Part shown: one piece after another, positions 1 through 46,315 of the stretch | How the letters are laid out: each line of letters starts with the position of its first letter | Position numbering within the stretch: the stretch's first letter is position 1 | From: a virus | Virus record (IMG/VR): IMGVR_UViG_3300010885_032216 | Location: 1 to 46,315 of that record | Strand: one strand, 5' to 3' | DNA length: 46,315 bases | Translations under genes and position numbers: made by a program | The notes under the pieces: generated by a model | What the model was told of the DNA's origin: nothing | Seen by the model: the letters and a program-made list of their open reading frames with translations, nothing else | Databases searched by the model: none

Positions 1-1
1 G

Positions 2-574
2 AAAGTTATTATAAATGAGCAGGAACTTTACTTCGCGGGAATAAACAGCGTTTGGGGAAAGGTAGTAGGCGATAAGATTAAGCCCGTTGGAGATGGTATT
101 TGGTGCGAGTTAATCATAGATGATAACCTTTACGAAGGAGATGTTCAAACTAAGTTATACCCCGAAAGAGTTGGGCAGTTATTAAGAGTAGTTTCTACAA
201 ATGAAATATCTAATTCGGTAGGGATATATGATGGTGACTTAGTTCTTACAGTAACCAATGCAGGTGCGGAGGTAACGGATATTGGGCTGTTCTATGCGAA
301 GATAATGAATATCATTGCAAAGGTTGTCGATGGAGAAGTGACACCGTTAGCCAATAATTGCGTAATTAAAGAGAATGAAATAAGTAAAGAATGGTGTGGA
401 TTAATGGTTAGTCAGCATCATTGGAGTAGATTTAACACAGGTACAGTACTTAAAAGCAATATCGGATACGAAGGTAGAGAGGTTACTTACATACATTCGA
501 TGCACAGTAGGTTAGTGTATAAAGATGTGGTGTATTGTATCGCTGAACGTAGAAATTTAATATTTATAAATTGA
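2..574 (+). CDS. Partial protein with two GroES-like units (5' end cut by window edge)
   Basis: The frame is open from base 2 to a TGA at 572-574, giving 190 residues with no in-frame ATG until 305. The 305 ATG is internal because the upstream residues continue the same compositional pattern. The protein reads as two similar units. Each has a glycine-led strand (GQLLRVVS, GTVLKSN), a charged turn, and a closing strand before a hydrophobic tail (KIMNIIAKVV, RRNLIFIN). This resembles the G-x-V ... GD-x-V ... DILAIV plan of GroES. It lies directly upstream of a phage groEL and of a clear groES, so a role as cofactor for the chaperonin is plausible. The GroES assignment is inference from pattern and context; an unrelated beta-barrel protein is possible. 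Part of an A/T-rich operator-like repeat overlaps its stop codon. Confidence 0.55.
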   Translation, partial: KVIINEQELYFAGINSVWGKVVGDKIKPVGDGIWCELIIDDNLYEGDVQTKLYPERVGQLLRVVSTNEISNSVGIYDGDLVLTVTNAGAEVTDIGLFYAKIMNIIAKVVDGEVTPLANNCVIKENEISKEWCGLMVSQHHWSRFNTGTVLKSNIGYEGREVTYIHSMHSRLVYKDVVYCIAERRNLIFIN

Positions 575-622
575 TAAAAATAGCAATAAGAATTTAGTAA
601 ATTTAATTGATAAAAATAACAA
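571..622. repeat. Paired 18-bp repeat, locus A
   Basis: TTGATAAAAATAGCAATA at 571-588 and TTGATAAAAATAACAA at 607-622 start exactly 36 bp apart. Each is an imperfect dyad (TTGATA-n4-TAkCAA). The first overlaps the stop of the preceding gene and the second ends at the base before the ATG of the next small gene. The same pair occurs at four other loci in this window. Confidence 0.8.
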
Positions 623-730
623 ATGAGCAAAAAACAACTTAAAAAAATATCGAACCTAAAAAAGAGAATGCCGAGCAAAAAGAAACGCAGAGCCTATTAC
701 AAACAATTTAATCTAAACAATAATAAATAA
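623..730 (+). CDS. 35-aa lysine/arginine-rich peptide
   Basis: An ATG at 623 opens 35 codons ending at TAA 728-730, three bases before the groEL start. The product is strongly basic, with KKQLKK, LKKRM and SKKKRRA clusters, and has no hydrophobic stretch. It lies between two chaperonin-related genes in the same orientation, with close spacing on both sides. Its charge would suit nucleic-acid binding or binding to an acidic protein, but the sequence shows nothing more specific. It could also be a leader peptide for groEL or a chance ORF; length and position in a tight operon support it modestly. Confidence 0.4.
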   Translation: MSKKQLKKISNLKKRMPSKKKRRAYYKQFNLNNNK

Positions 731-733
731 ATC

Positions 734-2389
734 ATGGTGAACGTAGAAATACACAACAGTAAAAAGAACAGAGAACTTCTGTTAGAAGGTGCAAATGCCG
801 TTGCAGATGCCGTAAAAGTAACAATGGGTGAAATGGGGAAATCCGTTACCATAGAATATCCTAACGGGTACTATCTACAAACGTCAGATGGTTACAGAGT
901 AGCTTCCAATATTACTTTCTCCGACAGAATGAAAGGTCTTGGCGCATCGGCTATCAAAGAAGCCCCTGCAAGAACAGTTGAAACAGCAGGAGATGGAACA
1001 ACCTCTGCAACAGTAATGACACAGTATCTTATGAATAAAGGGCATGAGTTACTTAATAATGGTGCTAATCCCCACGACCTTAAAAGAGGAATGGATATGG
1101 CAGTTATTAAAATTACAGAAGCCCTTAAAAAGTTAGCCATACCTGCAACGAAAGATGGCTATCCTATTCAAGAAAAGGTATCTCAAATAGCAATGGTTTC
1201 CGCGAGAGGGGACAAAGAAGTAGGCGGTATCGTTACGGAAGCTATTATGAAAGTTGGTAGCGATGGAATGTTTGACGTAGAAGATTTCTTAGGAGGTAAA
1301 ACCTGTATCGAAACAACGGACGGGGTGCTTGTAGATAACGGATACCAATCACAACTATTTATCACAAACTACCAACGTCAAAGATGTGAACTTGATAATC
1401 CTTATGTATTGCTGTACGACAGAACAATTACCACGTTCCGACAAGTTCTGCACTTAGTAAAAGGTGTAATGGAAGAGGATAGGTCATTGCTTATATTCTG
1501 TGATAGCGCAGAGGACGAAGCATTAGCCACGTTAGTAACAAATAAGATGGGCAACCCGCAAAATCCTTCTGCAAAGAAGTTAAAAGTTTGTGTTGTTCGT
1601 TGTCCTTCATTTGGAATTGACAGAGAGAACATCATGCACGATATACAGCACGTTGTTGGTGGTTTGTTTGCGTCTGCCGCTTCGGGTACAAATATCGAGA
1701 AAATGCGTATCAAAGACTTAGGTCAAGCAAAGAAAGTTGTTGTTGAAAAGAACAGAACATCTATCGTTGGTGGTGCAGGTGATTACGCTGAATTGCAAAT
1801 GAGAATTGCAGACCTAAGACACCAAATGGGGGAAACAAGTGACGAAAAATCAAAAGGTGAGTTAAAGTATCGTATTGCTAAACTTACAGGTGGTGTTGCT
1901 TTGATTAAAGTAGGTGGTAATTCATCGGTTGAGATTGGGGCTAAAAAAGATGTTGTAGATGATTGTCTAAGGGCTGTGCGTTGTGCCTGTGATGAAGGAT
2001 ATGTCACAGGTGGTGGTGCTACATTCGTTAAAATAGCAAACTCGTTTGGAGGTTTTACATTGGATAATGAAAGTGAAACGGCAGGTTTTAAATTAGTGAT
2101 GGATGCTATCGAACAACCTTTCATGCAGATATTATCTAATGCAGGTATCAGAAAAACATTGAGGTTTTGGGAACAAGGTCAAAGCATTGACAAGTTGGCA
2201 TTCGAGGTTGCTATTTCGGATACAAACATTGGGTACAACGTAAAGACAGGGCAATTAGAAAACCTTATTGAAACAGGTATCATCAATCCTGTTAAAGTAG
2301 AGAGATGTGCTATTGAGAACTCTGTAACCGTTGCGGGGATGTTCTTAACAAGCGGAGCAACGATAATTCAGGGCGTAACCTATAAATAA
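734..2389 (+). CDS. groEL: GroEL-type chaperonin (Hsp60), phage-encoded
   Basis: A 551-aa group I chaperonin of full length, expected to form a ring that folds polypeptides, probably virion proteins, using ATP. The nucleotide site is clear: TAGDGTTSAT with Asp87, the number of the E. coli catalytic/metal Asp, plus GGVALIKVGG (386-395), KDVVDD (405-410, with an Asp where E. coli has D398) and EGYVTGGG (421-428). The C-terminus carries the family pattern GIINPVKVE...FLTSGA (from 515) but ends at VTYK and lacks the flexible GGM tail of bacterial GroEL. The N-terminal part is divergent: the usual TLGPKGRN is TMGEMGKS. This suggests an old phage lineage rather than recent capture from a host. It shares an operon with a groES (2490) and with a second GroES-like gene upstream. 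Confidence 0.95.
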   Translation: MVNVEIHNSKKNRELLLEGANAVADAVKVTMGEMGKSVTIEYPNGYYLQTSDGYRVASNITFSDRMKGLGASAIKEAPARTVETAGDGTTSATVMTQYLMNKGHELLNNGANPHDLKRGMDMAVIKITEALKKLAIPATKDGYPIQEKVSQIAMVSARGDKEVGGIVTEAIMKVGSDGMFDVEDFLGGKTCIETTDGVLVDNGYQSQLFITNYQRQRCELDNPYVLLYDRTITTFRQVLHLVKGVMEEDRSLLIFCDSAEDEALATLVTNKMGNPQNPSAKKLKVCVVRCPSFGIDRENIMHDIQHVVGGLFASAASGTNIEKMRIKDLGQAKKVVVEKNRTSIVGGAGDYAELQMRIADLRHQMGETSDEKSKGELKYRIAKLTGGVALIKVGGNSSVEIGAKKDVVDDCLRAVRCACDEGYVTGGGATFVKIANSFGGFTLDNESETAGFKLVMDAIEQPFMQILSNAGIRKTLRFWEQGQSIDKLAFEVAISDTNIGYNVKTGQLENLIETGIINPVKVERCAIENSVTVAGMFLTSGATIIQGVTYK

Positions 2390-2395
2390 TTTACT

Positions 2396-2488
2396 ATGAG
2401 TAAAAAATTAAATTTAATCGGACTAAAGTTTGCGCGACTTACCGTAATAGAGTATGCGGGAATAACAAAAGAAAGAAATTATAAGTAA
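2396..2488 (+). pseudogene. 5' remnant of an AP2/HNH-type homing endonuclease gene
   Basis: An ORF of 30 codons between groEL and groES. Its core, IGLKFARLTVIEYAG, matches the conserved opening of AP2/HNH homing endonucleases and lines up with GERFGSLVVIQYVG at the start of the intact endonuclease at 7505-6888 in this window. The part that would carry the CxC zinc knuckle and HNH core is missing: the frame stops at 2486-2488, one base before the groES ATG. I read this as the scar of an endonuclease that inserted between groEL and groES and was later deleted. Identification rests on about 15 residues. Confidence 0.7.
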
Positions 2489-2489
2489 T

Positions 2490-2858
2490 ATGCTGAAATC
2501 ATTTAAAGAAATATTGGAGGGGAAACCTTTTCTTGACGATAAGGGAGTATCTGATTGCTTAGAAGCATTCGAGCAATACTTCGCCCAAAAAGGAATACCA
2601 CAGCCGTTGTGGAATCTATTTATCATAGAGCCGTTAAGTAGTGAAAGTACTATGGGAGATATTATCATGCCACAAAACATGAATTTTAAAGACCGCTACG
2701 GAATTGTACGGGCGGTTGGAGAAGATGAAAAGAAAATTAAAGTAGGTGATAAGGTTATGTATTTCGAGGGGTCGGGAGAGCCTATCGACTTCGAGGTAGA
2801 TAACGACATTAAGACGTTCTTAATAATTGACCGTACCGATTTAAAGGCAGTAGTTTAG
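2490..2858 (+). CDS. groES: GroES-type co-chaperonin
   Basis: A 122-aa protein whose C-terminal 80 residues fit the GroES fold: PLWNLFIIEPLSSESTMGD-IIMP (mobile-loop region), then GIVRAVGEDEKKIKVGDKVMYFEGSGEP and a closing strand FLIIDRTDLKAV. It should cap the phage GroEL ring two genes upstream. It is longer than bacterial GroES (about 97 aa) through a 40-residue N-terminal extension rich in charged and aromatic residues, with no recognised domain. The mobile loop has SSESTMG where bacteria usually have a TxGGI-type loop, so host GroEL may not be its preferred partner. The start at 2490 follows the HNH remnant immediately. It is the last gene of the operon, 15 bp before a strong terminator. 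Confidence 0.9.
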   Translation: MLKSFKEILEGKPFLDDKGVSDCLEAFEQYFAQKGIPQPLWNLFIIEPLSSESTMGDIIMPQNMNFKDRYGIVRAVGEDEKKIKVGDKVMYFEGSGEPIDFEVDNDIKTFLIIDRTDLKAVV

Positions 2859-2873
2859 TTTAGTTTAGTTGGG

Positions 2874-2908
2874 AATCCCCCGATAAGAAATTGTCGGGGG
2901 ATTTTTTA
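2874..2908 (+). terminator. Intrinsic terminator after the chaperonin operon
   Basis: A perfect 10-bp stem, AATCCCCCGA (2874-2883) with TCGGGGGATT (2894-2903), followed by a T run. It ends the + strand chaperonin operon and overlaps the last codons of the convergent tail gene. Confidence 0.92.
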
Positions 2909-5900
2909 TGACTTCAACGTAGGGCTACTTATTATATATTGTAAGTCCAAAGCAAACCATTTAGAATACTCCGAACTTGGATACTCAAACAAACAATAGA
3001 AATATCGTGAGCGCATTGGATTACCCTCAAACTTAGCATTAGGTAGGTATTGTGGCGCAGGCGGTGATGCTAATATGTTTGGAGTGTGTTCATCTCTCCC
3101 TACTTCACTATAATAAACATTCTCAATATCTCTAAAGTTATCGTAATTGATAGTTGTTACCTGTCCTTCTGGGGAAGTTATCGTTACCGACATAGGTTTC
3201 AACCCTCGTTGTTTTATTGCCAATATGACTTTTACCGCTTCGGGGACATCATTAAGGTAAACTCCTATAAATGATGATTGCTGTTCTCCGTAGAAGTAGT
3301 TTTGTTGTAACGAATTTGTGTTGTGAGTGTATAGTTTTCCCGCTTTGAACGAAAGAATATCAACTCCTGTTTGCCCTATGTAATCCCCTTTAAAACCATA
3401 TTGAGATGTGAACATATTAGCCTTTTCATTAAAAGCTATCGTACAACCTGCGTATGATAGGTTAGAACCGTAAGTGAACGGTGACACCATTAAGATATAC
3501 TCTCCAAAACGAACATCAAACACTCCAACACAATTTACTTTTGTAGTTGCTTTTAATATTTTTTGGCAAAGGTCGGCAAGGAATATCCTTATACCCGATT
3601 CGGTTGAAATATCTACCAATCCATCTTGAGACAGTCTAATTATCGCTGCTCGGTTTACGTCAAGGAAATATTTGTCATTAGCAAAGAACGCTAAACTTTC
3701 AGGGTGATTTCCAATGCCGAAGTCTTGTAGGTAATAACCTGTTTCCTGTTGTTTAGACAACACTTTTTCGCTTGTTGAATAGAAAGATACCCCCGTAGTA
3801 GGATTCGCCACCATTTGTTGAAAAACAAGTATCGGTAGTACCTTTAACTGTTGGAATCCGATTAACCTTTCGTTTTGGTAAAATAACCTTTGAAATCCTC
3901 CGAATTGTTGGGAGTATTCCTCAAAGGAAACATCGTAAACAGTAGATAGACCGTTGATATTTGTGTTGGGTAGTATCATCTCGGAGTAACGAACCATTGC
4001 GGTGTTTACGTTACGTTTAGCATCGTTGTCGATTTTATTTGGTCTGCCGTAATCCCATGCCTCGCTGTTGTACATATTACTTGCGTTCATACACTCTGTG
4101 TAGTCTTCAAGCCTTTCAACTCCTATAAATGTTGGAGGTGGTGTACGATAAGGCATATCTGTTAATCGTCTAAAACAATCACCGCTTGTAAATTCTTGTT
4201 TGGAGCATTTCACAACTATTGCCGAATCGCTTCCGTTCCATGTCCCCGAAATAATATCAACATTATCTACATCAAATCTATCGCTTGATATAGTTGTAAT
4301 TGTACAATAAAAATTAAAATTAGCTGAAACTACTTTAATATCATCACCTACCGTAAAATCTGCTGTTGAATCTGCAATCATTTCTACACCTGCTATTGAG
4401 CCTCCACTATAATTAGTATGGTTTGCAATACAAAACGCTTGTGATGTAAAAGCCTTTCCGTTATCTTGGGGGATATGTATAGCATTTCCATTAGTATCTA
4501 ATCCAATCGTTCCACGCTCTCCTACTTCAAACACTAATTCATTATCGTTGGTAATATCCCTTGCAGGGGTGTAAACCTCGAATAAATTTTGCTTAGTACC
4601 ATCTAAAGATAATGGCATACTTGGTGATACTTTTACCGCTAAAATACCATTGAACAATCCAACCGTTTCGTTGTCGTTAAACGGATAGTATGCGCTAATA
4701 GTAATCTCGTCCTCTCTTTCGGCAATTATCCTTACTCTGTCTCCCTTAGTCCAATCATACACTAATTGACTTGCCCCGTTTTCAGTTTTATAAATATCGG
4801 TTATGTTACGAATGTCAATCTGTAACTCGTATTTATCAGGATCGGTTGTTGTTGGTTGTCCGTTTACATCTGTGTAATACATCTGTTGTGAGATGAATTG
4901 CGTATAACTTGAAATCGCTTGGTTTTTACTCCTTACAATCTCATATCCTGTTGCGTCCTTTGGCGGTTTGTTGTAAATCCAACCAAATACAGTAGGGATG
5001 TATCGTAAATAATCGCTTGGTGATGTGTATCCTTGTTCTGTTATAAAAGGAATGAATAATCTTGTACCATAAACCCCAATTTGCTGTAACTCGGTGGTCT
5101 GTCCTGCCGTTGTGTTCGTATCTCCTAATCTACCTCCGTTAAAATAGTAAACTATCCCATATTGGTATGTCCCGCCCGATTTTAAATACGACCTTTTAGG
5201 GTAATGTCTGTTCTCTGCATATTCATCTACTAATTGGTCGTAGGTAACAGGTAAACGTAAGTCAATCTTAACCGCATCTACCCCCTCTGCACCATTAGCA
5301 TCGGCAATTCTATTCTTAAAATCTTCTAAACATTGTTCGTAATAAAATACGAAGTCCATTAGTTGATTCTTCTTGTCTAATGAGATTGGAATATAGTTGG
5401 CATCGTTAAGGAAAATATAATCGTAGGTTGTATCGTCTGCGATATTCAGTTTGTCTTTATCTAACTCAATGATTAACGCAATATCAGACAACGCCCCATC
5501 TGCGCTATCAGTCATCCCTATTTCATGTCCATAGATACGAATCTTGCGTACATCGTGGCTTCCTGTTGGGACGGTAATGGTAATCTTATTATCTTGAAAA
5601 ACGAAATCTTCTCCGTAACCTGTCTTTATATTAGCAATAGTTTTTGGGAGAATGTAGTCTGTCTTTTTAGATAAAACACTACTCTGTTTATCCTTATACC
5701 CCCAATCTAATTGAAATTGAAATAGTTTTTTGAATAGGTTGTTTATTTTAGGATACAAAACATCTCCTAATGATTTTATTGTAATATTAGTTGGGCTTCC
5801 ACCCGATGTCCGTAAAATTGAAACATGGTCATATACTGCACTCGAACCCATTGTAGGGTATCCTGTCCTTCTGATACCTATACTTATGGTAGTCCCTGCC

Positions 5901-6886
5901 ACAAACCAGTAAGGTGATATACTATTTGTTATTTGTCCGTAAACAAGATTACTACCGTCTTTATATAAATTTACACTTTGACTATAAAAAATACTTGCAT
6001 CTTTATAAACATCAAGTGCTACTATATATTCATCAAAATCACCAGTATCGGGGGTGTGTGGCATAAGTATTAAATAAATACCGTAAGACAAACCGTAGTA
6101 CCCATCAGCAGGACAAGTCCATTCATAAGTAACAGTATCCCATTGTCCACCAATAGGGGGTGGTAAGTTTATTGGTGTTATGCTAAATGGTATTGTTGTA
6201 TTAGAATCACTTGGAATCTCCCATTCAGTAGATAACTCTGCCTCTACATTAACGATATTGGTGACTTGGCCCAATCCACTCCATTTATAAGTCGGTGCAG
6301 GTGGCGGTTCTTTAATCCTGTCAATCCAATGTGCATTGAAAGGTGTTGTGTACCCATCCTTACTCGTTCCGCTTGTACTCATATACAAGATAGCCCTCTC
6401 GATATTCATACATTTAGGCTCGTTGTAATCTGTATTATCAGCAGGATTTACATAATTATCAGTCCAAAATAATAAGTGGTTATCAGCATCAAGTTTTACT
6501 ACCTTGCAAGATGTAATTAAATAATCAACCTTAAAGTTTAACGGTACTGAATTAGTATCGAAACTTGGGTGGTTCTGCAATACTAAAGTTATCGTATTAT
6601 TCGCCTCTTCGTATTCATAAATAGTGTGCGTTCCATTACTATTATAGATAAATGCGTAACCTTTCCCTTGTAGTTTATTCTCGCAATAACCGATACATTT
6701 ATTCGTTCCTGCGGGAAGTGTTACACTTACTAAAGTATTTCCATTTACAGTCGTTACCGCCCCCGAACTATCTTCATTCGTGCTTAAAATACGTACGTTG
6801 TACAAGTAAGGAAACGCCTTGTTTAATTCGGGCGTTAAATCGGTATTTGTTCCTTTTAGGAATGATATGTGTTGTGTTGCGCTCAT
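2906..6886 (-). CDS. Large tail protein (muzzle/stabilization-like)
   Basis: A 1326-aa protein, last of the leftward virion operon. The start is taken at 6886 (MSATQHISFLKG), two bases after the stop of the inserted endonuclease; an in-frame ATG at 6901 lies inside that gene. The opening (FLKGTNTDLTPELNKAFPYLYNVRIL, then a glycine/asparagine-rich region with LPAGTNKCIGY) resembles the N-terminus of the large stabilization or muzzle protein of crAss-like podoviruses, which caps the tail. Most of the chain is beta-rich with many Asn, Thr, Tyr and Gly, and no signal peptide, coiled coil or catalytic motif stands out. The position after the ring/adaptor-like genes agrees with a tail-tip role. The family link is from recalled pattern, not an alignment. 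Confidence 0.65.
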   Translation of the reverse strand: MSATQHISFLKGTNTDLTPELNKAFPYLYNVRILSTNEDSSGAVTTVNGNTLVSVTLPAGTNKCIGYCENKLQGKGYAFIYNSNGTHTIYEYEEANNTITLVLQNHPSFDTNSVPLNFKVDYLITSCKVVKLDADNHLLFWTDNYVNPADNTDYNEPKCMNIERAILYMSTSGTSKDGYTTPFNAHWIDRIKEPPPAPTYKWSGLGQVTNIVNVEAELSTEWEIPSDSNTTIPFSITPINLPPPIGGQWDTVTYEWTCPADGYYGLSYGIYLILMPHTPDTGDFDEYIVALDVYKDASIFYSQSVNLYKDGSNLVYGQITNSISPYWFVAGTTISIGIRRTGYPTMGSSAVYDHVSILRTSGGSPTNITIKSLGDVLYPKINNLFKKLFQFQLDWGYKDKQSSVLSKKTDYILPKTIANIKTGYGEDFVFQDNKITITVPTGSHDVRKIRIYGHEIGMTDSADGALSDIALIIELDKDKLNIADDTTYDYIFLNDANYIPISLDKKNQLMDFVFYYEQCLEDFKNRIADANGAEGVDAVKIDLRLPVTYDQLVDEYAENRHYPKRSYLKSGGTYQYGIVYYFNGGRLGDTNTTAGQTTELQQIGVYGTRLFIPFITEQGYTSPSDYLRYIPTVFGWIYNKPPKDATGYEIVRSKNQAISSYTQFISQQMYYTDVNGQPTTTDPDKYELQIDIRNITDIYKTENGASQLVYDWTKGDRVRIIAEREDEITISAYYPFNDNETVGLFNGILAVKVSPSMPLSLDGTKQNLFEVYTPARDITNDNELVFEVGERGTIGLDTNGNAIHIPQDNGKAFTSQAFCIANHTNYSGGSIAGVEMIADSTADFTVGDDIKVVSANFNFYCTITTISSDRFDVDNVDIISGTWNGSDSAIVVKCSKQEFTSGDCFRRLTDMPYRTPPPTFIGVERLEDYTECMNASNMYNSEAWDYGRPNKIDNDAKRNVNTAMVRYSEMILPNTNINGLSTVYDVSFEEYSQQFGGFQRLFYQNERLIGFQQLKVLPILVFQQMVANPTTGVSFYSTSEKVLSKQQETGYYLQDFGIGNHPESLAFFANDKYFLDVNRAAIIRLSQDGLVDISTESGIRIFLADLCQKILKATTKVNCVGVFDVRFGEYILMVSPFTYGSNLSYAGCTIAFNEKANMFTSQYGFKGDYIGQTGVDILSFKAGKLYTHNTNSLQQNYFYGEQQSSFIGVYLNDVPEAVKVILAIKQRGLKPMSVTITSPEGQVTTINYDNFRDIENVYYSEVGRDEHTPNILASPPAPQYLPNAKFEGNPMRSRYFYCLFEYPSSEYSKWFALDLQYIISSPTLKS

Positions 6887-6887
6887 A

Positions 6888-7505
6888 CTATATTGTAGCA
6901 AACGCCCGTTCTGGCGACCAATTATCTCTTTTTATGCGTTGCCATGTGTTTTTGTAATTTAAACTTTTTATTTGACACCATTGACGCAATGTATAAGTTT
7001 CACCATTATATTCAATTTTAATACTGCTTCTTCTATTATTGCATTGCTCTGTATCTGTCGCCCACCTGCAATTTTCTTTTGAATAACCTTTATTATTATC
7101 AATTCTTTCAATAGAATGTTTTGAGGATGGCTTTAAACCCATATCTTCAAAAAAGTTCTCAAAACTATTTATCCACCTTTCACAAACAGTTATTCCTCGT
7201 CCCCCATAATCAGCATAATTATGACTATTTTGATTTAAACATCTTCCTTTTATTCCTCTCCATGTATTGTGTTCGGAAGTATTTGTCATGCCATGAGTTG
7301 TGTTTCTTGTTATTAATACATTTTTAAGTAAGCATCCACAAGACTTTGTATTATTATTTATTAATAAACTCCCTGCGACTAAAACTTTTTTTTTGCAATC
7401 ACAAACACATAACCATTCGGAACACAATTTATAGTTTAATCCTACATATTGTATTACAACTAAACTACCAAACCTTTCCCCTAACAAATCTTTTGTTATA
7501 CCCAT
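6888..7505 (-). CDS. AP2/HNH homing endonuclease
   Basis: A 205-aa selfish endonuclease inserted between two tail genes. Domains in order: GERFGSLVVIQYVG and WLCVCDC with a later SCGCL (zinc knuckle, about 10-60); THGMTNTSEHNTWRGIKGRC and DYGGRGITVCERW, typical of the AP2/HNH family (about 70-115); the HNH-like part SIERIDNNKGYSKENCRWAT (about 132-155); and a C-terminal DNA-recognition module YNGETYTLRQWCQIKSL with ERAF. Such enzymes nick or cut DNA of relatives lacking the insertion and spread their own gene. It sits four bases after the upstream gene and abuts the start of the tail gene, so it has probably slipped into a translationally tight operon without breaking a reading frame. Confidence 0.92.
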   Translation of the reverse strand: MGITKDLLGERFGSLVVIQYVGLNYKLCSEWLCVCDCKKKVLVAGSLLINNNTKSCGCLLKNVLITRNTTHGMTNTSEHNTWRGIKGRCLNQNSHNYADYGGRGITVCERWINSFENFFEDMGLKPSSKHSIERIDNNKGYSKENCRWATDTEQCNNRRSSIKIEYNGETYTLRQWCQIKSLNYKNTWQRIKRDNWSPERAFATI

Positions 7506-7509
7506 TTCG

Positions 7510-8289
7510 TTAAAATTTTATTATGCCTGAATTTCCTCGCCTTATTGCTGAAATCCACTCGTCATACGTTCCTGTATTAATCCTGCCAATAGCTTTAGCC
7601 AAAGCTATATCATGTATTTCTTTTGCTAATCTTTTTTCGGCTACCGAGAAGTTCCTATCTTGCCTTATGCTTCTCCAATAAATACCAGTCAAAAGAGTAT
7701 CCTCTATCATCTCATTAATATAATAATCCTCATCGTCTAATTGAATGTCGGTAACGTATTCCATTACGACAAACTTAATCGGGCAACGGACGTTTCTAAA
7801 GAATATCTGTTTACTATCTTTGTCTATCCTGTACTCTCCGTTAGTGTTATGTCCCCCTGCATTGTAGTACGCCCCTGTATTTTGACCGCTTGAATAATGT
7901 TTAGCAATGTAAGTTGGTGATGAAAATAACCCCCAACCATCTATTCCGTTTACCGCCAATCCTTGTTGTGGTGGTTGGTGTCTTACAAGTTCACCGCACT
8001 TATTGTAATATTTAGCAAGGTCAATGTTTGGATTCTCGGTCATTCCATGTAGCTGTCCATCCACTCCAACAACACTTATGCTTGTATAGTTTAAGTAATT
8101 TTCGGGCAAAGGACAAAAACCCTCCTTATTAGGAAATAGCTGTACAGACTTCGGTATAGCAACAAGGTCGATATTTAATTCCACTAAAACTCGTGTAGCA
8201 AATGAATAAAACCTCGCGGCACGATTTAAACTTGTGTCACCCGCCTGTACACAAAACTCCTTTATTATTTCACTTAACTTGTACGACAT
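7510..8289 (-). CDS. Putative head-tail adaptor or tail ring protein
   Basis: A 259-aa protein. The N-terminus (KLSEIIKEFCVQAGDTSLNRAARFYSFATRVLVELN) is helical and resembles the opening of phage connector/tubular proteins. The middle has beta strands, with a Gly/Asn/Tyr-rich loop (about 140-160). The C-terminus (YINEMIEDTLLTGIYWRSIRQDRNFSVAEKRLAKEIHDIALAKAIGRINTGTYDEWISAIRRGNSG) is helical. This helix-strand-helix arrangement is usual for ring proteins between portal and tail. It overlaps the next upstream gene by a single base, so it is probably co-translated with it. The function is inferred from architecture and position. Confidence 0.55.
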   Translation of the reverse strand: MSYKLSEIIKEFCVQAGDTSLNRAARFYSFATRVLVELNIDLVAIPKSVQLFPNKEGFCPLPENYLNYTSISVVGVDGQLHGMTENPNIDLAKYYNKCGELVRHQPPQQGLAVNGIDGWGLFSSPTYIAKHYSSGQNTGAYYNAGGHNTNGEYRIDKDSKQIFFRNVRCPIKFVVMEYVTDIQLDDEDYYINEMIEDTLLTGIYWRSIRQDRNFSVAEKRLAKEIHDIALAKAIGRINTGTYDEWISAIRRGNSGIIKF

Positions 8290-8876
8290 TATTTAATGTT
8301 TTCGTTTATTGGCATTGGTGTTGGTGCATACTGTTGTACTACCATAGTAACAATCTGTGCTACGATATTCGGTGCTATGTTTAATGGGTCGTCCGCGTCC
8401 TCTGTGCTTAAACCACAAGCAAACTTCATTTGAATAGTTTTTGTTCCATTTCCATCAATTATATCCGCCCCTGTCATATTTGGAAACGTAAATCTTTCCC
8501 CCTCGATTTCAACGGCTATATTACCCCCTAATTTCGCTGACCTGCCACCGATAAACATTGAGTAGTTACCAACCATCCAAAAAGGTGTTTGGCTTCCTGT
8601 GAACGTAACTTCTTTTACCCCGAAACTATGTGGTAAGGAAAGGTATGTTGCGGGTGATTTACAATAATAAATAGAACCCTCTTTCTGTATTGGTATGTTT
8701 CTGAATACTCCAATGAATGAATTATCTAATCCCGAATTGCCATCCGCCTTACCTTCGTAATAAGTCTTAGCCGCAATAGTAGCATAGGCGTTTATCACCG
8801 CAGTAATAATTTCTTGCCACGTCCCTTTATTAGTGTGCTTTTGCACCTGCTGTGCAATGTTGTATAGTGAGGTCAT
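8289..8876 (-). CDS. Putative virion ring/neck protein
   Basis: A 195-aa protein. The first 45 residues are helical (MTSLYNIAQQVQKHTNKGTW..IITAVINAYATIAAKTYYEG) and the rest is mostly strand, with PATYLSLPHSFGVKEVTF and WMVGNYSMF, ending in a short helix (IVAQIVTMVVQQYAP). It shares a base with the stop/start junction of the following gene and lies one base downstream of the preceding one, so the three small virion genes form one translational unit. I do not recognise a family. A second ring or tail-completion protein is the simplest reading given its neighbours. Confidence 0.45.
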   Translation of the reverse strand: MTSLYNIAQQVQKHTNKGTWQEIITAVINAYATIAAKTYYEGKADGNSGLDNSFIGVFRNIPIQKEGSIYYCKSPATYLSLPHSFGVKEVTFTGSQTPFWMVGNYSMFIGGRSAKLGGNIAVEIEGERFTFPNMTGADIIDGNGTKTIQMKFACGLSTEDADDPLNIAPNIVAQIVTMVVQQYAPTPMPINENIK

Positions 8877-8877
8877 A

Positions 8878-9546
8878 TTATACTACTATTCCTGTTTCTT
8901 TTTTAAATTCATTACTCCAATTTAAAATATCAACGTCTTTTAGGTTTATTCCTACCATAGACAAAAAAACGCTCATTATTCTGTTGGTATTAAATCCATC
9001 CCACTCAAAATCTACCGAACCAATAGGGTTGTAAACTTGCGCTCCATTGACTACTGAATAATTCCATACAGGTGCAGTTAGTGTTGCGAAGTAATCTATG
9101 TAAACTGTCCCTACATTTGCAGGAGCGAACATTAAACCCGATGATATTTGTTGGTATTTAACAAATCGTAGTGTTGGTTGGTTAAGACTGCCCGGTGCAT
9201 TCATCTCTCTCCAATTTACATTATCTACCAATTCGCAGTCATATTGCTTTCCGTTGTATCTGTGTCCTACCGAACAAACGTACTGAAGGTTATCATCCCA
9301 CGGCACTATTGGATTGATTGGATTTACTTGACGAACTAAAGCGTCATTCCCTGCTTTAAGGTATGTTTGTAGAAAGTTTGTAACAACACCTGTTGTGGCG
9401 AACTCGGCATAGTCAGTAGCAAAAATAGCAAATTGGGCTTGGTTAGCCGTATTGGTAAATTCTGCCGATGTTAATGTATTACCCGCATTCGCTTTTAGCG
9501 TTAGATACTTTGCAAACTGATAAAAGGTATTTACGTTTGTAGCCAT
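8878..9546 (-). CDS. Putative virion structural protein
   Basis: A 222-aa protein without recognised motifs. It starts with a helical stretch (MATNVNTFYQFAKYLTLKANAGNTLTSAEFTNTANQAQFAIFATDYAEF), continues with Asn/Pro/Tyr-rich strands, and ends with an amphipathic helix (NIFSNEFKKETG-like). The start ATG lies four bases after the stop of the 616-aa gene, and its stop is one base from the next start. The position between a fibre-like gene and the ring-like genes suggests a neck or tail component, perhaps a tail-completion protein. Confidence 0.45.
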   Translation of the reverse strand: MATNVNTFYQFAKYLTLKANAGNTLTSAEFTNTANQAQFAIFATDYAEFATTGVVTNFLQTYLKAGNDALVRQVNPINPIVPWDDNLQYVCSVGHRYNGKQYDCELVDNVNWREMNAPGSLNQPTLRFVKYQQISSGLMFAPANVGTVYIDYFATLTAPVWNYSVVNGAQVYNPIGSVDFEWDGFNTNRIMSVFLSMVGINLKDVDILNWSNEFKKETGIVV

Positions 9547-9549
9547 TTA

Positions 9550-11400
9550 TTATCCTATTTGAGTAACAACTAAAGTACGACCTTCTATTTGTGTAGCCCC
9601 ATCAGATGCGTTCCTTATAAAGAAATTAACATTAACAACATCGTTCAATGCTAAAGTAGCGATTGTTGTGTGACAAATGGAAAGTTGGTCTGTATTTCCT
9701 GTAACTAAAGCTAACCCTCTCTTTTCATTAGTACCTCCCAATCCAATAGCGGTATCTGTGCTGTTCTTTATAAAGTAATGAGTACCTTCAATGGAGGCTG
9801 CTGATTGATTACTTACTACCGCCTCAAAATCTAATCTATAAATGCCATTCGATGGAATAACTACCCCTGTTGTGAATAGTGTATAAGCTGTATTATCTAC
9901 CGCCAATACTACGGGGGAGCCTAATAATCCGTAATCATAATTAATAGGCAAAGAGCTTAAATCGTAAACCTTATCCCAATACAATGAAAATACAGCACCC
10001 GTTCCGCCTGTAAAAGATACGTTATTAGCAGGTAAAACGGTGTAAACACCTCCACTTGTAATGTGCCAAGTTAATATTCTGTTTGAACCATCTACCGAAT
10101 CCACTACTATCGTTGCAGGGCTAATAAATGTTCCGCCCGATGCTGTTAATATGTCACCTGCGTTAAACCCTGTCCCGCTACTTACAAATTTAGAACCTAT
10201 ACAAACAGCTACTAAACTTACACCGATAGTACCATTTCCACTTGCAACACTTGTGTTCTGAAGTAAGGAAATATTTATTTGTGTCTGCAATGTTCCTAAT
10301 GTAGCATCTATTACGATTATTTCATTATCAATATTCGTGATTTCAACACCCATTTGTTCTACAACACTTACGAATGCAGGGCTTAACTCAATAGTAAATG
10401 TTGTTGTGTTCCCAGAAGTTGTCGGAGTTACTGTTATCCAAGAATTAGCACCCACAACATCGTAAGCACTCACAAGAGAACCTAATCCTATTACTTGTTG
10501 CACTCCACTTCCACATTGACAATCCTCTGTAAAGTTACCCGTTGCTTCCAACTGTGAAATTAATGAACTTATACTTTCTGTCTTACCGCAATTTTGCGCC
10601 AACATAATTAAGGTTACTATACCCATCATATAGGCAAACTGCTCTCTTAAATCCTCGTCAGATGGATTTGCTACACATCTCGCTTGAAAGGTCTTTAAAC
10701 CGCAATATAACTTACAGAACGAAGTTGCATCTATTCTGAAACCTCCCTCAACACTTCCACTCACTAAGTCAACAACCGTAAAGTTAGAATAAACGTAAGT
10801 AAGGTTTGTTATTACCTCCATCTCCACCGTAGTAGGTGAATAGAAAGTAGTAGATGTTGTTGTTGCTGTTGTGCCTACCGTTGGTGTAGGTGTACTCTGA
10901 ACATTATTGACAAGTATTGGAGGGTACGTTATTGTGGCCACCCTGCTTACTGTCGGCACAACCGAATTTACAATGTAAACGGTGTTATCTGTTAAAGTAA
11001 GTAATGGACTTGGTGTATAAACTTGCACCGAACCGCTTACCTCTACCGTTGGACTTGCATAAATAAAATTGAATGTTTCTGTTACAGAATATGGAACAGA
11101 ATTACCATTATCCCAAACGGTATAAACGATTGTGTACAGCCCATTTTCGGGGAGTAAATTACTGATTGGTATTTGTATAGTACCTACACTATTTGGTGAT
11201 ATAGCATTCTTAATATCGTAGTTTGTTGTTGACGGTGTTCCGCTATCATAAACTACGTCCCCGCCAATAGATATTTTAAAGCAACCATACATATCAGATG
11301 CCGTAAGCCCTTGTGAGGCGTAATCTGTGGTATCTGTAAATTGGAATTGCTTAGTACTTAGCGCAAGGTTAAATGTGGTGGAAAAAGAAATAGTTGCCAT
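9550..11400 (-). CDS. Fibre- or head-decoration-like structural protein
   Basis: A 616-aa protein, first gene of a late transcript. The N-terminus (ATISFSTTFNLALSTKQFQFTDTTDYASQG) is a beta-rich opening shared by many Bacteroidota phage surface proteins. Next comes an immunoglobulin-like region with Thr/Val/Pro repeats (about 90-200), a Cys-containing helical part (SFCKLYCGLKTFQARC ... AQNCGK ... DCQCG, about 225-300), a short helical coil (VEQMGVEITNIDNEIIVIDATLGTLQTQI, about 345-375), and a unit GTGFNAGDILTASGG ... ITSGGVYTVLP like the repeats of the fibre-like protein at 22220-20685. The last third looks like a globular beta head. A trimeric fibre or capsid decoration is likely. The tandem cysteines in the middle are unusual for a cytoplasmically assembled fibre. 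Confidence 0.55.
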   Translation of the reverse strand: MATISFSTTFNLALSTKQFQFTDTTDYASQGLTASDMYGCFKISIGGDVVYDSGTPSTTNYDIKNAISPNSVGTIQIPISNLLPENGLYTIVYTVWDNGNSVPYSVTETFNFIYASPTVEVSGSVQVYTPSPLLTLTDNTVYIVNSVVPTVSRVATITYPPILVNNVQSTPTPTVGTTATTTSTTFYSPTTVEMEVITNLTYVYSNFTVVDLVSGSVEGGFRIDATSFCKLYCGLKTFQARCVANPSDEDLREQFAYMMGIVTLIMLAQNCGKTESISSLISQLEATGNFTEDCQCGSGVQQVIGLGSLVSAYDVVGANSWITVTPTTSGNTTTFTIELSPAFVSVVEQMGVEITNIDNEIIVIDATLGTLQTQINISLLQNTSVASGNGTIGVSLVAVCIGSKFVSSGTGFNAGDILTASGGTFISPATIVVDSVDGSNRILTWHITSGGVYTVLPANNVSFTGGTGAVFSLYWDKVYDLSSLPINYDYGLLGSPVVLAVDNTAYTLFTTGVVIPSNGIYRLDFEAVVSNQSAASIEGTHYFIKNSTDTAIGLGGTNEKRGLALVTGNTDQLSICHTTIATLALNDVVNVNFFIRNASDGATQIEGRTLVVTQIG

Positions 11401-11420
11401 TTAAAATAGTTTTGTTTTTG

Positions 11421-11483
11421 CAAAATTACTCCAATGGCAACTATTATTATAGGTACTAAAACCTATTGTTCTTTATAGTGAAC
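11421..11483 (-). promoter_or_regulatory. Late promoter L3 with upstream palindrome
   Basis: The -7 box TAATTTTGCA (its TAATTTTG part lies at 11428-11421, minus strand) is preceded by 39 nt and then GTTCACTATAAAGAAC (11483-11468). Spacing and -7 box are identical at the two other leftward copies (L1, L2). The expected start is a short distance before the 616-aa gene at 11400. The palindrome also touches the stop codon of the upstream gene. Confidence 0.8.
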
Positions 11484-12679
11484 TATCCCAAGTAAGGGGT
11501 GAGAACTTCCTCTCTTACCGCATCAAGAAACGCTTGGTCTGTTTGTAACCTCGTGCGTAATCCCCTGTCACCTTTTCGTCCCAAGAACTTAATTGAGTTT
11601 TTGATAGAATCAGCTTTGTAGATAATTACTGACGTTCCCGATTTGGTAAACAATCCACTTGCAAGACCTTCCTCAATCAACTTATCAGCAGATTCATCAC
11701 TAATGTTTGTCGGTGTCGGTAAATCTGCAAATGTTACAGGCTTAATTTCTTCCTCATCATTTTCAATCGGTGGTGGTGCTACGGTCTTTTTTACCAACTT
11801 CTCACCTTTCCCAATTTGGGTCAATACTTTTTGGTACATCTTTTCCCATTCGCCCGATGTATCGCTTATAGTATTATCTACAAACATATCAATAGGGTCT
11901 GTACCTATCGGTGCGGTTAATAAATGTACCCCTCCTTTTAAGAACAACGCATTTTGCGATTGTACATACTGAATCACCCCTGCATTAATAGCAATCTCTT
12001 TCAGATAGTATTTCTTTAAGAACAATGGATTTTTAATGCCCTCCATAAATTTAGTTGGGTCTTTCTTTGCCATTGCCGATAACTTATACTGTATGTTTTC
12101 GGGGGTCATGTTCTCGTATCCATTCAATGAAACGCAACCATAAGCCATAACAACATCGAAAAATTCGGGGTTGTAAATGAATCCCATCGCCTGTGCAATT
12201 CCCTTATCAGTAGCAATAGCATTGTTAATCTGTGCGTTTTGGTCATATAAATAGAATATCGGTGTTACCGATTTATCTCTGTTAGGATTTGATGCGTTGT
12301 AGTTAGATACTTTAATGTACTCCAACAACGTATTATCATTACCTTGTATCTGTCTATCCCCATTAATAAAGATTAGATTAGTTACTTGTGCAGGATTCTC
12401 CTTTGTGTAGATAGGTTGCTCATCAACATAAATAAAAGGTTCTCCAACAACGTGGCGGATATACCTTGTCTTTTTCTTTTTCTCGCAAAAGATTTTTTCC
12501 TCCATCTTAAACGTAAAGGCAGGATTTACCGACCTGATTTTGTTGACACCTTGACTGTCTGTTGCGTAAGATGTAGATGGATTTGTTTGGATTAACCGAA
12601 AGTGGAATACTTTATTCGGGTCTATGAAGCTACCTTCACTTAACTCTGCAATAGAGCCGTACTCATTGTTTTTTTTCAT
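11483..12679 (-). CDS. Hypothetical late protein downstream of the capsid gene
   Basis: A 398-aa protein of unknown family. Residues 20-130 are mixed alpha/beta with a basic patch (CEKKKKTRYIRH). Residues 170-270 are rich in Phe/Tyr/Asn. A proline- and acid-rich linker (VAPPPIENDEEEIKPV, about 300-315) separates a small C-terminal domain (LIEEGLASGLFTKSGTSVIIYKADSIKNSIKFLGRKGDRGLRTRLQTDQAFL) that looks helical and basic. It follows the capsid gene after a terminator, with a SD-less A/T leader before its ATG. Size and place would fit a virion or maturation protein, but it is not recognised. Transcription may come from read-through of the capsid terminator, because I see no TAnnTTTG box just upstream. 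Confidence 0.5.
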   Translation of the reverse strand: MKKNNEYGSIAELSEGSFIDPNKVFHFRLIQTNPSTSYATDSQGVNKIRSVNPAFTFKMEEKIFCEKKKKTRYIRHVVGEPFIYVDEQPIYTKENPAQVTNLIFINGDRQIQGNDNTLLEYIKVSNYNASNPNRDKSVTPIFYLYDQNAQINNAIATDKGIAQAMGFIYNPEFFDVVMAYGCVSLNGYENMTPENIQYKLSAMAKKDPTKFMEGIKNPLFLKKYYLKEIAINAGVIQYVQSQNALFLKGGVHLLTAPIGTDPIDMFVDNTISDTSGEWEKMYQKVLTQIGKGEKLVKKTVAPPPIENDEEEIKPVTFADLPTPTNISDESADKLIEEGLASGLFTKSGTSVIIYKADSIKNSIKFLGRKGDRGLRTRLQTDQAFLDAVREEVLTPYLG

Positions 12680-12706
12680 TTTATTAGATTGTATTAAATT
12701 AAATTA
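12680..12706 (-). promoter_or_regulatory. SD-less A/T leader shared by three late genes
   Basis: The 27 nt before this start read (minus strand) TTTAATACAATCTAATAAA then ATG. Almost the same leader precedes the scaffold gene (15447-15470) and the 139-aa gene (20603-20625). None has a Shine-Dalgarno sequence, so this is probably a translation-initiation element. Confidence 0.45.
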
Positions 12707-12707
12707 T

Positions 12708-12740
12708 AAAAAAAGTAGAGAAGGTTTTACCCCTCTCTAC
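12708..12740 (-). terminator. Intrinsic terminator after the capsid gene
   Basis: On the minus strand the stem is GTAGAGAgGG paired with CCnTCTCTAC (12740-12715), followed by a run of seven T (12714-12708). It lies 18 bp past the capsid stop and probably sets capsid transcript abundance relative to downstream genes. Confidence 0.88.
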
Positions 12741-12757
12741 TGTACTATTGATACTAA

Positions 12758-14176
12758 TTACTGCTTAGAAATTTTAAACCAGCGTTGACCGGCAAAGCCC
12801 TCGAATCCGTAAGTGGAGTTCATAATATACTCCAATTCATCTGTACGAGTTGTACTTACTCCATCCATCGCACCTAACATTCTTTCGTAGAACTTACGAT
12901 TAGTTTGGTAGTTAACGGTAAATTGAGGTAAGTTTTTGGTAGTAGTCATATCATCCCAACCAATGGTTTTATCAGTTTTATCCAAAGGAATACCTAACCC
13001 CATGTATTGATATTTATGACCTGCTGCTCCTAACAACGGTTTGTAGTCGAACAATTCAGCGTGTTTTTTGTAGAAGATGTGTTCAGAAGAAGCGAACCAA
13101 CGGAAACCGAAGTTAGCGCATTGCTCTTGAGAACCGTTAAATGCTCCATAAGTAACTGCACCCATTTTCATCTCTGCACGAATAAATCTGTCGATGTAGT
13201 TGTTTACGTTAGAAGAACAATACAAAGCATATTCTTCTGCGGCTACGTTTGGCACAAGTTGTCCTGTTACAAAGTTTTCCCAATCCTGCAAAGTGATGTA
13301 AGAAATTAAGTTGTAAGGTAAGTTAAGACCGAAACTTTCGATAAAAGGAATCATACCTTCTGTTGAGATAGAAGTAGATGCTTGTGCAACAGCAGGGTCA
13401 TTCGAGAATACTGTGTTAGTAGTTTTCTGCGATGTCATCAACTGCACCTCAATCTCATTCTTTGCTCTCATCATCTCTTTCAAGTGAGCAACCATGTACC
13501 ACATTTGACCTTCAGATGTAGATACCCATGTTTTTTCTTGACGGGCGTTACCTGAAATAGAGTAAGACCAATCGGAGTTCATCATGTTACCGAAGTAAAA
13601 TACAGGTTGGAAATCACGAGAAGGATTCGCAACTGAACGGTCTCCTTTTTGATTACCCATGATAGTAATGATGTCGGTAGTTAAAGTTGTAGGAATTGCT
13701 GTTCCTAATACTCTTGGATACGCATCGAATGTTCCTGCTGCTGCATCTACGTTTTGAATAACAGCTTGAATCCCGCTTGGGAACTCAATAACCATGTTAT
13801 CATAGATAGGAACTGCCACTTGAGGAACTGTTGTTGCTGTTGCGATAAACGGTGCAGCAGGTACGGCTTCAGGATAACTGTACGAAGGTACAATAGTTGT
13901 GAAACTTACAGACGCATTTGAAGAAGCACCGCTTTGAGCGTTTACAGTAATCGTTTGGTGTAAGAACGGCTCTTCCGCGTGACGGTAAGCCATGTTAGAG
14001 ATGAATCTCTCACCTCCTAATACTTTGGATAAACCTGCAACCGCGAAGTTCTGTTCTCCATAAGTTTTAATCAAATCAGGACGTACTTCAGGCATTAGAA
14101 GTAACGAATCCATGTATTGTTGTGAGCGCAACCAGTTTTCCCCTGTTGCTACTACACTATTAGCACTTGCTGCCAT
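12758..14176 (-). CDS. Major capsid protein (HK97 fold)
   Basis: A 472-aa protein of the size and composition of HK97-fold capsid proteins of Bacteroidota podoviruses. It lies directly after a scaffold-like gene, which itself follows the portal. Features: a helical N-arm (NSVVATGENWLRSQQYMDSLLLMPEVRPDLIKTYGEQNF), an Ala/Ser/Val-rich beta region (80-190), a long spine-like helix (TSEGQMWYMVAHLKEMMRAKNEIEVQLM, about 225-255), and a C-terminal part with conserved-looking aromatic segments (FGFRWFASSEHIFYKKH; KYQYMGLGIPLDKTD). No protease is encoded nearby, so N-terminal cleavage is not predicted. The terminator right after the gene fits a highly expressed product. Confidence 0.85.
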   Translation of the reverse strand: MAASANSVVATGENWLRSQQYMDSLLLMPEVRPDLIKTYGEQNFAVAGLSKVLGGERFISNMAYRHAEEPFLHQTITVNAQSGASSNASVSFTTIVPSYSYPEAVPAAPFIATATTVPQVAVPIYDNMVIEFPSGIQAVIQNVDAAAGTFDAYPRVLGTAIPTTLTTDIITIMGNQKGDRSVANPSRDFQPVFYFGNMMNSDWSYSISGNARQEKTWVSTSEGQMWYMVAHLKEMMRAKNEIEVQLMTSQKTTNTVFSNDPAVAQASTSISTEGMIPFIESFGLNLPYNLISYITLQDWENFVTGQLVPNVAAEEYALYCSSNVNNYIDRFIRAEMKMGAVTYGAFNGSQEQCANFGFRWFASSEHIFYKKHAELFDYKPLLGAAGHKYQYMGLGIPLDKTDKTIGWDDMTTTKNLPQFTVNYQTNRKFYERMLGAMDGVSTTRTDELEYIMNSTYGFEGFAGQRWFKISKQ

Positions 14177-14234
14177 AATTGTTGTTTAGTGTTAAGCCAC
14201 CACCTGTTAAAATTGTTGTTTTGTTTTGTTTGTT

Positions 14235-15446
14235 TTACCCACCTTGAGTATTCTTTACTATTTTTAACACACCTTTATTTCCTTGAGAGGCTTGTGTATT
14301 ATTTGGCGTGAAGTTTACTTTGTTATCGTTCTTAACAGCATATTCAAGTCCTGCTTTAAATTGGTTTACTGCCAATTTCTGCTCTTTCTTTGCTCCTGCT
14401 GTTATGTGTAAGATAACATCATACACCTTCGCCATCACAGCATCATCCCATTGTTTGAGATAACCGTTGGCATCTTTCTCTCCGAATAACCCCCAAAATT
14501 TGTTTAGGTCTGACCCTATTGATGATAGTATTTCGGACGCTATTACTTTGTCCTTTTCATCAATCGCAAATTCGTAAGGTTCTATTTTATCTTTAGCCCC
14601 TCCCATGAGTTTTTGAAACTCATCTTGCGTTTCCTTTGGAAATTCTACTTTGATTTTGTCAACTTTGCTGCTTATTACTTTTAATTTCTCTTGTACTTCT
14701 TTGTTAGCCTTCTCCCATTCAAGTTTTTTAATTTCGTCCGCTTTTTTGGAGTTCTCTATTTCTTGTGGAGTTGGCGTTTTAATAAGTTTGAACTCTTCCT
14801 GTTTTTTGGTTAGTTCTGCACCCGCTTCCTCTGCATCTCTTTTTATCCTCCCCTCCATCACTTCCTTAATCTCCAATTGTTCGGGAGTAAGTTCAATAGG
14901 TTCATCATATTCATTTAATTTTTGTTGAAACTCGTTTAAGCGATACTTTGTTTTTAATTCAAGTGCTATTTCCTTGTCAGTCCATTTAGGGTTTTCATCC
15001 TTCATCTTCGCGGCAAGTAAATCCATCGGGTTTTCAACTTTGCTAAAATCTTTGTTTAGAAAAGCAAGTGTGTTTTCATCGAAGTCTTTTCCGTTATCCA
15101 ATAAATCGGCATACGTCTTTAACTTCGGATACTTATTAAATTTTTCAGTTTCAGCTTTTAGTTTTGTAACCTCCGCTTCTAACTCTAACGCTTTTTCAGC
15201 TTTAGTTTTATACTCTGTCAAAGAACTTTTTACTAAATCTACACTTTCAAAATCGGGAAAGTGTGTCTTAAACTCATCGTCCCACATTTTCGGTGCAGGA
15301 GCGTCTGTACCTTTATTTTCATCCCCCGCAGGTTTATCGTTACCAGCAGGTGGGTCAGTATTCACATCGTCAGTCGGTGCTATACTACTCTTATCAATTT
15401 CAATCGGTACTATATTTAGTACGGGTTCTGTTAATTCTTCAGCCAT
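14235..15446 (-). CDS. Scaffolding-like acidic coiled-coil protein
   Basis: A 403-aa protein, strongly charged and rich in Glu, Lys and Asp. After a disordered Pro/Asp/Ala-rich N-terminus (about 1-60) come coiled-coil segments (EYKTKAEKALELEAEVTKLKAETEKF, about 80-110; LEIKEVMEGRIKRDAEEAGAELTKKQEEF, about 190-220; IKKLEWEKANKEVQEKLKVISSKVDKI). The last 70 residues are a small helical domain and a Gln/Asn tail. An abundant acidic coiled-coil gene between portal and capsid is the usual place for the scaffold around which the procapsid forms. It begins the transcript from late promoter L4 and carries the shared A/T leader. Confidence 0.75.
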   Translation of the reverse strand: MAEELTEPVLNIVPIEIDKSSIAPTDDVNTDPPAGNDKPAGDENKGTDAPAPKMWDDEFKTHFPDFESVDLVKSSLTEYKTKAEKALELEAEVTKLKAETEKFNKYPKLKTYADLLDNGKDFDENTLAFLNKDFSKVENPMDLLAAKMKDENPKWTDKEIALELKTKYRLNEFQQKLNEYDEPIELTPEQLEIKEVMEGRIKRDAEEAGAELTKKQEEFKLIKTPTPQEIENSKKADEIKKLEWEKANKEVQEKLKVISSKVDKIKVEFPKETQDEFQKLMGGAKDKIEPYEFAIDEKDKVIASEILSSIGSDLNKFWGLFGEKDANGYLKQWDDAVMAKVYDVILHITAGAKKEQKLAVNQFKAGLEYAVKNDNKVNFTPNNTQASQGNKGVLKIVKNTQGG

Positions 15447-15474
15447 TTTATATTAGATTAAATTATATTGATTG

Positions 15475-15538
15475 CAAAAATACTTTGTATTACTACTCTA
15501 AAGTTTAAGTCTATAACCTTATGTTCACTATAAAGAAC
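15475..15538 (-). promoter_or_regulatory. Late promoter L4 with upstream palindrome (inverted copy)
   Basis: The -7 box TATTTTTGCA (15482-15475 for the TATTTTTG part, minus strand) lies 40 nt from GTTCTTTATAGTGAAC (15538-15523, minus strand). The palindrome is flipped relative to L1-L3, and the gap is one longer. It should drive scaffold and capsid. Confidence 0.75.
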
Positions 15539-15541
15539 TTA

Positions 15542-17998
15542 TTAGTCTTTTTCTTCCACCTTTTCGGGTGGTTCGTTCTCCATTAATTCCATGTCGGCTT
15601 CTTTCTTGTGTTCTATTTGAGAGTGAGCCGAATGGTGCTTTATTTCATCAGAGGCTATCTTTGTTTGACTTTGCAATACCGCAACGCCCAACTTACCTTC
15701 CTTAGTTATCTGTGTCACCTTAACCTCTTTTTGTTCTTTTGCGTATTCAACATTTAAATTACCCTCGTTTACTAATGAAGTGTTACGAAGTTTACCCGCA
15801 TCAATTACCTCTTGGAATTTAGATTTTAACTCATACTCAACCTGCAGACGCTTAATGTCTGCCTGTAATTGTATGTTTATAGTCTGTTGTTGCATTTGAG
15901 ATGCCACTAAAGCAGATTGTTTTTGTTGTTCCGCATTGGCATTTATCTTTTCAATTTCTGCCGCTTGGTTTGCATCGGCACGTTTATTTTCAAGTTCAAT
16001 AAGTATGTTTGCCGCAAGTTCGGGGTTTTGCTCTAACGCCTCTTCTACTCTCAAAATATCAGATGTCGCCAAAACTCCTTTAGCAATATCATTTTGTAGC
16101 ATTTGCATTGTTTCACTTTTCTTTCTTGCATCGGGCGCAACTTTAATATTTATACCAAGAGTTGCTAATGGTACTTTATCAAGATATTCGATAGCTGATA
16201 CCGCCTCCGCCCCAATAGCCGAAGTAAAGGATTCTTTGTTCCAACGTAATGAATTTTGTATCATTATTGTCGTTCCTTCTACTGTACGTCTTACAAGGTT
16301 TAATTGCGCTAAGTTTATATTCTGTAATGCTTTTGCCGTACCTTGCATTGCCATCTCTTGCGTTCCAACAGGCACATCAGGATTAGCCAACCTTCCATTT
16401 GAAGCATCATTGAAAGCCATCGCATCGTTAATCTCCTGCATACGCATTTGTTTCGATACCAATAAAGCATTCATCTCCGCAGCGTAAGAATTATCTATCT
16501 TTTGAATAGGACTAAACTGAACAGGATTGCCCGATTTATCAGTTGCCCTTCCTGCGATACTTCCCGTTTGAGAATACATAGCATAAAGATTAACCGCTTT
16601 TTTCTTATCGTCCTGCCCTTTTCCAATAGATGCTGTTTCATCAAATGCCGCTTCGTTGATAAAGTTACCCGGAGGTTTCGACATTATCATTAATTGCTGT
16701 ATCTTCTGTTCGATTAAGTTTAATTGGTCTTCCGAAGGGATTGCTTTTTCAACAAGAGATTTATTCTCCATATCATACATATCGGGCGAAATAATCTCGA
16801 TAGGTAGTTTTACCGTTGGTGCGTACCCTCCATTAACTTTAGAGCGGTCTATGTTATCACATTCCTCACAATTAAATATGTAATCACTGTTTAATATCCA
16901 AATCCCTGTGTATAGATACTCCTTTTCAGATGTTCCAAGTAATTCTTTATTCGGCTCTTCTTTGTATTGTGATTTGCGGTCAATATACTCCCCACTACCT
17001 TTCTTAGTCTTTACAATATACTCTTTGCTGATTCCTTTGAACCATATACGCATTGTTGGTATATTGAAGTTGTAGTAAGGCTTAACGAATGTAGATGCGT
17101 TATAGTATCCTTCGTAACTTACCCCCCAACCGCTATTCCATGAAGCGTTATTATATGTGTTACCTTGAAATCTCTCCGCAATTTTAGCCAATGTCTTTTC
17201 ATCAAACTTGTTTGTCATTTGACCTATTTCGGCAATAGTGTATTGTTTTAATATACCAACGTATGGAGTGTTACTAAAATCATCGTATTTACTGTATGGG
17301 TAAACTAAGTCTAAGAAGTCGGCATATTCTACCTTGATGTTTTTATTAGCATCGTAGGAACGCATTGTTGCCGCTTTGTTAATAACCATTAAATCTCTGA
17401 TAATCTTACGTCTTATATCATCATTAAAATTATTGTTTTTCATAACATAGGAGGTTAGTTGCTCCATTGCTAATGTTACTCCTTGCTTTCCCTGTGTTAG
17501 GTAAAATGTTTCAAAACTTTCGTTATTATCGGGTAATTTTGCGCCTTGTGGTACTAAAGGGATTCCTGTTCTTCCCGAAATGTTATGTTGTTTGTCGGCT
17601 TTTGAAAGATACATATTAGCTAACATCTTATTGCGCTGTTTGCTTTCGATAAGTTTTGATTCGGGGTCTAATGCCTCAAATTGTATTGAGAAACGCTGTT
17701 CCATTACCGAACTTACCGCAATGTCAACAAGTTTTGAGATAACTGTTATCGGGCGAAGGTCAACATTCATCCATGACGTACTGTTTTCATCAAGTCCTAA
17801 TCGAGTACGAAAGTCCTCCACAGACTGCTTTCCTGCGGCATACTTACGGTTATCTTTTAATTGAATTATGTAGGTATTAAAGTTATTGTACCATTGAGCG
17901 TATGCCGTTTTGCAATAAGATAAAATGTAAGCGTCAGAAGATTTTTCCTTGCGAGACGCAAGAGGGTTCGGAAATGTATTACCTGTACTATCTGCCAT
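15542..17998 (-). CDS. Portal protein
   Basis: An 818-aa protein with the plan of long portals of crAss-like phages. The N-terminus has KDNRKYAAGKQSVEDF (about 48-63) and DLRPITVISKLVDIAVSSVMEQRF (about 80-103), the opening helices of such portals. A wing with many Tyr and Asn residues follows. It ends in a long Gln/Ala/Lys-rich helical region (about 650-790, for example ANQAAEIEKINANAEQQKQSALVASQMQQQ) that could form the barrel, then an acidic tail. Twelve copies would form the DNA gate at one capsid vertex and dock the terminase encoded just upstream. It is expressed from late promoter L2. The scaffold follows after 95 bp. Confidence 0.85.
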   Translation of the reverse strand: MADSTGNTFPNPLASRKEKSSDAYILSYCKTAYAQWYNNFNTYIIQLKDNRKYAAGKQSVEDFRTRLGLDENSTSWMNVDLRPITVISKLVDIAVSSVMEQRFSIQFEALDPESKLIESKQRNKMLANMYLSKADKQHNISGRTGIPLVPQGAKLPDNNESFETFYLTQGKQGVTLAMEQLTSYVMKNNNFNDDIRRKIIRDLMVINKAATMRSYDANKNIKVEYADFLDLVYPYSKYDDFSNTPYVGILKQYTIAEIGQMTNKFDEKTLAKIAERFQGNTYNNASWNSGWGVSYEGYYNASTFVKPYYNFNIPTMRIWFKGISKEYIVKTKKGSGEYIDRKSQYKEEPNKELLGTSEKEYLYTGIWILNSDYIFNCEECDNIDRSKVNGGYAPTVKLPIEIISPDMYDMENKSLVEKAIPSEDQLNLIEQKIQQLMIMSKPPGNFINEAAFDETASIGKGQDDKKKAVNLYAMYSQTGSIAGRATDKSGNPVQFSPIQKIDNSYAAEMNALLVSKQMRMQEINDAMAFNDASNGRLANPDVPVGTQEMAMQGTAKALQNINLAQLNLVRRTVEGTTIMIQNSLRWNKESFTSAIGAEAVSAIEYLDKVPLATLGINIKVAPDARKKSETMQMLQNDIAKGVLATSDILRVEEALEQNPELAANILIELENKRADANQAAEIEKINANAEQQKQSALVASQMQQQTINIQLQADIKRLQVEYELKSKFQEVIDAGKLRNTSLVNEGNLNVEYAKEQKEVKVTQITKEGKLGVAVLQSQTKIASDEIKHHSAHSQIEHKKEADMELMENEPPEKVEEKD

Positions 17999-18026
17999 CT
18001 TAAAAATATGTTGAATATATAGAATG

Positions 18027-18089
18027 CAAAATTAATTAGATAAATACCTTTTATTGATTACCATATTTGTATTGTTCTTTATAGTGAAC
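18027..18089 (-). promoter_or_regulatory. Late promoter L2 with upstream palindrome
   Basis: TAATTTTGCA (18034-18027 for TAATTTTG, minus strand) is separated by 39 nt from GTTCACTATAAAGAAC (18089-18074). The palindrome is seven bases from the stop of the terminase gene. The expected product is the portal transcript. Confidence 0.82.
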
Positions 18090-18096
18090 CATACCT

Positions 18097-20199
18097 TTAA
18101 TTAGCTTCAATAATTCTACCGTTATGTGTCGGTTTATTATTTCTGTTTATAGTTCCTACTACGGGGAAAAATGTTGAAGGTTGCGCTTGAGGTTTTTTAA
18201 TTTCTATTACAGCGTCCGCCCCCAAACATCCTATCATAGAAGATACACTTAAATCGAAAGGTGTCCACTTCGTAACGTCAAATACTAACCAATCCTTTAA
18301 AGTATTATTAAATGGCATGAATCCCATCTCTCCTGTCTTTTCGTTCTGTCCACAATGGTTTGTTATCCAACTCGACTGATATTCTGTTAATTGTTGTCTT
18401 GTTTTACCGTCAGCATTCGCTAATCCTGCATCCACATTCTTTTCCGAATCCTCAATAAAAGCATCGTTTGTCATTGAAGGAGCAGGTAATAAATAATTAT
18501 GCAAATCCCTATTTCTAAAATAATCATTGCAATTCCTTACGTTTCTTTCAGGTAATAAAGCCCACCCAAAATAAATACATTGCATAATCATATCTTCATA
18601 TACAAGCAAAGGGTCTTTTAACCTATTCCAATATTCAGAAATGTAATGTTTATGTTTTATAGTGTGCATGGAATCAGCTTTCTTTACTCCATGACTTGCC
18701 GCCTTTGAAGGTTTACCATCTGCTCGTACATTGACTGCCGAATAAGGGTCTAATGAAAATAATCCCTTATGTGTATTCGAAGGGGACTTAGCACCATTCT
18801 TTATTATCCATTGATTACATTCTTCTTTAGGAGGAAACCAAGCAAACGACCATTTACACATTGGGTCATCCCATTTTGTTTTTATCCATTCAACTCCATT
18901 AGGATTGTCTCTTATACCGCCTATCCATTGGAAATAACCATACTCTAAGGTATCTTCAATGCCATGAATATCGTTATATTCTATTTGTTGATAAACTTTA
19001 GCAATATCCCAACTCATTAATTCATTAGCAGGATTGATAAACATATCATCTTCGTTAAAAGGATACTCCCTTCTATGTTCATAATAACCAACCATATCTC
19101 CTGCATCTTTATACGCCTTCCTTTCATCTTCTAAGTAAGGTTTTGCCCCTTTGGTTATCCACTCCCCATCAATACCCATAACAGGCTTTTCGGGTGTTTC
19201 AATAACACTCATTCCGTATTCATCAATATGCCCCTCAAAACCATCGTAGGCAGGTGTGAAATATCGGTATAGTCCACTCACAGTTCTACCATTTTCTGTT
19301 TTTTGGGTAAAGTCAGAAAGTTCCCAAATCTTTTTAAACTTAGCACCGCCCTTTCCTTGCTCATTTACAGATGAACCAAACATACATTTACCTGTTATCC
19401 TTGCACCTTTTGATAGGAATTTTCTTGCCTTACTCCACCAAACTTCAACATTAGCTTCTTCCCACTTGCCAGGCTCATCACAAAGGATACGTTTTACAGC
19501 CATACTATCAAAAGAGTTCTCTCTTGTATTTCTCCATGATATTGTAGTATTTAAGGCAATCTTTCGCTCTTGCTTTAATGTTTTTGAGGTGATACGTTGT
19601 ACTGGCTTATCGAATACAATTTTAGTTTCGGAACTTGTTTTTTCTTGTGGCTTCAGAAAATCCCTATACTTTTCAAGTGCGAACTTTAATTTAAGGAAAC
19701 ATTCTTTAGCATCACTTCCTGTCTTTGACATAATACCATAATTGGCATTAAAGGTTCGCCTTGCGTGATTTAGAATATTTGATAAGGCACGATAAGAATA
19801 ACCATCTCTTCTTTTCTTTCCGTAATCCTGCCCGAAACAATCGGGGTCTTTGTCGCATATCTCCCAATGGTAAAACCAACGTCTATCACTATCTCTGTAA
19901 TCAGGATAACCAACGTCAAGTTGAAATTCATTAAGATAATGGAAATGGTCGCCTGTGATATAAGTCTTTACTCCGTTATTAAAAAATGTATATCCAAAAG
20001 TACAATAATCATCTATTTTATTTATAAACACTTCTTGTTCGGAAGGAGACAATGAATCCCAATATTCAGGCAACTCTACTCTTTTCCACTTTTGAAGATG
20101 TTTCTTTACTTTGTAATTATCTACGTCCTTATCCTTTGGTAAATCAGGATAAGTGTAAACAATTCCTTTGTAAATTTCCTCCTTAACTTGCTGTTCCAT
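18097..20199 (-). CDS. Terminase large subunit (packaging ATPase and nuclease)
   Basis: A 700-aa packaging motor. The Walker A region is deviant: QDYGKKRRDGYSYR (about 124-137). A Walker B-like strand, KRILCDEPGKWEE (about 236-248), carries the Asp-Glu pair. A motif like C follows near TGKCMFGSSV. The nuclease half begins near FSLDPYSAVNVR, whose Asp could bind metal, and includes EDMIMQCIYFGWALLPERN. The N-terminal 110 residues, with HFHYLNEF and YPDYRDSDRRWFYHWE, are typical of large terminases of Bacteroidota podoviruses. The enzyme translocates DNA into the procapsid and cuts concatemers. It overlaps the start region of the 139-aa gene by 17 bases, so the two are likely co-translated. Confidence 0.88.
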   Translation of the reverse strand: MEQQVKEEIYKGIVYTYPDLPKDKDVDNYKVKKHLQKWKRVELPEYWDSLSPSEQEVFINKIDDYCTFGYTFFNNGVKTYITGDHFHYLNEFQLDVGYPDYRDSDRRWFYHWEICDKDPDCFGQDYGKKRRDGYSYRALSNILNHARRTFNANYGIMSKTGSDAKECFLKLKFALEKYRDFLKPQEKTSSETKIVFDKPVQRITSKTLKQERKIALNTTISWRNTRENSFDSMAVKRILCDEPGKWEEANVEVWWSKARKFLSKGARITGKCMFGSSVNEQGKGGAKFKKIWELSDFTQKTENGRTVSGLYRYFTPAYDGFEGHIDEYGMSVIETPEKPVMGIDGEWITKGAKPYLEDERKAYKDAGDMVGYYEHRREYPFNEDDMFINPANELMSWDIAKVYQQIEYNDIHGIEDTLEYGYFQWIGGIRDNPNGVEWIKTKWDDPMCKWSFAWFPPKEECNQWIIKNGAKSPSNTHKGLFSLDPYSAVNVRADGKPSKAASHGVKKADSMHTIKHKHYISEYWNRLKDPLLVYEDMIMQCIYFGWALLPERNVRNCNDYFRNRDLHNYLLPAPSMTNDAFIEDSEKNVDAGLANADGKTRQQLTEYQSSWITNHCGQNEKTGEMGFMPFNNTLKDWLVFDVTKWTPFDLSVSSMIGCLGADAVIEIKKPQAQPSTFFPVVGTINRNNKPTHNGRIIEAN

Positions 20200-20602
20200 T
20201 TTTTTGATGTTTCAATGCAAGGTGTTCGGCTGTTCCTGCTTCAGATAAAAGTTTCTTTTCTACTTCATCTTTTTGTTCGGGGGTCATTAGTTTTCTTAAC
20301 TCGAATAGAGTCTTATTAAGAGATAATATGTTTTCAAAATACCACTTAGTCCTATCGAATGACTTATCATCTTTACTTGCAAATAAATCTACAAATCCAT
20401 TTTGGGTAGATTGTTTTACACCATCTTCATTCAACTCAAACGTCTCTTCACCTAATTTTAATTGTTTGTTGAAACTTCGGATTTGATGGTAAACAGTTAA
20501 ATAAGTCTCTACAATAGGACTTGTTTCAAATATCAATAATTTTTGCTCAATTTCTGCAACATAAGCGAGAACCGCCTTGTCTTTTATTACAGGTCTTTCC
20601 AT
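20183..20602 (-). CDS. Hypothetical protein upstream of terminase (possible small terminase subunit)
   Basis: A 139-aa, mostly helical, charged protein. Segments KAVLAYVAEIEQKLLIFE and TYLTVYHQIRSFNKQLKL suggest helical pairs, and the C-terminal half (FDRTKWYFENILSLNKTLFELRKLMTPEQKDEVEKKLL) looks like oligomerising helices. It overlaps the large terminase gene, the usual site for the small subunit, but no helix-turn-helix is obvious. The A/T leader shared with two other late genes precedes its ATG. A packaging accessory protein is the likely alternative. Confidence 0.5.
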   Translation of the reverse strand: MERPVIKDKAVLAYVAEIEQKLLIFETSPIVETYLTVYHQIRSFNKQLKLGEETFELNEDGVKQSTQNGFVDLFASKDDKSFDRTKWYFENILSLNKTLFELRKLMTPEQKDEVEKKLLSEAGTAEHLALKHQKNGTAS

Positions 20603-20625
20603 TATATTATATTAAATTGTATTCT

Positions 20626-20658
20626 AAAAAGAAAGGAGGTATTACCCTCCTATCTTTC
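20626..20658 (-). terminator. Intrinsic terminator after the fibre-like gene
   Basis: The minus-strand hairpin GATAGGAGG...CCTCCTTTC (20658-20631) is followed by TTTTT (20630-20626). It lies 27 bp past the stop of the fibre-like gene. The terminase genes beyond it would depend on read-through or on another promoter. Confidence 0.8.
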
Positions 20659-20684
20659 ACTTATTACTAAACTAAAAAAAACTT

Positions 20685-22220
20685 TTAAGCGTTAATTAGT
20701 GCCGCTACCTCTACGGGTGTTTCATTTACCAATAAAGGATAAGGTGCAGCACTTGACTTGTCGTTAAATAAAATCTTTGTTACCGAATTACTGAATGTAG
20801 CCGTAAAGGTTGCGCCTATACCACTTGCACTTGCGCCTGTTGATGAAACAGGATTGCTTGGTGCTACTGTGTATGCCCCGCCATCTGTTATTGAGAAGGT
20901 ATTTATACCCATTACTATTGTTACTGTTGCGCCTGTTGCTCCGTTTGTTACAGCGTTATTTGTTAAAGTTGGGTTTACAGTGTAGCTTCCTGCATTTGTT
21001 ATAGAGATAATTGCATTTACGCCCATTACAAATGTGCAGAGCATTCCTGTTCCTGTTCCTGTTACGGCTGTTGTTTCACTTACTGCAATAGACGTTGGGT
21101 TCACAGTATAAACACCCGCTGTGGTTAAAGAAAGTGTTTTTACTCCCATTTTTAAAATTACAGTCGCCCCTGACAAACTTCCTCCCGTTACGGGTTCTAC
21201 CGTTATATCTGTTGGATTTACTGTGTAATTTCCCGCTAATGTTATTGCTCCTACTGCTGATATAGAACCACCACCATCAATAGTAACAGCGCACTGAAAC
21301 TTTGTTCCTGTTCCTGTTGTTCCTGTTATTGTTGCTGCGCCCGGTGTTCCTCCTGAACCAACTCCAACAACATCAACCGTTATAACTTTTGTGCTCGTTA
21401 CTGTAAATACAGCTTCTGTTCCTGTTCCTCCATCGGGATTTACGGTATCTCCCGGAGCGTACCCTGCTCCTGCATCGTCAGGTGTCGCTGTGATAGAAAC
21501 AACCTTTGAATTGAACTCCATTTCCGCTACTACCGAAGATGTGCCACCTGCAACGATTAATTGGACTGTTGGGTCTGCACTTGTCCCTGCTGCTGTTACT
21601 GCCCCACTTACAAGTTTTGTGGTATCTACAATTCCTGTTGCGATATGACTGTGTGTACCTCCCGCAAAGTTAAATGTTTCTGTCGGAATCCATGCTGTTC
21701 CTGCTGCTGCTAAAACGGCTGAATTAAGAGATTTATTTGCCGATGTAGCAGATGTTATCTCTGTAATATTTTCAAAGTAAGATGGATTTGCGTAGAAAGT
21801 TGTTGATGTAGTGTTGTTTGTTAAAGCTATTGTAGTTGTACAGTTCGTATTTACTGTCGATGGACTTGCATTAAGAACTTTTACGTCCGCCACTTCGGGT
21901 AAGTTTGAATTGTATAATACTTTAGAATGTCCGTTCCAATCGCTAATTTCTATTACTCGGCTATTATTATAGCAAACATTTACGTTTGAACTTCCATCTT
22001 GTGGTATAGTTGCTTCGATGAATAATGCTTGTGTTGCGTACCCCGCTAAAGTAGCTGTCGATACAGATAGAGTAACATTCAAGTTTGTCCCTTGACCTGT
22101 TTCGTATGTCAAAATAGATTTTGAATTTGAATCGTCTGTTGCGTAAATTACTTTATCTACGTCAAGAACAAAAGGTGTACCATCTGATGATACAAGTGAT
22201 AATGATGTCTCTGTTGCCAT
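20685..22220 (-). CDS. Repeat-rich fibre-like structural protein
   Basis: 511 aa starting at MATETSLSLVSSDGTPFVLD. An in-frame ATG 30 codons further upstream is rejected because it would encode the late palindrome and promoter. The N-terminal 150 residues are beta-rich. From about 230 on the chain holds several units of roughly 45 residues with the signature G-x-Y-T-V-N-P-T followed by Gly/Thr/Ala-rich segments and a hydrophobic KMGVK or VMGIN strand, about five copies. Such repeats are common in phage fibres and suggest a stacked beta structure. It is transcribed leftward from the shared divergent late promoter. A head fibre or tail fibre is likely; I cannot tell which. Confidence 0.6.
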   Translation of the reverse strand: MATETSLSLVSSDGTPFVLDVDKVIYATDDSNSKSILTYETGQGTNLNVTLSVSTATLAGYATQALFIEATIPQDGSSNVNVCYNNSRVIEISDWNGHSKVLYNSNLPEVADVKVLNASPSTVNTNCTTTIALTNNTTSTTFYANPSYFENITEITSATSANKSLNSAVLAAAGTAWIPTETFNFAGGTHSHIATGIVDTTKLVSGAVTAAGTSADPTVQLIVAGGTSSVVAEMEFNSKVVSITATPDDAGAGYAPGDTVNPDGGTGTEAVFTVTSTKVITVDVVGVGSGGTPGAATITGTTGTGTKFQCAVTIDGGGSISAVGAITLAGNYTVNPTDITVEPVTGGSLSGATVILKMGVKTLSLTTAGVYTVNPTSIAVSETTAVTGTGTGMLCTFVMGVNAIISITNAGSYTVNPTLTNNAVTNGATGATVTIVMGINTFSITDGGAYTVAPSNPVSSTGASASGIGATFTATFSNSVTKILFNDKSSAAPYPLLVNETPVEVAALINA

Positions 22221-22244
22221 TTTATTTTGTGGTTTTAATTTGTG

Positions 22245-22353
22245 CAAAATTAACTTATGGTTGAATAGAATTTTAATCTTACCTTTGTATTGTTCTTTAT
22301 AGTGAACCATACACCAAATAAAACAATAGGTATTTTAATAGTTAGTAATTTTG
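22245..22353. promoter_or_regulatory. Divergent late promoters L1 (-) and L5 (+) sharing one palindrome
   Basis: The palindrome GTTCTTTATAGTGAAC (22292-22307) sits midway between two -7 boxes. Leftward, TAATTTTGCA (TAATTTTG at 22252-22245) with a 39-nt gap drives the fibre-like gene. Rightward, TAATTTTGCA (TAATTTTG at 22346-22353) with a 38-nt gap drives the 254-aa, 496-aa and 2482-aa genes. One bound activator could serve both. Confidence 0.85.
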
Positions 22354-22397
22354 CACCTATTAAGATTTAATATGACTAACCTTAAAATATAAATAAT

Positions 22398-23162
22398 ATG
22401 GCAGGAATGGATTGGATGGCGATTGGCAACAGTTCGGGGCAATTAACCCAAGCAGGTATTCAACTTGCAATCGCGGCAGATAAAAAGAGACAAGCCAAAG
22501 GGATAGATGACACATATCGTATCCCCGATGAAATATATCAAAATTTATCACAAGCACACCAACAAGCAATGCAAGGAATGTCAGCACAAGAGGCTAATAA
22601 CTTTGCTAAAAATGTGTATAACCAACAAACGTATGCTAATCAAGGTGCAACTGATAGAAAAGCAGGTATCATAGGATTAGGTCAAACGAATGAAGCGGCT
22701 AACAATGCTTTCTTACAATACGCAGGAATGAATAGTGCCGTACAACGTGCTAACCAAGATAAATTATATGGTATGAGAAGTAACCTTGCAGATTACAAGG
22801 ATATGCAATGGGTTCACAATATCGACCAACCTTATCAGAAATTAATGGGACAGCATGATGCTTATCTTACCGCTTCGGGACGGCAAGCAAGTCAAGCAAT
22901 GGCAAGTGCCGCAGGTTCTAATGCTGATTCGGGAGGACTTGGTAAAAACGATGCCATTGGAAATCAAGGATTACAGAAATCTATGTCAGCACCTTATAGT
23001 GGAAACCCTTATGCTAAGAATGCAGGGACTTATACCGCACCAAACGAAAATATGTTTAACAGAAGCCCTTACGGTGATAATCCATACGGAGGTAATGCAG
23101 GTTCATTCCAAGACCCGAATGCTGGTGCAGGTATGTTTAATAGAGGTGGAACTAAATGGTAA
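22398..23162 (+). CDS. Putative small internal virion protein
   Basis: A 254-aa protein rich in Gln, Ala, Asn, Gly and Met. A hydrophobic N-terminus (MAGMDWMAIGNSSGQLTQAGIQLAIAA) precedes helical Gln/Ala segments (ADKKRQAKG ... YQNLSQAHQQAMQGMSAQEANNF). The last 80 residues are low complexity with NPYAKNAGTY and NPYGGNAGSF repeats. Composition and place, first of three co-directional late genes ending in a giant protein, resemble small internal virion (ejection) proteins of podoviruses, which leave the head with the DNA and help build a channel through the envelope. The function is inferred. It is followed after 11 bp by the next gene. Confidence 0.5.
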   Translation: MAGMDWMAIGNSSGQLTQAGIQLAIAADKKRQAKGIDDTYRIPDEIYQNLSQAHQQAMQGMSAQEANNFAKNVYNQQTYANQGATDRKAGIIGLGQTNEAANNAFLQYAGMNSAVQRANQDKLYGMRSNLADYKDMQWVHNIDQPYQKLMGQHDAYLTASGRQASQAMASAAGSNADSGGLGKNDAIGNQGLQKSMSAPYSGNPYAKNAGTYTAPNENMFNRSPYGDNPYGGNAGSFQDPNAGAGMFNRGGTKW

Positions 23163-23173
23163 ATAAATAAACT

Positions 23174-24664
23174 ATGTACGATATTTCAGCGCACCCATAC
23201 CAGCCACAGCCCGACATGATAAACAAAAGTGCGGGAGTTGTTAATGACCCTGCTATTGATTTAGGGTATGCAAAGTTACACGAAGACCAACAACAAAGAC
23301 GACAAGCGCAGGAGGAACATAACCAACAACTTCACGCAAAAATGTTGGACGATAAACTATCAAAAGTAAAAGATAGTATCCGCCCTGCCGACCAAGAGGC
23401 GATTGCTAAAAAACAATCCGATTACGCCAAAATAGTTGAAGATAATATTGAGGGTATGCGTAAAGGCGATACTAAATCTATATTAGCAATCAACGAAGCG
23501 GAAAGAAACTTAAATAGTACTATTGCTGAATCTAATGCGCTCTATCAAAAAGAAACCGCTATTTCACATGGATTAAAAGGTGATGAATATGGTTTTGAAG
23601 ATTGGAATAAGTCAACACAGACACCTTATGTAGATAGTAAAGATAGTTACGTTAATCATATCCCGAAAGCAAAACAAGACTTGCAAAAGGAATGGAATAC
23701 GGAGTATGTACCGGGACTTATACAATCAAAAGCGATGTCGGGGTATGCGACAAATAATCCCGATGGAAGCACAACATGGACTACAACAGGTATTTTAGAT
23801 AAAGATGCGGTTGATTCGGCAAAGGAAAAGATGTTTTTAAACAGTAAAAATGCGGCAAGTGAAATACACAACCGATTCCAATATGAGAAAAACTCCGACA
23901 ATCCTTCATCTCTAAAAACAAAGTATGCTTATCAAGACCAAGAGGGTGAGAAGTTAGACTACAAACAAGCGTTCAAAGATGCTTTATATACTCCTGATGT
24001 TATTAATACAGCGCATACGGGGCAGAAGCCTCAACCTGCACAATGGCAATCAGCAGGAGCAACAGCAAAAAACAATCCTGTTAATTTTGGATATTTGCCC
24101 GACAATAAATCGGTAGTTGAAATGAACGATAAAGTTGTTTCACTAACAGATGCTAATGGAAGACCTTTAAATACAAATCAGTTTATAGTAAAACATGATG
24201 AAAGCACAGGAGAACCTATCGCGGTAGAAGCTAAAATTAATTACACACCTGCTGAAAAATCTGCTGATAAGGAATGGAGTACTTATGATAAATTATTAAA
24301 AGACTACAAACAAAGAGTTCAGCAAGGGATAGATAACGCTAAAAAAACGTCTAAAAATTTAGGCGACCAAAAACTAAAAGAGGAGGAAGCTATGATTATT
24401 ATTGGCGACCCACCTCCCGCACCAAAGGTAGAGCGACCTATTTATAAAAATGGGGAGATTGTACCTATAACAGATAAGGAACAAGTTAAATCGGTACTTA
24501 ATCAGTTCCCTGTAAACATAACTGATGCTTATAAAGGAGGATTGAAAGGAGTTAATTACACAGGCAGGAAAGAAATAATAAACACCCCCGAACAAAAGTC
24601 TGACAAAAAAACTTGGCAAGAAATGAACGGAGTTAAACCTAAAAAGAAAATAACAGGATTCTAA
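23174..24664 (+). CDS. Putative internal virion protein, helical
   Basis: 496 aa, highly charged and Gln/Lys/Asp-rich, with long helices (KLHEDQQQRRQAQEEHNQQLHAKMLDDKLSKVKD, about 35-70; AINEAERNLNSTIAESNALYQKE, about 110-130; KEWSTYDKLLKDYKQRVQQGIDNAKKTSKNLGDQKLKEEE, about 365-405). The last 80 residues are Pro/Lys-rich and contain PPPAPKVERPIYKNGEIVPI. No membrane segment or enzyme motif is visible. The stop overlaps the next ATG as TAATG, so translation is probably coupled to that of the 2482-aa protein. The middle-size member of an ejection-protein set is the likely role. Confidence 0.5.
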   Translation: MYDISAHPYQPQPDMINKSAGVVNDPAIDLGYAKLHEDQQQRRQAQEEHNQQLHAKMLDDKLSKVKDSIRPADQEAIAKKQSDYAKIVEDNIEGMRKGDTKSILAINEAERNLNSTIAESNALYQKETAISHGLKGDEYGFEDWNKSTQTPYVDSKDSYVNHIPKAKQDLQKEWNTEYVPGLIQSKAMSGYATNNPDGSTTWTTTGILDKDAVDSAKEKMFLNSKNAASEIHNRFQYEKNSDNPSSLKTKYAYQDQEGEKLDYKQAFKDALYTPDVINTAHTGQKPQPAQWQSAGATAKNNPVNFGYLPDNKSVVEMNDKVVSLTDANGRPLNTNQFIVKHDESTGEPIAVEAKINYTPAEKSADKEWSTYDKLLKDYKQRVQQGIDNAKKTSKNLGDQKLKEEEAMIIIGDPPPAPKVERPIYKNGEIVPITDKEQVKSVLNQFPVNITDAYKGGLKGVNYTGRKEIINTPEQKSDKKTWQEMNGVKPKKKITGF

Positions 24665-27600
24665 TGGACGATAAAAAGAAGTTATTATACGATGCCGTAT
24701 CAAAAGATTATGATGTTGGTACATTCGATGAATTTAACGCTAAATTACAAGATTCCGAAAAACGTAAATCGTTTTACGATGGGGTAGGTAAGGAATATGA
24801 GTTGGGTACTTATGATGAATTTAATACTAAATTAGACGGCGCATTAAAAAAAAAAGACGAAACTATTTCACCTACTTCAAAGGTTGGTGGGCAAGATACG
24901 CAAACGCAAAAGTTAGGTTCAGAAGTCCAATCTACTTCGAGCATAGTAACAAAGAAAGTTGATTTAGACAACGCTAACATAGTTCAAAATAAACTACGAG
25001 ATTTATTAAAGAACAATGATAGTCCGGCTGTAAAAGATGCTATAACTAAAACTTTAGTAAAAAAAGGTTACGACCCTAATCAAATTACACAATTTTCAGA
25101 TAATATCTCTAATGCTAAAAAAGCGTTAGAGGTACTTACCCCCGCTTTAAATAATCAACAACAAGCACAACCTTACGAAGACGAAAATCCTGCAACAGCA
25201 GAGGTTAGAATGGAGCAAGTGCCAAAAGTTATTCCCGAAAAACCTATTTTATCTTATGCCGCACCACAAGTGAAAGCGCAAAGCGAAAAGGACGCTAAAG
25301 ATATAGCAAAGGCAAACGAACAAGCCCAAAAGAATACCATACCACAAAACGCTTATTTAGCAGGGAGGGCTTATACTACTTTAGGCGAACCTAATAAAGC
25401 TATCGAGATGTACAATACCGCTTTGGGTAACTTATCGAAAGATATTGAAACCAATGGGCGAAAAGTTTATACTGAAAGTGGAGTTAACACTCCAAATTCT
25501 ACCGATGCAATGGTACAGGAAACTGCTGTTAAAGCAGGACATAACCCTGCTAATATCTTTAATGGATTAGGTCACGCTTGGGCGCAAAAAGGTGATGATG
25601 AAAAGGCTTTAGATTATTATACGCAATCATTGAAGTATATGGGATACACTCCACCTGCATCAAAAGAAGGACAACCTGATAAAAATATTGCTTCAGAGCA
25701 ACAAGGAGAAGAAAGTCCTGAAAGCATAGCATTAAAAGGAATTGCAAGTATTAAATATAAGCAAGGAGATATACAAGGTTCGCAGGATGCCATTAAATTA
25801 GCGAATAATGAACTTGCTAAAAATCAAGAACAATACGGACTTGCACACAATATAGAACAAAATAAAGCGGAAGATATTGCTAACGCAAAACGCTCCTCCG
25901 AAATTGGTGATGTAGCAAGTGGATTAGAGGAATTTGTTAAAGGAGAGGGTCAATTAGGGATACTTAATCCTATCGGGCAAATGATAAGTGGTGTTCAAAG
26001 AGGTGGGCTTACGGTTGCGGAGGGGGCAAAACAATTTGGGGAGGGACTTAAACAAATTTCAGAAGGTAAGGTAGCAGGAAATGAAGATATATTAGGTGGT
26101 GCATTGACAGTTGTTAATGGAGTTGGCGAATCAGCTTTTGCAGGATTGCCCGAAGCGCAACAGTTCAACACTTTGTTAGGAGGCGCAAAAGATGTCATAA
26201 GTGCAACATTACCTAAAGATACTGCCGAAGTATTAAACAAAACTTTAGATATGCCTTTCCAATTTGCAACAACAGTTGGAGGAATGTTAGGTTGGAATCC
26301 CGAAGAAAAAAGTAATAGCAAGAAATTTCAGCAATTATTAGATACTTTAATTAGTTTCCCTTTAATGAGTGAGGGGCATAAATTAATATCGGGGCAACCA
26401 AGTACAATTCAAGATATAATTCAAAGTTCAAAAGATAAAAAGGAGGCAATTAAATTATCCGAGCAAAAAGATTTCATAAAACAAGCATACGAAAAATTAA
26501 GTGGTGCTAATATTGGAGATATAATAAAAGTTGCTAAGGAGAAAGGGTATAATGACCTTGCAGATGAACTAAGCAAATTGACGGCAGGTGATTTGGCTAA
26601 CCATGAAATTCGGAAAGAAACAAATGAAAAAATAGACAACCTCCATTCAATAATTAATGGTGCAGGGTTTAACACAAGAACTCCCGAAGCGCAACAAGCA
26701 CTACACAATGAGTATAAAAGTGCAATAGATAAACTTCATTCTATTGGTAAGGAGGAGTTAGATAATCACTTATCTGATGTAGAAAAAGAACATAATAAGT
26801 CGGTATTAGAGGATAAAATTGTAAACAACGAGGGTGAACTAAAAAAAGAAACAAATCCTTTTGCAAAAGAAGCATTACAAAAAGTTGTTGATGGATTAAA
26901 AGAAGAGTTATCGGCATATCAAGAACAATCTGATGAACAACAAGGGTTAAATAGGATACAAAATTTAAGGTCAGAAGCAAAAAAACTTTTACCTACCACC
27001 GAACCACCGAAAGTAGAATCGCCTGACGTTCCTGTGGAGGAAGTTAAACCCGAACCTATTGTAAAAGATGAAAAAGTAGGTAGTGGTGGAGGGGGAGATG
27101 TGCCGAAAGTTTTACAGAAAAGAAAGCCATTTGAAAAAGAAAATATAGCAGATAATAAAAAACAACAGAAAGATAAGTTAGAGAAAGAAATATCGGAATT
27201 AGAGCAACGAATATCCAAAAATAACTATACCGCTAAACAGAAGGTTGAAAAAAGTTTAACTATGCCTAAACCTTTTGGTGAAGGCGAGCCAAAAGAAAAA
27301 ACTATTATCAAAGATGGTGAAACATATAATTACGCAGGGAAAACGGCATCAAAAAAGAATTATATTTTTGAAATAAATAGAGAAACAACCGATGCTGAAA
27401 AACAAATAAATATTGACGAACAAAAACAGAATGACAAAAATGTATTAGATTATCAAAAAAATAAACTATCTGAATTAAATAGTGGCAAACTTGATAAAGA
27501 AATACAAGGCGAAATTGATAGAAGGCATGATGATTTATCAGAACGACATAAAGACGATATTGCGAGAAAGTTTTATCCAAACGAAAATAATGTTTCATCA

Positions 27601-30600
27601 ATAAGAGATTTTATATTTGACGAAGTTAGTGGAAATACATTTGATGCTAAAGGAACTAATACAAAATACATTGAAGTAAATGGAAAGAAGGTAAGATTTT
27701 CAGACCACGAAAGCAGAAGTGAACAAGATGCTTCTGACCCAAACAAAGAAAAATTCAGACCACAAGAATACGAGCCAGAGGATATAAATGTAGTATTGAC
27801 TAAAAACAGTAGAAGTGGCGATGCTATTATTGATATAAATGGGAAAACATATAATATAGCAGATTACCAAATTGACAACATTAAAGATTTAGGCGAGTTT
27901 GTTTATGAAAAAATTAAAAAAGAACTTGCAGTAGAACAATCCCTACCCACCCAAGAAGTAAAGGGTAAAGATGAAGTTGTTTCTCCTGCCGCGAAGGTTG
28001 ATGAAAAGCCTTCTATTGCGGAAATCAAAAGTGATGTTATTGAAAAGTCAAAAGAGGCTCAAAAACACGCTCCTATTGAAGAACAAATAAAAAAACATAT
28101 CGAAGATGGAAACATTACCGAACAACAAGCAGGAGAATTTATCTCAAAAACCGAAAACATTGACAAGGATGAATCAGTTATCTCGACTATTGAAGGTGAA
28201 GCAGGAAATGCAACAAATCCTGAACAAGCACAAGGAATCCTCGACACAATCAACAACACCCTCAAAGGAGAAGAAACAGGAGGCAATGCAGACGGGGTAG
28301 AACCTCCGAAACCTCCTGCTGAAGAAAAGAAAACAGAGGATAGTGAGCCACAAAAACCTTTAGCGATTACTAAAGAAGCCTTAAACAAAGAGTTTGAAAA
28401 GGTAACAGGTAAGACATTGCCACATGACGAGCAACATCAAGAAGCTGTAAATACATTAAGCGCATTAGCCGAACACAACGGTAGTACGATTAAAGATGAA
28501 GCCCAAAACTTTACTGATACTAAATATAACATAGTTTTTGACGAGAACGGGAAACAAAGAATCGACCCAATAACAAAACAACCGATTAGGTTTAATCCCA
28601 CATTCGTTGAAAGAATAATGGTTGGTATAAACTACCTTTCTTTAGTAAAAAGATTAGCAGAACTTCGTGCAAGAGGTGAAGAAAGTAGTGTTGAAGCAGA
28701 AAAGTTAGGTAAGCAATTAGAGAATAACGTAAAATTACAAAGACATATGTATAGTGAGAGTGGACGTTCATTATCCGCACAAAATACTATATTTAATATG
28801 TCGCCCGAAGGAGATATTGAACTTAAATACAACCAAATAGCAAGAGATTATAAGTTTAACTTTAAAATGCCTACTGATAAAGCGGAATTTGACGCACTAA
28901 CACCCGAACAACAACAAGCTATTAAGCCTATATATGATTCTTTTGAGAAATACAAATCAGATACAAAAGCTAATTACGAAAAAGAACTTGCGAATCAAAA
29001 TAAGATAATGCAAGACGAATTTGATAAAAAACTGAATGATGAATTAAAGAAACATCAAGGGAAACCTAAATCAAATACCCCGAAAAGGACTAAAGAGGTA
29101 GTTAAATCTGAACTGGATAAAGCAAGGGCGCAATTTGTTAGAGACTCTCAAAGCATGATGTCTTCGGGCGGTTTACAGGCTATTAAAAGTTTCTCAAAAG
29201 TTGTTAAATTAGCAGTTGAATATGGAATTAAATCTGCAAAAGAATTTTATGATGCTTTCAAGGACGATTTTAAAGCATTCTCCGAGAAAGAAATTATTGA
29301 TGCCTATAATTCAGAGGTTAAAAAAGGAACAAGAGAAGGTGCTTTGGAAGACCTTGAAAAGTATGCTAAAGAAAATAATATAACAAATATTACTAAAGGG
29401 CTTTCAGATGAAGGATTAGTTGATGATGTTGTTAAATCTTACTTAGGCGAGATACCTAATAAAGATATTCTCGAAACAGCATTAAAGGACGTACAATCTA
29501 TTTTGCCCGATGCTACCTTAACAGAAGTTAGAGATAGTTATATTAAGCAAGGAGAGTATAAAAAATTAACTGAAAAGCAACAAAAAACAATTGTCCAAGA
29601 AGCAGATTCGGAATTAAAGAAAAGAGCAAAACTTCAAGCTAAAATTGATGAATACGAAAAGAAGATAAAAGAAATTGAAAAAAACGGTAAACTTTGGGAT
29701 GAAAATAAAAAAGAAAAAACCGAAATAGATACCAACTTAAGAAAGGCACAGGAGCATCTTAAACAAGCAATGGATAAGCAAGGTTTATCTAAAGACACTA
29801 CAAGTGCATTCGCTAAAGAAAAGAAAGCAGAGGTCGTTAAATCACATAATGATAAGGTTGATAAATTTGGACTTCCAAAAGAACTTAAAATTAACGAAAC
29901 AGATGTTGAGAAAATTGATGATAAGATTATGAAAGCAAACAAAATGCTTAATGACTTATTAAAGAAAGACCCAACAAACAAAGATGTAGCAAACGCTCTA
30001 TTCTCACTTAATAAAGAGAACACGAAGGCTGACGAGGCTATTAAACTTAATCGTTCTACCGAAGCATTAAAATCTTCAAAAGCAAAGGCTGAAAGAGACT
30101 TAGCAGCAGGTAAGTTTGAAGATAAGAAAACCGACTCTGATATGAAGCAGGTCGCTGAATACAATCGTGCTAATATTGCTAAGAAAAAGGCGGAACGTAT
30201 ATTTGAACAAGCTAAAAAAGATTACGATGAGAAACATCTACCTAAATGGAGAAAGGTATTAAACTCTATTCCAAGAGGGCAAACTGTACGTTTAATATCG
30301 GGTATAGTTGGTACTGCAAGAATAGGTGGTGCTACATTATTAAAACCCTCTGCCGACATTGCATCAAGACAGATAGGTAAGTTAAGCCCAAGCGCAATTT
30401 TTAATAAGATTGCAGGTATTAAAATGAATACCGAGAGAGAAACACCTAACTTAAAAACAGAACTTCGTACATTCAAAGAATCTTTAACAGGATTTAACGA
30501 GAAACAAGCTAAAGCTAAGATAGAATCAACTAAATCTAACTTAGATGGTGCGATAGAAAGAATATCAGATGTTACCGACAAACTTAACAACCTAAAGAAA

Positions 30601-32112
30601 GGTAGTAAAGAGTATTCCGATTTTGTACATAGCGATGAATACAATAAAGCCGTAAACGATTTCAATACCGCAAAATCAGAAGCTAATAAATTACTTGCCT
30701 ATGAGTTTTTAGGTGGTGATGAAATGGATACTGCCGAAGCTATGAAAGCATGGAAAAACAGACTTGATATATTAAAGAAAGGTTCTACCGCTTTTGAGGA
30801 AAGTATGGGTGGGTATTTGCGTCAAGGTAGAAAGTCAACAGGGGCATACGATACTTTTAAGTATATAGCAGATGGATTTGGTCGCTCCCATGCCGCCTTA
30901 AAAGATTTATCAGCAAGACAAGCATTCCTCGAACATTGGTATAAAGGAGTTGATAAATTAACCGATGGGGGTAAAAATGAGTTATCGCCAAATGATGCTG
31001 AAGTGTTAATGGTAAGGGCTTACGAAAAATCATTCTTAGGAGGTAAGTTTCAAGGTGAAAATGGAGTTGCTAAATGGATTAGAAACACCGAGCATGAATG
31101 GGATAAGAAAGGTGGTGGATATATCGCAGCATCTTTTTTACTTAAAATGATAACACCCGTACTTCGTATCCCTGCAAATATCTACAAAGAAGGACATTTT
31201 AAATATCTGTTAGGTTCTATATTCGCTCCTGCTAAATTTGCTCACGAAGTTTATAAGTACGACAAATCATTAAGCCCCGAACAAAAGGAAGGATTGAAAG
31301 GACTTGATGGCTTTATGGATAAGTTAAGGGGAACAGCCGAGAATATGCCTCCCGATGTAGCAGACCATATTACAGAGTTGCGCAACAAAGGTTTTGCGGG
31401 TGCGGCAGTTGGATTAGCTTTAGGAACGTATTTATCAAGTACAGGGCAATTAGGATATGATGATAAAAGACATAAAATACTTTGGAATGGCGAACCTTTA
31501 GATAAGTTCACCAATGGGGTTTTATTACATACTCCATTCTTTGTTCCTTTTATAATAGCAACTATATTCCATCAAGTAAAAAAAGATGATACAGCAGATG
31601 ATACTTATTCTGCTATGGATGCTTTGAATAAAACTTTTAAGCACGTTTACGAAGAGAGTGCGGCAAAGCCTTTACTTGAACTTGACCCTTCAAAGATGTG
31701 GAATCAGTTTACAACAGTAGCTTTTACAAAAGATATTTTTGAGGCTTTGGATGACAAGGAAAGAAAAGCTAATTTTAAAGAGGGTTTCTTTAAAGGTATT
31801 TGGGATAACTTAAAGATAACAACAGGTATCGGAAGGTGGACTGCACCAGAAAAAGAAGAACCAACGGTTAATGAAAAAGGCCCTGAAAGTGAAATATATA
31901 AAAAGACAAAAGAAGCCGATAAATTGCTTGAGGAAATAATTAATGCTCCTAAGATAAAATACAACAATAGAATTAAAGAACAGTTGACTAAGGAGGCTAA
32001 TTTAAGACTTACTTTAAAGGCGTTAAAAGAAGGTAAACTAATAGATTTAAAGATGGCTGAAACAAGGTTAGAACAGATTAAAAAACGTCATAAAGAGATA
32101 TTTAATAAATGA
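24664..32112 (+). CDS. Giant (2482-aa) internal/ejection protein with TPR-like and membrane segments
   Basis: The largest gene of the window. The N-terminus holds a tandem repeat (LLYDAVSKDYDVGTFDEFNAKL at 7-28 and SFYDGVGKEYELGTYDEFNTKL at 36-57). Residues about 229-380 hold three TPR-like units (AYLAGRAYTTLGEPNKAIEMYNTAL; GLGHAWAQKGDDEKALDYYTQSL; GIASIKYKQGDIQGSQDAI). Residues 650-1950 are mostly charged coiled coil with Pro/Glu linkers. The C-terminal 500 residues include FLLKMITPVLRIPANIYKEG (about 2158-2178), a motif I associate with large phage internal or polyvalent proteins, and two probable membrane segments (about 2244-2266 and 2286-2306). The domain set fits a DNA-ejection protein carried inside the head. 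I saw no muramidase or RNA-polymerase motif, but did not check every residue. Confidence 0.6.
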   Translation: MDDKKKLLYDAVSKDYDVGTFDEFNAKLQDSEKRKSFYDGVGKEYELGTYDEFNTKLDGALKKKDETISPTSKVGGQDTQTQKLGSEVQSTSSIVTKKVDLDNANIVQNKLRDLLKNNDSPAVKDAITKTLVKKGYDPNQITQFSDNISNAKKALEVLTPALNNQQQAQPYEDENPATAEVRMEQVPKVIPEKPILSYAAPQVKAQSEKDAKDIAKANEQAQKNTIPQNAYLAGRAYTTLGEPNKAIEMYNTALGNLSKDIETNGRKVYTESGVNTPNSTDAMVQETAVKAGHNPANIFNGLGHAWAQKGDDEKALDYYTQSLKYMGYTPPASKEGQPDKNIASEQQGEESPESIALKGIASIKYKQGDIQGSQDAIKLANNELAKNQEQYGLAHNIEQNKAEDIANAKRSSEIGDVASGLEEFVKGEGQLGILNPIGQMISGVQRGGLTVAEGAKQFGEGLKQISEGKVAGNEDILGGALTVVNGVGESAFAGLPEAQQFNTLLGGAKDVISATLPKDTAEVLNKTLDMPFQFATTVGGMLGWNPEEKSNSKKFQQLLDTLISFPLMSEGHKLISGQPSTIQDIIQSSKDKKEAIKLSEQKDFIKQAYEKLSGANIGDIIKVAKEKGYNDLADELSKLTAGDLANHEIRKETNEKIDNLHSIINGAGFNTRTPEAQQALHNEYKSAIDKLHSIGKEELDNHLSDVEKEHNKSVLEDKIVNNEGELKKETNPFAKEALQKVVDGLKEELSAYQEQSDEQQGLNRIQNLRSEAKKLLPTTEPPKVESPDVPVEEVKPEPIVKDEKVGSGGGGDVPKVLQKRKPFEKENIADNKKQQKDKLEKEISELEQRISKNNYTAKQKVEKSLTMPKPFGEGEPKEKTIIKDGETYNYAGKTASKKNYIFEINRETTDAEKQINIDEQKQNDKNVLDYQKNKLSELNSGKLDKEIQGEIDRRHDDLSERHKDDIARKFYPNENNVSSIRDFIFDEVSGNTFDAKGTNTKYIEVNGKKVRFSDHESRSEQDASDPNKEKFRPQEYEPEDINVVLTKNSRSGDAIIDINGKTYNIADYQIDNIKDLGEFVYEKIKKELAVEQSLPTQEVKGKDEVVSPAAKVDEKPSIAEIKSDVIEKSKEAQKHAPIEEQIKKHIEDGNITEQQAGEFISKTENIDKDESVISTIEGEAGNATNPEQAQGILDTINNTLKGEETGGNADGVEPPKPPAEEKKTEDSEPQKPLAITKEALNKEFEKVTGKTLPHDEQHQEAVNTLSALAEHNGSTIKDEAQNFTDTKYNIVFDENGKQRIDPITKQPIRFNPTFVERIMVGINYLSLVKRLAELRARGEESSVEAEKLGKQLENNVKLQRHMYSESGRSLSAQNTIFNMSPEGDIELKYNQIARDYKFNFKMPTDKAEFDALTPEQQQAIKPIYDSFEKYKSDTKANYEKELANQNKIMQDEFDKKLNDELKKHQGKPKSNTPKRTKEVVKSELDKARAQFVRDSQSMMSSGGLQAIKSFSKVVKLAVEYGIKSAKEFYDAFKDDFKAFSEKEIIDAYNSEVKKGTREGALEDLEKYAKENNITNITKGLSDEGLVDDVVKSYLGEIPNKDILETALKDVQSILPDATLTEVRDSYIKQGEYKKLTEKQQKTIVQEADSELKKRAKLQAKIDEYEKKIKEIEKNGKLWDENKKEKTEIDTNLRKAQEHLKQAMDKQGLSKDTTSAFAKEKKAEVVKSHNDKVDKFGLPKELKINETDVEKIDDKIMKANKMLNDLLKKDPTNKDVANALFSLNKENTKADEAIKLNRSTEALKSSKAKAERDLAAGKFEDKKTDSDMKQVAEYNRANIAKKKAERIFEQAKKDYDEKHLPKWRKVLNSIPRGQTVRLISGIVGTARIGGATLLKPSADIASRQIGKLSPSAIFNKIAGIKMNTERETPNLKTELRTFKESLTGFNEKQAKAKIESTKSNLDGAIERISDVTDKLNNLKKGSKEYSDFVHSDEYNKAVNDFNTAKSEANKLLAYEFLGGDEMDTAEAMKAWKNRLDILKKGSTAFEESMGGYLRQGRKSTGAYDTFKYIADGFGRSHAALKDLSARQAFLEHWYKGVDKLTDGGKNELSPNDAEVLMVRAYEKSFLGGKFQGENGVAKWIRNTEHEWDKKGGGYIAASFLLKMITPVLRIPANIYKEGHFKYLLGSIFAPAKFAHEVYKYDKSLSPEQKEGLKGLDGFMDKLRGTAENMPPDVADHITELRNKGFAGAAVGLALGTYLSSTGQLGYDDKRHKILWNGEPLDKFTNGVLLHTPFFVPFIIATIFHQVKKDDTADDTYSAMDALNKTFKHVYEESAAKPLLELDPSKMWNQFTTVAFTKDIFEALDDKERKANFKEGFFKGIWDNLKITTGIGRWTAPEKEEPTVNEKGPESEIYKKTKEADKLLEEIINAPKIKYNNRIKEQLTKEANLRLTLKALKEGKLIDLKMAETRLEQIKKRHKEIFNK

Positions 32113-32204
32113 CAAGCGGAGTAGTCATAACCTTACTTTTTATCTTGGCGGTTTACATTGTCTATGATATGATTAGAAACTCCGATAAATGGGGGGAGGA
32201 CTAA
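32109..32204 (+). CDS. 31-aa single-span membrane peptide
   Basis: The ATG at 32109 overlaps the stop of the giant gene as ATGA. The 31 codons (MTSGVVITLLFILAVYIVYD, then a charged tail with MIRNSDKWGED) encode one membrane span with a short outside end and a charged C-terminus. Such a peptide after late genes could be a holin-like, lysis-helper or virion membrane component; no other lysis gene is visible nearby. The overlap typical of translational coupling is the main support. Its last codons run into a hairpin. Confidence 0.6.
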   Translation: MTSGVVITLLFILAVYIVYDMIRNSDKWGED

Positions 32205-32228
32205 ATAGAAATTCCCCCCGAATATTTT
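32191..32228 (+). terminator. GC-rich hairpin ending the rightward late operon
   Basis: GGGGGGA (32191-32197) pairs with TCCCCCC (32213-32219), followed by GAATATTTT. The T run is interrupted, so efficiency is uncertain. It overlaps the end of the 31-aa gene and separates convergent operons. Confidence 0.6.
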
Positions 32229-32281
32229 ATTGCTATTTTTATCAATTGAAAAAGTAAAATTGTTATTGATATTTTTATCAA
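32228..32281. repeat. Paired 18-bp repeat, locus B
   Basis: TATTGCTATTTTTATCAA at 32228-32245 and TATTGATATTTTTATCAA at 32264-32281 have a period of 36 bp. They fill the gap between convergent operons. The second copy is a near-perfect dyad (TTGATA-n4-TATCAA on the minus strand). Confidence 0.85.
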
Positions 32282-32282
32282 T

Positions 32283-33089
32283 TTATATTTCGGGTTCTAA
32301 TACAAACGCATCTGTGTGTTCGTTTGTTGGTTGGTTTACTTGTGAATCTTGTAATTTCTTTTCAAAGAACATAGCCTCCACCTCCATCTTCATATATTGA
32401 ACAGGAATACTATAATGTTCCATAGGGTTTAGAGGGTTTATGTACCTTATATCCAACTTACCTATTCTACGCCCCGTTTTTTTCTGTAATAAATAAGCGT
32501 AAATTGATAATTGTAAAGCATACCTATTTAATTTGCTATCTATAAGGTGCGACAATGGTTCTTTTAAAAATTTATGTACCCTCGCGCCTTTCTTATCAAT
32601 ATCAACTTGCCTTAGTCCTTTTAGGTTCGTTTTATAATCTGAGACATCAACTACGCTATTCGGGTGGGAGGAATATAGTAAAAGGTTATCACAAGTTCCC
32701 GCGATTAAATTTTCGGTGTCATATAAACATTGCTCTTGGAAACTTTTATATGCGTAATTATATTCTGAAACAATGGAAATTATCGCTGGACGTAAATATT
32801 CATTCTCAGGTAATATCTGCATGGTCTTTTGATACATCTCTAAGGCTGAATGAATTTTCGTTCCTTCATCTGCCCTCTCTGTACCATAACGCTTCCACTC
32901 TGCTGCTATATCTTCGGCATTGCCTCCTGTTGACTTAGCGACCATTTTTGACATCAACTGTGCATCAAAAGCCTCATAGAAACGTGAAATAAACTTACTC
33001 ACGCTTTCGTATTGCCGACCATCCTTATCCATGTAAACGTGGTGGATTGGTTCTAAAGAAACATAATTATCGAGTCCGGGCATTATCAT
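32283..33089 (-). CDS. PD-(D/E)XK nuclease (RecB/Cas4-like exonuclease)
   Basis: A 268-aa nuclease. Family motifs are in order: RADEGTKIHSALEMY (helix with His80), GTCDNLLLY (Asp134), VVDVSDYKT (Asp151, Lys153) and the QxxxY helix ALQLSIYAYLLQKKTG (Gln193, Tyr197). This is the single-domain layout of RecB-like or lambda-exonuclease-like enzymes that phages use for recombination or DNA end processing. The start codon overlaps the stop of the 294-aa gene upstream (TAATG), so the two proteins may act together; a single-strand annealing or SSB-like partner would fit. An ATG two codons in is an alternative start. Confidence 0.85.
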   Translation of the reverse strand: MIMPGLDNYVSLEPIHHVYMDKDGRQYESVSKFISRFYEAFDAQLMSKMVAKSTGGNAEDIAAEWKRYGTERADEGTKIHSALEMYQKTMQILPENEYLRPAIISIVSEYNYAYKSFQEQCLYDTENLIAGTCDNLLLYSSHPNSVVDVSDYKTNLKGLRQVDIDKKGARVHKFLKEPLSHLIDSKLNRYALQLSIYAYLLQKKTGRRIGKLDIRYINPLNPMEHYSIPVQYMKMEVEAMFFEKKLQDSQVNQPTNEHTDAFVLEPEI

Positions 33090-33973
33090 TATTCCAAATC
33101 TAAGTATTCGTTATTAGCTACTATTGGCTCAATTTTCTTCGCTGTACTTACTTTTACTGCTTCTCGTTTAGTTACTATGCCTTCTAAGTTAATCTCTCCA
33201 TCATCATCCCTCGAAGGTATTATAGTTGGTGTTTCGGTAACTTCCAGTATCAATTCCGCCTCAACATCCGCCAACTTTATTTCCCCTTCGATTTGTCCCC
33301 CCGACTTTTCCTCCTCCTCGTCATGGTGGCCCTTCAAGAATACAAGTTCGTCCATATCCTTCATCTCCATTATCTCCTCCTCACTTATTGCTATCAGTTT
33401 ATTCTTTGCTAAATATTTCTTGTGCCATTTAGCTTGTTGCTCTTCTGATAACGCACGGAAACTTTCCTCGTTAAATTCGGGGTTATGTCTATTCTCCCGA
33501 ATAACGTACTCCACCGCCTGCATTGTTACCGCCTTGCTCAAATATACTTTCGTTTCCTCGAATATCCCGTAAATAATTTTTATAACATCATCGTACAAAT
33601 AATATTCATCCGCATTAGTTACTTTGAAGGTTTGTAAAGGAACAACCTTTCCGCTTCCTAACGTATCCAACTCACCTTCGATAATAATAGCATTGCCTTT
33701 TAATTCAACACAGGTTACTTCTACTTGTTCTACGGTATATTTATGCTCTTTGTACCCGCAGATTGATAGTAAATGTAACTTTAACCACGAAAAGTTTTTT
33801 AGCAATGCTTCGTGTACAGGGTACTTCATTTCGGGCTTAAATGTATTAGCGAAACTATTTCCACAAACTTCATCTATTTTTTTGTAAATAATATTACTCC
33901 CCCTCTGCCCGTAATTTGTTAATTGCACTTTAGATATTTCTATATCTACATAGTCGTTTGTCTTTTTAGTCAT
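33089..33973 (-). CDS. Hypothetical acidic protein coupled to the nuclease
   Basis: A 294-aa protein in two parts. Residues 1-170 are mixed alpha/beta with HYTVEQVEVTCVELKGNAIIIEGELDTLGSGKVVPLQTFKVT, a beta-barrel-like stretch. Residues 175-294 are helical then very acidic (KGHHDEEEEKSGGQIEGEIKLAD), ending with YLDLE. An acidic C-terminal tail and a beta-rich core are typical of single-strand DNA-binding proteins, and translational coupling to a PD-(D/E)XK nuclease supports a DNA role. The assignment is inference; no family is recognised. Confidence 0.45.
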   Translation of the reverse strand: MTKKTNDYVDIEISKVQLTNYGQRGSNIIYKKIDEVCGNSFANTFKPEMKYPVHEALLKNFSWLKLHLLSICGYKEHKYTVEQVEVTCVELKGNAIIIEGELDTLGSGKVVPLQTFKVTNADEYYLYDDVIKIIYGIFEETKVYLSKAVTMQAVEYVIRENRHNPEFNEESFRALSEEQQAKWHKKYLAKNKLIAISEEEIMEMKDMDELVFLKGHHDEEEEKSGGQIEGEIKLADVEAELILEVTETPTIIPSRDDDGEINLEGIVTKREAVKVSTAKKIEPIVANNEYLDLE

Positions 33974-33974
33974 C

Positions 33975-34337
33975 TTAGTTTTTGTTTTGATTAATTACTA
34001 CTAAATTCTCGGAGTTATCCCACATATCTTTGAACAACGCTGTTTCAAAAATAATGATGTGGATAGTTATCTTGGTTATCATCTCCAATGTGTCTTTATT
34101 GTTTTGGTTTATTCTGAAACAATTTCTTACATATTCAAGGTTTACCATTTCGCTCCTGTAAAAATTAGCAGGAGCAATATTCGTTTGTAGTGTGTAGTGT
34201 TCTGCCCTTTCGTGCATAGCAACTTCTACTGCCGACATCTCCACCTCTTCTAATCCATACCCTTCTACTGAACAAACTCCTATTATTCCAAAGGTAGGAT
34301 ATTCACTTGGTATTACTCTTTTTGCTTCCGCCACCAT
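33975..34337 (-). CDS. Hypothetical protein
   Basis: 120 aa, one base from the next gene. The segment GYGLEEVEMSAVEVAMHERAEHYTLQTNIAPANFYRSEMVNLEYVRNCFRI is mostly helical, and a hydrophobic stretch (MITKITIHIIIFETALF, about 85-101) could be a buried strand and helix. No signal peptide or metal motif is visible. The tight spacing with the acidic protein and the nuclease suggests the same functional unit. Not recognised. Confidence 0.45.
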   Translation of the reverse strand: MVAEAKRVIPSEYPTFGIIGVCSVEGYGLEEVEMSAVEVAMHERAEHYTLQTNIAPANFYRSEMVNLEYVRNCFRINQNNKDTLEMITKITIHIIIFETALFKDMWDNSENLVVINQNKN

Positions 34338-34358
34338 TTTTATTGAATTTTATAATAA

Positions 34359-34595
34359 TTAATCTCTGCTTCTTTCTAATGATTTACTGTATGGATTATA
34401 AACCTGTTGTGGCATAATCAAACAATCTTTCTCCAAGGGAAGTGTTTGGTGATTTTTTGTTGTTAATTCCGCGTTTCCCTCAACGAAGAATGCTTCTTTT
34501 ACATTATCTAAACAAACTACCTGTTTAGCTTTTTCTACATAATGTCCGGCAGTACTACTAACAGCCACGTTGATTTTTAATTCATTTTTTTTCAT
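34359..34595 (-). CDS. Hypothetical small protein
   Basis: 78 aa. It begins MKKNELKINVAVSSTAGHYVEKAKQVVCLDNVKEAFFVEGNAEL and looks like a small beta-alpha-beta protein with a basic, Gln-rich end. It lies 14 bp from the GIY-YIG-like gene and 21 bp from the next, in the same direction. Nothing specific is recognised. Confidence 0.45.
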   Translation of the reverse strand: MKKNELKINVAVSSTAGHYVEKAKQVVCLDNVKEAFFVEGNAELTTKNHQTLPLEKDCLIMPQQVYNPYSKSLERSRD

Positions 34596-34609
34596 CTTTT
34601 TTGTTTTTA

Positions 34610-35494
34610 TTAATTATTAATTTTTGTAAAACATTCAGTTTGCCCTCCGAATGATATTTTAGGGTGATATTTATTACTTTTGTTTATTTTCTTTAACTCT
34701 GCCTCAATCTTTGATATTTTTATAGAATTATTTATATCTATTCCTCTTTCTTCAAATATCTTTACAATTTCATAACTGTATGGAATGTCTATTAATCTTT
34801 TTTTTAATAACTGGTAAGTCTTTCCTATTTTGTAAAAAGTCTCATTATTATTAAAACACTTAATGATGTAAACCTTAAACGAATCAAAATATTTACTTTT
34901 AGCCGCTCTGTTAAACCACACCTTATATTTAAAGGCGTTATTAGATAAATTATCTGTAGAGCATTTATTGCAAATTCTACCCCTTAAAAGATACGATGGT
35001 ACAATCTCAATAAGTCCATGTTTTTTACATATAATTTTTATATGTACACTATTGTTTATATAATTTACTTTTGAGTAATCGTATAATTCGCCATGAACTT
35101 CTTTTATTTGATTTACGAAATATTTATTTTTAAACAAAGCACTTCTAATAGAAGGATTGCTCCCTATTTTTAAACTCGCTATTTCAACTTTACATATTCC
35201 ATATTTATCTTTTATTAAACAAAAATCTATGTTATTACAAATTTTAATTATTTCATATCTGACATCAAATTTTTCCTTTAGAAATGAATTGAGTTTATTT
35301 ATTTTTTCAGAATTACTTAACACCGTTGGTATTACACCCTGTAATAATCTTCTTGCTCTATAGTCGAATTTTCCGTTATTTGTTATTACAATAATATGGT
35401 TTTTTAGTTTTGATTCGTTTAAAAACACAAAGTTAGAATGAGGGTATATCTCGAAAAATTTATCATTAAAATTTTTAAAGTTTTTATTTCTCAT
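34610..35494 (-). CDS. GIY-YIG-like homing endonuclease with zinc-finger module
   Basis: 294 aa. The centre (about 125-180) has VHGELYDYSKVNYINNSVHIKIICKKHGLIEIVPSYLLRGRICNKCS, the HG...YDYS...C..HG...CxxC module common in homing endonucleases. The C-terminal part (about 205-255) has FKVYIIKCFNNNETFYKIGKTYQLLKKRL, a GIY-YIG/T5orf172-type catalytic opening with YKIGKT. The first 120 residues are unassigned. It is more AT-rich than its neighbours and sits in a run of short phage genes, which suggests later arrival. Homing is the usual role; a restriction-like role is less likely. Confidence 0.75.
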   Translation of the reverse strand: MRNKNFKNFNDKFFEIYPHSNFVFLNESKLKNHIIVITNNGKFDYRARRLLQGVIPTVLSNSEKINKLNSFLKEKFDVRYEIIKICNNIDFCLIKDKYGICKVEIASLKIGSNPSIRSALFKNKYFVNQIKEVHGELYDYSKVNYINNSVHIKIICKKHGLIEIVPSYLLRGRICNKCSTDNLSNNAFKYKVWFNRAAKSKYFDSFKVYIIKCFNNNETFYKIGKTYQLLKKRLIDIPYSYEIVKIFEERGIDINNSIKISKIEAELKKINKSNKYHPKISFGGQTECFTKINN

Positions 35495-35501
35495 TGGACT
35501 T

Positions 35502-35753
35502 TTAATTGTTAATTGTTTTTAAATTGTAATAACTTACGGTTTTTGTTTCTAATTTCTTTCCTTCTTCTTGGGTGTAATATGATATGCCAAAAAATTTATG
35601 CAGCTTGCTTTTGAAGTGTTTTTCAAAGTAGAAGTATTTACCAATTAATCCTATTATCCTTACAGATAATGGACAAGGGAAATCTTCTATATCAACCTCC
35701 GCTCCTTCGTAAAGCACAGTTTGATTTTGCACGAAATTATGTAAATTTTCCAT
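35502..35753 (-). CDS. Hypothetical small protein
   Basis: 83 aa with start taken at 35753 (MENLHNFVQNQ), directly after the stop of the tetrapeptide-repeat gene. A 12-codon longer start would overlap that gene by 35 bases. Residues 20-50 (YEGAEVDIEDFPCPLSVRIIGLIGKYFYFEKHF) are beta-rich with a hydrophobic core; the rest is Lys/Tyr-rich. No family recognised. Confidence 0.45.
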   Translation of the reverse strand: MENLHNFVQNQTVLYEGAEVDIEDFPCPLSVRIIGLIGKYFYFEKHFKSKLHKFFGISYYTQEEGKKLETKTVSYYNLKTINN

Positions 35754-35754
35754 G

Positions 35755-37077
35755 TTAGTACTCAAACTTAATTTTACTGAAGTATTCATCGCCTTTTAGC
35801 GACACAACATCACTAAAATCTTTTTCAGTAAGCATTTTATTCTTTAGTAATTCAGTTCCATAATCATCAAAATTAAAACTGAACATCTCCCCCTGCCTTG
35901 ATATTGAAACTAAATTATCTTTCAGTTTTACAGGTATTTGACAAAGTGAAGCTATTGCGTCTTTAGCATTCTTTATGTCAGGATGGATTCCGAGAAAGAA
36001 CATACGGTCAGTGCTTGGACAATAACATCTAACATAGGCAATACTAATATTATTCACGTTGCCTTTAAATAGAGTATAAACTCCAATATTCATTCCTTTT
36101 GTATTAGCAAGATATTTCGATTCTTTCTTATCTACAAAGGTATCAACTTCTTTTAAATGTTTTGATAAAAAATCAAATACAAACTCCCCACCAAACTTTT
36201 CTTCATAAAAAGCTAAAACAACTGATTTTATTTCTTCGTTCTGTTCTTTAGTCCAATCTTCAAATGAATATTCTTTTTTACTTAATTTATTAAATAGTTC
36301 CTGCGAAATATTAAATCCGTTTATGTAATACTGGCAATATCCGTCTTTAAATAATATCGAAGGTTTTTCAATAGAGTGCAACCTATTTCCTGAATTTCTT
36401 TTTATTTCTATTGGCATATCGGATACTATGCAGTAACCATTTAATTGAATTGTGTCGTAAACTCCACTTAATAAAATATCTTTGAATTTATTGAAATCGG
36501 AATTGTTATTAACCCCTATTTGTGTAAAGAAATCGTGAAAAGAAACCCAACCGTAATCTGATATGTTACCGTATGAACTAAAATTTTCAAAATTATCCCC
36601 GACATTATCCCCGACATTATCCCTGACATTATCCAAGACATTATCCCCGACATTAGCCCCGACATTAGCCCCGACATTAGCCAAGACATTAGCCCCGACA
36701 TTAGCCCCGACATTAGCCAAGACATTAGCCCCGACATTAGCCAAGACATTAGCCCCGACATTATCCCCGACATTATCCAAGACATTATCCCCGACATTAT
36801 CCAAGACATTAGCCCCGACATTAGCCAAGACATTAGCCTGTTTTTGTTTTAAAAACTCCTTCAAGTAACAGACAGCGATTTGACACGACATCGGACTATC
36901 AACATAAATAATAACAGGTTTGCTAAGTTTAGAAAACTCATAAAGCCATTCGATACCAATCTTTGCTTTTTCTTTGTCTAAAGAATTTTTACAAGAGAAA
37001 ATGTAGTTAAGCCAGTAATCTCTTACCTCAAACATCAACTTTTCTTGCTCTTTTGTTAGCGATTCTAATTTTTCCAT
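35755..37077 (-). CDS. DUF6745-like protein with 20 NVxx tetrapeptide repeats
   Basis: A 440-aa protein. The N-terminus has EVRDYWLNYIFSCKNSLDKEKAKIGIEWLYEFSKLSKPVIIYVDSPMSCQIAVCYLKEF (18-75), like bacterial and phage proteins I associate with DUF6745 that carry variable repeats of the type VxDxV. Residues 82-161 are 20 tetrapeptides NV(L/G/R)(A/D), encoded by 12-bp direct repeats. After FENFSSYGNISDYGW the chain becomes a globular domain with GVYDTIQLNGYCIVSDMPIEIKRNSGNRLHSIEKPSILFKDG (about 215-260). The function is unknown. Repeat number probably varies between relatives. Open frames on other strands here are artefacts of the repeat. Transcription is likely from promoter P1. Confidence 0.75.
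   Translation of the reverse strand: MEKLESLTKEQEKLMFEVRDYWLNYIFSCKNSLDKEKAKIGIEWLYEFSKLSKPVIIYVDSPMSCQIAVCYLKEFLKQKQANVLANVGANVLDNVGDNVLDNVGDNVGANVLANVGANVLANVGANVGANVLANVGANVGANVGDNVLDNVRDNVGDNVGDNFENFSSYGNISDYGWVSFHDFFTQIGVNNNSDFNKFKDILLSGVYDTIQLNGYCIVSDMPIEIKRNSGNRLHSIEKPSILFKDGYCQYYINGFNISQELFNKLSKKEYSFEDWTKEQNEEIKSVVLAFYEEKFGGEFVFDFLSKHLKEVDTFVDKKESKYLANTKGMNIGVYTLFKGNVNNISIAYVRCYCPSTDRMFFLGIHPDIKNAKDAIASLCQIPVKLKDNLVSISRQGEMFSFNFDDYGTELLKNKMLTEKDFSDVVSLKGDEYFSKIKFEY
36593..36838. repeat. Tandem 12-bp repeats inside the 440-aa gene
   Basis: About 20 copies of a 12-bp unit (variants of ATTATCCCCGAC, ATTAGCCCCGAC and ATTAGCCAAGAC on the + strand). The A/T and C/A variants are shuffled rather than in simple order, suggesting past recombination or slippage. 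They encode the NVxx tetrapeptides. Confidence 0.95.
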
Positions 37078-37102
37078 TAGTTCTTGTTTTTAATTTTCGA
37101 CA

Positions 37103-37142
37103 CAAAGGTAATTGGTTGGTTAATACGAAATCCAATTGTGAA
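37103..37142 (-). promoter_or_regulatory. Early promoter P1 with DnaA-box-like element
   Basis: On the minus strand TTCACAATT (37142-37134; full box TTATTCACA) lies exactly 23 nt from TACCTTTG (37110-37103). The start of the repeat gene at 37077 follows. The same arrangement occurs at P2, P3 and P4. Confidence 0.8.
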
Positions 37143-37149
37143 TAAATAT

Positions 37150-37203
37150 TGTTGCTATTTCTATCAATTAGTTTTTTGGAAATGTTGTTGAGATTTCTAT
37201 CAA
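37150..37203. repeat. Paired 18-bp repeat, locus C
   Basis: TGTTGCTATTTCTATCAA at 37150-37167 and TGTTGAGATTTCTATCAA at 37186-37203 have a period of 36 bp. The pair lies immediately upstream of promoter P1. Confidence 0.85.
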
Positions 37204-37204
37204 G

Positions 37205-37342
37205 TTAAAACAGTAGTCCCTTCTCCCTTGCTTCTTTCGGATTTTCGTGTATCCAAATATGATGTTTCCGACAAATTGCTAACCAAGTTGTAATATCTAA
37301 AAAATATTTTGCGCGAGATTTCCCTGAATGTTTACATAGTAA
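37205..37342 (-). pseudogene. 3' fragment of an HNH-type gene
   Basis: Downstream of the NUMOD4-HNH endonuclease the same frame stays open after its stop for 45 codons and encodes CKHSGKSRAKYF, then WLAICRKHHIWIHENPKEAR and EKGLLF before TAA at 37205-37207. The CRxxHxWIHENPxEAR-GLL ending is that of phage HNH proteins of the type seen intact at 38421-38095 (CRKCHTKIEM...). No start codon or N-terminal half is present, so it is a broken gene. The inserted endonuclease or a deletion may have removed the front part. Confidence 0.65.
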
Positions 37343-37948
37343 TTACTCGTATAAACTAAAGGTAAATCCTTTAACTGATTTTAGTTTCCCTTTACAGCAT
37401 TTCCTTATTCCACTTTCGTCTATATTCAATGACATAGCTGCTGTTTTAGCTGAATCCCATTTAACCCTCCCATTATTTGTTATTTGATAAATAACGGAAG
37501 GACTTTTACCTCTTGGTAAAATAAATAGACCAGTTTTGTGAGCGTGTGAAATATTTTCTTTTTTAGTACTCCATTCAAGCATAAAAACCCTATTGTCACA
37601 CTTTATCCCATTTATATGATTTATCTCTGGTTTATTTTGTGGGTTAGGAATAAAATACTTTCCAACCAATCTGTGAATATAAAGAACTTTTCTTTTCCTG
37701 TTTAATGAAACGTAAATTTGTAAATATCCATGTCCATTATTTTGTAAACACTTTATTGATTCTTGTATTCTCCTTAATCCACTCTGGCTATAATTAGAAT
37801 TAACATATCTCTCCTTTCCTTTGATTCTACCAAAATTACTTATTTGATATTGCCCATCAAACTCAATAATATCTTTCCATTGTTCATAATAGGTAATGCC
37901 GTTGTAAACTTCTGTTAAATTTTCTAAACTTAAATTTTGATTTTCCAT
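37343..37948 (-). CDS. NUMOD4-HNH homing endonuclease
   Basis: 201 aa with the full classical plan: NUMOD4 (EQWKDIIEFDGQYQISNFGRIKG, about 22-44), HNH core (IHRLVGKYFIPNP, then EINHINGIKCDNR and LEWSTKKENISHAHKTG, about 91-140), and a C-terminal NUMOD1-like helix-turn-helix (IRKCCKGKLKSVKGFTFSLY). The enzyme should cut a target site in related phage genomes and be copied by repair. It lies between a 31-codon ORF with TAATG overlap upstream and an HNH gene fragment downstream. Confidence 0.95.
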   Translation of the reverse strand: MENQNLSLENLTEVYNGITYYEQWKDIIEFDGQYQISNFGRIKGKERYVNSNYSQSGLRRIQESIKCLQNNGHGYLQIYVSLNRKRKVLYIHRLVGKYFIPNPQNKPEINHINGIKCDNRVFMLEWSTKKENISHAHKTGLFILPRGKSPSVIYQITNNGRVKWDSAKTAAMSLNIDESGIRKCCKGKLKSVKGFTFSLYE

Positions 37949-38043
37949 TAATAAAACACCCCTATCCAGTTACAAAGGCGTTCCAGTTGTGCGGTAGCAC
38001 TAAGGCAATGTAAAAGAATAAGGGATTTTTTATATAATATCAT
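37948..38043 (-). CDS. Possible 31-aa leader ORF before the homing endonuclease
   Basis: The ATG at 38043 opens 31 codons (MILYKKSLILLHCLSATAQ, ending CNWIGVFY). The stop overlaps the endonuclease ATG as TAATG. A -7 box TATCTTTG (38066-38059) lies 15 bp upstream. The overlap suggests translational coupling; the product resembles nothing I know. It may be the front part of the gene that the endonuclease interrupted, or a chance ORF. The rest of the 146-bp gap holds only A/T-rich sequence. Confidence 0.3.
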   Translation of the reverse strand: MILYKKSLILLHCLSATAQLERLCNWIGVFY

Positions 38044-38094
38044 AACTGAAACGCGGGACAAAGATAATTAAATTTTTAATATTAAAGTTATTTT

Positions 38095-38421
38095 TCAAAT
38101 TCTATTTAAAGAATAACCCATTTTCTTACTCCACTCTACTTCCATCTCTATTTTGGTGTGGCACTTCCGACAAACTGCCATAAAATAATTCTTGTCCGTT
38201 AAAAGTCTGCAGGTGCGTCCTGCGCGATGGTGACAATCAGTACTTCTACTCAAGCATCCTTTCACCTCACAAATTGTATTTTCCGCCAAATATTCCGCCC
38301 GAAGTTTTAAGTATTCCTTATTCTCCTTCTCCCTCTTTACCGATAGCTTCCGTATCGCTACCCGTTTCTTCTTCTCCTTTGGTTCAGGTTTGGGACAAGG
38401 GGTGAATTTTCCGTTCTTCAT
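38095..38421 (-). CDS. HNH-type nuclease, small
   Basis: 108 aa. A basic N-terminus (PKPEPKEKKKRVAIRKLSVKREKENKEY, about 10-37) precedes a zinc-binding HNH-like domain: TICEVKGC, DCHHRAGR, then AVCRKCHTKIEM (about 49-95). This is the short HNH/recombination-endonuclease form found beside phage replication genes. The transcript probably begins at or within a few bases of the ATG, because promoter P2 ends five bases upstream; it may be leaderless. Possible roles are Holliday-junction or packaging-linked DNA cleavage. Confidence 0.7.
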   Translation of the reverse strand: MKNGKFTPCPKPEPKEKKKRVAIRKLSVKREKENKEYLKLRAEYLAENTICEVKGCLSRSTDCHHRAGRTCRLLTDKNYFMAVCRKCHTKIEMEVEWSKKMGYSLNRI

Positions 38422-38425
38422 GCCG

Positions 38426-38465
38426 CAAAAGTAATTCGTTTTACCACATCAAATTGAATTGTGAA
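38426..38465 (-). promoter_or_regulatory. Early promoter P2 with DnaA-box-like element
   Basis: TTCACAATT (38465-38457, minus strand; full box TTATTCACA) lies 23 nt from TACTTTTG (38433-38426). The ATG of the HNH gene follows five bases after the -7 box, so the mRNA is probably leaderless. Confidence 0.8.
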
Positions 38466-38483
38466 TAAATATTGGTGGGGTGA

Positions 38484-39923
38484 CTAAAGAAATCCATCTA
38501 TTTCCATTTGTCTTAATTCTTTAAGCCTTAATTCAGCCTCCGATTCTTTTGGTTTGTTCTGTATATCTATTTTAGCAATTGTCTTTACCCCGAAATCTAA
38601 AGTCACTTCGTCCATAACCTGTTTTACTATCAAAGAATAATTACCCGAACAAAATAAAGCATCGTAGATATATCCAACATAAATTTCACTCTCATTTAAC
38701 CTTTTTATACATTCGGTCATTATTTCAACCTCCTTCTTAAACATCTTTCGAGAGGTGTTTTTATGCTTCTCTCCTTGTTCAAGTTCATTATCATATTTAT
38801 CCCATCGGATATTATCCATCATTTTAGGTTCTTTCTGCCAATAATAATTGAATAAAGGGGAGTTAGTCATTTGCTCCCAAGTCTTATTAAAGAAACTTAA
38901 ATGTTCTGTTTTTACGTCTTTTATAGGAATACCAGCCTCTTCTGCTATCTTAGCGTGGGTAATGTACTGTGTTACACCGCCATACAAATTAGCGCAAATA
39001 TTCGGGTGAAGTGCGCTAAAATCTATTTTGTGTATCGGTTGGTCGTCCATCTTTACCATATCTCTTATCCATGATGGCATCAATGTAAAGGTATCGTAAA
39101 CCCTCCCGCCACTTTTTTCGTCCCCTGCTTTCGGTATCATATATCCATCTTCTGTAAGATATTTGAAAATTTCTATGCTGTCCTCCGCCCATGTTATCCC
39201 CTCCGTTTTTTTATAATATTCTTTTGTGTGCCTGTTCAAAGATTTCAACCTTCTACCTTTGTTTGTAATGAAGTTTTCAGAAATTAGCTTTTTAGCCCTC
39301 TCCTGCACTTCTTTTAATGTCGGCAAGGTAATTCCCTTATACGCCCTAATTAAGTTCTTACAGATTGGATTTTGCAATGCCCTTATCAATGATTCTCGGT
39401 AATAGTTCTCCACCTTTGTTTTTACTAAGGTTGTTTTTACCTTATGTTTCACTATTCCATTACCGAAATAATTTTTACCTAACCTATATCCAAATGAGTA
39501 ACTACCATAACTATATTTATGATTGCACTCCACTATACTTCCATTCCTACCTTTGTATTCTAAAGCCCTCAAAACTGCTGTCCTTGTTTTGTATTGATAA
39601 TCAAACATCTCATTTAGGTATTCGGCTGTTAATCGCTTCCATCCGTTCAGCTTCTCGGTATCTGTTGTTGATTCTGAAATGGAAACATAGTAGGTATCAG
39701 CAAGTGCATTTAGAAAAAATAAACACATTTCAATAGCCACTGCCTTGTCAGGGTGAATATCGGTAAGTAATTCTCCGGGGGTATGTCGCTGTAAAAACCT
39801 ATATGATTTCGCGGGTATTTTTACCGTATTATCCTGTACAAAAAATAGCGCTACGGTGGAATTGGAAAAACCCTCAAATTCGTCCAGAAGGTCAATAGGG
39901 ATAGGCTTTTTGATTTTTTTCAT
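38484..39923 (-). CDS. Polymerase-like replication protein (family A palm motifs)
   Basis: A 479-aa protein. Motif A of a polymerase palm is visible as PIHKIDFSALHPNICANLYGG (about 296-316, Asp301), and a motif C-like strand as VGYIYDALFCS (416-426, Asp421). Between them lies the Lys/Arg-rich helix HKNTSRKMFKKEVEIM (about 387-402) where motif B would be. These resemble family A DNA polymerases (DYSQIELR ... HDE) in a short, unusual form without a 3'-5' exonuclease. The first 290 residues, with many Lys and Tyr, are unassigned and could bind primer or template. It is the only replication-like gene in the window. A replicase, gap-filling polymerase or primase-polymerase are all possible. Confidence 0.55.
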   Translation of the reverse strand: MKKIKKPIPIDLLDEFEGFSNSTVALFFVQDNTVKIPAKSYRFLQRHTPGELLTDIHPDKAVAIEMCLFFLNALADTYYVSISESTTDTEKLNGWKRLTAEYLNEMFDYQYKTRTAVLRALEYKGRNGSIVECNHKYSYGSYSFGYRLGKNYFGNGIVKHKVKTTLVKTKVENYYRESLIRALQNPICKNLIRAYKGITLPTLKEVQERAKKLISENFITNKGRRLKSLNRHTKEYYKKTEGITWAEDSIEIFKYLTEDGYMIPKAGDEKSGGRVYDTFTLMPSWIRDMVKMDDQPIHKIDFSALHPNICANLYGGVTQYITHAKIAEEAGIPIKDVKTEHLSFFNKTWEQMTNSPLFNYYWQKEPKMMDNIRWDKYDNELEQGEKHKNTSRKMFKKEVEIMTECIKRLNESEIYVGYIYDALFCSGNYSLIVKQVMDEVTLDFGVKTIAKIDIQNKPKESEAELRLKELRQMEIDGFL

Positions 39924-40097
39924 TTTACCATCATTATAGGGTGTATAACTGTAATGAATAGTAGTATAGTAGTAATATTAGTAGTAATATAGTAAGAAGT
40001 AGTAGAAACAAGAGGTACAGAGGAACTTTGCCCCAAAAAAGCCACATTATTACAATATTTTATTTTTAACCCTGTACTCTGCATAAACCTATACTAA
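39924..40097. other. Intergenic stretch with TAGTAGTAATAT microsatellite
   Basis: 174 bp before the polymerase-like gene. It contains a run of TAGTA and TAATAT units at about 39959-40005. No TAnnTTTG box is seen on the minus strand close to the gene, so this gene probably depends on read-through or a non-canonical promoter. Confidence 0.4.
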
Positions 40098-40133
40098 TAA
40101 AAAATCCCGCAAAACCTAAAATTAGGTCGCGGG
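40098..40133 (-). terminator. Intrinsic terminator overlapping a stop codon
   Basis: Minus strand: CCCGC (40133-40129) with GCGGG (40110-40106), and inner ACCTAA (40127-40122) with TTAGGT (40119-40114), then ATTTTTTA. The stop codon of the 103-aa gene (40124-40122) lies inside the hairpin, which separates it from the polymerase-like gene. Confidence 0.85.
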
Positions 40134-40433
40134 TGTTAATTCCTCTTCTAACATCTTATAAATATCCACCTCATTCATTTCACTACACTCTTTTATTAAT
40201 CCTACCAAATTTAATATACCCTCTTCACTAAAAGAAAATCTACTTAACTTATAACTTTCATAAGGATAACAATCTTCGGTAAGTTTTAACTCTCTTAACT
40301 CAACCCCTTGTATAAATTGTATGTGGTGAAAATAAATGTGCGTGATATGGTACTCTTTACCTTTAACAACCCACAATGAAACAGGTATCTCACTTGGCTT
40401 ATTACTATCATCTATACAAACACATTTTACCAT
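40122..40433 (-). CDS. Hypothetical protein
   Basis: 103 aa. Residues 1-60 are beta-rich (MVKCVCIDDSNKPSEIPVSLWVVKGKEYHITHIYFHHIQFIQGVELREL) and the C-terminus is acidic and helical (EEGILNLVGLIKECSEMNEVDIYKMLEEEL). The early beta part suggests a small SH3-like or OB-like fold. It is preceded by an attenuator-like hairpin and ends in a terminator, so it looks like a separately controlled single gene. Not recognised. Confidence 0.55.
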   Translation of the reverse strand: MVKCVCIDDSNKPSEIPVSLWVVKGKEYHITHIYFHHIQFIQGVELRELKLTEDCYPYESYKLSRFSFSEEGILNLVGLIKECSEMNEVDIYKMLEEELTPAT

Positions 40434-40483
40434 TTACTAACCGTATTAAAACAAGAATCCCGACAACATCTCTTACATGCCAT
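40427..40483 (-). CDS. Possible 18-aa Cys-rich leader peptide
   Basis: ATG at 40483 encodes MACKRCCRDSCFNTVSKW with four cysteines. It lies inside the hairpin described below and overlaps the start of the 103-aa gene by seven bases. It could be a leader peptide for attenuation, or chance. Confidence 0.25.
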   Translation of the reverse strand: MACKRCCRDSCFNTVSKW

Positions 40484-40499
40484 CGGGACTTAATCTTGT
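40451..40499 (-). promoter_or_regulatory. Attenuator-like hairpin in the leader of the 103-aa gene
   Basis: Outer stem ACAAGA (40451-40456) with TCTTGT (40494-40499), inner stem TCCCGA (40458-40463) with TCGGGA (40483-40488). On the minus strand it is followed by TTTTAATACGG. It lies between a promoter at 40599-40592 and the gene start at 40433, so it could stop transcription early. Confidence 0.5.
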
Positions 40500-40591
40500 A
40501 TTCGGGTAGGTAAACCTCCAAAACCTAAATATCTTTATATCCTTTTGTTGGTAAGAGCAACTATTTCGGTATCATTTATTTTTTCATGCAG

Positions 40592-40599
40592 CAAAAGTA
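40592..40599 (-). promoter_or_regulatory. Promoter -7 box for the leftward 103-aa gene
   Basis: TACTTTTG (40599-40592, minus strand) followed by CTGC and an ATG. There is no DnaA-box element at the fixed 23-nt distance; instead the paired repeat D lies 32 nt upstream. Confidence 0.5.
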
Positions 40600-40631
40600 A
40601 TACATAAACCAATACAAAACTAAAATATTTT

Positions 40632-40685
40632 TATTGCTATTTCTATCAAGTCGTTTTTGAACTTCTTTATTGCTATTTCTATCAA
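40632..40685. repeat. Paired 18-bp repeat, locus D
   Basis: Two identical copies of TATTGCTATTTCTATCAA at 40632-40649 and 40668-40685, period 36 bp. The pair lies between a leftward promoter (40599) and the rightward promoter P3 (40853). Confidence 0.9.
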
Positions 40686-40795
40686 GTTACTAAAACCCAC
40701 CAAAGGTACACCACTCTAAGGAGACCACCGATTCCATCATTTCAGAAACCACCAAAAAACGTAAAAATACCTCGCGGAAATACTTTTCAACACAG

Positions 40796-40860
40796 TTATC
40801 AACACACCCAAAAATAGTTATTCACAACTGTAAATCGCACTAACTTCCATTATACCTTTG
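40796..40860 (+). promoter_or_regulatory. Early promoter P3 with two DnaA-box-like elements
   Basis: TTATCAACA (40796-40804) and TTATTCACA (40818-40826) precede TACCTTTG (40853-40860). TTCACAACT (40821-40829) is 23 nt from the -7 box. The gene at 40877 follows. The two boxes near an intergenic A/T-rich stretch could also belong to an origin. Confidence 0.78.
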
Positions 40861-40876
40861 TCGAAAATTGAAAGTA

Positions 40877-41656
40877 ATGAAAAGAAAATTTAAACACAAA
40901 TACCTGCACCTTACAGCAGTAGCTTCAAGGACACAAAATAGTATTAATTATTTAATTACTATTGACGACAATGATAAAGCGCAGCCATATTGGATAATTG
41001 CAAATGAAAATATTGAAAACTCAACCGACTGGCTCGAAGTAAAGGAAGAACCTAAGAAAGAATACCCGAAATGGATTTTAAAGTTTTTAGATAAAACTAA
41101 GTGTAATTATTTTTCAGATGGGTATTACGATGGAAACCCTGAACTTAAAGCATATAAAAGAAGCCACCATACATTTGATTACAATAAATGGGTGCGTGTA
41201 AATATGGAGCAAGGAAACACTATTTACGAAGTTAAAAACTCCAAAGGAGAAGTGTTTAAGGTCGGGGATGTGTGCGTTCCTTTCTATGGTTACGAAGGAT
41301 ATGGAGAAAGAATTAAATCATTCTCAATTAATAGCGGAATTATTTGCTCGCAATGGGATAATATAAATCGTCACGGCAACAACATTGAATACATTCCAAA
41401 AGTTGTAAAACCCGAACCTAAAACATACACCGTACCCGAAGACTATTGTAAAACAAATATCAATTTAAAAACCCCCTATAGTTGGCATAAACTTTACGAA
41501 CTTCAACTCGCGGAAAATAAAAATCTGAAAAAATGTTGGCGCGATGCAATCCAAAGTAACAACGAGTATCTTATTGAAAACGTAAAACTGAAAACCCAAA
41601 TTGACGCTTCTGTATTACACATAGGCATTCTAACCGACCTGCTAAACAAAAAATAA
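40877..41656 (+). CDS. Hypothetical protein of the early rightward operon
   Basis: 259 aa starting at ATG 40877 (MKRKFKHKYLHL). A TTG three codons earlier is less likely, as it begins eight bases past the -7 box. A middle part (EVKNSKGEVFKVGDVCVPFYGYEGYGERIKSFSINSGIICSQWDNINRHGNNIEYIP, about 115-175) looks like a small barrel, similar to phage and host proteins with VGD and IxxF turns. The C-terminal 60 residues form a coiled coil (WHKLYELQLAENKNLKKCWRDAIQSNNEYLIENVKLKTQ). Not recognised; first gene from promoter P3, so probably early. Confidence 0.55.
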   Translation: MKRKFKHKYLHLTAVASRTQNSINYLITIDDNDKAQPYWIIANENIENSTDWLEVKEEPKKEYPKWILKFLDKTKCNYFSDGYYDGNPELKAYKRSHHTFDYNKWVRVNMEQGNTIYEVKNSKGEVFKVGDVCVPFYGYEGYGERIKSFSINSGIICSQWDNINRHGNNIEYIPKVVKPEPKTYTVPEDYCKTNINLKTPYSWHKLYELQLAENKNLKKCWRDAIQSNNEYLIENVKLKTQIDASVLHIGILTDLLNKK

Positions 41657-41662
41657 TAAACA

Positions 41663-42064
41663 ATGAAAAAAATAGCAATATTAATCTTGTTAGCGATGGT
41701 ATCCTGCAAGAAAAAAGACGAGGTTACTCCAACTACTCCTAACGGTAGCTTCATATACCCCCGTTATTACAAAGTTAGCGGCAGTTTAGTAGCAAGTGAT
41801 ACCCTTTACTTCAACAACAATACTGTTACACAATTAGTGAAAATCAGCAATGGTAATTTCGGGAACTCCCCCTATACCATCACAAACGGAATTATAGACA
41901 TACCAATCAGATTTGACGTAACAGGTACTAAATACATTCACACCTACAATAGTGGCATCCCGAATGCCATTCACGGGGATAGTTTAACCCTTTCCCTAAG
42001 CATATTCCACACCGCAGGAGCAGTTATTTGGAGCGAGTACGGTATAGTTTACAAAAAGTTTTAA
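41663..42064 (+). CDS. Phage-encoded lipoprotein
   Basis: 133 aa. The N-terminus MKKIAILILLAMVSC is a lipoprotein signal peptide with a lipobox ending at Cys15. The residues after it (KKKDEVTP) are charged with a Lys-Asp-Glu run, of the type that directs lipoproteins to the cell surface in Bacteroidota. The mature part (about 115 aa) is beta-rich with many Thr, Ser, Asn and Gly. A lipoprotein made early and displayed on the host is a classic way to block superinfecting phages. It could also be a host-derived cargo gene. It lies in the early operon after the 259-aa gene. Confidence 0.75.
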   Translation: MKKIAILILLAMVSCKKKDEVTPTTPNGSFIYPRYYKVSGSLVASDTLYFNNNTVTQLVKISNGNFGNSPYTITNGIIDIPIRFDVTGTKYIHTYNSGIPNAIHGDSLTLSLSIFHTAGAVIWSEYGIVYKKF

Positions 42065-42070
42065 AAACCT

Positions 42071-42265
42071 ATGGACAAATTAAAAGTAAGGCAAGAAGTC
42101 CAGAAAGAAACAATCAAAAAAGGGATAGACTACATCAAGGAAGCGGTAAATAAATCATTCCCGACAGTTGAGGACATAACATTAACTGATAAAGGAGAAG
42201 TTGAGTGGTCGCAAGGAAGCGGTGTGCCAACAGTAGAGATTACTAAACTAATATCAAAACTATGA
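42071..42265 (+). CDS. Hypothetical small protein
   Basis: 64 aa with an amphipathic, charged first half (MDKLKVRQEVQKETIKKGIDYIKEAVNKSFPTVEDI) and an acidic to basic second half. It starts six bases after the lipoprotein gene, and its stop overlaps the start of the phosphoesterase as ATGA. The coupling hints at a small partner or regulator of that enzyme. Not recognised. Confidence 0.5.
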   Translation: MDKLKVRQEVQKETIKKGIDYIKEAVNKSFPTVEDITLTDKGEVEWSQGSGVPTVEITKLISKL

Positions 42266-43266
42266 GCGAAAGGCCAAAATTACCATCTCGGTTAGAAATG
42301 GAAAAACTTTGCAGAAAGTTTCCAAATACCCCCGACTTAACACTTGCAAGAAAAGGATATAAGGAGAATCCTAACTTATATAAATCATTAGACCACGCAA
42401 GAGGTGTAGTCAGGACTATTAGAGGGCATAGAGGCAAAAACGCTAAAGCGAATTTATTAGACAAATCAATGGTGAAGCCCGTAACTAAAAACACAAACCC
42501 TTTTAACCTGCCCGAATCGTATGCGAATGACTATACACCGTATATAATCAATCAATCACGAACTTTAATCATATCGGACTTACATATACCTTACCAAGAC
42601 AATAAAGCGATTGAATTAGCCTTAAATTACGGATTAGATAAAAATGTTAATTGCATATTAATCAACGGTGATTTGTTGGATATGCCGAACCATTCAAGAT
42701 TTGAAAAAGATTGGCGTATGCGTTCCACATTCGAGGAGTTTGAAGCAACCCGACAGTTTTTAATATCATTGCGTAAAACATTTCCAAAAGCAAAGATAAT
42801 ATTTAAAGAAGGGAATCACGATGATAGATGGGAGCGTTGGTTATATGTTAAAGCACCCGAAATATTTGACGACCCCGAATTTAGACTTGACGTTAGACTT
42901 AAGTTAGGCGAGTTGAAGATAGACCACGTTAAAGATAAAAGAATAATTAAGATTGGTAAACTTTCTGTTTTACATGGACACGAAATGTTCGGAGGTAGTG
43001 GGGGGGTTAATCCTGCCCGTTCTACTTTCTTAAAAACAATGAGTAGTGTTGTTGTAGGACACTATCATAAAACTTCATCTCACGTTGAAACAACGATGGA
43101 AGGAGATGTGATAAGTGTTCATAGTGTTGGTTGTCTTTGCGGATTGAACCCGCTATATGCCCCAATAAACAAACATAACTTAGGTTTTGCTTACGTTGAA
43201 ATGGATATAAAAACAGGTGAATACCACATTAATAACTTAAAAATAATCAAAGGAAAAGTTTTCTAA
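42262..43266 (+). CDS. Metallophosphoesterase
   Basis: A 334-aa calcineurin-like phosphoesterase. All metal motifs are present: ISDLHIPY (D106, H108), NGDLLD (D137), EGNHDDRW (184-187 GNHD), VLHGHE (238-241) and GHYHK (266-269). The first 95 residues, with basic Lys/Arg segments and GHRGKNAKAN, are outside the catalytic fold and may bind nucleic acid. Family members act on nucleotides, RNA or DNA ends, or phosphoproteins; in phages they are often linked to DNA repair or nucleotide metabolism. The substrate cannot be read from the sequence. It is coupled at both ends (ATGA, TAATG) to small genes. Confidence 0.88.
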   Translation: MSERPKLPSRLEMEKLCRKFPNTPDLTLARKGYKENPNLYKSLDHARGVVRTIRGHRGKNAKANLLDKSMVKPVTKNTNPFNLPESYANDYTPYIINQSRTLIISDLHIPYQDNKAIELALNYGLDKNVNCILINGDLLDMPNHSRFEKDWRMRSTFEEFEATRQFLISLRKTFPKAKIIFKEGNHDDRWERWLYVKAPEIFDDPEFRLDVRLKLGELKIDHVKDKRIIKIGKLSVLHGHEMFGGSGGVNPARSTFLKTMSSVVVGHYHKTSSHVETTMEGDVISVHSVGCLCGLNPLYAPINKHNLGFAYVEMDIKTGEYHINNLKIIKGKVF

Positions 43267-43478
43267 TGACAAGAATAAACCTACTATCCGATGGAACAAC
43301 CGTGTTCCTTAAAAACTTAAAACAATCGGGTATCATAGTAGGCGCGATAATAAGACAAAAGAAAGTAACGTATGAAATCGGATACTATTCAGGAAGCGAA
43401 TACAGAGTAATAACACTAAATAGATTCGAGTTTGACGTAGTTAAGGACGAGGGAACAACACAGATAGGGTATAAGTAA
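43266..43478 (+). CDS. Hypothetical small beta-rich protein
   Basis: 70 aa, mostly strands (INLLSDGTTVFLKNLKQSGIIVGAIIRQKKVTYEIGYYSGSEYRVITLNRFEFDVV), which suggests an SH3-like barrel. Stop and start overlap both neighbours by TAATG. It probably belongs to a translational unit with the phosphoesterase. Confidence 0.55.
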   Translation: MTRINLLSDGTTVFLKNLKQSGIIVGAIIRQKKVTYEIGYYSGSEYRVITLNRFEFDVVKDEGTTQIGYK

Positions 43479-43621
43479 TGGCAAAGAAACCAACAATAAA
43501 AGTTATCGAAAGAAAGTTAGGGCAGTTCAAAGCCGACGGTTTCTACAACCCAAACAATAACGAAATTGAAAAACCCCCAACACCACAAAAAAACATATTA
43601 CAAGAACTAATTAAAAATTAA
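43478..43621 (+). CDS. 47-aa hypothetical protein
   Basis: The ATG at 43478 overlaps the preceding stop (TAATG). The product begins MAKKPTIKVIERKLGQFKAD and has a short Asn/Pro-rich linker and a C-terminal amphipathic helix (KNILQELIKN). The overlap and the following hairpin support a real small gene. Not recognised. Confidence 0.5.
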   Translation: MAKKPTIKVIERKLGQFKADGFYNPNNNEIEKPPTPQKNILQELIKN

Positions 43622-43650
43622 AAAATCCCAACTTTATCTCGCGGGAATTT
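43622..43650 (-). terminator. Hairpin with T run on the minus strand
   Basis: AAATCCC (43624-43630) with GGGAATTT (43643-43650). The T run lies on the minus strand, so it reads as a terminator for leftward transcripts from the gene-poor region beyond; on the plus strand it is only a hairpin before the next gene. Confidence 0.5.
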
Positions 43651-43665
43651 AAACCCCATACTATC

Positions 43666-43869
43666 ATGAAAACATACATAACATTAATAGAACTTCCAGA
43701 CTGCCTTAAAAATACCTTATTCACTAATTCCCATATATGTGGTAACTACTTCCAAAACGGATACATAAAAGGAAACCGTTACGAAAAACAATTCGTTGAA
43801 AATAATCCGCATATATTTAAACAAATTAAAATACTTGACGCTATTACGAATATAGAAATGCACCCTTAA
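43666..43869 (+). CDS. Hypothetical small protein
   Basis: 67 aa (MKTYITLIELPDCLKNTLF, then SHICGNYFQNGYIKGNRYEKQFVENNPHIFKQIKILDAITN). It is helical-strand mixed, with two Cys. It lies just after the hairpin at 43622-43650 and before a long gene-free region. Nothing specific recognised. Confidence 0.45.
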   Translation: MKTYITLIELPDCLKNTLFTNSHICGNYFQNGYIKGNRYEKQFVENNPHIFKQIKILDAITNIEMHP

Positions 43870-44613
43870 ATATTACATACTACTACCATTACTCTATTTA
43901 AACCACAAGCACACCCTCTTTTACCCCTCAACAACAAATCAAACCTAATAGTACAACATCACTAAAAAGTAACCCTTGCGATTTTGACACAAGGATTACA
44001 TACCATCAAAAAGTCATGTACACACATTCTTTAACGGAATTCATCTTTTAAAAAATAACCTGCGTGTGTTCTTTATCGGGATTGATTTAAAAAAAAAATA
44101 CCCTGTGCGTGCCCTTTTAAAAAAAAAGTGTTCTATGCGTATTTAATGCAGGGATAACGACCCCATAACCGACCCCACAGCCGCAAAAGGAAAACGCATT
44201 CACTTTAGCCGGGTGGGGCAACTCTAAACGGATTTACGATTTCAAAATACTGATTTAAGACTGAACAATAGAAATGAGTAGAGATAACCATGCTCTCAAC
44301 ATGACAACATGACACTTGTCAAGGAAACGTCATAAATAGCCATCAATAATCAACATTATGTTAAATAGACAATCTCGACACATGATTGAAGCTCTCAACA
44401 TGACAACTTGACCCCTCCCCTACCCCACTGATTTCAGCAAATGTTAAAATAATGACCTTTTTTGGTCTGTTTTCTGCAAAAATACCATTTTTTGAAACCG
44501 TTGATACCATTGAAGAAAATGCCAATCGTCCACCGTATGGAGACAACTATTTTCCAACCATAAATAATATGTTAAAATAATGGCTGATTTTGGCTGTTTT
44601 AATGTTTATTTTG
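43870..44613. other. Gene-poor, repeat-rich region (origin candidate)
   Basis: About 740 bp without a credible gene. It holds three A-tracts each followed by a TGCG-type element (A6 at 44049, A10 at 44088, A9 at 44118 with GCGTGTG, GTGCGTG and ATGCGTA). It also holds a 17-bp direct repeat GCTCTCAACATGACAAC at 44292-44308 and 44391-44407, the dyad TGACACTTGTCA near 44310, and the 14-bp repeat ATGTTAAAATAATG at 44441-44454 and 44569-44582, each followed by a TTTTTGG-type stretch. Such features are usual for replication origins, but no initiator gene is adjacent, so the call is tentative. A minus-strand -7 box TATTTTTGCA (44484-44477) may start a short antisense RNA. Confidence 0.4.
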
Positions 44614-44653
44614 TTCACAATTTCAAAATATATCATAAATGTGTGTATATTTG
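44614..44653 (+). promoter_or_regulatory. Early promoter P4
   Basis: TTCACAATT (44614-44622) lies 23 nt from TATATTTG (44646-44653). The preceding bases make TTGTTCACA, a weaker DnaA-box match than P1-P3. It drives the HTH-like gene. Confidence 0.75.
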
Positions 44654-44719
44654 CCAACAAGTAAGGGGGATAATCCCTCTTGCTTATTTGATAAAAGGTC
44701 AATATTTATCACAATCATT

Positions 44720-45019
44720 ATGACAAAGGGAGTAAGAGCGTACGAAGGCCGAACAAACAAGGCGATAATTCATTTATTTAGAAAGCGGAAGCAAACCATT
44801 TTAGATATAATGCCGATATTGAGGTGTGGGAAGTCGAAAGCGTATAAGATAGCTGAGAACTATCGTATATTGACAATAGGGGAACTGCTGATGCTGTCAG
44901 GGTGCTTAGATATACCATTTATCGAATTGGTTGCTATGTTGCATTTGAATACTCCTAAATTGAATAAAGAACAGAGGGAGGGATTAGAGGATATAATAAA
45001 GAGGGTTGAAGGGGAGTAG
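44720..45019 (+). CDS. Small helix-turn-helix regulator-like protein
   Basis: 99 aa. The start is taken at 44720 (MTKGVRAYEG); a longer in-frame version beginning at 44639 would start before the promoter's -7 box. Residues 12-70 (TNKAIIHLFRKRKQTILDIMPILRCGKSKAYKIAENYRILTIGELLMLSGCLDIPFIELVAML) form four or five short helices with the feel of an XRE/Cro-type DNA-binding fold. The end is charged and helical. It has its own promoter with a 5' leader of roughly 60 nt. It is a plausible binder of one of the regulatory repeats in this window. Confidence 0.6.
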   Translation: MTKGVRAYEGRTNKAIIHLFRKRKQTILDIMPILRCGKSKAYKIAENYRILTIGELLMLSGCLDIPFIELVAMLHLNTPKLNKEQREGLEDIIKRVEGE

Positions 45020-45081
45020 GGGTATTTAATACCGCGCGAATAAATTTCGATTTTTATAAAATTTCCCAGTATATCCCGAAA

Positions 45082-45135
45082 TTGATAGAAATAACAATGT
45101 ATTTTTGTATTTATTAGTTGATAGAAATATCAATA
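45082..45135. repeat. Paired 18-bp repeat, locus E
   Basis: TTGATAGAAATAACAATG at 45082-45099 and TTGATAGAAATATCAATA at 45118-45135, period 36 bp. The second is a full dyad TTGATA-GAAA-TATCAA. A box TATTTTTG (45100-45107) lies between the copies. Confidence 0.88.
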
Positions 45136-45455
45136 AAGTAGCACCATTCGGATAGGTGTGTATATTCTTTTCTTTAGTAGTTGCACGATTCGCCCTGAAT
45201 TGTGTTTTTTTGTGTCAAAATTCATCTATTGTATTTTAGTTTGCAAGGTTAGTTTTTGAGTTTGGTCGAAAAACTATGTTATACATAGTAGTTACTCAAA
45301 GCCTTTGTTTATGGGGCTTTTATTTTAAAAGCATTGATTTAGTTGGTTTATTTAGGGTATTTTGCGCTTTCCTTTATTTGTGGGGTTTTTAATGAGTGCG
45401 AAAATTATTTTTATTATTTAGTCTAATAATTGAAACAACCGAAAACAATTTGCAA
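45136..45455. other. Intergenic stretch with dyad and terminator
   Basis: 320 bp without a gene. It contains the inverted repeat ACTATGT-TAT-ACATAGT (45273-45289), a candidate operator, and a hairpin AAAGCC (45298-45303) with GGCTTT (45315-45320) followed by TATTTT, a likely terminator for the HTH gene transcript. The rest is AT-rich with no signal I can name. Confidence 0.5.
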
Positions 45456-45463
45456 TACTTTTG
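45456..45463 (+). promoter_or_regulatory. Promoter for the right-end genes
   Basis: TACTTTTG (45456-45463), with a possible TTG -33 element at 45430-45432. No DnaA-box or late palindrome is present. It lies about 20 bases before the 26-codon ORF. Confidence 0.45.
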
Positions 45464-45485
45464 TATCGAGAAAAAAATATAACAA

Positions 45486-45566
45486 ATGTACACACACACC
45501 ACAACAATAAAAAACGGCATACTTATAAGAGATGCAAGAAAAGCATTGCAATTTTTACTTAACTAA
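45486..45566 (+). CDS. Possible 26-aa leader peptide
   Basis: ATG at 45486 opens 26 codons (MYTHTTTIKNGILIRDARKA, then LQFLLN). It follows a -7 box closely and precedes a structured leader, so it may be a leader peptide controlling the 135-aa gene. Chance is not excluded. Confidence 0.3.
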   Translation: MYTHTTTIKNGILIRDARKALQFLLN

Positions 45567-45574
45567 TTAAAAGT

Positions 45575-45606
45575 CCTTCGTATTCTCCCACCAAAGAGAA
45601 CGGAGG
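45575..45606 (+). promoter_or_regulatory. Strong hairpin in the 5' leader of the 135-aa gene
   Basis: CCTTCG (45575-45580) with CGGAGG (45601-45606) and TTCTC (45583-45587) with GAGAA (45596-45600), loop about eight bases. No T run follows, so it is a leader structure rather than a terminator. Confidence 0.5.
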
Positions 45607-45635
45607 CAAAATAATAACTAATAATTACAAGCAAA

Positions 45636-46043
45636 ATGAAAAATTTAAACAGTACAACAGAAGCACAAACAACAAAAAAAGTAGTAATGTATCAGCAAAT
45701 TGAAGCGCACGGGCAAAATTTAAACAATATCTTTAATACGGGGATTGACAATGTAACACTTTGTAAAAAATTGCACAGGTTAGAAAAGCAAGCTCATAGA
45801 ATTGCAACGGATTACTGCAACGGAGAAAACGGAGTTGATAGTGAAATTATTGACAGTTTTGTTAATCCTATTTTGGCAAAGGTTGTTAAATTATTGGGTA
45901 ATGGTTGCCCGGTTCAGTTTAACGGAGATGCGCGGGGATATGCTTTAAAAATCAGCGACAAAATTGTAAGGGCAAACGGATTGAAAATTTATACAGATAT
46001 GGGAGGGTATGGTATTATTTGCCCTGAATTTAACGGTAATTAA
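45636..46043 (+). CDS. Conserved hypothetical protein of Bacteroidota mobile elements
   Basis: 135 aa. The central part LCKKLHRLEKQAHRIATDYCNGE (about 43-65) and the end GDARGYALKISDKIVRANGLKIYTDMGGYGIICPEF (about 98-132) have the pattern of small uncharacterised proteins found widely in Bacteroidota phages and integrative elements. The first half is helical, the last half a short beta sheet with the well-formed GYGIICPEF strand. The function is unknown. It has a long structured leader. The family link is from memory. Confidence 0.65.
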   Translation: MKNLNSTTEAQTTKKVVMYQQIEAHGQNLNNIFNTGIDNVTLCKKLHRLEKQAHRIATDYCNGENGVDSEIIDSFVNPILAKVVKLLGNGCPVQFNGDARGYALKISDKIVRANGLKIYTDMGGYGIICPEFNGN

Positions 46044-46052
46044 TTTACTTGT

Positions 46053-46133
46053 CCCGTTCAAAGTCGGGTAAAAAATGATGACAGGGGACTAACTATCCCT
46101 TGTAAACTTACACAAGCAGACCGGAGCAGGTCT
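46053..46133 (+). promoter_or_regulatory. Structured leader with three hairpins
   Basis: Three stems in 80 bases: CCCG/CGGG (46053-46068), ACAGGGGA with TCCCTTGT (46081-46103), and AGACC/GGTCT (46118-46133). They precede the gene at 46154. The density suggests an RNA regulatory element. Confidence 0.4.
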
Positions 46134-46153
46134 ATAAATTCCGCGACAATAAA

Positions 46154-46315
46154 ATGAATACTTTAAATATTACAGTAACAGCAAACGGACAAGAGTTTGA
46201 AATTGATGTAGTGAACCTTATTTCAAAAGATGAAATTGTGGATTTCATTAATGAGAAAATGGATGAGGAAGCAGAAGAAGCGGGAGAAACAGAAAGGGAA
46301 ACGGGTATAGGAACA
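46154..46315 (+). CDS. Partial small acidic protein (3' end outside window)
   Basis: The ATG at 46154 opens 54 codons to the window edge. It starts MNTLNITVTANGQEFEIDVV, a beta strand pair, and continues NLISKDEIVDFINEKMDEEAEEAGETERE, an acidic helix. The stop is not seen. Similar small genes follow the 135-aa family in related elements, by my impression. Function unknown. Confidence 0.5.
   Translation, partial: MNTLNITVTANGQEFEIDVVNLISKDEIVDFINEKMDEEAEEAGETERETGIGT

Follow-up and report, generated by a model that had tools for sequence, protein, structure and literature searches.

Five putative late promoters of a Bacteroidota phage carry a palindrome at near-constant distance from the -7 box, and a different palindrome precedes the orthologous operons of its relatives

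The late promoters of phage P2 carry a dyad near -55, while the class I site of the E. coli activator CRP lies near -61.5. In the P2 family, four late promoters and the zinc-finger activator Ogr have been described, with one dyad common to the divergent promoters PP and PO, and in Smp131 the PP' and PO' sites consist of the same bases (PMC3931495). The primary sigma promoters of Bacteroidota are characterized by TTTG at -33 and TAnnTTTG at -7 (PMC7366714). The late genes of Crassvirales are probably read by the host polymerase, according to a review that mentions no promoter elements (PMC10136315), and in the literature searched, late promoter elements of Bacteroidota phages were not described.

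The window analyzed here, i.e., the whole stretch of 46,315 nt, derives from a phage that its terminase places among the Bacteroidota podovirus-like phages. Scanning the window confirmed the four palindromes of the initial annotation as exact copies of GTTCTTTATAGTGAAC, located at 11468-11483, 18074-18089 and 22292-22307 on the plus strand and at 15523-15538 on the minus strand. Further copies with one or two mismatches were absent from the window; at up to three mismatches there were six matches, a total reached by none of 100 shuffles. A second repeated dyad family is also present in the window. The exact box TAWTTTTGCA occurs six times, and five of these boxes sit 38-40 nt from a copy of GTTCTTTATAGTGAAC. 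The respective features are as follows.

11468..11483, minus strand: late operator A (pattern scan), GTTCACTATAAAGAAC in gene direction, 39 nt before its box
11419..11428, minus strand: -7 box TAATTTTGCA of late promoter A; the ATG of gene 9550-11400 lies 28 nt from the box T
15523..15538, minus strand: late operator B, GTTCTTTATAGTGAAC in gene direction, 40 nt before its box
15473..15482, minus strand: -7 box TATTTTTGCA of late promoter B
18074..18089, minus strand: late operator C, 39 nt before its box
18025..18034, minus strand: -7 box TAATTTTGCA of late promoter C
22292..22307, no strand assigned: late operator D, common to two divergent promoters, 39 nt from the box leftward and 38 nt rightward
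22243..22252, minus strand: -7 box TAATTTTGCA of late promoter D-
22346..22355, plus strand: -7 box TAATTTTGCA of late promoter D+
44475..44484, minus strand: exact TAWTTTTGCA box with no palindrome, unrelated (pattern scan)
2906..11400, minus strand: operon A, comprising the 616-aa virion gene (9550-11400), virion structural proteins, an HNH endonuclease and a 1331-aa structural protein (PHROGs; homologs in contigs G002 and G004)
11483..15446, minus strand: operon B, comprising genes for a 403-aa protein (14235-15446), a head structural protein (12758-14176) and a 398-aa protein (11483-12679)
15542..17998, minus strand: portal gene, the first behind promoter C (phrog_6547, E=5.3e-68)
18097..22220, minus strand: operon D-, comprising its first gene, a small terminase-like gene assigned by position (20183-20602) and TerL (18097-20199)
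22371..32112, plus strand: operon D+, with an ATG at about 22371 (26 nt from the box T), followed by 22398-23162, 23174-24664 and the 2482-aa gene (24664-32112)

ORF 20685-22310 was called from a start upstream of promoter D-, and its true start is near 22220, where the ATG of the first D- gene is found 32 nt from the box T. Essentially the whole virion gene set is headed by these five promoters. Gene calls and PHROGs bore out the claim that the palindromes stand only before virion genes, none being found near the early region of the window.

When aligned on the box, all five promoters present the same order, namely palindrome, 38-40 nt, TA(A/T)TTTTGCA, a leader of 16-26 nt and ATG; the leader is counted after the 10-nt box, and the ATG lies 26-36 nt downstream of the box T in each case. 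The measured gaps at A, B, C, D- and D+ (39, 40, 39, 39, and 38 nt) are identical to those initially proposed, although the box of promoter B lies at 15473-15482 and not at 15475. In 200,000 random placements of the four palindromes, a maximum of two boxes was found at a gap of 37-41 nt, compared to the five observed. Boxes with one mismatch are not enriched by themselves (28 in the window vs. 23.8 expected), and the significance thus derives from palindrome and spacing combined. Operators A, C, and D- face their genes as GTTCACTATAAAGAAC, while B and D+ do so as GTTCTTTATAGTGAAC, and orientation is therefore immaterial. In operators C and D a longer dyad is apparent, TAT-N-GTTC-N8-GAAC-N-ATA. 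By eye, no other sequence is shared among the five palindrome-box intervals.

The -7 box of these promoters is of the TAnnTTTG type recognized by the Bacteroidota primary sigma factor and stands shortly before the gene. In contrast to primary sigma promoters, all five lack a TTG or TTTG 15-27 nt before the box, i.e., a -33 element, which is weak evidence in Flavobacteria, and carry an additional upstream dyad. If the box is assigned to -11 to -4, the centre of the dyad falls at -57.5 to -59.5. With regard to the class I activator placement suggested earlier, dyad centre and near-constant spacing hold, whereas the class I contact itself is something that we infer. As in the case of E. coli CRP, a dimer site would occupy one fixed face of the helix, upstream of the core promoter (38, 39, 39, 39, and 40 nt), but no CRP-like site or gene was found and the regulon is that of a single phage. 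The resemblance to P2, 186 and P4 (Ogr/B/delta) is closer in layout, with few late promoters before virion operons, an upstream dyad at each, a host sigma factor and, at D, one dyad serving two divergent promoters. However, the window operator is GTTC-N8-GAAC and not TGT-N12-ACA, with only the inner GT-N12-AC coinciding; the window sites read TGTTC...GAACC, TGTTC...GAACT or AGTTC...GAACA, so that one arm always fails. Furthermore, the -7 box is of the Bacteroidota type, the dyad centre is at about -58 and no CX2CX22CX4C gene was found in the window. The layout works like the P2 Ogr/delta late promoters, yet it is not a member of that group.

A separate class of promoters was detected in the early region, "early" being judged by gene content. 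TTCACAAYT stands exactly 23 nt before TAnnTTTG in four of four exact units (37103-37142, 38426-38465, 40821-40860, and 44614-44653), with 0.01 expected. At least two classes of promoter can therefore be distinguished in the phage. They differ in the upstream element and in the fixed distance at which it stands, as a temporal programme predicts. A reading of the early TTATTCACA as DnaA boxes was rejected, since their count (four vs. 2.8 expected) is not above chance; their placement is nonetheless fixed.

The reading that we favor, at a probability of about 0.7, is that of host sigma-A-type late promoters activated by a dimeric factor from a dyad near -58. Host RNA polymerase would read the five virion operons from TAATTTTGCA-type -7 boxes with no -33 element in the tested interval, and a dimeric DNA-binding factor, either phage-encoded or phage-recruited, would switch these operons on late. 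The factor would bind the symmetric GTTC-N8-GAAC, whose centre is some 58 bp upstream of the start, and would recruit the polymerase from that side of the DNA, while the near-constant spacing of 38-40 nt would hold it on one helical face. Given the symmetry of the operator, it would work in both orientations, and copy D would drive both divergent operons. Since the operator lies outside the core promoter at near-constant phase, activation by recruitment appears to be the best explanation. The sites, their spacing, the positions of the operons and the replacement of operators at orthologous promoters (see below) are observed, whereas promoter activity, activation as opposed to repression, late timing, polymerase contact and binding are all predicted from the sequence.

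The initial annotation had also taken a lack of the palindrome-to-box spacing in close relatives as grounds for refutation, and such a lack is what the relatives show. The cultured relatives (Cellulophaga phages, Flavobacterium elemo, Maribacter Panino, and Tenacibaculum Gundel) have a TerL about 25-33% identical to that of the window phage and contain no palindrome-box unit. The nearest IMG/VR contigs by TerL identity are L006 (the same as G002; 56%), L005 (55%) and L007 (51%), with G004 at 47%; IMG/VR queries with the portal and the second D+ gene returned no relatives, while the TerL query did return some. The window palindrome was absent from the loci fetched by terminase. Instead, in G002, G004, and L005 a different 19-bp palindrome, ATTTAGAATNATTCTAAAT (hereafter F-box), precedes TAnnTTTG at the orthologous late operons, at the following positions.

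G002 33272 and G004 29085: F-box before the A-type gene
G002 27205, G004 25164 and L005 8642: F-box before the B-type gene
G002 21937, G004 22679, L005 3458 and G003 20390: F-box before the portal gene
G004 19515 and L005 6110: F-box before the TerS/TerL operon, degenerate in L005 and with a TGTCTTTG box
G002 13378: F-box before the D+-type gene

Each of the five late units of the window thus corresponds to an F-box promoter in one or more of the relatives. The gap between F-box and TAnnTTTG is 6-15 nt overall, being exactly 7 nt at five of five G004 sites, 6-8 nt in L005, and 9 and 14-15 nt in G002. The short contig L007 has a single TAATTTTG promoter before the portal gene with no evident palindrome. 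Conversely, ATTTAGAATNATTCTAAAT within 4-15 nt of TAnnTTTG is absent from the window. The two types of promoter have in common the orthologous virion operons, one palindrome per promoter and a host-type -7 box; however, the palindromes are unrelated, and the F-box is centred about 15-25 nt upstream of the box as opposed to 46-48 nt in the window. The proposal of a distinct promoter class confined to virion operons is in this way supported by the relatives too, with one palindrome per orthologous operon.

The F-box unit also differs from the window unit in being widespread among viral contigs. In IMG/VR it was found in 104 stretches, the gap having its mode at 7-8 nt. It is frequently followed, 4-40 nt on, by a gene for a portal, a tail-tube-like or a prohead-protease-like protein, as named by judging N-terminal sequences. 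It occurs in G005 and G006 as well, contigs with hardly any genes in common with the window clade, while a reversed F-box control pattern had no match in seven records. Among the cultured relatives, phi13:2, phi38:1, elemoE, Panino, and Gundel have no F-box with a box. A weak F-box-like site lies between divergent genes beside an XRE regulator in Flavobacterium phage 6H. As for the exact window unit, a search of IMG/VR in one orientation gave no match, and a search in both orientations with a looser box gave three; these were judged to be chance, two representing a single stretch, apparently coding, from contigs of 43% GC and one lying in a 30% GC contig. The 10 matches among 84,980 genomes, scattered over unrelated phyla, were judged likewise.

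The presence of a shared, different palindrome at the orthologous operons of G002, G004, and L005 points to a regulon with a common trans-acting factor. The regulon is thus retained, whereas the operator has changed both in sequence and in position. The same operons with a different palindrome would represent a regulon whose regulator was replaced, a pattern hard to explain without a trans-acting reader, and the lack of conservation in relatives argues for such an operator replacement and not against regulation. It is tentatively proposed, at somewhat short of even odds, that the whole late operator set and the factor reading it were exchanged at once, from F-box to -58 palindrome or in the other direction, and that the F-box represents an undescribed, widespread late promoter class of Bacteroidota phages. 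Identity to the relatives is about 25-56% in the proteins that were compared, a distance at which intermediate stages of replacement are unseen.

A number of other explanations should be weighed against activation. The palindromes could be operators through which a phage repressor or host factor silences the virion genes early or in a carrier or lysogenic state, to be removed later. Symmetric operators are typical of repressors, and the F-box of the relatives occupies the DNA immediately upstream of the -7 box, where binding would block the polymerase; its position is compatible with an activator that replaces the -33 contact and also with repression. Against activation, it should be mentioned that the -58 position is seen in this one phage and that the palindrome of the relatives is nearer the box, where a repressor fits as well. 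We nevertheless consider repression improbable, because 38-40 nt separate the window operator from the box, so that the operator lies clear of the core promoter; its spacing is near-constant, which steric repression would not need, and one upstream site serves two promoters. A recognition element for a modified or alternative, phage-specific polymerase or sigma factor could account for the near-identical TAATTTTGCA box in five promoters and the missing -33 element. However, use of both orientations at the same spacing and the bidirectional dyad D are more readily explained by a separate dimer than by a polar sigma contact, and no RNA polymerase or sigma gene was recognized among the scanned genes, which leave out that of the 2482-aa protein; this explanation seems very unlikely. 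Finally, repeated palindromes in phages have many causes, as the second dyad family of the window may illustrate, and the copies could be packaging, replication or RNA terminator elements that merely happen to lie near promoters. The five fixed distances between palindrome and box, the location of copy D between divergent genes with no upstream transcript ending there, and a 4-bp stem too short for a terminator make this hardly credible.

Within the activator reading, the identity of the binder deserves separate consideration, and the following gene, which sits behind one of the TTCACAAYT-N23-TAnnTTTG units, is a candidate.

44720..45019, plus strand: candidate regulator of 99 aa, XRE/Cro-like by eye

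This HTH-like protein matched no Pfam family, gave only a weak PHROG match (E=0.018) and a poor structure model (pLDDT 51.5), and had no relatives in annotated phages or IMG/VR; it remains an unconfirmed candidate for the operator-binding factor. A six-frame scan of the window for an Ogr-like CX2CX22CX4C zinc finger returned only spurious frames antisense to coding genes; as the window may be incomplete, a regulator could also be encoded beyond its ends. A gene common to the F-box phages was also sought as a candidate binder, and only an SSB-like protein of 113-128 aa was found. Alternatively, and without excluding activation, the phage could use a host transcription factor, a variant that we regard as possible but rather doubtful. 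The F-box unit is present in otherwise unrelated phages (the podovirus-like G002, G004, and L005 as well as G005 and G006), and no regulator gene common to the compared records was found. On the other hand, the window unit is nearly absent from hosts, with its 10 scattered matches in 84,980 species and one in 247 Bacteroidota genomes, the latter being the genome used as entry point to the phylum. The F-box unit was likewise found in one of the 247, and no host regulon with the window unit is visible in searches that single sites or other spacings would escape.

The late elements of the window would be among the first directly testable ones in Bacteroidota phages. With operators replaced one for one at orthologous promoters, the phage and its relatives would provide a clean case of a regulon changing its regulator. 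In addition, few expression switches exist for Bacteroidota, and both operators could be used as switches of this kind that are specific to the phage type.

The putative early/middle promoters of the window share the pattern TTCACAAYT-N23-TAnnTTTG, which was found at four sites with one constant spacing (0.01 expected) and ends in the Bacteroidota host-type -7 box:

37103-37142 (-), early/middle promoter
38426-38465 (-), early/middle promoter
40821-40860 (+), early/middle promoter
44614-44653 (+), early/middle promoter

The upstream element is TTATTCACA in three copies; it is DnaA box-like. A second dyad family, of approximate sequence TTGATARAAATANCAA, forms five tandem pairs, all outside the virion operons and each with a start-to-start distance of exactly 36 nt:

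571/607, tandem pair
32230/32266, tandem pair
37152/37188, tandem pair
40634/40670, tandem pair
45082/45118, tandem pair

The exact pair pattern had no match in IMG/VR. The pairs may bind a repressor, act as stoperator-like elements or take part in replication.

Inside the late operons, two G+C-rich hairpin-like sequences are possible intra-operon terminators or attenuators:

12679-12758, operon B, GTAGAGAAGG...CCTCTCTAC
20602-20685, operon D-, AGGAGGTATTACCCTCCT

Other features were also located:

734-2858 (+), genes for a phage GroEL and a GroES-like protein
35755-37077 (-), 440-aa protein with a long tandem repeat (ANVG/DNVL-type)
46046-46118 (+), Type-P3 twister ribozyme (Rfam RF03154, 44.5 bits), close to the window end

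GroEL is also present in relatives, adjoining the terminase region.

The late-type F-box promoter unit, ATTTAGAATNATTCTAAAT-N7/8-TAnnTTTG, is widespread among viral contigs, being carried by the close relatives L005, G002 (L153/L154) and G004 (L157-L159), by G005 and G006, which share almost no genes with the window clade, and by L039-L142. Its core, TTAGAAT-N-ATTCTAA, resembles a Fur-family 7-1-7 box. In Flavobacterium phage 6H (L166), a weak F-box-like site with two mismatches (19906-20028) is flanked by divergent genes and adjoined by an XRE regulator, which may offer a lead to the type of protein reading the F-box.
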